Of a stretch of DNA of 43,626 nucleotides, positions 1 to 43,626 are shown in pieces. Made by a program: the position numbers and the translations under genes. Positions within the stretch are counted from its first letter, which is position 1. Every line of letters starts with the position of its first letter. Origin of the DNA: Candidatus Binatia bacterium. Its GTDB lineage: Bacteria; Eisenbacteria; RBG-16-71-46; SZUA-252. The DNA is taken from positions 1-43,626 of the forward strand of contig DASQJL010000080.1 of assembly GCA_035631035.1 (NCBI GenBank), read 5' to 3'. The notes beneath the pieces are model-generated. The model ran no database searches and was not told the origin of the DNA. It worked only from the letters and a program-made list of their open reading frames with translations.

Positions 1-273
1 GTGGCGCTCGAGCGCTGGCCCTTCCCGCTCGGCTTCGCAGGAATCGCCGTGGCGCTGCTCGGGCTGGGCTCCCTGCGCGGTGCGGCGATCGCCGCGTTCG
101 TGCTCGCGGCATGGCTCAACACCCCGTACGTGGCCCATGTCCTGGGCCAGCCCGGCTACGGCGCCGGCGCGGCCGCGCTGCTGCTCTTGCCCGCGCTGTG
201 GATCCTCCCCCGCACGTTCCCCGACTTCGGCGCGCCGCGAGCGGTGTGGCGCACGAGGCACCGGGAGGGCTGA
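1..273 (+). CDS. C-terminal part of an unidentified membrane protein (5' end outside window)
   Basis: The frame is open from the first base and stops at TGA 271-273, so at least 90 residues are seen and the gene probably begins upstream. Residues 8-43 are rich in Ala, Leu, Gly and Val and would form one or two membrane segments; residues 56-69 (LLLLPALWILP region) would form another. The tail is short, basic and hydrophilic. I do not recognise the family. The next gene downstream encodes a cysteine-rich exported peptide, but 169 bases separate them, so shared function is only possible. The GTG at base 1 may simply be an internal valine. Confidence 0.5.
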   Translation: MALERWPFPLGFAGIAVALLGLGSLRGAAIAAFVLAAWLNTPYVAHVLGQPGYGAGAAALLLLPALWILPRTFPDFGAPRAVWRTRHREG

Positions 274-442
274 TGTTCAAGGCTCCTGCCGCACCCTGAG
301 ATCGGGCAACGCCTGTATCCAGAATATGTCTTGAGATACATCGTAATGACCTGCCTGATCTGATGAACTCCGGGCCCCGACGTTCCTGAGGGGGAGCAGC
401 CGGCTCCTCCGGCTGGAGTGTCTCCAAACTCGGAGGTCTCCC

Positions 443-757
443 GTGTCGAGTCGAATCCGAATCGCGATCTTCCTGGCTCTCTCGTGTTGCGCCCTCATCT
501 CGCTGGCGCCGCAAGCCGCCATGGCGGGAGCGCCCGCGCCCGCGTCGCCGACGCTACAGACCGACCCCTTCTACCAGCCGACGCAGATCACCAGCACGGC
601 GCGAGCGATCGTCCTGTGCTCCGCCGCGTGTCAGACGGACACATGCCCGCAGCACGGGCAGGGTGGCGAAGCCTGCGGCATCGATCCGGAATTCAACTGC
701 AATTGCCGTTGCGTTGTCGCACTCGGCGGCACGCACTACTGCGCGCAACAGCCATGA
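443..757 (+). CDS. Small secreted cysteine-rich protein
   Basis: 104 residues. The GTG start at 443 is preceded by a CGGAGG ribosome site at 431-436 with 6-nt spacing. Residues 1-29 look like a signal peptide: basic start (SSRIR), hydrophobic core (IFLALSCCALISLA), and an AMAGA cleavage region. The mature part holds eight cysteines (spacing C-X3-C-X4-C-X9-C-X7-C-X-C-X-C-X10-C), enough for four disulfides or a metal site. The stop codon overlaps the ATG of the thioredoxin-like gene (ATGA, 754-757), so the two are translationally coupled; a thiol oxidoreductase that acts on this protein's disulfides is a natural guess, not proven. I recognise no family. Function unknown. Confidence 0.75.
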   Translation: MSSRIRIAIFLALSCCALISLAPQAAMAGAPAPASPTLQTDPFYQPTQITSTARAIVLCSAACQTDTCPQHGQGGEACGIDPEFNCNCRCVVALGGTHYCAQQP

Positions 758-2031
758 GGAGAGAGGTGCTGGGGGGGAGCGTGTCTCCCCCCCCGGCCTC
801 CTCCGCGCTCCGGTGGTGGCTGTTGTACGTCTTCGTCCCACTCGTCTGCTTCCTCCTGCTGCCCAGCCGGGTTTCCGCAGGTGAGGCCTTGCGCCAGATT
901 ACATTTCGCGACAGCGTCGTGAATCTGGAGTTCTCGCGCGGAGAAATGCGAGAAGTCGCCGTGCGTCGGAGCGAGGCGATGGGTGATCGACGGTACGGCA
1001 CGACTGTGGCGTCTCGGAAACCTGGAGCCCCTCTCGAGGATGACTCCCGTTTCTGGAATCTTGAGGTCGCATACCGCGACGGCTTGGCGGCACGGGCCCG
1101 GGGGCGTGCGAATTCTGGAGACTCGTCCTGGATCGAGGTGCCCCTCTTCGAGTACCCGGCCCGGCCCGGGACCCGCTCGTTGCTGGTCTCTCCGAGTCGC
1201 GGATGGCTTCGCGACACGAGTGCCAGTTCGAGGACGGGGCGTGATTGGGTTCGCGTCCTCCTGGAGCCCCAGAGCGATCCCAAAGCCAAACCCGTTTTTG
1301 CCCAACAGCTCGTCTATGCCAAGGTAGGCTCGATCGAGCTAGGATCCCGCGCCCATACGGCGCTGCTGTTCGACGGGAATCGAGACGGCCGGTATGGTCG
1401 CGACCCTTTGGACGGACTCCTCGTGGACGTGGACGACGACCACCACCTGGAGGTCGACCCTTCCTCCGCCGAGTTCGGCCCGCTTCGTGTTCCATTCACG
1501 CTGGGAGGCGAGTCCTTCGTCGCGGTATCGGTCGCGCCCGACGGGTCTCAACTGCTCCTCCGTAGCCTGGGAAGCGCCCCGCCCACGGGCGTGGCACAGC
1601 TGAATCGATCCGCGCCGGAGTTCTCCTTCGAGGACCAACGCGGGCGGGAGGTTCGACGTGCTGACTTTCTCGGCAGGCCGCTGATTCTCTTCTTCTGGAC
1701 GTCGTGGTGCCCCCGCTGTCGGCAGGAAGCGGTCGCGCTCACCAACCTCATGGGCCATTACCCGGAGATTCAGGTTCTCGGAGTGAATCTGGACGCCGAG
1801 CGTTCGCGAGCCGAGTCGTTCCTCGCGACGTACGCGTCGACGTGGGTGAACTGGATGACGGAGCGCGATATCTGGGAAGCCCCCGTCGCTCGGAGTTTCG
1901 GTGTCTCAGATCCCGGTGAGGTCACCCTCATCGACGAACGTGGGATCGTCCGGGCGCAAACATATGACCTCGGCGACGTCGAACGGGCGATGGGCCCCAC
2001 GACGTTGCCTCTGGGGACTTTTCCACATTAG
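754..2031 (+). CDS. Exported thioredoxin-like (TlpA/AhpC-TSA type) protein
   Basis: 425 residues starting at the ATG that overlaps the previous stop; an open frame reaches back to 418 but the coupled ATG fits better. A hydrophobic segment (residues about 18-40, WWLLYVFVPLVCFLLL) is a signal peptide or anchor ending near VSAG. The middle (about 45-280) is beta-rich and unassigned; it contains DGNRDGRYG at about 207-215, resembling a calcium-binding loop. The C-terminal domain (about 285-425) is a redoxin fold with the active-site motif WCPRC (Cys319 and Cys322), then VLGVNLD and a GEVTLIDERG strand near the cis-Pro position. It should act outside the cytoplasm as a thiol-disulfide oxidoreductase, perhaps on the upstream cysteine-rich peptide. 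Confidence 0.8.
   Translation: MRREVLGGSVSPPPASSALRWWLLYVFVPLVCFLLLPSRVSAGEALRQITFRDSVVNLEFSRGEMREVAVRRSEAMGDRRYGTTVASRKPGAPLEDDSRFWNLEVAYRDGLAARARGRANSGDSSWIEVPLFEYPARPGTRSLLVSPSRGWLRDTSASSRTGRDWVRVLLEPQSDPKAKPVFAQQLVYAKVGSIELGSRAHTALLFDGNRDGRYGRDPLDGLLVDVDDDHHLEVDPSSAEFGPLRVPFTLGGESFVAVSVAPDGSQLLLRSLGSAPPTGVAQLNRSAPEFSFEDQRGREVRRADFLGRPLILFFWTSWCPRCRQEAVALTNLMGHYPEIQVLGVNLDAERSRAESFLATYASTWVNWMTERDIWEAPVARSFGVSDPGEVTLIDERGIVRAQTYDLGDVERAMGPTTLPLGTFPH
771..793 (+). promoter_or_regulatory. Very stable intragenic hairpin just after the thioredoxin-like start codon
   Basis: GGGGGGGAG (771-779) and CTCCCCCCC (785-793) pair perfectly over 9 bp around a 5-nt loop, starting 17 nt after the ATG at 754. 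It encodes the glycine/proline stretch GGSVSPPP before the signal peptide. A stem this strong could lower translation or stall transcription between the peptide gene and the enzyme gene, giving unequal expression. No U-tract follows, so it is not a standard terminator. Role inferred. Confidence 0.45.
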
Positions 2032-2045
2032 TCATCGAGGAGGGC

Positions 2046-2074
2046 TTGTAGCGACCAAACCCATGACTTAGGAT
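2046..2074 (+). promoter_or_regulatory. Putative sigma-70-type promoter of the LuxR-type gene
   Basis: TTGTAG (2046-2051) and TAGGAT (2069-2074) are separated by 17 nt. A start near 2081 would give a leader of about 145 nt before the ATG at 2225. The leader contains a GCCGGC/GCCGGC hairpin (2095-2100 with 2109-2114, 8-nt loop). The spacing is ideal but the hexamers are not perfect, so this is a prediction. Confidence 0.4.
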
Positions 2075-2224
2075 CGCGACGCTCTCGGGGGCTAGCCGGC
2101 GTCGCCCCGCCGGCACATTACAGAGAGCTCGCAGATCTCCCCATGTTCGCCCGAGAAACAGCTCAGGACGATCCACGCCTTCTCGGCTCCCTGGGGAGCC
2201 TCGATCCACGTACGGGAGGAGACC

Positions 2225-2902
2225 ATGGCCCCGACGGCCCTCTCCGACGATGCCTGCCTTTGCGTCGGCTTCATCAGCCGCACGGCCTTCTCGCGGGAAT
2301 GCACGCTGTACCACCTGGCCACACGATCCGATGTCCGCCCCGTGGACCTCGGCGCCGGCGGGCCGGAGACGATGGAACGCGCACGATCCCACGATCCCGA
2401 TATCGTTCTCGTCGACCTGCCGCCCGGGGACGCGCGTCTTCTCGTAGAGGATCTGCTTGAAGCGGCTCCGGGAACGCGCCCCGTTGCGCTCCACCGATCA
2501 CTCGAACCCGAGGACCTGCTACAGCTCGCTGAGGCAGGGTTCGTGGGCTTCATTTCCAGTGAGTGTGGCCTGCGGGAAGTGCTGGTCGAGCTTCGAGCGG
2601 TCTTGCGGCAGGAGCCCAGTTGCCCGCCTCGTCTTGCGGGCGCTCTCATCCGCTCGATCCACAAGCGCGTCCCGCAGGAGCCAGGGCCGCCGGATCGCCT
2701 GGCCGGGCTCACGGCCCGCGAGCGGCAGGTGGCCGCGTACTTGGCCCGGGGTGACAGCAACAAGGAGATCGCAAACGCGCTGCATATTGAGTCCGGGACA
2801 GTGAAGAATCATGTCCACAAGATTCTCGGCAAGTTGGGGCTGCGCCATCGGTGGGAGCTGATCGCGATCGCCGCTGCGCCCGATCCGCTCCTTCCGCGGT
2901 GA
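2225..2902 (+). CDS. LuxR-family transcriptional regulator with degenerate receiver domain
   Basis: 225 residues; ATG 2225 follows GGGAGGA (2214-2220) by 4 nt. Residues 1-125 resemble a response-regulator receiver: an aspartate survives in DIVLVDLPPG, but the acidic pair normally at the end of strand 1 is absent (the strand reads CVGFISRT) and the conserved lysine of strand 5 is replaced (VGFISS). Phosphorylation is therefore doubtful. Residues about 160-220 are a LuxR/GerE helix-turn-helix with LTARERQVAAYLARG, NKEIANAL and SGTVKNHVHKILGKLG, so DNA binding is secure. No histidine kinase gene is adjacent. It has a predicted promoter of its own and may control the secreted-protein genes around it; that is inference. 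Confidence 0.85.
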   Translation: MAPTALSDDACLCVGFISRTAFSRECTLYHLATRSDVRPVDLGAGGPETMERARSHDPDIVLVDLPPGDARLLVEDLLEAAPGTRPVALHRSLEPEDLLQLAEAGFVGFISSECGLREVLVELRAVLRQEPSCPPRLAGALIRSIHKRVPQEPGPPDRLAGLTARERQVAAYLARGDSNKEIANALHIESGTVKNHVHKILGKLGLRHRWELIAIAAAPDPLLPR

Positions 2903-2914
2903 GGATCCGATGTC

Positions 2915-2934
2915 CCTTTCCCTTCGGGGAGGGG
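2915..2934 (+). terminator. Weak hairpin after the LuxR-type gene
   Basis: An 8-bp stem (two G-U pairs) with a UUCG tetraloop lies 13 nt after the stop codon. No U-tract follows, so it is a weak or factor-assisted terminator at best. Confidence 0.3.
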
Positions 2935-3031
2935 CCTGATAAGGTATGAGCTCCTCCGCTGCGTCACCATCTCCCTCGAATCCATTTCCCCCGACGCCAC
3001 GAACGCGCCACCGTGCGCGGGGAGGATGGTC

Positions 3032-3694
3032 ATGCTTCGAACGTGGGTGCTGGTGCTGTGGCTCTTGGCCGCGACGATTGCCGCGTCGCTGATCGCTCGT
3101 CTCGTTCCCTTCGTCAGGGCCCAGGCGCCCGGCGAGAGTCTCCGGATCGCCGAGATCCTCGCGGGCCCGGCACGCGACTGGGATGGGGACGGCGTCTACG
3201 ACTCGCGCGCCGACGAGTGGGTCGAAGTCGTCAACAACGGGCTGGCGCCGCTGGACCTTGCGCCTTACCGCATCGCCGACGCGGATTCCACGATCCGGTA
3301 CGAGCTCTCGGGAACGCTCCTTCCGGGCGAGGTGCGCCTCGTCACGGGAAGCATGGCGGTCGCGCAGCAGCGCGCGCTGGGGCACACCGCGAGCGGGCTC
3401 TCCCTCAACAACTCGGGCGACACGGTGATCCTGTTCCGGGTCGGCGCGGCCGACACGACGCAGGTGGACGCGCACCGCTACGGCACCATCGAGGGGGCGA
3501 GCGACCGCTCCACGGGATGGATCGACGATCCCGCGACGTGGGTCCTGTTCGACGGGCTCAACAGGTACACCGGGGCGGGCGACCCTCAAGGGAACGGCTG
3601 TCCGCCGACGCCCGGCGCGCGGAACGGCTGCCCGCTTCCGGTCACCGAGACCACCTGGGGAAAGATCAAGGCGACCTATCTCGGGGATCGGTGA
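3032..3694 (+). CDS. Secreted lamin-tail-domain (LTD) protein
   Basis: 220 residues from the ATG at 3032, chosen because GGGGAGG (3019-3025) lies 6 nt before it; an ATG at 3026 is also in frame but touches the ribosome site. Residues 1-30 form a signal peptide or N-terminal anchor (VLVLWLLAATIAASLIA). The body resembles the lamin tail domain: LRIAEILAGP, then DEWVEVVNNG, APYRIAD, TLLPGEVRLV, LNNSGDTVILF, and DAHRYG with GASDRSTGW. Such beta-sandwich domains occur in many bacterial exported proteins, often with nucleases or anchoring parts, but alone they do not give a function. It lacks the FlgD-like tail found on the larger secreted proteins here. Confidence 0.75.
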   Translation: MLRTWVLVLWLLAATIAASLIARLVPFVRAQAPGESLRIAEILAGPARDWDGDGVYDSRADEWVEVVNNGLAPLDLAPYRIADADSTIRYELSGTLLPGEVRLVTGSMAVAQQRALGHTASGLSLNNSGDTVILFRVGAADTTQVDAHRYGTIEGASDRSTGWIDDPATWVLFDGLNRYTGAGDPQGNGCPPTPGARNGCPLPVTETTWGKIKATYLGDR

Positions 3695-3696
3695 TG

Positions 3697-3748
3697 CTAC
3701 CTCGGGATACCTCCTGGAGGTACTAAGAAACCGGTGTTTCCCAGGTAG
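3697..3748. repeat. Nested inverted repeats after the lamin-tail gene
   Basis: CTACCTCGGGA (3697-3707) pairs with TCCCAGGTAG (3739-3748) with one bulged base, and encloses TACCTCCTGGAGGTA (3708-3722), an inverted repeat of 7 bp on each side of one base. No U-tract follows. It may fold at the 3' end of the lamin-tail mRNA or belong to the structured locus that follows. Confidence 0.45.
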
Positions 3749-3749
3749 G

Positions 3750-3767
3750 TTGTGAAATAATTCACAA
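3750..3767. promoter_or_regulatory. Perfect Rex-like (or CRP-like) operator palindrome
   Basis: TTGTGAA-ATAA-TTCACAA is an exact 7-4-7 palindrome. It matches the known Rex consensus TTGTGAA-N4-TTCACAA and equally the CRP core TGTGA-N6-TCACA. AATAAT at 3756-3761 inside it could be a -10 box placing a transcription start near 3768, exactly where a structured RNA-like region begins; a repressor bound here would block it. No rex or crp gene is in the window, so the binding protein is inferred. Confidence 0.55.
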
Positions 3768-3925
3768 TGTTCGGGCTCGGGTGCGGCGCGGCCGAAGGCC
3801 TTTGGGCGATGCGCCCCAGCGTCCGGCGCCAGGGCCCGAACACCTCCTAGGGTTTCTGCTCGAAAGGTTTCTGACTCGAAACCGAAAGCGGCGGCCGGAA
3901 GGGACAGCTGGCCGCCTCTTCTTTT
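3768..3925 (+). ncRNA. Candidate structured small RNA (no known family recognised)
   Basis: About 158 nt with no coding frame having a plausible start. TGTTCGGGCTC (3768-3778) pairs with GGGCCCGAACA (3832-3842) over 11 bp with one G-U pair, closing a multi-branch loop that includes GGCC-GAA-GGCC and GGGCG-ATG-CGCCC hairpins. Next come two tandem copies of a 15/16-nt unit (3851-3865, 3866-3881; the second forms GGTTTC/GAAACC) and then a terminator. It sits downstream of the Rex/CRP-like palindrome. The gene on the other side is on the minus strand, so this is unlikely to be a 5' leader. It is a prediction from folding and layout only. Confidence 0.4.
3890..3925 (+). terminator. Rho-independent terminator
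   Basis: GGCGGCC (3890-3896) pairs with GGCCGCC (3910-3916), a 7-bp GC stem with a 13-nt loop, followed directly by TCTTCTTTT (3917-3925). The U-tract is on the plus strand, so it ends transcripts that come from the left. The stem may also help stop the minus-strand lipoprotein gene ending at 3936. Confidence 0.65.
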
Positions 3926-3935
3926 GGCGTCCGGA

Positions 3936-4577
3936 TCAGGGAAGGGGCAGCTCGGCGGGTGCGACGCGGCCGCTGTACAGCTCGACCCGCGGGGTCCAGG
4001 AGCGGACCGAGCGGTAGACTTCGGGGTCAGACTGCGTGAATCCGGAGTAGGCGATCCCGCTGTCGGCGGTCGGCACCCCGTCCGGAGTATTGAGCGACAG
4101 GCTCGCGACCTGGAAGCCGTCCGCGTCGTTCAGCGCGACCCGGAAGTTGAAGACGTTGGCGGGCGGGACCGGAACGATCCCGATCTGATAGTAGAGCCGG
4201 TCGTTTCGAAACGCCGTTTTCAACCGAAGCGTGTACTTGCCGTCGTACGTCAGCGCACCCCAGTCGTGCACGCGGGCCAGCTCCTCGGCCTCGCGCCTGT
4301 GGTCGCCCGGATTCTCGATGCGGACGAAGCGCGTCCCCTGGAGATAATCCACGGCTCCGGTCAGGCGATCGAGCCGGACGATGCGCCCCTGGCCGTCGCC
4401 CTGGATGTCGTAGCGGCTGCAGCCTGAGGCGCCGAGGGCGACGCATGCGGCCGCGGCAAGCGTCGCCCACAGCCGTGCATGCCGCGTTCGCGCCCTCGTT
4501 CCTGAAAACTCACGCTCGTTCACGCGCGCCAGTTTCGCATGGAAACGGGTACTTAGGTAGCAGTACCTCCGTACCAT
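3936..4577 (-). CDS. Putative lipoprotein of unknown function
   Basis: 213 residues from the ATG at 4577, which has GGGGAG a few bases upstream; a GTG at 4523 would give a more ordinary signal peptide length. A hydrophobic stretch (LWATLAAAACVALGA) runs into SGC, a plausible lipobox although the residue at -3 is Ala rather than Leu. The mature protein has no cysteine pattern and is predicted mostly beta: DGQGRIVRLDR, YDGKYTLRLKTAF, RLYYQIGIVPVP, NVFNFRVALND. I recognise no family. It is divergent from the giant gene at 4727, with about 150 bases between them, and could share regulation with it. Confidence 0.65.
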   Translation of the reverse strand: MVRRYCYLSTRFHAKLARVNEREFSGTRARTRHARLWATLAAAACVALGASGCSRYDIQGDGQGRIVRLDRLTGAVDYLQGTRFVRIENPGDHRREAEELARVHDWGALTYDGKYTLRLKTAFRNDRLYYQIGIVPVPPANVFNFRVALNDADGFQVASLSLNTPDGVPTADSGIAYSGFTQSDPEVYRSVRSWTPRVELYSGRVAPAELPLP

Positions 4578-4726
4578 TTCTCCCCTGCCGGCGCGGCGCT
4601 ACGCTCCCCCCTCGAGAATTCACCTCCCCGAAGTAGCTCCCGGTGACCCGAACCACCGCGGGACCCGCGAGACGCGCGGCCCGCCTCATCGCCCCTGAGA
4701 CGGTCGTACCGACAGGAGTCTCCGCC

Positions 4727-7700
4727 ATGTCGCGAGCTGCGTCGCTGCTTCGCCTCCTTCCGTTCGTCCTCGCCGCCGGTCTCCTAGTCGCGGTTCCGTC
4801 GCCCGCGTCCGCCCAGCAGTCGCTGCAGGTGGACGGCGTGAACGACTACGTCACGTTCGGCGCGGCGCCCGGGCTGGGGTCCACGACCTTCACGATCGAG
4901 GTCGCGTTCAAACGGACCGCCGCGGGCGTGACCGCCAGCACCGGCACCGGCGGGGTGACCGCGGTGCCCCTGATCACGAAGGGACGCGGCGAGGCCGACG
5001 GCGCCAACACGGACATGAACTGGTTCCTGGGCATCAACGCCGCGAACCAGCTCACGGCCGATTACGAAGAAGGGGCCGGCCAGGCCTCGCCGGGGCTCAA
5101 CCACCCGGTCACCGGCACGACGGTGATCACGAACAACGTGTGGCATCACGCCGCGGCGGTGTTCGACGGCACGACGTGGAGCCTCTATCTCGACGGCAAT
5201 CTGGACGCCACGTTGGTCGTGGGAGCGGGGCGGCTCCCTCGATTCGACAGCATCCAGCACGCCGCGCTGGGCTCCGCGCTCACCTCGACCGGCGTCGCCG
5301 CGGGCTTCTTCGCGGGGCTCCTGGACGAGGCGCGCGTCTGGAACGTGGCGCGCACGCAGGCCCAGATCCAGGCGGGGATCGGGGCGGAAGTGCTGGCGTC
5401 GACGGGGCTGCTCGGGCGGTGGGGGCTGAACGAAGGGGCGGGCACGGGCGCGGGCAACTCGGTCGCGAGCGGCGTGAACGGAACGCTGACGAACGGGCCG
5501 GTCTGGAGCGCGGACTCGAACCTGCCGCTGGCGGCCGCGTCCGGCATCCGGCTCGGGGGCGCGAACGCCTACGTCGCGCTCGGCAGTCCGGCCTCCTTGC
5601 AGCTCTCGGCGTTCACGATCGAGCTCTGGATCCGGCGCGACGGCGCCGGCGCGGGCACGAACACCGGAAGCGGCGGCATTCCCGACGCGATCCCGCTGGT
5701 GGCGAAGGGTCGCGCCGAGGCCGAGACGGCAACCCAGGACATCAACTACCTCTTCGGCATTCGCGCCTCCGACGGCGTGCTCTGCGGCGACTTCGAGGAG
5801 GGTGCGGGCGGCGCTTCGCCCAGCCTGAACCACCCCGTCGCCGGAGTCACGCCGATCACGACCGGCGTCTGGCATCACGTGGCGGCCACCTACGACGGAA
5901 CCGCCTGGAAGCTCTACCTGGATGGGACGCTCGAAGCTTCGCTCGCGGTCGGGCGTCCGCTGGCTTCGGCCAGCATCTCGCCGGTCGCGATCGGCAGCGC
6001 CCTCACCAGCGTGGGTGCCGCCGCCGGATTCTTCGACGGCGCCGTGGACGAGGTCCGAATCTGGAACGTCGCGCGGACGCAGACCGAGATCGCCGCGTCG
6101 GCGAACGCCGAGATCATGGGCGCTGCCTCCGGACTGGTCGGACGATGGGGAATGAACGAGGACCAGGGGGCGGTGGTGGGCAGCACGGCGGGGACGACCT
6201 TGAACGGAACGCTGACCGGAACCGCATGGAGCTGGGCGGCCGGCTCGCCGTTCAACGCCGCGACGCCGGTGGCGCCCGCCGACCCGACGGGCCTGATCGC
6301 GTCCGGCGTTTCCCCGACGCAGATCGACCTTTCGTGGACGGACAACGCGTCGAACGAGACCGGCTACGAAGTGCAGCGTTCCACGACCGGGTCGGGCGGT
6401 CCGTACACGCCGCTGGTCACCTTGCCGGCGAACGCCACGTCCACTTCGGATCCGAGCCTCTCGCCCGCGACCGAGTACTGCTATCGCGTCCGGGCGGTGA
6501 ACGGCGTCGGCCCGTCGGGCTACGCGCCCGTTGCATGCGCCACGACGCAGAGCGTTCCGCCCCCGGCGGATCCGACCAACCTGATCGCGACCGCCATGAC
6601 CCCCGTGCAGATCGATCTGGCCTGGACCGACAACGCCACCGACGAGACCGGCTATGAAGTGGAGCGGTCCAGCACGGGCGCCGGCGGGCCGTTTGCGCCG
6701 CTCGTCGCCCTGCCGGCCAATGCCGTGAGCTATTCGAACATCGGGCTCGCCGCCTCCGCCGAGTACTGCTATCGCGTGCGCGCCGTGAACGGGGCGCTCG
6801 CCTCGGGGTATGCGGCGGTCGCCTGCGCGACGACGCTCGCGGCCCCTTCCGCTCCGAGCGGATTGACCGCCGCGGCGGTCACCTCCGGGCAGGTCCATCT
6901 GGCCTGGACCGACCTCGCCACCGACGAGACGGGCTATGCGGTGGAGCGGTCGACGGCCGGAGCCGGAGGACCGTTCGCGGTCGTTGCGACCCTCGCCGCG
7001 AATGCTGGGGCATGGGACGACCTGAACCGGGACGCGAATACGGAGTTCTGCTACCGCGTTCGCGCGCTCGGCGTCTACGTGCCGTCCGCCTACTCCTCCG
7101 TCGCCTGCGCCACCACGCCGACCGCCGTGCCGGGCAGCCTGGATCTCGCCGGCTCGACGTACGTCACGTTCGGCGATCCGAACGCCCTCGACCTCGCCGC
7201 GTTCACGCTGGAGTGCTGGTTCCGGCGCGACGGCGCGGGCACGACCACGACGACCGGCGCCGGGGGAATCCCGGCGGCCATTCCGCTGATCACGCACGGC
7301 GCACCCGAGGCGGACAACAGCAACGTCGACATGAACTACTTCCTGGGGATCCGTTCCGACGGCGTGCTGTGCGCGGACTTCGAGGAGGGGCCGGCCGGCC
7401 CGTCGCCGGGGCTCAACCACCCGGTCGCCGGCACCACCTCCGTCGCGGCGGGAAGCGGCTGGCATCACGCGGCCGCGACCTATGACGGCGCGAGCTGGAA
7501 CCTCTATCTCGACGGCAATCTCGAGGCCACGCTGGCCGTGGGCCGCCCGGTGCGCTCGAACTCGATCCAGCGGGCCGCCCTGGGAACCGCGCTCACCTCG
7601 ACCGGGGCCACGAACGGATTCTTCGACGGAGCGATCGACGAGGCGCGCGTCTGGAGCGTTGCGCGCACCCAATCCGAGATCCAGGCGACCGCCAACGCGC

Positions 7701-10700
7701 AGCTCGCGGCGGCCCAGGCCGGCCTGGCGGCGCGGTGGAGCCTCGACGAAGGTTCCGGCACGGTCGTCAACGCGAGCGCCGGGACCGAGGTGCCGGGCAC
7801 GATCACGGGCAGCAACTACGCCTGGTCCGGTCCGGCGCCCTTCAGCCTCTCCTTCTCGACGCCCGACGCGCCGTCGGGCCTCCAGGCCACGGCTCCCACC
7901 CACGCCGCCGTCCTGCTCACCTGGAATGACCAATCGAACAATGAGTCCTCGTTCCAGATCGAGCGCTCGACGTCGGGGAGCGGCGGGCCCTTCACGCCGC
8001 TTGCGACCGTCGCCGCCAACACGACGTCCTACGCGGACGTCGGCCTCGATCCCGCCACCGGGTACTGCTACCGGGTGCGCGCGGTGAACGGAAACGGCGC
8101 TTCGGCGTACGGGGGACCGGCGTGCGCGACCACGCCGTTCTCGACGAACACCGGGCTGGATTTTGGAAATGGCGGGTACGCGTCGTTCGGAAACGCCTCC
8201 GCGCTCCAGCTCTCCACGTTCACGATCGAGATGTGGATGCGGCGCGATGGCGCGGGAACCGGCACGAACACCGGAACCGGCGGCATCCCCGACCTGATCC
8301 CGCTCTTCGCCAGGGGACGCGCCGAGGCGGAAACGGCGACCCAGGACATCAACTACATCTTCGGCATCCGCGCCTCGGACAACGTGCTGTGCGCGGACTT
8401 CGAGGAAGGCGCCGCCGGAGCCTCCCCCAGCCTGAACCATCCGATCGCGGGAGCGACGCCGATCGGAATCGGGTCCTGGCATCACGTCGCCGCCACGTAC
8501 GACGGCTCGACGTGGAAGCTCTATCTCGACGGCAACCTCGACGCCTCGCTCACCGTGGGGCAGCCGGTCGCGGCCGCCAGCACCGTGGCCGCTTCGCTTG
8601 CGAGCGCACTTCTCTCCACAGGCGCCGCGGCCGGATTCTTCGACGGAGCGGTGGACGAAGTACGAGTGTGGAACGTGGCGCGCACCCAGGACCAGATCCA
8701 GTCGACGGCCAACGTGCCGATCGACGCGTCCGCCAGCGGCCTCGTCGCGCGGTGGAGCCTGGACGAGGGATGGGGCCCGTCGTTCGCCGGTTCCGCGGGA
8801 ACCTCGGTGAACGGGACGCTGATGGGCAGCCCGTACGCATGGGACGGCGGGGCGCCGTTCGACCTCGCCCTGAACCACGCGCCCGGCGCTCCGGTCGCGG
8901 TCGCTCCCGCGAACGGAGCCACCGGCGTTTCGACCTCGCCGACGCTCACCGCGAACGTGACCGACCCGGACGGCAACGCGCTCCAAGTCGCCTTCTACGG
9001 TCGCGCCGAATCGGGCACCCCGGGGCCGGACTTCACGATCATCGGAATCCCCGATACGCAGTACTACACCGGGCAGCTGAACGGCGGCACGAACGCGATC
9101 TTCCAGTCCCAGACGAACTGGATCGTGGCGAACAAGGACGCGCTCCACATCGCGTACGTCGCCACGCTGGGGGACTGCGTGGAGCACGGCGACAACAGCG
9201 GGAACGACATCGAGTGGCAGCGCGCCGACGCGTCCTACTCGATCATCGAAGATCCCGTGACCACTGGACTCCTGCATGGAATTCCCTACGGCGTGACGGT
9301 CGGGAACCACGACCAGTCCCCGATCGGGAACCCCGACGGAACCACGACCTTCTACAACCAGCATTTCGGGTCGTCCCGGTTCAGCGGCCGCAGCTACTAC
9401 GGCGGGCACTACGGCGCGAACAACGACAACTGGTACGACCTGTTCAGCGCGGGCGGGATGGACTTCCTGGTGATCTCGCTGGAGTACGACCCCACTCCCG
9501 ACCCCGCGATCATGGCCTGGGCGGACAACCTCCTCACGACGTACGCGAGCCGGAAGGCCATCCTCCTCAGCCACTTCATCGCGAACACCGGCAACCCGGC
9601 CGGCTTCGGACCTCAGGGGCAGGCGATCTACGACGCGTTCAAGGGGCACGCCAACGTGTCGCTGCTGCTCTGCGGCCACGTGCCGGGCGAGGGGCGCCGC
9701 CAGGATACCTATCTCGGCAACACGATCCACACGCTCATGGCCGACTACCAGGGGCGCACCAACGGCGGAAACGGCTGGCTCCGGATCCTCCAGTTCTCAC
9801 CCGCGAACAACACGCTGCGCGTGCGGACCTACTCGCCCTTGCTGGACCAGTACGAGGCCGATGCCGATTCCAGCAGCCAGTTCACGCTGACCTATCCGAT
9901 GACGACGACGCCCGCGTTCGCGTTGATCGGGACGACCGGTGGGGTGATGTCCGGCGGCACGGCCTCGGTAGCGTGGCCGGGACGTACGGCGGGCACCACG
10001 TACGAGTGGTACGCGACGGCGAACGACGGCGCCGCGACGACGGTCGGGACGGTTTCACGCTTCTCGACGGCCGAGGCTCCGACCTACACGCTCGCGACAT
10101 CCGTGACTCCGGCAGGGGGAGGCGCGGTCACCCGAAATCCAAACCAGGCGAGTTACATCGAGGGTTCTGCCGTCGAAGTCACCGCCGTCCCGAGCACGGG
10201 ATACCACTTCGTGAACTGGACGGGCGACCTCACGGGGTCGACGAATCCCCAGACCATCGCCATGGACGCCAATAAGTCCGTCACGGCAACCTTCGCGATC
10301 GATACCTACACGATCACCGCGACGGCAGGTGCCGGCGGGAGCATCACCCCGTCCGGTGCCGTCACCGTGAACTACGGCGCGGACCAGGCCTTCACGATCA
10401 CGCCGGACGTCGGCCATCACCTCGTCGACGTGAAGGTGGACGGCAGCTCGATCGGCGCGATCGCCAGCTACACGTTCGGCACGGTCACGGCGGCGCACAC
10501 GATCGAGGCCACGTTCGCGATCGACACCTACACGATCACGGCGACGGCGGGAGCCGGCGGGAGCATCACCCCGCCAGGTGCCGTTACCGTGAATTTCGGC
10601 GCGGACCAGGCCTTCGCGATCACACCGGACGTCGGCCATCACCTCGTCGACGTGAAGGTGGACGGCGGCTCGATCGGCGCGATCGCCGGCTACACGTTCA

Positions 10701-13700
10701 GCACGGTCACGGCGGCGCATACGATCGAGGCGACCTTCGCGATCGACACCTACACGATCACGGCGACGGCAGGTGCCGGCGGGAGCATCAGTCCCTCCGG
10801 AGACATCGCCGTGAATTTCGGCGCCGACCAGGCCTTCACGATCGCTCCGTCGACGGGGTATCACATCGCCAGCGTGCTCGTGGACGGCGCCTCGGTGGGA
10901 CCCGTGGGAAGCTACACGTTCAGCGGGGTTACCGCGGGGCACACGATCGCGGCGAGCTTCGCGGCGAATACCTTCACGATCACGGCTTCGTCCGGACCGG
11001 GTGGAGCGATCAGCCCCTCCGGCGACGTCGGTGTCAGCGAAGGAGAAGACAAGACCTTCACGATCACGCCGGCGACGGGGTATCACGTCGCGGACGTGCT
11101 CGTGGACGGCGCTTCGGTCGGCGCCGTCGCGTCCTTCACCTTCCAGGCGATCGCCGCGGGCCACACGATCGCGGCGAGCTTTGCGCTCGACACGTTCACG
11201 ATTACGGCTTCAGCCGGTTCCGGCGGAGCCATCGATCCCTCCGGCAGCGTCACGGTCGCCTACGGGTCCGACCGGGCCTTCACGATCGCTCCGTCGACGG
11301 GTTACCACATCGCCGACGTGCTCGTGGACGGGACGTCGATCGGAGCGGTGGGGACCTACACGTTCACCGCCGTCACCGCGGGTCACACGGTCGCGGCGAG
11401 CTTCGCGATCGACACGTTCACGATCACGGCTTCAGCCGGTTCCGGCGGCGCCATCGATCCCTCCGGCAGCGTCACGGTCGACTACGGGTCCGACCAGACC
11501 TTCACGATCACGCCGACGCTCGGATACCACATCGCGGACGTGCTGGTGGACGGGACCTCGATCGGAGCGATGGGGACCTATACCTTCACCGCCGTCGCCG
11601 CCGGCCACACGATCGCGGCGTCCTTTGCGCTCGACACGTTCACCATCGCGGCCTTCGCCGGCCCGGGCGGTGCCATCGATCCGTCGGGCGACGTCGCCGT
11701 CGGCTACGGGCTCGATCGGGCCTTCACGATCACTCCGAACGCCGGGTACCACGTCGCCGACGTGCTGGTGGACGGCAGCTCGGTCGGTCCGGTCTCGACG
11801 TACACGTTCACGGGCGTGACCGGCGACCACTCCATCGCGGCGACGTTCGCGATCAACACGTACACGATCACCGCCTCCGCCGGGCCGAACGGGAGCATCG
11901 CTCCCTCCGGCGCGACCACCCTGAACTACGGTGACGGTCAGAGCTACACGATCACCGCCGATCCCGGCTATCACGTCCTCGACGTGCTCGTCGACGGCGG
12001 CTCGGTGGGCGCCGTGACGACGTACGCATTCGCCGGCGTGGCGGCGGACCACACCATCGCGGCCAGCTTCGAGGCGAACTTCGACGCCCTCGATTTCGCG
12101 GGCACGAACGCCTACGCCTCCTTCGGCAATCCGGCCGAGCTCAAGCTCTCCGCCTTCACGATCGAGATGTGGATGCGGCGCGACGGGACTGGCGCGGGCA
12201 CCAACACCGGCACCGGCGGGATCGCGGACCTCGTGCCGCTCTTCGCCAAGGGACGCGCCGAAGCGGAGGATCCGCTCAAGGACATCAACTACATCTTCGG
12301 GGTGCAGGCCTCGACGGGCGTCCTTGGCGCCGATTTCGAAGAGGCGGCCTCGCCGAGCCCCAATCCCAGCCTCAACCACCCGGTGCTCGGCACCACGCCC
12401 CTCACGATCGGGACCTGGTATCACGTGGCCGCGACGTACGACGGGTCGACGTGGCGCCTGTACGTCAATGGCGCCCAGGACGCGGAGCTCGCGGTCGGGC
12501 GCGCGGTCGCGGTCTCCAGCAACGTCGCGGTCTCGCTGGCGAGCGCGCTCAACTCGACCAACCAGCCGGCCGGCTTCTTCGACGGGCGCGTGGATGAGGT
12601 GCGCGTGTGGAGCACCGCGCGCACGGCGACTCAGATCGCTTCGACGATCGACGCCCGCCTGACCGCACCCGCGCCCGGCCTCGTCGCCCGATGGGGAATG
12701 GACGAGGGGACCGGAGCGGCGATCCAGAGCATGGCGGGAACAGCCCTTCCGGGAACGCTGACGGGATCGGGATACGCCTGGTCCACGGGCGCCCCGTACG
12801 ACGTTCCGACGTTCACGGTCACCGCCGCCGCGGGCCCGGGCGGGGGGATCGATCCCTCCGGCGCCGTTCCCGTGATCCCGGGTTCGACGCCATCGTTCAC
12901 GATCACGCCCGACGCCTGCCACGACATCGCCGACGTCATGGTTGACGGCGCGTCGGTGGGCGCCGTCGGCTCGTACACCTTCCCGCCGGTCTCCGCGAGC
13001 GCGCACAGCATCACCGCCTCGTTCTCGCTCCGGTCGTTTGCCATCTCGGCGTCGGCCGGCCCGAACGGAACCGTTTCCCCGGCGGGATCGACGCTCGTCG
13101 GCTGCGGATCCGACCAGGGGTACACGATCGCCGCGGACGCCGGTTACCACGTGGCTGACGTGCTCGTGGACGGCGCCTCGGTGGGCGCGGTCGGTGCGTA
13201 CACCTTCACGGGCGTGACCGCGTCCCATACGATCGCGGCTGTGTTCGCCGCAAACGGCGACGCGCTGGCTCTGGCCGGCACGAACGGCTACGTGCTGTTC
13301 GGCAATCCGCCGGAGCTCAAGCTGAACGCCTTCACGATCGAGATGTGGGTGCGGCGCGACGGAACCGGAGTCGGAACCAACACCGGCGCCGGCGGCATCG
13401 CCGATCTCGTCCCGCTCTTCTCCAAGGGCCGCGCCGACGTGGAAGATCCGCTGCGCGACATCAACTACATCGTGGGCGTGCAGGCCTCGACCGGCGTCCT
13501 CGCCGCCGACTTCGAGGAAGCGGCCGCCCCGAGTCCGAATCCCAGCCTGAACCATCCGGTGCTGGGCGCGACGCCGCTCACGGTGGGCACGTGGTACCAC
13601 GTGGCCGCGACGTATGACGGGTCGGCCTGGCGTCTCTATGTGAACGGGAGGCTCGACGCGCAGCTCGCCGTCGGCCGCGGCGTGGCCTCGGCCAGCGACG

Positions 13701-16510
13701 CGCCGGTGGCGCTCGGGACCGCGATGACGACCGCCGTGCCCGCGGCGGGGTTCTTCCAGGGCGTCTGCGACGAGGTCCGGATCTGGAGCGTGGCGCGCAC
13801 GCCGGCCGAGATCCTCGCGACGATCAACGATCGCATCATCACGCCGGCGACAGGACTGGTTGCCCGCTGGGGGCTGGACGAGGGGACGGGAACGCTCGTG
13901 CAGAGCACGGCCGGGGTCCCGCTGGATGGGACGGTCACCGGCTCGGGCTTCAACTGGACCACCGGCGCGCCGTTCAACGCGGCGCCGCCGACGCCTCCGG
14001 CCCTGCCGAGCAACCTGACGGCGGAGGGGGTTTCCGCGGGACGCATCGACCTGACCTGGACCGACGGCTCGGACAACGAGAGCGGGTTCGAGATCGAGCG
14101 CTCCACGTCGGGGAGCGGCGGGCCGTTCGCCCCGCTGATCACCGTGGCCGCCGACGCGACGACCTATTCGAACACCGGCCTCGCGCCGGCGACGGAGTAT
14201 TGCTATCGGATCCGCGCCGTCAACGGGGCGGGATCTTCCAGCTATGACGGGCCGGTCTGCACGTCGACCGAGGCCACGCCGGCGTTCGCGCTGGCGTTCA
14301 ACGGGAGCACCTACGTCAACTTCGGCGATCCCGCGGCGCTCGACCTCCCGCAGTTCACGATCGAGACCTGGTTCCGGCGCGACGGCGCCGGCACCACGGC
14401 GTCGACCGGATCGGGAGGCGTGACCGACGCGATCCCGCTCGTCACCCACGGCACCTCCCAGGCCGACGGGAGCAACGTGGACATGAACTTCTTCCTCGGG
14501 ATCAAGAGCGCCGGCTCGGTCCTCTGCGCCGACTTCGAGGAGGGTGCCGGGGGCGCGAGCCCCGGGCTGAACCATCCGATTCTCGGCGTCACCCCGATCA
14601 CGAACGGCGTCTGGTATCACGCCGCCGCGACCTACGACGGCGCGACCTGGAAGCTCTATCTGAACGGCAACCTTGAGAGTCAGCTCGCGGTGGGCCAGCC
14701 CGTGCAGTCGGCTTCGATCCAGCTCGCGGCGCTTGCCTCGTCGATCACGTCGACCGGAACCGCGCAGGGCTTCTTCGTCGGAGCGCTGGACGAGACGCGG
14801 ATCTGGAACGCGGCACGGACCCAGGCGGACATCCAGGGGGCCATCAACGCACAGATCGCCGCTCCGGCGGCGGGTCTGGTCGCCCGCTGGGCGCTGGACG
14901 AGGGCTCCGGCACGGCCGTGGGCAGCTCGGCAGGAACTTCGGTGAACGGAACGATCAGCGGCACCGCGTACACGTGGGTCGCCGGCGCGCCGTTCAACCT
15001 GGCGTTCAACCTGCCGCCGACCGCACCGCTGCTGGTCGGACCGGCGGACCAGGCCGCCGATGTGGGGCTTGCGCCCACCCTCCAGGTGTCGGCTTCCGAT
15101 CCCGACGGACAGAGCCTGACCGTCCAGTTCTACGGACGCTCGGCGGTGTCCACGCCCGGGAGCGATTTCACCATCGTGGGCATGCCGGACACGCAGTACT
15201 ACACGGGCGAGCTGAACGGCGGGACGAACGCGATCCTGCTGTCGCAGACCAGCTGGATCACGGCGAACCGGGCCTCGCGCAACATCGGCTACGTCGCCAC
15301 GCTGGGCGATTGCGTAGAGCACGGCGACAACGGCGGCAACGACATCGAGTGGCAGCACGCCGACGCGGGCTATTCCCTCATCGAGAATCCGGGAACGACC
15401 GGGCTGCCCGAGGGGCTCCCGTACGGGATCACGGTGGGGAACCACGACCAGTCGCCCAACGGAAATCCCGACGGCGCCACGACGGTCTTCTACAACCAGT
15501 ACTTCGGGTCGGCGCGGTTCACCGGGCGCTCCTATTACGGCGGCCACTACGGCTCGAACAACGACAACTGGTACAACCTCTTCAGTGCGGGGGGCATGGA
15601 CTTCGTCGTCATCTCCCTGGAGTACGACACCACTCCGGACGCGGCGATCCTGGACTGGGCGGACGGACTCCTCACGACGTACGCCAACCGCCGCGCGATC
15701 CTCCTCTCGCACAACTTCATCGGGACCGGCAACCCGGGCGCCTGGAGCGCGCAGGGGCAGGCCACGTACGACCGGCTGAAGACCCACACCAATCTCTTCC
15801 TGATGCTCTGCGGGCACGTGCCGGGCGAAGGCCGTCGCGTCGACACCTTCAACGGCAATACCGTGTACACGGTGATGTCCGACTACCAGGGGCGGACGAA
15901 CGGCGGCAACGGCTGGCTGCGCCTCATGCAGTTCTCGCCATCCAACAACGTCATCCACGTCACCACCTACTCGCCCTGGCTGGACCAGACCGAGAACGAC
16001 GCCGACAGCCAGTTCGATATCCCGTATTCGATGAGCTCCGCCGAGTCGTACGCGCTGCTGGGAACGGTGCCCGGCGTCATGTCCGGAAGCACGGCCAGCC
16101 TCACGCTGGCCGGGTTGGCCGGCGGGACGCCCTATCAGTGGTACGTCACCGTGAGCGACGGCGTGGCCACCGCGACCGGACCGACGTGGGGGTTCACGAC
16201 GCATGCGATCACCGGGGTGGCGGAACAGCCGGTCACCGCGTTCTCGATGCGGATGACGTCCAGCAACCCCACGTCGTCCGGCGCCTCGATCGCCTTCGAT
16301 CTGCCGCGCCCCGAGCGGGTTCAGGTCGAGCTGTTCGACGCCGCGGGCCGGCTCGTGGCGACGCTGGCCAACGCGGAATATCCGACGGGCCGCCATTCCC
16401 TGCGCTGGGAAGGGCGGACGGCGCATGGACAGGCGCCCTCCGGCGTCTATTTCGTGCGCTTCCGGGCGCCGGGGCACGCGCTGACCCGGCGGTTCGTACT
16501 CCTCCGTTAG
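4727..16510 (+). CDS. Giant secreted multidomain protein: LamG, FN3, bacterial repeats, two nested metallophosphoesterases, FlgD-like tail
   Basis: 3927 residues; ATG 4727 has AGGAG 8 nt upstream and begins a clear signal peptide (ending ASAQQ near residue 28). In order: LamG-like jelly rolls at about 31-270 and 273-510; FN3 at 513-799 (three); LamG 803-1041; FN3 1044-1139; LamG 1142-1381; Ig-like half, calcineurin-like phosphoesterase (Asp1443, GNHD 1526-1529, GH 1650-1651) and other Ig half, 1384-1784; nine ~74-residue repeats 1785-2450; LamG 2451-2692; two repeats 2693-2843; LamG 2844-3085; FN3 3087-3183; LamG 3186-3425; second split Ig with phosphoesterase (Asp3488, GNHD 3571-3574, GH 3696-3697) to 3827; C-terminal FlgD-Ig-like domain 3830-3927 ending LTRRFVLLR. 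In both enzyme domains the usual GHxH reads GHVP. Likely surface-bound or released; it may bind glycans and cleave phosphoesters. Substrate unknown. Confidence 0.93.
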   Translation: MSRAASLLRLLPFVLAAGLLVAVPSPASAQQSLQVDGVNDYVTFGAAPGLGSTTFTIEVAFKRTAAGVTASTGTGGVTAVPLITKGRGEADGANTDMNWFLGINAANQLTADYEEGAGQASPGLNHPVTGTTVITNNVWHHAAAVFDGTTWSLYLDGNLDATLVVGAGRLPRFDSIQHAALGSALTSTGVAAGFFAGLLDEARVWNVARTQAQIQAGIGAEVLASTGLLGRWGLNEGAGTGAGNSVASGVNGTLTNGPVWSADSNLPLAAASGIRLGGANAYVALGSPASLQLSAFTIELWIRRDGAGAGTNTGSGGIPDAIPLVAKGRAEAETATQDINYLFGIRASDGVLCGDFEEGAGGASPSLNHPVAGVTPITTGVWHHVAATYDGTAWKLYLDGTLEASLAVGRPLASASISPVAIGSALTSVGAAAGFFDGAVDEVRIWNVARTQTEIAASANAEIMGAASGLVGRWGMNEDQGAVVGSTAGTTLNGTLTGTAWSWAAGSPFNAATPVAPADPTGLIASGVSPTQIDLSWTDNASNETGYEVQRSTTGSGGPYTPLVTLPANATSTSDPSLSPATEYCYRVRAVNGVGPSGYAPVACATTQSVPPPADPTNLIATAMTPVQIDLAWTDNATDETGYEVERSSTGAGGPFAPLVALPANAVSYSNIGLAASAEYCYRVRAVNGALASGYAAVACATTLAAPSAPSGLTAAAVTSGQVHLAWTDLATDETGYAVERSTAGAGGPFAVVATLAANAGAWDDLNRDANTEFCYRVRALGVYVPSAYSSVACATTPTAVPGSLDLAGSTYVTFGDPNALDLAAFTLECWFRRDGAGTTTTTGAGGIPAAIPLITHGAPEADNSNVDMNYFLGIRSDGVLCADFEEGPAGPSPGLNHPVAGTTSVAAGSGWHHAAATYDGASWNLYLDGNLEATLAVGRPVRSNSIQRAALGTALTSTGATNGFFDGAIDEARVWSVARTQSEIQATANAQLAAAQAGLAARWSLDEGSGTVVNASAGTEVPGTITGSNYAWSGPAPFSLSFSTPDAPSGLQATAPTHAAVLLTWNDQSNNESSFQIERSTSGSGGPFTPLATVAANTTSYADVGLDPATGYCYRVRAVNGNGASAYGGPACATTPFSTNTGLDFGNGGYASFGNASALQLSTFTIEMWMRRDGAGTGTNTGTGGIPDLIPLFARGRAEAETATQDINYIFGIRASDNVLCADFEEGAAGASPSLNHPIAGATPIGIGSWHHVAATYDGSTWKLYLDGNLDASLTVGQPVAAASTVAASLASALLSTGAAAGFFDGAVDEVRVWNVARTQDQIQSTANVPIDASASGLVARWSLDEGWGPSFAGSAGTSVNGTLMGSPYAWDGGAPFDLALNHAPGAPVAVAPANGATGVSTSPTLTANVTDPDGNALQVAFYGRAESGTPGPDFTIIGIPDTQYYTGQLNGGTNAIFQSQTNWIVANKDALHIAYVATLGDCVEHGDNSGNDIEWQRADASYSIIEDPVTTGLLHGIPYGVTVGNHDQSPIGNPDGTTTFYNQHFGSSRFSGRSYYGGHYGANNDNWYDLFSAGGMDFLVISLEYDPTPDPAIMAWADNLLTTYASRKAILLSHFIANTGNPAGFGPQGQAIYDAFKGHANVSLLLCGHVPGEGRRQDTYLGNTIHTLMADYQGRTNGGNGWLRILQFSPANNTLRVRTYSPLLDQYEADADSSSQFTLTYPMTTTPAFALIGTTGGVMSGGTASVAWPGRTAGTTYEWYATANDGAATTVGTVSRFSTAEAPTYTLATSVTPAGGGAVTRNPNQASYIEGSAVEVTAVPSTGYHFVNWTGDLTGSTNPQTIAMDANKSVTATFAIDTYTITATAGAGGSITPSGAVTVNYGADQAFTITPDVGHHLVDVKVDGSSIGAIASYTFGTVTAAHTIEATFAIDTYTITATAGAGGSITPPGAVTVNFGADQAFAITPDVGHHLVDVKVDGGSIGAIAGYTFSTVTAAHTIEATFAIDTYTITATAGAGGSISPSGDIAVNFGADQAFTIAPSTGYHIASVLVDGASVGPVGSYTFSGVTAGHTIAASFAANTFTITASSGPGGAISPSGDVGVSEGEDKTFTITPATGYHVADVLVDGASVGAVASFTFQAIAAGHTIAASFALDTFTITASAGSGGAIDPSGSVTVAYGSDRAFTIAPSTGYHIADVLVDGTSIGAVGTYTFTAVTAGHTVAASFAIDTFTITASAGSGGAIDPSGSVTVDYGSDQTFTITPTLGYHIADVLVDGTSIGAMGTYTFTAVAAGHTIAASFALDTFTIAAFAGPGGAIDPSGDVAVGYGLDRAFTITPNAGYHVADVLVDGSSVGPVSTYTFTGVTGDHSIAATFAINTYTITASAGPNGSIAPSGATTLNYGDGQSYTITADPGYHVLDVLVDGGSVGAVTTYAFAGVAADHTIAASFEANFDALDFAGTNAYASFGNPAELKLSAFTIEMWMRRDGTGAGTNTGTGGIADLVPLFAKGRAEAEDPLKDINYIFGVQASTGVLGADFEEAASPSPNPSLNHPVLGTTPLTIGTWYHVAATYDGSTWRLYVNGAQDAELAVGRAVAVSSNVAVSLASALNSTNQPAGFFDGRVDEVRVWSTARTATQIASTIDARLTAPAPGLVARWGMDEGTGAAIQSMAGTALPGTLTGSGYAWSTGAPYDVPTFTVTAAAGPGGGIDPSGAVPVIPGSTPSFTITPDACHDIADVMVDGASVGAVGSYTFPPVSASAHSITASFSLRSFAISASAGPNGTVSPAGSTLVGCGSDQGYTIAADAGYHVADVLVDGASVGAVGAYTFTGVTASHTIAAVFAANGDALALAGTNGYVLFGNPPELKLNAFTIEMWVRRDGTGVGTNTGAGGIADLVPLFSKGRADVEDPLRDINYIVGVQASTGVLAADFEEAAAPSPNPSLNHPVLGATPLTVGTWYHVAATYDGSAWRLYVNGRLDAQLAVGRGVASASDAPVALGTAMTTAVPAAGFFQGVCDEVRIWSVARTPAEILATINDRIITPATGLVARWGLDEGTGTLVQSTAGVPLDGTVTGSGFNWTTGAPFNAAPPTPPALPSNLTAEGVSAGRIDLTWTDGSDNESGFEIERSTSGSGGPFAPLITVAADATTYSNTGLAPATEYCYRIRAVNGAGSSSYDGPVCTSTEATPAFALAFNGSTYVNFGDPAALDLPQFTIETWFRRDGAGTTASTGSGGVTDAIPLVTHGTSQADGSNVDMNFFLGIKSAGSVLCADFEEGAGGASPGLNHPILGVTPITNGVWYHAAATYDGATWKLYLNGNLESQLAVGQPVQSASIQLAALASSITSTGTAQGFFVGALDETRIWNAARTQADIQGAINAQIAAPAAGLVARWALDEGSGTAVGSSAGTSVNGTISGTAYTWVAGAPFNLAFNLPPTAPLLVGPADQAADVGLAPTLQVSASDPDGQSLTVQFYGRSAVSTPGSDFTIVGMPDTQYYTGELNGGTNAILLSQTSWITANRASRNIGYVATLGDCVEHGDNGGNDIEWQHADAGYSLIENPGTTGLPEGLPYGITVGNHDQSPNGNPDGATTVFYNQYFGSARFTGRSYYGGHYGSNNDNWYNLFSAGGMDFVVISLEYDTTPDAAILDWADGLLTTYANRRAILLSHNFIGTGNPGAWSAQGQATYDRLKTHTNLFLMLCGHVPGEGRRVDTFNGNTVYTVMSDYQGRTNGGNGWLRLMQFSPSNNVIHVTTYSPWLDQTENDADSQFDIPYSMSSAESYALLGTVPGVMSGSTASLTLAGLAGGTPYQWYVTVSDGVATATGPTWGFTTHAITGVAEQPVTAFSMRMTSSNPTSSGASIAFDLPRPERVQVELFDAAGRLVATLANAEYPTGRHSLRWEGRTAHGQAPSGVYFVRFRAPGHALTRRFVLLR
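7858..10076 (+). repeat. Duplicated FN3-LamG-Ig(phosphoesterase) module, copy 1
   Basis: Encodes an FN3 domain, a LamG domain and the split Ig-like domain with phosphoesterase 1. The same order recurs at 13985-16205. The distance from LamG start to the PDTQYY motif is the same in both (about 886 nt), pointing to duplication of the whole block. Confidence 0.75.
10301..12076 (+). repeat. Eight tandem 222-bp coding repeats (74 residues each)
   Basis: Units start at 10301, 10523, 10745, 10967, 11189, 11411, 11633 and 11855, exactly 222 bp apart. Each encodes [DN]T[YF]TI, an AGxGG or near variant, SPSG/DPSG, VLVDG or VKVDG, YTF and H(T/S)IAASFA, a Bacterial_repeat/InlB-B-like unit. A more divergent unit precedes them (about 10079-10300). 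Likely a rigid extracellular stalk. Units differ by many substitutions, so the array is not brand new. Confidence 0.9.
12806..13252 (+). repeat. Two further bacterial-repeat units of the giant protein
   Basis: Units of 225 bp (12806-13030) and 222 bp (13031-13252) encode the same repeat family as the main array but lie between two LamG domains. They carry unusual cysteines (DACHD, VGCGSD) that are absent from the main array. Confidence 0.8.
13985..16205 (+). repeat. Duplicated FN3-LamG-Ig(phosphoesterase) module, copy 2
   Basis: Second copy of the block at 7858-10076, same domain order and spacing, followed directly by the FlgD-like tail instead of the repeat array. Confidence 0.75.
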
Positions 16511-16587
16511 GAATGGGGGGTACTTCGGGACCATGTCTCGAGGGGGCGCCGCCGCTCTAGAGTCTAAGTGGGTTGGCCCACCCCTCT

Positions 16588-16611
16588 CGACCGGCGCCGT
16601 TCGGCCGGTCG
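16588..16611 (+). promoter_or_regulatory. Hairpin upstream of the small membrane protein gene
   Basis: CGACCGGC (16588-16595) pairs perfectly with GCCGGTCG (16604-16611) around an 8-nt loop. It lies 77 nt after the giant gene and 24 nt before the next start. No U-tract, so it may be a weak terminator of the giant gene or a leader structure. Confidence 0.35.
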
Positions 16612-16635
16612 CCGGCCGGAACCATGGGGGATGTG

Positions 16636-16815
16636 ATGGAAGGCAAGGACGCGGTATGGCTCCTGGTGCTGATCTGCATGCTTCTCGCCGTGATGGCGCT
16701 CGCCGGCAAGATCCAGCCCATGATCGCGGGAGGCGCGTTCGCTGCCGCGCTCGCGATTCTGGGAGTGCTCTCGCGCGGGTTCCGCAAGCGGTCGCACAAG
16801 ACGCTGCCCTCGTAG
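16636..16815 (+). CDS. Small two-helix membrane protein
   Basis: 59 residues from the ATG at 16636, which has a purine-rich GGGGGA 4 nt before it; an in-frame ATG at 16624 would add four residues. There are two hydrophobic helices (about residues 7-22, VWLLVLICMLLAVMALA; and 31-47, AGGAFAAALAILGVLS) joined by a short KIQPM turn, with a basic tail RGFRKRSHK that should face the cytoplasm. I recognise no family. It could be a free-standing small membrane protein; the hairpin upstream separates it from the giant gene. Confidence 0.55.
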   Translation: MEGKDAVWLLVLICMLLAVMALAGKIQPMIAGGAFAAALAILGVLSRGFRKRSHKTLPS

Positions 16816-16828
16816 GCAGGTGAGCGGT

Positions 16829-16856
16829 CGCGCGCGGTGGATCGTCGCCGCGCGCG
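16829..16856. terminator. Hairpin between convergent genes
   Basis: CGCGCGCGG (16829-16837) and CCGCGCGCG (16848-16856) form a perfect 9-bp stem with a 10-nt loop, lying between the stop of the small membrane gene and the stop of the DinB-like gene. Its position suits a two-way terminator, but neither side has a clear U-tract. Confidence 0.45.
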
Positions 16857-16868
16857 GCGGCCACCCGT

Positions 16869-17432
16869 TCAGATCGAGGGTGGCTCGATCCCCATCAGGC
16901 GCAGGTACAGATTGAGCTGACCGCGGTGATGGATCTCGTGCTCGTGCACGCGATCCAGGATGCAATGCAGCGTGTAGGAGAATTCCCGCCCCGAGGGATC
17001 GCGCCAGGTGATCACCTTGGTAAGGTCCGACGCCGGGCGTTCGAGCTGCCGCTGCGTGTTCCGGTGCCATTTCTCGAGCGCCGCGAAGAGCGACGCATGG
17101 TCCGGCAGGTCGACCACGTTGGTCCACCCCTGCTCGGGCGGCTCGGCAGGCGCGACCCACTCCTCGTAGGCACCCCCCTCGATGACCACGTGGATCCAGT
17201 GCCGTTCGCATTCGGCGATGTGAACGATCATCTGGTGCGCGGTGAACATCTCCGGACGCGGCTTGAAGTCGAACTTCTCGCGAGGCAGCGCCGCGACCGC
17301 CGCGAGGAGAAACGGACGGTGCTGGGTGTCCCAGAAGGGGTAATACGCTCGGATCGTGCCCGCGTAATCGGCTGCCGAGACGTTCCGGCCCGCGTCGCGG
17401 AGCTGTTCCGGTTTGAGTGTCGTGCTGGGCAT
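16869..17432 (-). CDS. DinB-like / DfsB-type metal-binding four-helix protein
   Basis: 187 residues; the ATG at 17432 has GAGGGA 4 nt upstream. The length and four-helix pattern fit the DinB/YfiT superfamily, with the histidine sets AHQMIVHIAECERHW in the second helix and HEHEIHHRGQLNLYLRLMG in the last, which normally bind one divalent metal. Members act in bacillithiol or mycothiol-dependent thiol transfers, or are stress proteins of unknown activity; the substrate cannot be read here. It lies 26 bases after the TPR-type gene on the same strand and may be cotranscribed with it. It converges on the small membrane gene. Confidence 0.85.
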   Translation of the reverse strand: MPSTTLKPEQLRDAGRNVSAADYAGTIRAYYPFWDTQHRPFLLAAVAALPREKFDFKPRPEMFTAHQMIVHIAECERHWIHVVIEGGAYEEWVAPAEPPEQGWTNVVDLPDHASLFAALEKWHRNTQRQLERPASDLTKVITWRDPSGREFSYTLHCILDRVHEHEIHHRGQLNLYLRLMGIEPPSI

Positions 17433-17458
17433 GGGGTCCCTCGATGAGTTGGGGGTCT

Positions 17459-19582
17459 TCAGTGGCTGTATTGGGCCCGCATCTTCGCCATCATCTCACG
17501 CCACGCGGGCGACGTGCCCGCCTCAATGGCGAAGGCGGATGTCTTCTCCAGAGCCTTCAGGCACTCCCTCCGGCGTCCCGCTCGACCCAGCGCGTCGGCG
17601 TAGCGGAACCACATCTCCACGACGCCTTCTGCAGGGGATACGGCGGCTCTTCGCACGGGACTCCGATCCCGCTCCGAGAGATGCGGGCCGGCGAAATCAG
17701 ATGCTCGGGCGTGTCCGAGGCTGACTCGGATCGCGGTCGTGTCGACGGTGGAGGGCGCTGGCGTGGCCCGGCACAGATAGACCGGACCCGCCAGTGCCGA
17801 TCGCGCGGCGAAACCCGGAGGGAACCCGTCTTCGGATACCGTGATGGCAAAGGCGAGTGGTCTTCGAAAGGTCCCTGAGGCCTGCTGGTCCATCCATCCA
17901 CGGATGATCTGATCGGAGACGTACACGATGTTCGAGCCGGCTCTCTGCGGCGTGAGCGAATCCAACACACTGTCCGCAAAGGGAAGAGGAACGCGAAGCC
18001 GGTCCCGCACCATGCGCGCGTACCAGGGCGCCTGGAGAAGCGATCGGTTGACCACGGCCACGTCCGGGCGCAGGCGATCTCTCATCTGGAGCGCCCAGAG
18101 CGGATAGCTGTCCATGTCTCCGTTCGTCACGAGCACGGCGCTGTCCGGCAGATCCTGCAGCATCCACCGGGCGCGGGCCAGAACGGGAGGCATCAGAAAC
18201 CCCGTCTCGAGGAGTTTCGACAGCGAACGCTGCTCCAGGTCGGTGCGGCCTCGTCGACTGGATTCCAGGAACATGCCGAGCCACGCGTTGCCGTCGGTCG
18301 AGTCGCATTCGACCGCGAGCAGCAAGTGCGTCCACGTGGAGTCGGGGCTCGCGAGCGGCCACGGCCCATATTGGCTGTTGTAGCAGTCGCCGAGAACTTC
18401 GTGCGCGAAGGCATGGCGAGGATCCAGGGCGAGGGCCCTTCGAGCGAAGAGAACGCCTTCCCCGAGCTGGCCAAGCCTGCGGCAGGTCTCCGCCAGGTAG
18501 GCGTAGGTCTCGGGATTGCGCGTTCCATCTTCCACGTCCGTCCGCAGCTCGACATAGGCGTCCGGAAGGCGGTTCTCGAGGAACGCGGAGCGCCCCGCCG
18601 GCGAGACCGGATCCAGCGCGGCGGCTAGGGGCGGGTCCCACTCGAAGAAGTAGGATGTCGCTTCCTTCCGGCTGTGCACGCCCGCCGAGTCCTGCAGATC
18701 GAGCTGCGTCTGCTCGTACACGTAGTTCGGCTGCATCGACACGCGGTCGAGGACGATTTCGAGGGTGGTCGTTCGGGTCACGCTGAGCAGGGCCGGCCCG
18801 GACGGAGCGCCGAGTGCCGGCATCTTCGATAATGTCTCCCGCAGGGCGCGCTCGAAGGTTCGACGCGCCTCTTCACCCGTGGTGCGGGCCTCCCAGTAGA
18901 GGCGGTCCAGCCTCCCGCCGGTCCGGGTGGGACCGTGATTCTGGAATCGGACGTCGCTCTCGATCGTGCCCGAAACCCAGGGCAGCGGGATTCGGGCGTC
19001 GACTTGCATGCCCGGGTCGAGGGTGGATTCGATCCACTGTCCAACCCAGGTATTCCAGACCTCACCGCTCTTCGCCTCGAGCTTGGCGCGCATCTCCGGA
19101 CTTCGGTAGAGCTCGAGGAACTGCTTCAGGAGGGTCGTGTCCGGAACGGCCCCGATCTTCTTGCGGATCCAGGATTCGACCTGGGCGAGGTATTCGTCGC
19201 TGATATGGCATCCCAGGAACGCGCCGTCCCGGCTGATCGTCATGGGAGGCTCGTTGCTCGCCATCTCCATGATGTCGTCGATCATCGAACGTGGAGTCCG
19301 CGAGGACCCCATCACGAAATCCACGACGTGGGGTTCCTCACTCTGCAGCTTGAGCTCTCCCGGATGGGGTGTCGCGTACAGGTGCGCCACCTCGTGGGTC
19401 ACCATGGTCGTGGTGTCGGTCTCGGTGATCGTGGTCACTCCCACCCGGGAAGGGACGGGCCAACGGAAGGTGAGGGGCGGTGCGGCCCGGGAGGAGACGG
19501 GATGCAGCAGCACCCCGGCGATGCAGGTGACAGCCAGGCCGCATCGCTTCCATGGCCACGCGCTTCGGACGGATTCGGTCAC
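17459..19582 (-). CDS. Exported TPR-type protein with a DUF2723-like C-terminal motif
   Basis: 707 residues from GTG 19582, which has GAGG 5 nt upstream and starts a clean signal peptide (KRCGLAVTCIAGVLLHPVSSRAAPP region, run split here); the frame remains open 60 nt further. Residues about 60-340 are unassigned and contain a long helical stretch. Residues about 370-470 look like TPR repeats (ETYAYLAETCRRLGQLGEG, HAFAHEVLGDCY). Near residue 487 it has TNGDMDSYPLWALQMRD followed by DVAVVNRSLL and PWYARMV, closely resembling the soluble segment found after the membrane part of DUF2723 proteins, where it reads NGDNDTFPLWY. No transmembrane helices follow. Function unknown. Confidence 0.75.
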   Translation of the reverse strand: MTESVRSAWPWKRCGLAVTCIAGVLLHPVSSRAAPPLTFRWPVPSRVGVTTITETDTTTMVTHEVAHLYATPHPGELKLQSEEPHVVDFVMGSSRTPRSMIDDIMEMASNEPPMTISRDGAFLGCHISDEYLAQVESWIRKKIGAVPDTTLLKQFLELYRSPEMRAKLEAKSGEVWNTWVGQWIESTLDPGMQVDARIPLPWVSGTIESDVRFQNHGPTRTGGRLDRLYWEARTTGEEARRTFERALRETLSKMPALGAPSGPALLSVTRTTTLEIVLDRVSMQPNYVYEQTQLDLQDSAGVHSRKEATSYFFEWDPPLAAALDPVSPAGRSAFLENRLPDAYVELRTDVEDGTRNPETYAYLAETCRRLGQLGEGVLFARRALALDPRHAFAHEVLGDCYNSQYGPWPLASPDSTWTHLLLAVECDSTDGNAWLGMFLESSRRGRTDLEQRSLSKLLETGFLMPPVLARARWMLQDLPDSAVLVTNGDMDSYPLWALQMRDRLRPDVAVVNRSLLQAPWYARMVRDRLRVPLPFADSVLDSLTPQRAGSNIVYVSDQIIRGWMDQQASGTFRRPLAFAITVSEDGFPPGFAARSALAGPVYLCRATPAPSTVDTTAIRVSLGHARASDFAGPHLSERDRSPVRRAAVSPAEGVVEMWFRYADALGRAGRRRECLKALEKTSAFAIEAGTSPAWREMMAKMRAQYSH

Positions 19583-19692
19583 GGAAGCCTCGATGGTTGC
19601 GGGGAGCAACCCGACACTAGCGCAAGCGAGAGGGGGGCACAATCACGGGAGCATCGAACCGAGGCCGAAGGGAGCGGCCTGATCGAAAAACA

Positions 19693-19779
19693 TGGTGCGG
19701 AAGGGGGGATTTGAACCCCCACGCCCGTGAAGGCACTGGACCCTGAACCCAGCGCGTCTGCCAGTTCCGCCACTTCCGC
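19693..19779 (-). tRNA. tRNA-Leu (CAG)
   Basis: 87 nt including encoded CCA. Acceptor GCGGAAG pairs with CTTCCGC; the D-arm GGCGGAACTGGCAGAC, the anticodon loop TTCAGGG (CAG) and a long variable arm are typical of leucine tRNA; T-arm GGGGGTTCAAATCCCCC. A T-run on the minus strand (19686-19690) lies just after the 3' end and would terminate it. Confidence 0.96.
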
Positions 19780-19809
19780 ACCGAAGATGCGGGCGTTGTA
19801 GAGCGGGCC

Positions 19810-19839
19810 AGTATAACGAGCTACGCTCCGGCCCGTCAA
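19810..19839 (-). promoter_or_regulatory. Predicted promoter of tRNA-Leu
   Basis: On the minus strand TTGACG (19839-19834) and TATACT (19815-19810) are 18 nt apart. The start would be near 19803, leaving a 24-nt leader before the tRNA. Both boxes are close to sigma-70 consensus. Confidence 0.6.
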
Positions 19840-19916
19840 TCGAGGCTTCCCCGCCCTCATTGCGCCACCGACCCCCGCATGGTACAAGCAACAGACCGAG
19901 GGGGAGAGACGACGGG

Positions 19917-20426
19917 ATGGCGCGCGACCAGGATTCCAAGCCCAAACAGGACAAGACCAAGCGCGAAGACGAGCGCCGCGTGATCGCGACGAACCGGAAG
20001 GCTCGTCACGACTACTGGGTCATCGAGACCTACGAGACCGGCATCGAGCTTCGGGGGAGCGAGGTCAAGTCGCTGCGCGACGCCAAGGCGCAGCTTCAGG
20101 ACGCTTACGCCTCCATCGAAGGCGGGCAGCTGTTCCTGCGCAGCGCCCACATCAATCCGTACGATCCCGCGGCGCACGAGAACCACGACCCCACGCGCGC
20201 GCGGCGGCTTCTCATGCATCGCGCGGAGATCCGCCGCCTGGCCACCAAGCTCGAGGAGTCGGGGCTGACGCTGGTGCCGCTCTCGCTCTACTTCAAGAAC
20301 GGGAAGGTGAAGGTGGAGCTGGCCCTGGTGCGCGGACGGCGCGAATTCGACAAGCGCGCGAAGCTGGACGAGCGTCGCTCCCGCCGGGAGCTGCGCGGGG
20401 TCATGCGCGGGGAGCGCCCGGACTGA
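19917..20426 (+). CDS. smpB: SsrA-binding protein SmpB
   Basis: 169 residues from the ATG at 19917; GGGGGAG lies upstream. It binds tmRNA and brings it to stalled ribosomes for trans-translation. Signatures: VIATNRKARHDYWVIETYETGIELRGSEVKS split as NRKARHDYW, ETGIELRGSEVKSLR, HINPYDPA, RRLLMHRAEIRRL, LVPLSLYFKNGKVKVEL, ALVRGRREFDKR and a basic C-terminal tail that inserts into the ribosome. Length matches the family. The extended N-terminus (ARDQDSKPKQDKTKRED) is charged and variable. It is the first gene of a tight operon: its TGA shares a base with the next ATG. No tmRNA gene was found in the window. Confidence 0.97.
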   Translation: MARDQDSKPKQDKTKREDERRVIATNRKARHDYWVIETYETGIELRGSEVKSLRDAKAQLQDAYASIEGGQLFLRSAHINPYDPAAHENHDPTRARRLLMHRAEIRRLATKLEESGLTLVPLSLYFKNGKVKVELALVRGRREFDKRAKLDERRSRRELRGVMRGERPD

Positions 20427-21895
20427 TGCGCGACGTTCCGACCCGCGTCTCTCTCCTGCTGTTCCTTCTATTCCTGCTCGCCGCGCTCGTTCCCGCGCTG
20501 ACGCGCGCCGAGCGCTCGGCCGCGCCGATCACGGTCATCTATCCCGAGCCGCGCAATCCGGAGCGCTTCGTCCCGATCGTTCTGGACGGCGTCCGCTACG
20601 TCTCGACGAACGACCTGGCGCGCGTCTTCGGCGCCACCAAGTACTGGCGGCCGGAGATCCAGAAGCTCTCGCTCCGGATCGGCGAGCACACGCTGCGCTT
20701 TTCGATCGGGGCGCCGGTGGTGCTCGTCGACGAGGCGGCGAAGAACCTGATCCGGCCCGCGACTCTCGTGCGCGGGGTGGTCTACGCGCCCGAGGAGATC
20801 GTCGAGCGCATCTTCGATTGGGGACTGGCGAGCGACGCGGCGTGGGACGAGACGGGGCGCACGATCCGCTTCCGCGGCGTCGTGCACTCCGTGCGTCAGG
20901 CGCAGCTCTTCGTGCGCGGCCGGGTGACCGAGGTCTCCGCGACGCTGGGCAGGAGCCTTCCCGCGCGCCTCCTCTACGCAATGCCGGGCGAGGTGCGGGT
21001 GCTCTTCGAGGGGGGAACCCTCGACACGGCCCACGTCTTCACCGGGGGCGCGGTCGCGCGCGGCGAGATCCGCGAGATCCCGGGCGGCGTGGACCTGCGC
21101 CTGGTTCTCGGCGACAGCGCGGTCGGCTATCAGGTCTCGAGCGCGCCGAACCGCATGAAGGTGGCGGTGACCGACGACCCGGGGCTGGTCGAGGCCGGGC
21201 TCTTCACGCCGCTCGAGCCGCTGCGGGTCGGCGGCAAGCCGAACGCCGTGCGCACGATCGTGATCGATCCCGGACATGGCGGCACCGACCTCGGCGCCCA
21301 GCTCCCGGGCGGGATGGCCGAGAAGGACGCCACGCTCGAGATCGCCCGCTCGCTGCGCACCGCGCTCGCGTCGCGCCTGAACGCGAAGATCGTGCTCACG
21401 CGCGAGAGCGACGTCCTCCTCTCGCCGGCGCGGCGCGCCGAGCTCGCGAACGAGGCGGGGGCGGACCTTTTCATCAGCATCCACCTGGAGGGTGATGGAA
21501 CCATCAAGGGGGGCGGCTTCCGGCTCCTCGCCGAGTCTCCGGTCGCGTCGCCGAACGAAGGAGGCGGCGTCCCGGTCGTGCTGCCGGGGGATGGAGACGG
21601 GATCGAGCTCAAGCCGTGGCGCTCGGCGCAGTCGGCGGTGGTGGGGGCGAGCATCGCGTTCGCCCAGACCGTGGCCGACGCGCTCGCGCGCTCCTTCCCG
21701 CAGGCTCCGGTGCTGGTGCGGACCGGTGGCATGAGCGTCCTGGAGCCGGTCCTCTGCCCGGCGATCGTCGTGGAGTCGGCCCCCGCGGCCCGATCCGGCC
21801 CCGAATCGATGAGCATGCGGGGCTACACCACCTACGACTACACCCAGACCGTGGCGCGCGCGATCGAGGACTTCGTGCGAAAATCGAGAGCATGA
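20426..21895 (+). CDS. N-acetylmuramoyl-L-alanine amidase (Amidase_3) with N-terminal stalk-like domain
   Basis: 489 residues; ATG overlaps the smpB stop by one base. Signal peptide (LLLFLLFLLAALVPALTRA). Residues about 33-110 resemble a copper-amine-oxidase-N/AMIN-like fold (VRYVSTNDLARVFGATKYWR) and 130-270 are beta-rich. The catalytic domain runs from about 276: IDPGHGG with His284, MAEKDATLEIA giving the zinc-ligand Glu, FISIH giving the second His, and VVESA for the catalytic Glu near the end. It cleaves the amide between MurNAc and the stem peptide in the cell wall, probably at cell separation or remodelling. In many homologues SIH is followed by Asn/Ala; here it is LEG. Confidence 0.9.
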   Translation: MRDVPTRVSLLLFLLFLLAALVPALTRAERSAAPITVIYPEPRNPERFVPIVLDGVRYVSTNDLARVFGATKYWRPEIQKLSLRIGEHTLRFSIGAPVVLVDEAAKNLIRPATLVRGVVYAPEEIVERIFDWGLASDAAWDETGRTIRFRGVVHSVRQAQLFVRGRVTEVSATLGRSLPARLLYAMPGEVRVLFEGGTLDTAHVFTGGAVARGEIREIPGGVDLRLVLGDSAVGYQVSSAPNRMKVAVTDDPGLVEAGLFTPLEPLRVGGKPNAVRTIVIDPGHGGTDLGAQLPGGMAEKDATLEIARSLRTALASRLNAKIVLTRESDVLLSPARRAELANEAGADLFISIHLEGDGTIKGGGFRLLAESPVASPNEGGGVPVVLPGDGDGIELKPWRSAQSAVVGASIAFAQTVADALARSFPQAPVLVRTGGMSVLEPVLCPAIVVESAPAARSGPESMSMRGYTTYDYTQTVARAIEDFVRKSRA

Positions 21896-22482
21896 GCCAG
21901 ACCTTCGGCAGCCCCGGACCGGCTGGCGTCGCGCGCCGCCGATGGATCGTGGGCGGCATCGCCGCGGCGCTGGGGATCGCCATCGCCCTTCTGATCTGGA
22001 AGGCGCCCTGGCGGCGGAACGAGCTGGGCCTCTCGCGCTATTCGCCCGTCGCCGCGGAGCTGGAGGGCGTGCGCGGCGTCTACCTCTACTACGCGCTTCC
22101 CAATTCCGACAGTCTCGTCGCCGAATACCGCGACGTCGTCGTGAAGGACCATCCGGTGGACCAGGTGCGCGCGATCTTCCGCGAGCTGATCGCCGGTCCC
22201 TCGGGGAACCGCATCTCGCCCTTTCCCGATGGCACCGAGCTGCTCAACACCTACTGGACGCAGCGGGGGACGCTCTACCTCGACTGGAACCGGGCGCTGG
22301 TCGCGGGATTCCGCGGCGGCACTGGGCGCGAGCGGCAGCTGCTCGGCTCGATCGTGAAGAGCGCGGTCGAGAACCTGCCCGAAGTGCAGCGCGTCACGAT
22401 TCTCGTCGAGGGAAGCCCGATCGAGACGATCGGGGGCCACTTCGACACCCTGCAGCCGCTCGAAGCCGAGGACTGGCGCTAG
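21892..22482 (+). CDS. GerM-domain protein
   Basis: 196 residues; ATG 21892 overlaps the amidase stop (ATGA). Residues about 17-37 (WIVGGIAAALGIAIALLIW) form an N-terminal anchor, so the GerM domain faces the periplasm. The domain is seen in VYLYYALPNSDSLV, then AIFRELIAGPSG, LNTYWTQRGTLYLDWN, ERQLLGSIVKSAVENLP, RVTILVEGSPIETIGG. GerM is known from spore germination and assembly in Bacillus, but the domain is widespread in non-sporulators and usually sits next to an amidase or murI, as here. Role in envelope assembly inferred. Confidence 0.85.
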   Translation: MSQTFGSPGPAGVARRRWIVGGIAAALGIAIALLIWKAPWRRNELGLSRYSPVAAELEGVRGVYLYYALPNSDSLVAEYRDVVVKDHPVDQVRAIFRELIAGPSGNRISPFPDGTELLNTYWTQRGTLYLDWNRALVAGFRGGTGRERQLLGSIVKSAVENLPEVQRVTILVEGSPIETIGGHFDTLQPLEAEDWR

Positions 22483-22483
22483 C

Positions 22484-23380
22484 GTGCGGCTCGGCGTCTT
22501 CGATTCCGGCATCGGCGGTCTCACCGTCGTGCGCCATCTGCGGCGGCTCCTTCCCTCGTGGGAGATCGTCTACTTCGGCGATACGGCGCGCGTTCCCTAC
22601 GGCGCCAAGTCGGACGCGACCGTACGGCGCTTCGCCTCCGAGGCGGTGCGCTTCCTCTCCCAGTTCCACGTGAGCCGGATCGTCGTCGCGTGCAACACCG
22701 TCTCGGCCGTCGCGCTGCGGCACCTGGAGCGCGAATTCCAGGGATTGCCCGTGACCGGCGTCATCGTGCCCGGGGCCGATGCCGCCGTGCGCGCCACGAA
22801 GAACGGACGGATCGGCGTGATCGGGACGCGCGCCACGGTGGCGAGCGCGGCCTATCAACACGCGATCGCCGCGGCTTCCCGCCGCGCCGGCGTGCGCACG
22901 CGCGTCTGGGCCGAGCCCTGCCCGATGCTCGTGCCGTTCGCGGAGGAGGGGCTGCAGAACTCGAAAGCGGCGCGCGAAGTGCTGCGCGAATACCTGGCGC
23001 CCCTCGCGCGCCGCCGCATCGACACCTTGATCCTCGGGTGCACGCACTACCCCGTGTTCAAGCGCGCGATCCGCGCGGTGCTGGGGCGGCGCGTCCAGCT
23101 CATCGACTCGGGAGAAGCGACGGCGCGTCGCCTGGCCGCGGCGGTGCGTGCCGAATCGCGCGCGTCCGCGCGGTCCGCTCGGCGGGTTCCGGCGGCGCGG
23201 GGTCCCGCGCGAGCCGCGCGAGCGGATGGGCGCGGCTCGCTCGAGTGCTTCGTCTCTGACATTCCGCAGCAGTTCGAGCTCGTGGGCCGGCGGTTTCTCG
23301 GCAAGGCGATGGGACGCGTGCGCAACGTGCCTCAGGACGACCTGCCGTGGTTCGAGCGCCCGGCGAGCTGGGCGCGATGA
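22484..23380 (+). CDS. murI: Glutamate racemase MurI
   Basis: 298 residues; GTG start at 22484, one base after the gerM stop. Makes D-glutamate for peptidoglycan. [11 protein letters not shown] at the N-terminus, [10 protein letters not shown], Cys70 in the ACNT motif and Cys186 in GCTH are the two catalytic cysteines, and HYP follows the second. Between about 208 and 245 there is an insertion rich in Ala, Arg and Ser ([14 protein letters not shown]), absent from compact family members and probably a surface loop. It overlaps rph at ATGA. Adjacent amidase and GerM-type genes also deal with cell wall. Confidence 0.95.
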
Positions 23381-24210
23381 GCCCCGCACGCCCGAAATCC
23401 CGTTCGGTGGCGCGGTCGGCCTCGCGTTCGGTGGCGCGGCCGGTGGTCGGTCCGGCGGCTCGTCCTGGCCGCCGCGTTGACGGACGCCGCGCCGCGGAGC
23501 TCCGTCCCCTCTCGATCCGGCGCGGCTACCTGAAGAACGCCGAGGGTTCGGCGCTGATCCAGATGGGCGGCACGATCGTCCTGTGCGCGGCGACCGTCGA
23601 GGAGCGCGTGCCCCCCTGGCTGCGCGGCGGAGGCCGGGGGTGGATCACCGCCGAGTACAGCATGCTGCCGCGCTCCTCCCACGAGCGGATCCAGCGGGAA
23701 GTGAACCGGGGGCACGTGGGCGGCCGCACGCAGGAGATCCAGAGGCTCATTGGACGGTCGCTCCGCGCCGTCGCGAATCTCGAGGCGCTCGGCGAGCGGC
23801 AGATCCTGATCGACTGCGACGTCATCGAGGCGGACGGCGGAACCCGGACCGCCTCCATCACGGGGGCGTTCATCGCGCTCGCCGACGCGATTCGATGGCT
23901 CTCGGCGCGGGTGAAGCTGCCGGGACCGCCGCTGCGCGATTTCGTGGCCGCCGTCTCGGTCGGGCTCGTGAACGGCGCGCCCGCGCTCGACCTCTGCTAC
24001 GCGGAAGACTCCAAGGCGCAGGTCGACATGAACCTGGTCATGACCGGCGCCGGTCGTCTCGTGGAGATCCAGGGGACCGCCGAGGGGGAAGCCTTCAGCG
24101 AGCGCGAGCTGGCGCAGCTGATCGATCTGGGCAAGGGCGGCATCCGCCGGCTCATCGCCGAGCAGCGGAGCGTGCTCGGCATCCGGACCCTCCCGAAGAT
24201 CTGGGCGTGA
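23377..24210 (+). CDS. rph: RNase PH
   Basis: 277 residues; ATG 23377 overlaps the murI stop by 4 bases. Phosphorolytic 3'-5' exoribonuclease that trims tRNA 3' ends. The core begins at [17 protein letters not shown]; it has [67 protein letters not shown] and a [11 protein letters not shown] segment, all RNase PH signatures. About 40 residues before the core are a low-complexity extension from an internal 24-bp tandem duplication ([13 protein letters not shown]). Confidence 0.97.
23401..23448 (+). repeat. 24-bp tandem duplication in the rph N-terminal extension
   Basis: CGTTCGGTGGCGCGG starts at 23401 and again at 23425, giving two 8-residue units ([16 protein letters not shown]). A slippage-type duplication encoding part of an Ala/Arg/Ser extension. 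Confidence 0.7.
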
Positions 24211-24803
24211 TCGAGCGGGTCGTTCTCGCGACCCGTAACGCCGGCAAGGCGCGCGAGCTCGAGGAACTCCTGAGCGGGATCGCCGGCCGCCTGGAGTCGC
24301 TGGATGCCTACCCCGGCGTGATCCTTCCCCCCGAAGGGCACCAGTCGTTTGCCGAGAACGCGCGCGCCAAGGCGCTGGCCGTGAGCGCCGCGCTGGGCGC
24401 GGCCGCCATCGGCGACGACTCGGGGCTCGAGGTCGACGCCCTGGGCGGGGAGCCCGGGATCCGGTCGGCGCGCTACGCCGGCGGGGGCGCCGGCGACGAG
24501 GCGAACAACGCGCTCCTGCTCGAGCGGTTGGCCGGCATCCCGCCGGAGCGGCGGACGGCCCGGTTTCGCTGCGTCCTGGCGCTCGAGGTTCCCGGCGCGC
24601 CGGGCGCGCTGGTCGAAGGAGTGTGCGAGGGGGCGATCGCGGAAGCGCCGCGGGGGTCCCGTGGGTTCGGGTACGACCCGCTGTTCGTGCCGAGCGGGGA
24701 GACGCGAACGTTCGCCGAGCTGTCGAGCAAGGCCAAGGACGCGATCAGCCACCGGGCGCGCGCGGCGGCGGCCCTGCGCCAGGCGCTGGCGGGGCCGCGA
24801 TAA
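24207..24803 (+). CDS. rdgB: XTP/dITP (Ham1-type) pyrophosphatase
   Basis: 198 residues; GTG 24207 overlaps the rph stop by 4 bases. It hydrolyses non-canonical purine triphosphates (ITP, XTP, dITP) to monophosphates and so keeps damaged bases out of DNA and RNA. Family motifs: [17 protein letters not shown] near the N-terminus, [43 protein letters not shown] and [18 protein letters not shown] with the metal and base-recognition residues. Length is normal. It ends the smpB operon; gerM-rph-rdgB linked to murI is also the order in Bacillus (racE, gerM, rph, ysnA), with one gene's difference. Confidence 0.95.
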
Positions 24804-24836
24804 ACCCGATCCTTTTCGGCTGCCGCGTCGTACACT

Positions 24837-24852
24837 GGTCCGGTTCCGGACC
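24837..24852. promoter_or_regulatory. Inverted repeat upstream of the amidotransferase-like gene
   Basis: GGTCCGG-TT-CCGGACC, a 7-2-7 inverted repeat 70 nt before the GTG at 24923. TACACT (24831-24836) directly before it could be a -10 box, but I see no good -35. Possible operator; weak case. Confidence 0.25.
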
Positions 24853-24922
24853 CGAGGTCGTCGCCTCGGCCGCATCGCGACCCCGACACCGTCTACGTGT
24901 CTCGTCATAGAGGAGGAACGCC

Positions 24923-25690
24923 GTGGCTGCTCCGATTCGAATCGCCATCGTCGGGGACAAGAACCCCGACTTCGTGTCGCACCAGACCACCGGGCCGGCC
25001 CTCGAGCACGCGGCCGCGAAGCTCGGCGTGCCGGTCGAGGTCGAGTGGATCGGCACGGCGTCGATCGATCCCGCCCATCCCGAATCGGTTTTGGCTGACT
25101 GGGATGGATTGTGGATCAACGCCGGCAGCCCCTACGCCAGCCGACCCGGCGCCCTGGCCGCCATCCGCTACGGCCGCGAGGGGAAGCGCCCGATGCTCGC
25201 CACCTGCGCCGGCTTCCAGTACGGCCTGCTCGAGTTCGCGCACAACGTCCTCGGCCGGACCGATCTGGAACACGAGGAGGATGCTCCAAACGCCGAGAAC
25301 CTCCTGATCCATCAGGTGTCCTGTCCCGTTCCCGGCCGCGAGGACGACGCGCCCAAGCTCTCCGGGCCGCCGCAGCGCGTGCACATCCGGGAAGAATCCC
25401 GTGCCCGCGAGATCCTCGGCACCGACCGCATCGAGGAAGAGTATTTCTGCAACTTCGAGCTGAACCCCGATTACGACGAGCTCTTCGAGGAGCACGGCCT
25501 GGAGTTCACGGGCTTCGGCGACCGCGGCGATTCGCGTATCTTCGAGGTGCCGGAGCATCCCTTCTACATCGCGACCCTTTTCCAGCCTCAGCGGAAGTCG
25601 CGCCCCAACGCGCCCCATCCGATGGTCGTGGCCTTCGTGCGCGCCGCGGCGAGGGAGCTGGCCGGGAGCGAAGAACCCGCCGTTCGCTAG
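24923..25690 (+). CDS. CTP-synthase-C-terminal-region-like protein with lost glutaminase His/Glu
   Basis: 255 residues; GTG 24923 follows GAGGAGGA. It resembles the class I glutaminase domain at the end of CTP synthase: IAIVGDKNPDF, DGLWINAGSPYAS, ATCAGFQYGLLEF (Cys where the nucleophile sits), and EHPFYIATLFQPQRKSRP near the end. In active enzymes the last motif reads FHPE; here it is FQPQ, so the catalytic His and Glu are both Gln. The family is known as a CTP synthase C-terminal region-related (seleno)protein; here the candidate Sec positions are Cys. Glutaminase activity is unlikely; true role unknown. Confidence 0.75.
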   Translation: MAAPIRIAIVGDKNPDFVSHQTTGPALEHAAAKLGVPVEVEWIGTASIDPAHPESVLADWDGLWINAGSPYASRPGALAAIRYGREGKRPMLATCAGFQYGLLEFAHNVLGRTDLEHEEDAPNAENLLIHQVSCPVPGREDDAPKLSGPPQRVHIREESRAREILGTDRIEEEYFCNFELNPDYDELFEEHGLEFTGFGDRGDSRIFEVPEHPFYIATLFQPQRKSRPNAPHPMVVAFVRAAARELAGSEEPAVR

Positions 25691-25735
25691 TCGAGGACCC
25701 GAAGCGGGCTGGGGGAACGTCTCAACAAAGGCATC

Positions 25736-25766
25736 TTGACGGTCGGAAGCATTTTGTATACAAAAT
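25736..25766 (+). promoter_or_regulatory. Promoter with overlapping GntR-type operator for the chrB-like operon
   Basis: TTGACG (25736-25741) is followed at 17 nt by TACAAA (25759-25764), a possible -10. ATTTTGTATACAAAAT (25751-25766), a perfect 16-bp palindrome, covers the -10. Its core TTGTATACAA is the known operator type of several FCD-class GntR repressors, and such a gene is the second of the operon, so autorepression by promoter blocking is likely. Confidence 0.65.
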
Positions 25767-25794
25767 ACGGAATACCATACAAGGAGGCGCTGCC

Positions 25795-26256
25795 ATGAAA
25801 TGGATCACCCGTGAAAACGCCAAGGTCGACCGGATCGCCTGTCCCTGGCTGATCCGCCGATTCGTGGATCCGGATGCCGTCTTCCTGTTCGTGCCCGCCG
25901 ACCAGGTGGCCGCCGTCGCCGCCGCGGAGAAGGCGATCCCCTACGACGTCCCTGGAGCCGAGCTTGGGCATGTGGAAGGGCGCTGTTCCTTCGAGAGCAT
26001 CCTCCTCAAGTATGGGCTCACCCAGGATCCCGGCCTTCAGGGCGTGGCGGCGATCGTCCACGCCGCCGACGTCGCCGACGACATCGATCACGCGCCGGAG
26101 GCGCGGGGATTGCGGGCCATCGCGGAGGGGTTCGCCCTCGTTCACGGGCGGGACGATCGCACCAAGTTGGAGCGGGAGGCGCCTCTTTACGACGCTCTGT
26201 ACGCCTGGTGTCTCCATCGGGCCGAGCCCGCCCGACCGAAAGCGCCGGTCGGTTGA
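25795..26256 (+). CDS. ChrB C-terminal-domain protein (chromate-resistance-associated)
   Basis: 153 residues; ATG 25795 with AGGAGG upstream. WITRENAKVDRIACPWLIRR and FVDPDAVFLFVPADQV are the opening signature of the Chrome_Resist/ChrB domain, followed by LGHVEGRCSFESILLKYGL and VHAADVADD. ChrB was named for genes next to the chromate pump chrA, but there is no chrA here; stand-alone members occur widely and their biochemical role is unsettled. It leads an operon with a GntR regulator (TGA/TTG overlap) and an M20 peptidase, so a role in taking up or handling a small metabolite is as likely as chromate defence. Confidence 0.8.
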   Translation: MKWITRENAKVDRIACPWLIRRFVDPDAVFLFVPADQVAAVAAAEKAIPYDVPGAELGHVEGRCSFESILLKYGLTQDPGLQGVAAIVHAADVADDIDHAPEARGLRAIAEGFALVHGRDDRTKLEREAPLYDALYAWCLHRAEPARPKAPVG

Positions 26257-26930
26257 GCCCTGCCGCCTACCGCGTCCGGCCGCCGATCGCACGCACCCCT
26301 CTGCGGAGCGAGGTGCGCCGGCTACTGCTCGGTGAGATCGTGCGCGGCGACCTCGCTCCGTCGGAGGGGATCAACGAGGCCGAGCTCTCGACGCGGCTCG
26401 GCGTCAGCCGCACCCCGCTCCGGGAGGCGATGCTCGCGCTGACGCAGGAGGGCTTTCTCACCGCCACGCCGGGCCGGGGTTTCTCCGTGCGGGCCCTTCG
26501 CCGGAGCGACGCGGAGGAGATCTACCCGATCCTCTGGACGCTGGAGGGGGCGGCCCTCCGGGCATCGTGGCCCCTTCCGGCATCCCGCCTGCGGGAGCTC
26601 GACATGGCGAACCGCCGTCTCGAAGCGGCCCGGGCGGATGCCTCGATGGCGCTCGCGCGCGACCGGGAATGGCACGCCCTCCTCCTGGCGGGCTGTCCCA
26701 ACCGGACCCTTCTTTCGATGATCGAGAACTTGAAGGACCACGCGGCCCGCTACGAGGAGGCGTTCATGCGGAACTCGGGGCAGGTCATCACGTCGGTGAC
26801 GCAGCATCGCGAGATCCAGGCGGCGATCCGGCGCGGCGACCTGGAGCGCGCGCTGGCGCTCCTCGAGAAGAACTGGAGGGTCAGTCTCGACTTCCTCGGC
26901 CCCTGGCTGGAGGCAACGACGGAGCCATGA
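26253..26930 (+). CDS. GntR family regulator with FCD effector domain
   Basis: 225 residues from TTG 26253, which overlaps the preceding TGA; an in-frame GTG at 26208 would add 15 residues, so the start is uncertain. The N-terminal winged helix is clear: RSEVRRLLLGEIVRGDLAP, INEAELSTRLGVSRTPLREA, LTQEGFLTATPGRGFSVR. The FCD helical domain carries the expected metal/effector histidines (RDREWHALLL, KDHAARYEE, VTQHREIQAAIRRGD). Such regulators usually repress and release DNA on binding an organic acid or amino acid derivative. The TTGTATACAA-type palindrome upstream of the operon is its likely site. It overlaps the M20 gene at ATGA. Confidence 0.9.
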   Translation: MSPAAYRVRPPIARTPLRSEVRRLLLGEIVRGDLAPSEGINEAELSTRLGVSRTPLREAMLALTQEGFLTATPGRGFSVRALRRSDAEEIYPILWTLEGAALRASWPLPASRLRELDMANRRLEAARADASMALARDREWHALLLAGCPNRTLLSMIENLKDHAARYEEAFMRNSGQVITSVTQHREIQAAIRRGDLERALALLEKNWRVSLDFLGPWLEATTEP

Positions 26931-28135
26931 GCGCGAAACCGGCCACCGCCCCGTCCGCCGCGCCCGTGGCGCCCGCCATCCCGAGCCGGCCCGTTCCCGA
27001 CCCGCTCGCTCCCGAGGCGATCGTCGGTCTTCTCTCCGACCTGGTCCGCATCCCCTCGGTCAATCCCGCGATCGCTCCCGACGAGGCGCACGGCGAGGGC
27101 GCCATCGCCGACTTCGCTTGCGGCTGGCTTCTGGCCAACGGCATTCGCGCCTGGAAGGAGGATGCCGCGCCCGGGCGTCCCAACGTCGTCGCCGAAGCCG
27201 GCGACGGCGGTCCGGCGCTGATCCTGTACGGACACCTCGATACGGTCGGGACGGCGGGAATGACGATTCCTCCCTTCGAGCCGCGCGTCGAGGCGGGGCG
27301 CCTCTACGGCCGCGGCGCGACCGACATGAAGGGAGGCGTGGCGGCCTGCATGGCGGCGGCTGCCGCGCTCGCGCGGGACCCTCTCCCGGGCCGCGTGCAG
27401 TTAGCGCTGGTCGCGGACGAAGAGTACGAGAGCATCGGCGCCGCCGACTTCGTCCGCCGCCATCGCGCCGACGGCTGCATCGTGTCCGAATCCAGCGAGG
27501 GCGAGCTGATCCTGGCGCACAAAGGATTCGTCTGGGCCGACATCACGACGCGGGGCAGGGCGGCGCACGGAAGCCGCTTCGACCTGGGCGTGAGCGCCAT
27601 CGCCCGCATGGGGCGGGTCATCGCCGCGCTCGACCGCTTCGACGCCGATACGCTCCGCGCGCGGACCGCGCCGCTCGTGGGCCCCGCCTCGATGCACTGT
27701 GCCCTCGTGCGGGGCGGTGCGGGGCTCTCGACCTACGCCCCCGAGTGCTCGCTCTCGATCGAGCGGCGCACGCTTCCGGGCGAGACCGCAGCTCAGATCG
27801 AAGAGGAGCTGAAGCGCGTGATTCGAGACGCGGGGGAGGAGGCCGAGGTTTCGATCCGCACGGTGCGAAGCGCGAGCCGGACGCCCGCCGAAAGCCCCCT
27901 GGCGGTCGCGGTGCGGGATGCGGCGGCCGCGATCACGGGGAACCGGCCGCGGGACGTCGGGGCGCCCTACTGGATGGACTCGGCGCTTTTTGCCGAGGCG
28001 GGAATCCCGTCAGTGAACTACGGCCCCACGGGAAGCGGCCCCCACGAGGCGGTGGAGTGGGTCGACATCGCGTCCGTCGTGAGCTGCGCCCGGATCTACG
28101 TGGAGGCCGCCCGCCGCTTCTGGGGCGCCCCCTAG
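26927..28135 (+). CDS. M20 family metallopeptidase (ArgE/DapE type)
   Basis: 402 residues; ATG overlaps the GntR stop. Two-zinc amidohydrolase. ALILYGHLDTVG gives His103 and Asp105, GRGATDMKGG Asp133 as the bridging residue, and VADEEYESIG the Glu165/Glu166 pair; a late TGSGPHEAVEW gives the last zinc His. A dimerisation domain sits between (GFVWADITTRGRAAHGSRF). The family covers acetylornithine deacetylase, succinyl-DAP desuccinylase and carboxypeptidase G2; the substrate cannot be told from sequence. The first 25 residues are Ala/Pro-rich. It closes the operator-controlled operon and may degrade the effector sensed by the GntR protein. Confidence 0.9.
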   Translation: MSAKPATAPSAAPVAPAIPSRPVPDPLAPEAIVGLLSDLVRIPSVNPAIAPDEAHGEGAIADFACGWLLANGIRAWKEDAAPGRPNVVAEAGDGGPALILYGHLDTVGTAGMTIPPFEPRVEAGRLYGRGATDMKGGVAACMAAAAALARDPLPGRVQLALVADEEYESIGAADFVRRHRADGCIVSESSEGELILAHKGFVWADITTRGRAAHGSRFDLGVSAIARMGRVIAALDRFDADTLRARTAPLVGPASMHCALVRGGAGLSTYAPECSLSIERRTLPGETAAQIEEELKRVIRDAGEEAEVSIRTVRSASRTPAESPLAVAVRDAAAAITGNRPRDVGAPYWMDSALFAEAGIPSVNYGPTGSGPHEAVEWVDIASVVSCARIYVEAARRFWGAP

Positions 28136-28160
28136 TGCTGGCCGGGGTCCTTCCAGCGCA

Positions 28161-29243
28161 CTAATCCGAGCTGCCCACTCGGTCCCGCGGGGGCAGGTTC
28201 TCCTGCGCCCCCTTGTCTCCGAGCACGTCTTCCACGTAGACCATCCGCATCAGCACGATCCCCGCGGCGGTCACGGGTGCCGCCATGATGACCCCCATAC
28301 CCCCGAAAAGCACGCCCAGCAGAATCTGGGTCACCAGGGTCAGCGCGGGCGGGAGCTCCGCGGTGCGATGCGCGAGCCACGGCGTCAGAAGATAGGTCTC
28401 GACGATCTGGATGCCGAGGTAGAGGAGGAAGACGTAGAGGGCGAGCGACGGACTCTGCAAGAGCCCGAGGAGCATGGCCGGCACCACCGCGAGGACGGGG
28501 CCGACATTGGGAATGAAGCTGAACACGCCGGCGAGCACGGAGAGAATGAGCGCGAGCGGGATCCCGAGGAGCTGGAGTCCGGTCCACGTCGCCACCCCGA
28601 TCGCGATCGCCGAGAGCACCTTGCCCACGAGCCAGCCCCGGAGATTGTTCGTGACCGCGTCGAGCACGTCGGCCGCGCGTTCGCGCTTCCGAATGGGGAT
28701 GAGCCGCAGGAGGCCGCGGCGATACAAGCCGGGCTGGATCGTGAGGAAGACGCCGATCGCCGCGATCAGGACCATGCGCGCGAGGGCGATCGCCGTGCTG
28801 GAGAGAGCTCCCGTTGCCCGTCGCAGGAGCCCGGTCCCGGGGGACCGCAGCTCTTTCGCGCTGGGGAGCTGGTCGAGGATCAGCTTCGTCCAGGTGTGCT
28901 TGTCGAGCTGCTGGCGGACCGCATCCACCGCTCGCGGGAGCTCCTGCCCCAGCTGGCTCACCTGGTCCGCGATATCCGGCGCGGAGTAGACCCCCACCAC
29001 GCCGAATACCAGCACGAGGCCAAGGAGCGCGATCGCGATGGAAGCTCCGCGCCCGATTCGGGTGTGGCACCGGATCCAGTTCGCGATGCCGTCGATGAAG
29101 ATCGCGACGAGCACGCCGGCGAACAGGAGGAGCAGCACATCCCCGGCGAGCCACAGGAGGAACAGCATGAGCCCGAGGAACGCGATCGCCCGGACGATGA
29201 AGAACAGGTCGCGACGCGGATCGGAAGTGCGGTCTTCGGTCAT
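28161..29243 (-). CDS. AI-2E family (PerM-type) membrane transporter
   Basis: 360 residues, ATG at 29243. About eight hydrophobic segments: LGLMLFLLWLAGDVLLLLF, IAIALLGLVLVFGVVGVY, MVLIAAIGVFLTI, AIAIGVATWTGLQLLGI, LALILSVLAGVFSFIPNVG, MLLGLLQSPSLALYVFLL and later. The FSFIPNVGPVLAVVP and LGVLFGGMGVIMAAPVTA stretches are the conserved AI-2E/UPF0118 motifs. The family was named for a proposed AI-2 exporter; most members have unknown substrates and some act as sodium/proton antiporters. It lies downstream of the tRNA cluster on the same strand and converges on the M20 gene, 25 bases away. Confidence 0.92.
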   Translation of the reverse strand: MTEDRTSDPRRDLFFIVRAIAFLGLMLFLLWLAGDVLLLLFAGVLVAIFIDGIANWIRCHTRIGRGASIAIALLGLVLVFGVVGVYSAPDIADQVSQLGQELPRAVDAVRQQLDKHTWTKLILDQLPSAKELRSPGTGLLRRATGALSSTAIALARMVLIAAIGVFLTIQPGLYRRGLLRLIPIRKRERAADVLDAVTNNLRGWLVGKVLSAIAIGVATWTGLQLLGIPLALILSVLAGVFSFIPNVGPVLAVVPAMLLGLLQSPSLALYVFLLYLGIQIVETYLLTPWLAHRTAELPPALTLVTQILLGVLFGGMGVIMAAPVTAAGIVLMRMVYVEDVLGDKGAQENLPPRDRVGSSD

Positions 29244-29268
29244 GGGAACCGTGAGGCCGTATGAGAAA

Positions 29269-29344
29269 TGGGGTGGATGACGGGGATCGAACCCGCAACC
29301 ACTGGAGCCACAGTCCAGTGCTCTACCATTGAGCTACATCCACC
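29269..29344 (-). tRNA. tRNA-His (GTG)
   Basis: Acceptor GTGGATG/CATCCAC with C73, the typical extra G at -1, and encoded CCA (29269-29271). Anticodon loop CTGTGGC with stem ACTGGA/TCCAGT gives GTG; T-arm GCGGGTTCGATCCCCGT. Last of three tRNAs in the cluster. Confidence 0.95.
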
Positions 29345-29357
29345 ACCTTAGCTGGCT

Positions 29358-29431
29358 CGGGCCTGGAGGGAATCGAACCCCCGACCGACGGATTAGAAAT
29401 CCGTTGCTCTATCCGACTGAGCTACAGGCCC
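29358..29431 (-). tRNA. tRNA-Arg (TCT)
   Basis: Acceptor GGGCCTG/CAGGCCC with G73; anticodon stem ACGGA/TCCGT and loop TTTCTAA give TCT; T-arm GGGGGTTCGATTCCCTC. CCA is not encoded. Confidence 0.95.
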
Positions 29432-29482
29432 ACGCGCGTTTCGCCGCGCTCAGGGAAGGAGTCGGGGGGCGCCGGCCACAAA

Positions 29483-29556
29483 TCGGGGCGAGAGGATTTG
29501 AACCTCCGACCCCCTGCGCCCAAGGCAGGTGCGCTACCGGGCTGCGCCACGCCCCG
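29483..29556 (-). tRNA. tRNA-Pro (TGG)
   Basis: Acceptor CGGGGCG/CGCCCCG with A73; anticodon stem CCTGC/GCAGG and loop CTTGGGC give TGG; T-arm GGAGGTTCAAATCCTC. CCA is not encoded. First in the cluster. Confidence 0.95.
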
Positions 29557-29580
29557 GTTTCTGCCGGCGCCGAGCAAGAG

Positions 29581-29609
29581 AGAGTACCGGCCAAGTGCCG
29601 CTCAGTCAA
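29581..29609 (-). promoter_or_regulatory. Predicted promoter of the tRNA-Pro/Arg/His cluster
   Basis: Minus strand TTGACT (29609-29604) and TACTCT (29586-29581) are 17 nt apart; start near 29574, 18 nt before tRNA-Pro. May also feed the AI-2E gene, since I see no terminator after tRNA-His. Confidence 0.6.
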
Positions 29610-29643
29610 TGGCCTCCGGGGGAGCGGGCTCGCCCGGATCGCC

Positions 29644-29673
29644 TTGACGCACGGGTCCCCCAGCGCCTATCGT
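29644..29673 (+). promoter_or_regulatory. Predicted promoter of ssb
   Basis: TTGACG (29644-29649) and TATCGT (29668-29673) with 18 nt between them; start near 29680, about 40 nt before the GTG of ssb. Divergent from the tRNA promoter, 35 nt away. Confidence 0.5.
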
Positions 29674-29719
29674 CGAGGCATAAGCCCCGACGCACACATC
29701 CTTGGATTGGGGGTACACC

Positions 29720-30172
29720 GTGGCAGGAGTGAACAAAGTCATCCTGGTCGGCAATCTGGGATCGGATCCCGAGGTCCGGTCCACGCCCGGCGGGCAGCGC
29801 GTCGCCAATTTCCGCCTCGCGACCTCGCGCCAGTGGACGGGCCAGGACGGCCAGCGCCAGGAGAAGACGGAATGGCATTCGATCGTGGCCTGGGGGAAGC
29901 TGGCCGACATCGTCGAGCGCTACCTCCAGAAGGGGAAGCAGGTCTACGTCGAGGGACGCCTCGAGACGCGCTCCTGGCAGGACAAGGAGACGCAGCAGAC
30001 CCGCTACAAGACCGAGATCATCTGCGAGCAGATGCAGATGCTCGGGCGCCCCGGCGAGCGGAACGGAGGCGGCGAGCCGAGCTACGACGCGCCGGCCCGC
30101 GGCAGCGCTCCGGACGACAGCTATCAGCCGGCGCCGAGCGGCGGCGGATCGGACGACGACCTGCCGTTCTAG
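29720..30172 (+). CDS. ssb: Single-stranded DNA-binding protein
   Basis: 150 residues from GTG 29720, with GGGGG 6 nt upstream. The OB fold runs from [16 protein letters not shown] through [38 protein letters not shown] and [15 protein letters not shown]. The tail is Gly/Pro/Ser-rich and ends in DDDLPF, the acidic tip that recruits replication and repair partners. It coats single-stranded DNA during replication, recombination and repair. A strong double hairpin follows; ssb appears monocistronic. Length is normal for the short-tailed bacterial type. Confidence 0.97.
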
Positions 30173-30175
30173 GTA

Positions 30176-30242
30176 CCGCGCGCGAAGCGCGCGGAAAGCG
30201 ACAACGAAGAAACGCCCGCGTGGGTAACCCCCGCGCGGGCGT
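30176..30242 (+). terminator. Double hairpin after ssb
   Basis: CCGCGCGC/GCGCGCGG (30176-30183, 30187-30194, GAA loop) is followed by ACGCCCGCG/CGCGGGCGT (30212-30220, 30234-30242). U-tract is weak (CTCGCTTC). Lies between ssb and the end of the convergent FlgD-tail gene, so it may serve both. Confidence 0.6.
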
Positions 30243-30296
30243 CTCGCTTCACTCGCCGTGTTCAATGGGCGCCGACAACGTACTTCGGCGAAGAGG

Positions 30297-32702
30297 TCAG
30301 CGGACGAGCATGATCCGCCGAACCAACGTTCGTCCCTCCGCCTCGAGCCGCGCGAAATAGAGTCCGCTTGGCGCAGGCGCTCCGCTCCGCGTGCGGCCGT
30401 CCCATTTCTTGAAGGTCGTTCCGGCCGGCGTTTCGCCGGATGCGATATCGCGGATGAAATGGCCTGCCGCATCGTAGAGCGCGAGCCGGATCGGTCCGCT
30501 GCGGGTGAGGTCGATGCGCAGCATCGCCTCGTTCCCCGGATTGCGCGAAGCCACCGCCAGCACCAGCTCCGGCGCGGACGCTCCCGGAGGCACTCCGTTC
30601 ACTCCCTGCGGCAGCACCGTTGCGAAGGCGGACTCGTTGCCATGGACGTCCACCGCCGAGACCTTGTACCAGTAGGCCGCGCCCGCCGCATCGACGTATC
30701 CGGTGTCCGGCGGGGAAGCCACCCGGTTCGACGGTCCGGGCGTGAAGGTGCTCGCGGTCCCGCGGTAGACGCGATATCCATAGAGATCCGTCTCGAGGTT
30801 CGGAGCCCACGACAGCACGCTCGTTCCGGAGTACCAGCGCGCGGCCAGCTGGGCCGGGGGACCGGGAGCGAGATTGTCGACCGAGTACCCGCTGTCGGGC
30901 GCGGAATCCCAGAACGCGTCACCCCCCGTCCAGCGCGCCTCGACCATGAAGGACGTCCGTGGGTTGGCGTTCGGAAGGGAGTCGCGCGTGGTCGGAGCCA
31001 CGAACGTGTACTGCGTCGAGCCGTTCGCCGACTGCGAAGCGACGAACTCCCAGGCGTACGCCGATGACGCGGAGTGCCGGAACAGCCGCGTCGCCGAGGA
31101 ACCGGTTCCGATCGCCGCCTGAAGCGACGCGGGATCGTCGACCCAGCGCGCGCCGCGCTGGATCGCCGCGCTGGCCAGGGACGCCGGCGCCTGCCGCCAG
31201 ACGTAGTAGCTGGAAATCGAGTAGTACGGATCCGCGTCGAGGTAGCTCGCGTTCCACGCCAGCCGGACATGTCCCCCCTGGTCGCCGCGGACGTCCGTGA
31301 CTCCGGACATCGCGGGCTCCGGATTCGCGAGCGCGCCGAAGCGGTCGATACGCTGGGCGTGCACCTGCATCGCGACCGGATCGGGATAGCCCCAGCCGAC
31401 AATCACACCGTGCGCTCCGTCCGACGCCGCGCCGATCGGACCATAGAAGCCGTTCAGATTCACGGCGACACCCGATCCCCAGTGGGCCACGCTCCCGCCG
31501 TCTGCCGGGAGTCTCTGGGCGTAGAGATTGCCATTGCCCGTTGCTTCGATCGCGCCCCCGGAGCCGTCGGACGCGATCGCGGCGGGAAGGCCGAATCCGA
31601 TGCTCCCGAGATCCACGGGCCAGCCAAGCGCCGCGCCGTTCGCGCTGGCGCGATTGATCATGCTATGCCCGAACCGTTCCTGCCACGAGACGATCACGCC
31701 TCCCGTGCCGTCCGGGATCACGTTGTAGTCGGGACTGTCGAGCCCGAAGCTGGTGTACAGGCCATAGCCGGTCGCCGTGAAGTTGGAGGCGTAGCGCTGG
31801 GTTCGGAGATCGTAGTTGGCGTGCGACTCGTTCGTCTCCCACATGAGCTGAAATCCCCCGCTTCCGTCGGCGACCGCACGGGGGTTGACGTCGGTGTACA
31901 AACCTCCTTCGAGCAGGATCCGGGTAGGGTTGACGATCAGCGTCCCCGATCCATTGGACCGCAGTCCGTAGATCTGAGGACGGCCGCTGTACAGAGACGA
32001 AGAGTCCTGGTAGACGACGAAGAACCCACCCGATCCGTCCGTCGCCATCGAGATCTGGCGCGCGTCCTGGAGGCTGTTGTCGAGGGACCAGCTGAAAACG
32101 ATGCTTCCGCCGCCCGTGACATGCGAGGCGTAGACGTCGGTGTCGGTGTTGCTGAAGGAGAGCTCCCAGCTGATCAGCGCGCCGCCGTTCCCGTCCGAGC
32201 AGACCTGGGGCCGCCGCTCGTTGTAGATCAACGTGGAGATCGCGAGCCCGGTCGAAGGCCAGCTCCCGCCCGCCAGCGTGCCGTTCCCCAGCACACGTTG
32301 GGCGTAGATATCGCCGTTTCCAGAGCGACGGTCCGCCCACACGACGATCACGCCGTCGGACCCGTCATTCGTCATCTGCGGCTGGAGCTTCTGCCCGGCG
32401 ATCGCGGCCACCTGCACTCCGGTTGAGGACCAGCCCGTTGCGACGTCACCCTTGGCGTTCAGGCGCTGAACGTAGACGTCCTCCGTCCCATTCCGTTTGT
32501 CGGTGAAGAGGAAGAAGGCGCCGCCAGTCCCGTCCGCAAGGACTTGAGCCAACGACTGGTCTCCCGAGGAGGGAGCGATTGGCGGGTAGACATAGGGGTG
32601 CTGAGGCCATGCGGCAAGAGCCTCCGAGCTGGAACCAATGAGCGCGAGCAACAGGAGCAGGAGCAGGACAGGACGAGACGGTTGAGCGAGGGGCGCGGTC
32701 AC
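30297..32702 (-). CDS. Secreted propeller-like protein with FN3-like region and FlgD-Ig-like C-terminal tail
   Basis: 801 residues from GTG 32702, which has GGAGG 5 nt upstream and starts a signal peptide with a leucine run (LLLLLLLLALIGSSSEALA); the frame continues further upstream but without a ribosome site. Residues about 40-480 have recurring DGSGGxxVVW and DxYAQR-like units (for example NDGSDGVIVVWADRRSGNG), as in beta-propeller proteins. An FN3-like part (PGPPAQLAARWYSG, LSWAPN) follows, then a C-terminal FlgD-Ig-like domain (IRLALYDAAGHFIRDIAS, GLYFARLEAEGRTLVRRIML) that should direct it to the cell surface or export system. Target unknown. Confidence 0.85.
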   Translation of the reverse strand: MTAPLAQPSRPVLLLLLLLALIGSSSEALAAWPQHPYVYPPIAPSSGDQSLAQVLADGTGGAFFLFTDKRNGTEDVYVQRLNAKGDVATGWSSTGVQVAAIAGQKLQPQMTNDGSDGVIVVWADRRSGNGDIYAQRVLGNGTLAGGSWPSTGLAISTLIYNERRPQVCSDGNGGALISWELSFSNTDTDVYASHVTGGGSIVFSWSLDNSLQDARQISMATDGSGGFFVVYQDSSSLYSGRPQIYGLRSNGSGTLIVNPTRILLEGGLYTDVNPRAVADGSGGFQLMWETNESHANYDLRTQRYASNFTATGYGLYTSFGLDSPDYNVIPDGTGGVIVSWQERFGHSMINRASANGAALGWPVDLGSIGFGLPAAIASDGSGGAIEATGNGNLYAQRLPADGGSVAHWGSGVAVNLNGFYGPIGAASDGAHGVIVGWGYPDPVAMQVHAQRIDRFGALANPEPAMSGVTDVRGDQGGHVRLAWNASYLDADPYYSISSYYVWRQAPASLASAAIQRGARWVDDPASLQAAIGTGSSATRLFRHSASSAYAWEFVASQSANGSTQYTFVAPTTRDSLPNANPRTSFMVEARWTGGDAFWDSAPDSGYSVDNLAPGPPAQLAARWYSGTSVLSWAPNLETDLYGYRVYRGTASTFTPGPSNRVASPPDTGYVDAAGAAYWYKVSAVDVHGNESAFATVLPQGVNGVPPGASAPELVLAVASRNPGNEAMLRIDLTRSGPIRLALYDAAGHFIRDIASGETPAGTTFKKWDGRTRSGAPAPSGLYFARLEAEGRTLVRRIMLVR

Positions 32703-32775
32703 GGGTGCCTCCACGACGGCCGGCGCTACGACCGGCCCAGGGTTGCGCGCAAATCGTCCAAGCAGCGAGGAGCCC

Positions 32776-32785
32776 GAGTATACTC
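32776..32785. promoter_or_regulatory. Palindromic -10-like element between divergent genes
   Basis: GAGTATACTC is a perfect palindrome, so TATACT reads as a -10 on both strands. On the plus strand the VOC start codon at 32791 lies only 6 nt after it, which suits leaderless transcription; on the minus strand it would lie about 75 nt before the FlgD-tail start. No good -35 on either side. Confidence 0.4.
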
Positions 32786-32790
32786 TTCCC

Positions 32791-33159
32791 GTGACCACGG
32801 TCCGCTACATCGTTCATGACGTCGACGCCGCGGTCGCGTTCTATGCGGGGGCCCTGGGCTTCGAGCTGAAGCAGCAGTTCGGCCCGGCCATGGCCATCCT
32901 CACGCGCGGCGACCTCACGCTCTGGACGGCGGGGCCGATGGCATCCGCGGCGCGGCCGATGCCCGACGGGCGGAAGCCCGAGCCGGGAGGATGGAACCGC
33001 TTCGTGATCGAGGTGGACGATCTCGCGAGCTTCGTCGCGACGCTTCGCACGAAGGGCGTGGCCTTTCGGAACGAGATCGTGGAAGGTCCCGGCGGCAAGC
33101 AGATTCTCTGCGAGGATCCGTGGGGGAACGTCGTCGAGCTCTTCGAGCCCGCCCGCTAG
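32791..33159 (+). CDS. VOC (glyoxalase/bleomycin resistance) family protein
   Basis: 122 residues from GTG 32791. The two beta-alpha-beta-beta-beta halves are visible: VRYIVHDVDAAVAFYAGALG with LTLWTAGP, and GWNRFVIEVDDLASFVATL with KQILCEDPWGNVVELFEPA. Metal-binding positions would be His8-like and the Glu near the end. Members include glyoxalase I, dioxygenases and antibiotic-binding proteins; substrate not predictable. A TATACT just 6 nt upstream and no ribosome site suggest a leaderless mRNA. Its TAG shares the CTAG (33156-33159) with the stop of the convergent DUF1634 gene. Confidence 0.85.
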   Translation: MTTVRYIVHDVDAAVAFYAGALGFELKQQFGPAMAILTRGDLTLWTAGPMASAARPMPDGRKPEPGGWNRFVIEVDDLASFVATLRTKGVAFRNEIVEGPGGKQILCEDPWGNVVELFEPAR

Positions 33160-33566
33160 AAGTTCCCGCCCAGGAAGCTGTAGAGCAATAGCGCCAGCAC
33201 CAGCGCGCTGATCGCGGCGTAGGTCCCGTCGCGCTCCTTGACGAACGCCGCGGCCGAGAGCGCGACCCGCGCCACCGGCGTGGCGATCAGGAGGAGCAGC
33301 GCGAGCTGGGTGATCCAGCGGCCGCGCCCCTGCAACGCGCCGCGGACGATCCCGTGCACGCTGTCGAGCCCGCTCGGAACGCCGTGGAACGTGGCGTACT
33401 CGGGAAGAGACGCGCCGTGGCGCCGCAGATAGATCAGTCCCCCGAACACCGCGACGAGAGCCGCGGTGAAGACGCCTCCGCGCAGCACGCGGCCGATCCA
33501 GAGCTGAAGGGCGCTCTCGCGCCGCTCCGGAGGCCGGGCCACGCCACCGTCGATGTCGTTGGCCAT
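33156..33566 (-). CDS. DUF1634 membrane protein
   Basis: 136 residues from ATG 33566, sharing one base with the stop of the TauE gene. Three hydrophobic segments: GGVFTAALVAVFGGLIYLRR, WITQLALLLLIATPVARVAL and YAAISALVLALLLYSFLGG. The small three-helix layout, with a conserved-looking LQLWIGRVLRGG start, fits DUF1634. In many genomes DUF1634 sits directly after a TauE/SafE-type sulfite exporter, exactly as here, so it is probably its partner. Biochemical function not established. Confidence 0.8.
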   Translation of the reverse strand: MANDIDGGVARPPERRESALQLWIGRVLRGGVFTAALVAVFGGLIYLRRHGASLPEYATFHGVPSGLDSVHGIVRGALQGRGRWITQLALLLLIATPVARVALSAAAFVKERDGTYAAISALVLALLLYSFLGGNF

Positions 33567-34402
33567 CAAAATTCCCCCCGCGCCGCGCGCACCAGCATCT
33601 CGATTGCGAGCACCACGATCACGCCCGTGAACAGCGTGCGCAGGGTTCGGGTGCGGGCGGCGGCCATCAAGCGCGCCCCCACCAGCGCTCCCGCGAGCAC
33701 GCCGAGCATCACCGGCAGCGCGAGCCCCGGATCGACGTAGCCGCGTCGCAGGTAGATCCCGGCGCTCGCGGCGGCCGTCACCCCGATCATGAAATTGCTC
33801 GTCGCGGTAGAGACCTTGAACGGAAGCCGCATCGCCTGGTCCAGCGCGAGCACCTTGAGCGCTCCCGATCCGATGCCGAGCAGACCCGAGATCGCGCCCG
33901 CCACCATCATGATCGCGAACCCGCCGGGAACGTTCTGCACGGTGTAGGGCCGCTCGCCCCCGGGGGCCGGCCACGTTCCGTTCAGGCGGAGCCTCACGGC
34001 CAGGGGGTGAGGCGGCGCCGCCGATACACGGTCCGGCAGCGGTCGAATCGAACGATAGGCGGAGTAGAGGAGCACGAGCGCAAAGGCGACGGCGAGTGCT
34101 CGCGGCGCGATGAAGCCGGCCGCGTACGCGCCGAGCAGGGCCCCGATCACCGTCGCGATCTCGAGCAGCATCGCCACGCGGATGTTCGTGTAGCCCTCGC
34201 GCACGTAGGCCGCCGCGGCTCCCGAGGAGGTCGCGATCACCGAGACGAGGGCCGCGCCGATGGCGTAGCGGAGATGCACGTGGAAGACGAGGGTGAGGAG
34301 CGGGACGATGACGATCCCGCCGCCCAGACCGGTGAGGGCGCCGAGGAGCCCGGCGCCGAAGGAGCCGGCCGCGATCCAGAGCGTGGAATCGAGGATGGTC
34401 AT
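33566..34402 (-). CDS. TauE/SafE family sulfite/organosulfonate exporter
   Basis: 278 residues, ATG 34402. About eight helices in two related halves. The start GSFGAGLLGALTGLGGGIV and the repeat IMMVAGAISGLLGIGSGALK are the paired Gly-rich family motifs; LLTLVFHVHLRYAIGAALVSV and the ATSNFMIGVTAAAS region agree. Such proteins export sulfite, sulfonates or sulfoacetate. Translationally coupled to DUF1634. No sulfur-metabolism genes are nearby to narrow the substrate. Confidence 0.92.
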   Translation of the reverse strand: MTILDSTLWIAAGSFGAGLLGALTGLGGGIVIVPLLTLVFHVHLRYAIGAALVSVIATSSGAAAAYVREGYTNIRVAMLLEIATVIGALLGAYAAGFIAPRALAVAFALVLLYSAYRSIRPLPDRVSAAPPHPLAVRLRLNGTWPAPGGERPYTVQNVPGGFAIMMVAGAISGLLGIGSGALKVLALDQAMRLPFKVSTATSNFMIGVTAAASAGIYLRRGYVDPGLALPVMLGVLAGALVGARLMAAARTRTLRTLFTGVIVVLAIEMLVRAARGEF

Positions 34403-34447
34403 GGCGCCGGCGATCCTAGCGGATCGGACGCATGCCGGGGACCTCTC

Positions 34448-35770
34448 CTACTGGATGTAGCCGAGCGAACGCAGCCGCTCGCGAAGCTCCTGGTCCACCG
34501 GCGAGGCGATCGGCTGCTCGCCCTCGCGGCGCGCCGAGGCCGCCGTCTCGTAGGTCTTGAGCCCCTTCTCGCGCGAGATCCGCTTCATGACCGCGGGCTT
34601 CAGCGCGTCCTCGATGGGGCGTCCGTCCATGTCGGCCGCGGTGGGCAGCCCGTACAGCGCGAGGATGGTCGGCGTGATGTCGAGCACCGTCGCGCCGGAG
34701 ATCGTCACGCCGGGCTTCACGCCGGGGCCCTGCAGGAAGAGGATCCCATCCAGCTTGTGCGCCATGACCCCCTTGCCGCCGCCCATGAAGCCGTGGTCGG
34801 AGGTGACGATCACGTTCGTCGAGGGATCGGCCTCCTTCAGGAGACCCCCGATGAGGCGGTCGGTGAACACGTAGTAGTTGGGGATCAGGTTCTTCATCCA
34901 CTGGTATTCGGCGTCGCTGAGCGGCGGCGAGAAGGTGCCCGGCATGTCCATGTCCCAGTAGCGGTGCGAGACCTCGTCGGTGCCGCGCAGATAGACGGTC
35001 ATGAAGTCGGGGTGGTTCTTGCGGTAGAGCTCGAGGCCCACGCGATAGAAGGTCATGTCGGCGGCATAGATCCACTTGAGGTCGTGGACCAGCTGCTCCT
35101 GGCGCGGCGTGACCTTGGTGGTGTCGAACGCCGGGACGAACTGGAAAAGCTCGGCCCACGAGACGCTCTCCGGGGAGCGGCGCAGCTGCTTGGTGAGCGC
35201 GTCGAGATCGGCGGGGTAGGTCCGGCGCGAATCGCGCGAGGGCCACGAGCCGTCGTCGTACTGCACGTAGTCGCTGATCACGAAGCCGTTCACCGGCTGC
35301 GCGGGCCACGTCGTCCACCAGCCCACGACCCCCACTCTCTTGCCCAGCGAGCCGAGGATGTCCCAGACCGGCCGCGCCTTCCAGAGGTTCGACGTGGTGG
35401 GGGATTCCCCTTCGGCGCCCGTGCGGGCCCGCGAGCGCTCCCCGCGCTTCACGAAGAAGTCGGAGATGCCGTGCTTGCTCGGCACCTTGCCCGTGGCGAT
35501 GCTCGCCCAGATGATCGGGCTCTTGGTCAGCGGCTCGAGCGACCGGATCCGCCCCGAGGCCCCCTTGTCCCGCAGTCTCGCGAAGTTCGGCACCTTCTGC
35601 CGGTCGAGGAGCGGCCCCAGGACGTCCCACTCGCCGGCATCCACGCCGATGACCAGAACCTTGGGCGGCTTCTCGCTCGCGCGGGCGCAGGTCCAGACGC
35701 CTCCCGCCAGGACGAGGCCGATCGCGAGCGCCAGCGCGAGGCGGGCGTAGAAGCGGAGAGACGGGTTCAC
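34448..35770 (-). CDS. Exported type I phosphodiesterase / alkaline-phosphatase-superfamily protein
   Basis: 440 residues; GTG 35770 has AAGGAG 5 nt upstream. Signal or anchor (LALALAIGLVLAGGVWTCA). Alkaline phosphatase superfamily metal sites: IGVDAGEWD (Asp pair), LEPLTKSPIIWASIATGK (Thr nucleophile region), RGTDEVSHRYW (Asp and His), VTSDHGFMGGG (Asp-His), and a late His (GVMAHK). MPNFARL-like VPNFARL and DITPTILALYGLP are typical of the nucleotide pyrophosphatase/phosphodiesterase branch. It should hydrolyse a phosphodiester or pyrophosphate outside the cytoplasm; substrate not known. C-terminal LRERLRSLGYIQ is a common ending in this bacterial group. Confidence 0.9.
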   Translation of the reverse strand: MNPSLRFYARLALALAIGLVLAGGVWTCARASEKPPKVLVIGVDAGEWDVLGPLLDRQKVPNFARLRDKGASGRIRSLEPLTKSPIIWASIATGKVPSKHGISDFFVKRGERSRARTGAEGESPTTSNLWKARPVWDILGSLGKRVGVVGWWTTWPAQPVNGFVISDYVQYDDGSWPSRDSRRTYPADLDALTKQLRRSPESVSWAELFQFVPAFDTTKVTPRQEQLVHDLKWIYAADMTFYRVGLELYRKNHPDFMTVYLRGTDEVSHRYWDMDMPGTFSPPLSDAEYQWMKNLIPNYYVFTDRLIGGLLKEADPSTNVIVTSDHGFMGGGKGVMAHKLDGILFLQGPGVKPGVTISGATVLDITPTILALYGLPTAADMDGRPIEDALKPAVMKRISREKGLKTYETAASARREGEQPIASPVDQELRERLRSLGYIQ

Positions 35771-35873
35771 GGAAGCTCCTTGGAGATGGGCGAACGCCGG
35801 GCCAATCCGGTGACGGTATCAGGCATGGTGGCCCCGTGCCAGTGACACCCGGACCGGCAGGCTGCGGTTCCCA

Positions 35874-35902
35874 TTGACTTTGGCCGCCCGCTCCCGTAGC
35901 TT
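35874..35902 (+). promoter_or_regulatory. Predicted promoter of tRNA-Lys
   Basis: TTGACT (35874-35879) and TAGCTT (35897-35902) are 17 nt apart; start near 35909, 18 nt before the tRNA. Same TTGACT box as the promoters at 29604 and 39697. Confidence 0.5.
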
Positions 35903-35926
35903 GGTGCGTCCGCCTGTCTTACGTGC

Positions 35927-36002
<76 letters not shown>

Positions 36003-36056
36003 TCCCGCATGCTGCCCTCACGGCACGCTCACCAGCTCGCCTGTGACGGTCGATGC

Positions 36057-36485
36057 TCAACGAAGTGTCTGGCGCACGGGACCGTTGGGATCAAACGTGG
36101 CAAGAGGATCGGCGTGGCGATGGACGATTTTCCAGTCGTCGTCTTCGCGACGAAACGTCGTCGTCACGCGCAAAACAAAGGGTTCCACCTGCTCTCCGCC
36201 GCCGACCCGGGCCTTCCAATACTCGATCTCCAGGATGGTTGCCAGATCGGCGGTTTCATACGCTGCGATGGTCTCGATCCGGGTCACGGTCCCATCCCTG
36301 AAGCGAGATGAGGCGTAGTCAAGCGCTTCGCCGACTTGAGTCCATCCGCGTGCGACCGGACCGAATGGATTCGCAAGCGTGATGTCGTTTCGATGCGAGC
36401 AGAGCGACTTGAAGGCTTGTCCCTCTCCCTGCGCGAATTTGTCCAACGCCCCGTGGGACTGCTCGACGACTTGGCGCAAGTCCAC
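36057..36485 (-). CDS. NTF2/SnoaL-like protein (YybH type)
   Basis: 142 residues from GTG 36485, with AGGAG 7 nt upstream. Cone-like NTF2 fold: LRQVVEQSHGALDKFAQGE in helix 1, ITLANPFGPVARGWTQVGEAL, FRDGTVTRIETIAAYET, LATILEIEYWKARVGG, and the closing FVLRVTTTFRREDDDWKIVHRHADP. The last motif is the hallmark of SnoaL-like/YybH proteins. They may bind small ligands or be polyketide cyclases or steroid isomerases; role here unknown. It lies between the tRNA-Lys 3' end and the first tRNA-like remnant, which overlaps its upstream region. Confidence 0.85.
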   Translation of the reverse strand: MDLRQVVEQSHGALDKFAQGEGQAFKSLCSHRNDITLANPFGPVARGWTQVGEALDYASSRFRDGTVTRIETIAAYETADLATILEIEYWKARVGGGEQVEPFVLRVTTTFRREDDDWKIVHRHADPLATFDPNGPVRQTLR

Positions 36486-36503
36486 GTCATATCTCCTGAT
36501 TCT

Positions 36504-36520
36504 TAGGTCCGATTCCTAGG
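36504..36520 (+). repeat. tRNA-Lys T-arm remnant (att-like), copy 1
   Basis: TAGGTCCGATTCCTAGG matches tRNA-Lys 35976-35992 at 16 of 17 bases, same strand. Lies between the NTF2-like and kinase genes. The acceptor stem is not preserved here. Confidence 0.45.
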
Positions 36521-36558
36521 GTACCCTGCTCGTCACACTCGTGCGCAGGCACTGACCG

Positions 36559-36574
36559 CCAGGAGACATCCTGG
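36559..36574. promoter_or_regulatory. Inverted repeat upstream of the kinase gene
   Basis: CCAGGA-GACA-TCCTGG, a perfect 6-4-6 repeat 25 nt before the ATG at 36599. CTGACC (36552-36557) and AATATC (36575-36580) are 17 nt apart around it and may be a weak promoter, which would place the repeat in the spacer as an operator. Confidence 0.35.
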
Positions 36575-36598
36575 AATATCGCCCGAGGTAGGCACAAC

Positions 36599-39500
36599 AT
36601 GGAATCGATCCAGCCCGGGCAACAATTGGGTCACTACCGCATCGTGAGCCGCCTCGGGGCCGGCGGGATGGGCGAGGTATTTCGCGCCGAGGACCTCCGG
36701 CTGGAGCGGTCGGTCGCGATCAAGCTCCTTCCGCCCGCACTGGCGCGGGACGCCGAAGCCGTCGAGCGGCTCACGCGGGAAGCCCGGGCCGCATCCTCCC
36801 TCCATCACGCCGGCATCGTCGCGATCTTCGCGATCGAAGAGGCCGACGGCGTTCCCTACATCGTGATGGAGCTCGTGGAAGGGGAGACGCTCCACCAAAG
36901 GATCCAGCGGGGCGCTCTCGACGCCCCCGAGCTGGTCTCGATCGGCGCGCAGATCGCGGACGCGGTCGGGGCCGCGCACAAGGTGGGCCTGATCCACCGG
37001 GATATCAAACCCTCGAACGTTCTCCTGACGGGCGACGGCAGGGCCAAGCTGGCCGATTTCGGCATCGCCAAGCGACTCGTTGCCCCAAACGCGGATCCGA
37101 TGGCGACGGCGGCGCTCTCCCTCACCGCGACCGGGGCGCTCGTGGGGACCTTCCTGTACATGTCGCCCGAGCAGTCGCGGGGCGAGACGCTGGACACGCG
37201 CTCGGACATCTTCTCCCTCGGGGTCGTGCTCTACGAGGCCGCGACGGGCCGTCTTCCCTTCGAGGGACCGACCGCCCTCTCGGTCCTGCACGAGATCGCT
37301 CTCGTGGAGCCTCCGGCGCCTTCGCGGATCCGCCCGGGACTCCAGAGAAGGCTCGACCACGTGCTCCTACGGGCCATGGCCAAGGATCGGGAGCGGCGCT
37401 ACGCGACGGCCGAAGAGCTGGCGGGGGCGCTTCGGGAGACGTTGTCCGAGGAAGCCGAGACGATGGTGACCCGGCCCGACGCCATGGAGGCGCGGTCCGC
37501 GGCGATCCCGAACAACCTGCCGCCCGCCCTCACGAGCTTCGTGGGAAGACGGGACGAGATGGAGGAAGTCGGCCGCCACCTACGTTCCACCCGCCTCGTC
37601 ACGCTCACGGGAGCGGGAGGCTGCGGGAAGTCACGACTTTCGATCCAGATCGCGCAAAACCTCCTTCAGAGCTTTCCCGACGGCGCGTGGCTCGTCGAGC
37701 TCGCTCCCCTCTCGGATCCCTCGCTCGTGCTGCAAGGCGTCGCGGGCGTCTTCGGCATCCGGGAGATTCCGGGCCGTCCCCTTCTTCAGACCTTGAGCGA
37801 GTCCCTCTCCGGCCGCGCGTTTCTTCTGATTCTCGACAACTGCGAGCACCTGATCCCGGGGTGCTTCGAGATCGCGCGGGTCCTCGTCGGAGCCTGCCCC
37901 AACGGGCGGATGCTCGCGACCAGCCGCATGCCCCTGGGCGTTCCGGGCGAGGTCGTATGGCGGGTGCCGCCCCTTCGCATCCCGGCTGCCTCGGCAGGCG
38001 CTCCGCGAAAGAGGAATGAGGTCGGCGCGTACGAGTCGGTGCGGCTCTTCGTCGAGCGCGCCTCCACGGTGATGCCTTCGTTCGCCCTGACCGACGAGAA
38101 TGCCGAACCGATCGCGCAGATCTGTTCCCGGCTCGACGGAATTCCCCTGGCCATCGAGCTCGCCGCGGCCCGCATCAAGGTCCTTCCCGCCGGGCAGATC
38201 CTGGCGCGGCTCGAATCGCGCTTCCGTCTGCTCACGGGGGGAAGCCTGACCGCGCTTCCGCACCAGCAGACGCTGCGCGCCGCCGTGGACTGGAGCTACG
38301 ACCTTCTGACCGATCCGGAGCGGTCGCTCTTCCAGAGGCTGAGCGTCTTCGCGGGCGGCGCGACGCTCGAGGCGGTGGAATCGGTCTGCTCGGGAGAAGG
38401 GATTTCGGAAGATCTCGTCCTCGATCTCATGACCCAGCTCGTCGACCGCTCGCTCGTGATTCCGGAAGAGGGGGCCGGGGGCACGGCGCGCTACCGTCTC
38501 CTCGAGACCTTGCGGGAATACGGAAAGGAGCGCCTGGCCGCCGCGGGCTCGGACGCCGCGTACCGGGAACGGCACGGCGCCTATTTCCTTCGCTTTGCCG
38601 AGGCGGCAAGCCCGGAGCTCATGGGCCCCGCGCAGCGGGCGTGGCTCGACCGCCTCGAAGAGGAGCATGACAACTTCCGCCACGCGCTTGCCTGGGCCGC
38701 GGCGAGCGGGTCGGGCGAGACCGCGCTCCGGCTCGCCTCGGCCCTCGATCGGTTCTGGTGGATGCACGGCCATTGGAACGAGGGGCGAAGACAGCTCGAG
38801 CAGATCCTGTCGTCTCCGGCAGGATCGGTTCGATCGGAGGCGCGCGCCGAAGCGCTGCAGGGCGCGGCCGTGCTCGCGCGACGACAAGGCGCGCAGGCGA
38901 TCGCCGAGCGCTATCTGAACGAGAGCCTGGCGATTCGTCGCGAGCTCGGCAATCCCCGCGGCATCGCCTCGACCCTGCAGGCGCTGGGAAGCCTCGCGCA
39001 CGACCGTGGCCACGGCGAGCGGGCGCAGGCTCTGTATGAAGAGAGCCTGGGCATGTTCCGCGAGCTCAAGGACCGCCGGTCCGAGGCCGGAGTCCTCCAC
39101 AATCTGGGCAACGAGGCGCAGGCACAGGGCCGCTATGACGCCGCCGCGGCCCTGTTCCAGGAGGCGCTCGAGATCAACCGCGAGATCGGCAACACGGTCT
39201 GGGAAGCGATGGCGCTGAACGGCCTGGGGAGCGTGGCGCGCGACCGGGGAGAGCTGCGTGAGGCGCGAGCCTTCCACGAGCAGGCGCTGGCGCTCCAGCA
39301 GCAGCTCGGGGACCGGAGGGGGATCGCCTACACGTCGGGGGAGCTCGGAAGCATCGCGTGCTCGCTCGGATCGCTCGAAGAGGGACGATCGCTCCTGGAG
39401 CAGAATCTCCGCATCGTGCGCGATCTGGGGGACAGCGTTTGGGTGGCGGACTCTCTGGAGCGATTCGCCGTCCTGGCCGCGGTGCGGGGGCACGCGGAGC

Positions 39501-39700
39501 GCGCGCTGCGCCTCGCGGGCGCGGCGGCCGCGCTCCGCGACGCGATCGGCGTTCCCCTGACCGAGAGCGAGCGCGCGAAGCTGGACCGCGACCTGATTCC
39601 TGCCCGAGACGGGCTGGGCGAGAAGGAAGCCGGTGAGGGGTTCGACAGAGGTAGGCGCCTGTCAGTGGAAGCTGCGTTTTTATACGCACTTAGCGATTGA
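36599..39700 (+). CDS. Ser/Thr protein kinase fused to STAND (NB-ARC-like) ATPase and TPR repeats
   Basis: 1033 residues. Residues 12-280 are a complete Hanks-type kinase: GAGGMG (20-25), catalytic Lys42, HRDIKPSN (133-140), DFG (153-155) and SPE (189-191). After a linker comes FVGRRDEM and a STAND ATPase: P-loop GAGGCGKS (338-345), Walker B LLILD (409-413) and ATSR (440-443). A winged-helix-like region (LRAAVDWSYDLLTDPERSLF) follows, then from about 740 a run of TPRs such as AQALYEESLGMFRELKDRRS and AFHEQALALQQQLGDRRG. It has no SARP DNA-binding domain. It should sense a signal through the TPRs and phosphorylate unknown targets; partners are not evident. Confidence 0.93.
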   Translation: MESIQPGQQLGHYRIVSRLGAGGMGEVFRAEDLRLERSVAIKLLPPALARDAEAVERLTREARAASSLHHAGIVAIFAIEEADGVPYIVMELVEGETLHQRIQRGALDAPELVSIGAQIADAVGAAHKVGLIHRDIKPSNVLLTGDGRAKLADFGIAKRLVAPNADPMATAALSLTATGALVGTFLYMSPEQSRGETLDTRSDIFSLGVVLYEAATGRLPFEGPTALSVLHEIALVEPPAPSRIRPGLQRRLDHVLLRAMAKDRERRYATAEELAGALRETLSEEAETMVTRPDAMEARSAAIPNNLPPALTSFVGRRDEMEEVGRHLRSTRLVTLTGAGGCGKSRLSIQIAQNLLQSFPDGAWLVELAPLSDPSLVLQGVAGVFGIREIPGRPLLQTLSESLSGRAFLLILDNCEHLIPGCFEIARVLVGACPNGRMLATSRMPLGVPGEVVWRVPPLRIPAASAGAPRKRNEVGAYESVRLFVERASTVMPSFALTDENAEPIAQICSRLDGIPLAIELAAARIKVLPAGQILARLESRFRLLTGGSLTALPHQQTLRAAVDWSYDLLTDPERSLFQRLSVFAGGATLEAVESVCSGEGISEDLVLDLMTQLVDRSLVIPEEGAGGTARYRLLETLREYGKERLAAAGSDAAYRERHGAYFLRFAEAASPELMGPAQRAWLDRLEEEHDNFRHALAWAAASGSGETALRLASALDRFWWMHGHWNEGRRQLEQILSSPAGSVRSEARAEALQGAAVLARRQGAQAIAERYLNESLAIRRELGNPRGIASTLQALGSLAHDRGHGERAQALYEESLGMFRELKDRRSEAGVLHNLGNEAQAQGRYDAAAALFQEALEINREIGNTVWEAMALNGLGSVARDRGELREARAFHEQALALQQQLGDRRGIAYTSGELGSIACSLGSLEEGRSLLEQNLRIVRDLGDSVWVADSLERFAVLAAVRGHAERALRLAGAAAALRDAIGVPLTESERAKLDRDLIPARDGLGEKEAGEGFDRGRRLSVEAAFLYALSD

Positions 39701-39725
39701 CTTGCGCCGTCGTCGGTGCTAGGAT
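39697..39725 (+). promoter_or_regulatory. Predicted promoter of the 1254-residue secreted protein
   Basis: TTGACT (39697-39702) overlaps the kinase stop codon (39698-39700) and TAGGAT (39720-39725) follows after 17 nt. A start near 39732 rules out the ATG at 39726 and supports the GTG at 39762 as the start codon. Confidence 0.6.
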
Positions 39726-39761
39726 ATGTCAATCCGTCATGGGGCGCGCGGGGGAGGATCC

Positions 39762-42700
39762 GTGCGCACTGGCGGAAGCGGTATTCCTGATGGGCCCCGT
39801 CGTGGGCCGTTCTTTCCCGTAGCAAAACCAGCCCTGGCCTTGCGCCGATCGACCGCTTTGCCGCTTTGCGCGGTCCTGATCACCGGTTTCCTGCTTCTGG
39901 CGCTGCCGCTTCCGGGAGCGGCCAGGGAGCAAGAGACGAAGGGCGGGGCCGTCACCACCGGGACGACCTCGGGCGCGACACTTCTCGCGCCTCCCAGGGC
40001 GCTCCTCTCGGGAACGCTTCTCAAGCGATCCGCCACCACGACCTCGTGGTTCCTGTATCCAGGCGCGTGCGCCGACCGGGCATCCAACACGTGGTCTCCG
40101 CGCACCAGTCCCGTCGCGGACTCGTTGAACTCCTACTCGGCCGGCACCACAGGTCCCTACACGGCGCAGGATCAATCGCTGAAGGAGATCCTCTGGCACA
40201 AGGTGACGACCTCGGTTCCGGCGGGCGAGCGGCCGGCCGCCGGCGCCGGCGGCCCCATCTTCGGGACCGCCGCCCTCTGGGCCGGCAAGTACGAGGCGAA
40301 CTGGGTCGTGAAGGTCGGCTATCCCAACGTCACCTACCAGCTCCTCTACATCGACACCGGCGCGCACGCCGGCAACTACACGATGACGTTCCAACAATAC
40401 CAGTCGTGCGAGCAGAACTACGACTTCGTGTACTTGATCGGCGGCGGGAACAACGACGTGGATCCGATCGGCAACTCGCGTCCGAAGCTGGACGACCTGG
40501 TCGCGACCGGGACCGACGGCAACTCTCGTCTGCTCGTCACGTGGACCGGCTCGATCAGCCCCTCGACCCCGGGCGCGCTTTCACTCAACGGCGTCGCGGG
40601 CGGCGTGACGGTGACGGGTTCCGGTTCGGGCCAGCCCGCGGTGACCGCGGTTTCGGTCTCCATGGCGCAGGCTGATCGCGCGGTCTATCTCCTGTTCACG
40701 AGCGAAGAGCGGATGTCCTCGGAGGACGGGCTCTGGCCTTACGGAAACGGCGTCGTGCTCGATGACCTGGCCACGAGCGACAACGGATCGATCTTCGCCG
40801 ACGGCACGGGGGTCGGCGGTGCGGACCCGGTCGGTTCCGAGGGTCAGACCATCCAGGGCTCGTTCGGTTCAGCCGGCTACATCTCGGGGCGGGTGGTGCC
40901 AGGCGCCGGCACGCTATGGCATCTCGCGACCGGGTCGGCCAAGCCGACCTCCGATTTCTGCTCCCCGGACAAAGCGCTCGGCTCGAATCTCTTCTTCGAG
41001 GCGTCGGACACCGGCACCGGTATAACCAATCCGCGCTCCTTCGCTTCCATCGTGACGTGCACGTTTCCGATTCCGGCCGGGACCGCTTCCGTCACCGCGA
41101 GCTGGCGGGAATACCGGGATCTCCAGCGCGGATCGGGGCTCGTCGCGGTCACGGAGTACCGGGTCTTCGGCGCGGGCGGATGGTCCGACTGGACGAACGC
41201 CCAAGCGGACCTGTCCCTCCGGGTCGGGGGCGATAAGGCGTGGAGCGCGGTCTCGGCGGAGCTCGCGTCTGCCGTCCAGGCGGATTCCGTCCAGCTCCGA
41301 TTCACGCTGCAGTGCGTGCCGCTCCTTGCCAGCGACCTCACCAACTGTTCCTTGGTGCAGTACGGCCTCTTCTACGACGACCTGGGCCTCAGGGTAACGA
41401 CCGGCGTCCCGGCTCCCACGTTCGGTCTGTATCCCGGCACGCTTCCTCAGAGCACGTTCGTGGACGGAACGATGACGGGCTCGAACTGCGCGACGCCGCC
41501 GTGCTGGCCGGGGATCCGCGGCTCCGACGTTCCGGGCTCCGTGGGCAACTCGAACGTGGCTCTGCACGACAACTTCAACACCCCGCTTGGCGACTCGATC
41601 GTGGTCTCTCTCGTGACCGGTCTTCGCAAGAACGGGATGGGCATCAACTGGATGCAGGGCTTCGACCGGACCGTCAGCGAAGGCCTCACGATCGCTCGCA
41701 CGAACGCCTCGTACAACGCGGCGTTCGACCAGCCGCGGGTGATCTACCGCCTGTTCGATCCGACGAACAAGACCTGGAGCCCGTGGGATTCGTCGGCGCT
41801 CGACGCGAACAACGTGTCGATCTCGGCCGGTCCGCCCGCGGACACCGTCGTCATCGACGGCGAGTACCGGATGGACTGGCCGCCGCGCGACAAGGCCGGC
41901 CTGAACCTTCCGGGCGGCTTCACGATCAACGGCGTGGGCGCGTACAACAGCCTCGCGTTCCTGCCGCGCGGCACGCGCCTGCAGTATTACTTCAAGGCCG
42001 TGGACATCAACGGAGGGGTCGTCTATCAGTTCGGATCAGAAGGCGCGGCGAACGAGGTCGAGGATCTGCCGGCGCTGCCGGGTGGCTCCCCGAGGGCTCC
42101 CGACATTCTGGAATTCCGTGTCCTGCCCGGCACCTACGCGCCGGGCGCGGGAGGCACCCTGCTGGCCGGCAGGACGAACACACCCATCCTCAACCTGGAC
42201 GGCGCGTACACCATCTGGTCCAACGGCCTCGATCCCGTGACGCAGGCGTTGCGCGGCCTGGGCGTGCGCGCCGACCGGTATCGTTTCCTCCAGGGGCTGG
42301 ACCAGGGCTCCAACGTCGGCGGGCACGAGCTCACGGGCGCTCCGGACAATCAGCGCCCGAGCCGCGTCTCGAACTACTTCCCGAACATGACCGAGTACTC
42401 CGTTCGCGAGTCGCTCTCCACCTGGTACCGGATCCTGATCCAGTCGAGCCACATCCGCGCCGCCACGCTGGAAGATGAGTCCGACGCTCGGCTCATCGAG
42501 GAGTGGTGGGCGAGCGCGACGCCTGGCACCAACGGCGGCGACCGCTGCATGTTCGTTTCGGGTGACGACTACTTCAACGCGCTGTTGAATACCTCCGGGG
42601 CGGATCCGGCCCCGCGCCGTCATTCGATGGGCAACAACGTGCTCGGGGTGAACTCCGCGACGGGCTCGTGGAACGGTACCTTTGCGGTCCTGTATCCGAC

Positions 42701-43526
42701 GGTCGAAGATCGCTTCGCCAATCCGGCCTCGGGTCCCGGACTGGCGGCCGGCTACACCTACCCGGTGGACGGCGGCTGCCCCGTGGCGAATCGCTTCGAC
42801 GCCCTGACGAAGATGGGCGGCACCGACGCGCAGAACGCGGCGTTCTATCCGCTCTTCGCGGGCGTGAACGACGTGGCGGCGGTGGCGAACATGTCCGAGA
42901 AGGACGTCGTGACGGACAACGATCGGAGCAAGGCGCTGGGATACGGCTACTCGATCCAGTACGTCCGCAAGGCGGGAATCCCGACGAACGCCATGAACTA
43001 CCCCCACTCCGGCGTCCAGGAGCGGATGCAGGTCCTGTACAAGTTCCTCGCGAGCTGTCGCGGCGCCCGCGCGGGCGGCGCGGATACGGCGAAGTGCTGG
43101 CCGTGTCCGACGGACGCGAACATGACGGGCAACTGGGCGGCGCTGTCGGGGTTCCAGACCGGCTCGTACGGTCCGCTCTATCCGATCCAGGACAACCTGA
43201 CGGCGACGGGCGTCGAGGAGGTTCCCGCAACCGACGCGGTCCCGCGGGTAAACGCGCTGGGCCAGAATCGCCCCAACCCGTTCAATCCGGAGACGATCAT
43301 TCCCTACCGGCTCGCGGCCAGGGGACGAGTCGTGATCCGGATTTTCGATATTGGAGGGCGGCTGGTTCGGACCCTCATCGATCAGAGGGAGGAAGCCGGC
43401 CCGCACGAGGCCCGCTGGAACGGCACGACGGAACACGAGGGCCGCGCCGCGAGCGGCGTTTACTTCTACCGCATCACGTATCCCAACGGCGGCATCTCGG
43501 CCAAGAAGATGATGATGCTGCGCTGA
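39762..43526 (+). CDS. Large secreted protein with FlgD-Ig-like C-terminal domain
   Basis: 1254 residues from GTG 39762, with GGGGAGG 4 nt upstream; the frame is open to 39726 but that ATG falls in the predicted promoter. A long charged n-region precedes a hydrophobic core (LPLCAVLITGFLLLALPLPG) and a cut near AAREQ. The body is Gly/Ser/Asp-rich beta-type and I recognise no catalytic motif; WPPRDKAGLNLPGGFTINGV and TRLQYYFKAVDINGGVVYQF suggest repeated beta-sandwiches. The last ~95 residues are a FlgD-like tail: RPNPFNPETIIPYRL, RVVIRIFDIGGRLVRTLI, SGVYFYRITYPNGG and SAKKMMMLR. Surface or secreted; role unknown. Codon style matches the host, so no obvious foreign origin. Confidence 0.85.
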   Translation: MRTGGSGIPDGPRRGPFFPVAKPALALRRSTALPLCAVLITGFLLLALPLPGAAREQETKGGAVTTGTTSGATLLAPPRALLSGTLLKRSATTTSWFLYPGACADRASNTWSPRTSPVADSLNSYSAGTTGPYTAQDQSLKEILWHKVTTSVPAGERPAAGAGGPIFGTAALWAGKYEANWVVKVGYPNVTYQLLYIDTGAHAGNYTMTFQQYQSCEQNYDFVYLIGGGNNDVDPIGNSRPKLDDLVATGTDGNSRLLVTWTGSISPSTPGALSLNGVAGGVTVTGSGSGQPAVTAVSVSMAQADRAVYLLFTSEERMSSEDGLWPYGNGVVLDDLATSDNGSIFADGTGVGGADPVGSEGQTIQGSFGSAGYISGRVVPGAGTLWHLATGSAKPTSDFCSPDKALGSNLFFEASDTGTGITNPRSFASIVTCTFPIPAGTASVTASWREYRDLQRGSGLVAVTEYRVFGAGGWSDWTNAQADLSLRVGGDKAWSAVSAELASAVQADSVQLRFTLQCVPLLASDLTNCSLVQYGLFYDDLGLRVTTGVPAPTFGLYPGTLPQSTFVDGTMTGSNCATPPCWPGIRGSDVPGSVGNSNVALHDNFNTPLGDSIVVSLVTGLRKNGMGINWMQGFDRTVSEGLTIARTNASYNAAFDQPRVIYRLFDPTNKTWSPWDSSALDANNVSISAGPPADTVVIDGEYRMDWPPRDKAGLNLPGGFTINGVGAYNSLAFLPRGTRLQYYFKAVDINGGVVYQFGSEGAANEVEDLPALPGGSPRAPDILEFRVLPGTYAPGAGGTLLAGRTNTPILNLDGAYTIWSNGLDPVTQALRGLGVRADRYRFLQGLDQGSNVGGHELTGAPDNQRPSRVSNYFPNMTEYSVRESLSTWYRILIQSSHIRAATLEDESDARLIEEWWASATPGTNGGDRCMFVSGDDYFNALLNTSGADPAPRRHSMGNNVLGVNSATGSWNGTFAVLYPTVEDRFANPASGPGLAAGYTYPVDGGCPVANRFDALTKMGGTDAQNAAFYPLFAGVNDVAAVANMSEKDVVTDNDRSKALGYGYSIQYVRKAGIPTNAMNYPHSGVQERMQVLYKFLASCRGARAGGADTAKCWPCPTDANMTGNWAALSGFQTGSYGPLYPIQDNLTATGVEEVPATDAVPRVNALGQNRPNPFNPETIIPYRLAARGRVVIRIFDIGGRLVRTLIDQREEAGPHEARWNGTTEHEGRAASGVYFYRITYPNGGISAKKMMMLR

Positions 43527-43533
43527 GCGCCCT

Positions 43534-43555
43534 TTCGATTCCCAGGCGGCGCACC
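43534..43555 (+). repeat. tRNA-Lys 3'-end remnant (att-like), copy 2
   Basis: TTCGATTCCCAGGCGGCGCACC matches tRNA-Lys 35980-36001 at 21 of 22 bases, including acceptor stem GCGGCGC, 7 nt after the stop of the secreted protein gene. The remaining tRNA body is absent, so it is a partial copy, not a gene. Confidence 0.75.
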
Positions 43556-43626
43556 CACGTTCCGCGAACGATCCATGCCGAGAGAATCTCCCACGAACGG
43601 GCTCGACCGCGCGCGGGCTCGAGACG

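Follow-up and report, generated by a model that had tools for sequence, protein, structure and literature searches.

The window analysed here, a stretch of 43,626 nt, encodes a giant exported protein carrying two metallophosphoesterases, and both sequence comparison and structural modelling strongly support an arrangement in which the whole phosphoesterase is nested in the C-C′ loop of one split Ig/FN3-like domain. The open reading frame is preceded by an AGGAG site, indicative of good ribosome binding, and its stop-free translation (4727-16510) agrees with the predicted length of 3927 residues. The N-terminus carries a Sec signal peptide, MSRAASLLRLLPFVLAAGLLVAVPSPASA (residues 1-29, judged by eye). 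Pfam and local profiles yielded the domain order listed in the table, with seven LamG domains, five FN3 domains and 11 InlB-B-type repeats, the last positioned at residues 1788-1858 (one), 1859-2452 (eight of 74 aa) and 2694-2844 (two); the original prediction had arrived at the same numbers of LamG domains and stalk repeats. All seven LamG domains found in the source genome sit in this protein.

Table. Features of the 3927-aa protein, in order along the window.
Feature	Position	Strand	Basis
Giant exported protein, 3927 aa, whole ORF with stop	4727..16510	+	Translation, ribosome-binding site
Sec signal peptide, residues 1-29, ends ASA|QQ	4727..4813	+	Sequence; AGGAG upstream
LamG 1	4817..5443	+	Pfam / local profiles
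LamG 2	5540..6169	+	Pfam / local profiles
Three FN3 domains, residues 516-797	6272..7117	+	Pfam / local profiles
LamG 3	7136..7759	+	Local profiles
FN3 preceding block 1	7859..8134	+	Local profiles
LamG 4, within conserved LamG-Ig(enzyme) module	8150..8776	+	Local profiles, LamG spacing in relatives
Predicted split Ig-like domain, N-half, copy 1; strands A, B, C; residues 1384-1429	8876..9013	+	Model, profile mapping
Inserted calcineurin-like metallophosphoesterase (predicted), copy 1 (PDTQ, GD, GNHD, SH, GHVPGEG)	9023..9901	+	Model, Foldseek, motif alignment
Predicted split Ig-like domain, C-half, copy 1; strands C′, E, F, G	9908..10075	+	Model, PDB match, profile mapping
Nine Flg_new_2 / InlB-B-type repeats (one divergent and eight of 74 aa)	10088..12082	+	Pfam / local profiles
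LamG 5	12086..12715	+	Local profiles
Two more InlB-B-type repeats	12806..13258	+	Local profiles
LamG 6	13262..13891	+	Local profiles
FN3 preceding block 2	13994..14272	+	Local profiles
LamG 7, within conserved LamG-Ig(enzyme) module	14285..14911	+	Local profiles, LamG spacing in relatives
Predicted split Ig-like domain, N-half, copy 2	15011..15148	+	Alignment to copy 1, profile mapping
Inserted metallophosphoesterase (predicted), copy 2	15158..16030	+	Alignment to copy 1, motif alignment
Predicted split Ig-like domain, C-half, copy 2	16037..16210	+	Alignment to copy 1
T9SS type A sorting tail / FlgD-Ig-like C-terminal domain	16268..16507	+	Pfam, TIGR04183

The LamG-Ig(metallophosphoesterase) block occurs twice, at 8150-10075 and 14285-16210, and the enzyme and strand motifs were all located where they had been predicted. 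In copy 1 and copy 2, respectively, DPDG is found at residues 1413 and 3458, PDTQYY at 1442 and 3487, GNHD at 1526 and 3571, and CGHVPGEG at 1649 and 3695, while VAFYGR at residue 1421 of copy 1 corresponds to VQFYGR at 3466 of copy 2, and the C-half motif reads FALIGTTGGVMSG at residue 1731 and YALLGTVPGVMSG at 3775. The larger FN3-LamG-Ig(enzyme) block, likewise claimed to be present twice, recurs at a spacing of 6135-6138 nt. The distance from the LamG start to PDTQYY is indeed equal in both copies (residues 1142-1442 and 3187-3487), but with the LamG boundary used here it amounts to 900 nt instead of the previously given value of about 886 nt. The nested units are 66% identical, and an alignment of the two larger blocks, proposed earlier as a check, gave 61% identity across 710 residues (E = 0). 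A duplicate created by the assembly was rejected because the copies differ too much; in addition, copy 2 joins a sequence from another genome (L053; 100/98) before it joins copy 1. Copy 1 thus lies outside the pair, and therefore the duplication predates that split. Judged from these sequence comparisons, the two enzymes of the giant chain are old paralogues. No second ORF with two nested enzymes was found in the survey of relatives, in which some contigs are cut.

In regard to the split domain, the AlphaFold model of the nested unit, built from 47 sequences (pLDDT 95.5, pTM 0.83), places three to four strands before the enzyme and four to five after it, nearly all with pLDDT of about 97 (model numbering 7-10, 15-18, 23-27 and 36-44, enzyme about 50-342, then 349-357, 362-366, 375-383 and 394-398). 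In the model, this gives strands A-B-C, the enzyme, and C′-E-F-G of a seven-stranded sandwich. A profile of continuous Ig domains maps to the same pieces in the correct order, with columns 1-39 falling on the N-piece and about 49-99 on the C-piece. Among the 47 nested blocks, this profile matched the N-piece in 35, the C-piece in 18 and both in 15, with one stray match; matches were accepted to E 1, at which the weakest are not significant alone, and the continuous domains were chosen with the window sequence, making divergent relatives the more independent test. Furthermore, the N- and C-pieces joined without the enzyme match continuous domains across the junction elsewhere in the same phylum, mostly in proteins resembling M14-type carboxypeptidases by sequence, for example just before the sorting tail. 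In hhalign, the joined pieces aligned with continuous domains over 98 columns (E 1.9e-11), compared to 39 columns when the order of the pieces was swapped. Among PDB sequences, the N-piece weakly matches the first half of the bacterial Ig domain 9kvu, and the C-piece, also weakly, the last half of 3b83, the FN3 design TEN-D3. A search of the 80 loci described below for a close uninterrupted Ig domain of the VTFYGR type next to the nested ones found none (E ≤ 0.01).

Alternatively, the flanking pieces could be separate small domains or linkers, in accordance with their weak detection by Pfam. We regard this as highly improbable, as the continuous profile splits across both pieces in the right order and the fused pieces match uninterrupted domains of other proteins. 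In addition, the N-piece has only three to four strands in about 44 aa, yet is modelled with pLDDT of about 97, and two relatives that fall among the nested forms in the tree, L092 and L098, are without both pieces together. Pairing between the two halves is what we infer from strand order, model confidence and profile mapping. The nested arrangement and the structure prediction proposed for it earlier agree, and the flanks, instead of being independent domains, behave in sequence and model as halves of one Ig/FN3-like sandwich.

A scan of 84,980 species genomes returned 80 loci with relatives. The nested form was found at the same junction in 47 ORFs, 46 of them with both halves, and the enzyme alone in 36 ORFs. 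The remaining nested ORF, L086, was rejected as a stand-alone form since a divergent N-half is present. In three pairs of loci (L012 and L052, L016 and L057, L011 and L051), a relative from the window's own phylum has its DNA in common with a record named Candidatus Eisenbacteria. Records of the nested form, mostly MAGs, carry eight phylum labels (Eiseniibacteriota, Chloroflexota, Acidobacteriota, Myxococcota, Verrucomicrobiota, Planctomycetota, Bacteroidota and Pseudomonadota), and 8 of the 47 genomes of the window's phylum contain it. The two Pseudomonadota forms may be misbinned; L065, a nested protein from an Alphaproteobacteria-labelled MAG, is located inside a Phycisphaerae clade (99/94) and was probably misbinned or transferred. 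Another nested-form relative (L138, 3001-4167; 40% identity, query residues 3-399) comes from an IMG/VR contig classed as viral, which may be a misclassified bacterial contig. L079 is a lipoprotein-like protein of 430 aa with little besides the nested unit, and in L067, L095 and L101 the protein ends with the last strand of the C-half. In L098 (7803-10331, Chloroflexi MAG), the stand-alone enzyme is fused to a beta-lactamase-family (PF00144) domain.

On the tree, the nested and stand-alone labels change four times with L086 corrected, and twice if L092 and L098 are left out, while shuffled labels (first labelling, with L086 as stand-alone) required 28 changes on average. The AU test does not reject a single clade of nested forms (p-AU 0.35), and the simplest reading is one insertion, followed by spread and rare loss. 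The architecture had been called unusual, which applies to the two enzymes per chain, seen only here, but not to LamG-Ig(enzyme) proteins, some of them giant, which occur in several phyla. In 22 loci other than the window (L086 counted), LamG lies 77-85 residues ahead of Ig(enzyme), and it is present in 27 of the 47 nested ORFs versus none of the 36 stand-alone ORFs. Being confined to nested forms and fixed in spacing, it makes LamG-Ig(enzyme) a conserved module, within which the model does not fix the orientation of LamG to Ig (pTM 0.52). The LamG domain resembles a putative Bacteroides carbohydrate-binding protein (4dqa), PAPP-A and pentraxins.

Pfam Metallophos does not match the whole 3927-aa protein at E ≤ 0.001, and the enzyme was consequently identified through its relatives and fold. 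PF00149 was detected at E ≤ 1 in 26 of 47 nested relatives (best 3.1e-11), and no NCBIfam model matches the LamG-Ig(enzyme) block. According to Foldseek, the nearest fold is that of mammalian purple acid phosphatase (1ute, 7ov8; E about 4e-11), followed by Mre11/SbcD nucleases (prob 1.00 for both groups). An enzyme profile searched against PDB sequences found only 2nxf, weakly (E 0.2) and in motifs IV-V, and the stand-alone L092 used as a query returned nothing useful. The ligand residues D, Q, GD, GNHD, H and the His of GH are identical in all 48 nested rows, both window copies included, and D1443, Q1445, G1482-D1483, G1526-NHD, H1616 and H1651 show little or no variation among 85 relatives. 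E1655, D1673-Y-Q (DYQ) and GG.G are typical for the family.

The metal motifs of the calcineurin-like superfamily (D, GD, GNH(D/E), H, GH) are present, as is, in the model, its alpha/beta-sandwich MPE fold, but the canonical DxH and the second His of GHxH are not. Motif I is DxQ in 84/84 rows with that column, and the second His is absent from the window copies (GHVPGE) and across the family. As motif I is known to vary within this superfamily, membership is based on the fold and the other motifs; with DxQ and no second His, the metal site departs from the textbook arrangement. Two marks of purple acid phosphatases, the GDxxY tyrosine and GHxH, are missing as well, both in the window (GDCVE, GHVPG) and across the family, so the enzyme is not a purple acid phosphatase. 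It is expected to be an active metal-dependent phosphoesterase.

It is rather unlikely that the enzyme-like domain is non-catalytic and instead binds phosphate or a ligand as part of a giant adhesin. The missing second His of GHxH, the replacement of His by Gln in the first motif and the position among adhesin-like LamG and FN3 domains could all be explained in this way, but inactive enzyme families usually erode, while here the other metal ligands are invariant in the 48 nested relatives and in almost every stand-alone one, across large distances, and the DYQ...GG.G signature is retained. Gln in motif I also occurs in active enzymes of the ADPRibase-Mn type, the weak 2nxf match covering the later motifs only. 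The protein could also be a nuclease or phosphodiesterase that scavenges phosphate from extracellular DNA instead of a glycan-directed enzyme. Mre11/SbcD nucleases, as the second-best fold group, point in that direction; however, purple acid phosphatases score higher, and carbohydrate is the more frequent ligand of LamG jelly rolls, as the likeness to 4dqa also suggests, which makes a DNA-directed role quite unlikely.

The C-terminal tail, which the original prediction did not describe, matches the type A sorting domain TIGR04183 with 25.2 bits (cut-off 23), and with 32.4 bits in another search. The source genome encodes SprA (C112) and PorU (461 bits, cut-off 420) adjoining PorV (C76:40465-44916), along with about 60 T9SS-type sorting tails. 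Together with the Sec signal, these core genes make T9SS display of the protein on the surface likely, as predicted from sequence, and the earlier claim of an exported, surface-displayed protein fares accordingly well. Two further ORFs in the window, 39726-43526 (+) and 30297-32798 (-), have FlgD-Ig/T9SS-type tails. An apparent open frame of 24,560 aa carrying a T9SS tail (G000:C113:126533-199999) consists of a run of N and about 490 real residues, and was discarded as a giant gene. Nested relatives elsewhere end in T9SS tails, dockerins or a sortase domain, and given this variety, export looks general while anchoring differs by lineage. No linked pathway was found in the gene neighbourhood of the 3927-aa ORF, and a literature search found no paper pairing Eisenbacteria with T9SS or LamG.

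Sequence and model taken together, we consider it probable that the protein is a T9SS-displayed giant with a LamG-bound polymer and an Ig-mounted enzyme predicted to hydrolyse phosphate (di)esters. In this Candidatus Eisenbacteria-type bacterium, Sec would carry the protein through the inner membrane, and the type IX system would take it through the outer one, remove the tail and fix the protein to the surface. LamG domains would bind a glycan or particle, FN3 and InlB-B-type repeats would act as spacers, and the Ig host would serve as a rigid mount, keeping the enzyme out to the side of the stalk by two strands. With metal ions held by D..Q, GD, GNHD, H and GH, the enzyme would cleave phosphate ester or diester bonds of the extracellular polymer that is bound, resulting in phosphate release or polymer breakdown. 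More tentatively, such proteins could form an undescribed cross-phylum family of surface lectin-phosphoesterases, with LamG-Ig(enzyme) as the unit, the Ig mount set sideways on the stalk, an altered metal site (DxQ, no second GHxH His) and phosphate-bearing extracellular polymers as targets. The enzyme insertion in the Ig/FN3-like C-C′ loop is kept at one place across the eight labelled phyla, and would give bacteria a way of attaching an enzyme to a surface stalk through two covalent connections rather than a single one. The substrate of this unannotated family would reveal phosphate-bearing polymers used by mostly uncultured bacteria, and for protein engineering the junction marks a place where an Ig-like scaffold tolerates an insertion in nature.

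Compared with known systems, the enzyme shares its fold and motifs D, GD, GNHD, H and GH with the PF00149 calcineurin-like superfamily and purple acid phosphatase (1ute, 7ov8), but differs in DxQ, in lacking the second GHxH His and the GDxxY Tyr, and in the Ig insertion. Its sequence likeness to the ADPRibase-Mn-like phosphatase 2nxf is weak and limited to motifs IV-V, where 2nxf has GHDH in the aligned stretch; to our knowledge, no nested Ig, LamG or T9SS tail occurs in the ADPRibase-Mn family. A beta-sandwich is also joined to a phosphoesterase of similar fold in those purple acid phosphatases that carry an FN3-like domain at the N-terminus (PF16656, Pur_ac_phosph_N), but there the sandwich precedes the enzyme, while here the enzyme interrupts the sandwich. 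LamG proteins with T9SS tails (PF13385 and TIGR04183) have Laminin_G_3 jelly rolls, a signal peptide and a C-terminal sorting domain in common with the window protein, and we know of none with a nested enzyme. One domain likewise interrupts another in domain-insertion architectures, which PMC13114784 reports for 20% of multidomain proteins; in a text search, neither phosphoesterases nor immunoglobulin or fibronectin domains turned up in that paper. The literature search found no paper that brings a metallophosphoesterase together with either LamG plus FN3 or nested Ig domains. Assembled from component domains that are already known, the nested unit seems to represent a widespread and so far undescribed architecture, and the novelty would lie in the conserved unit and its breadth.
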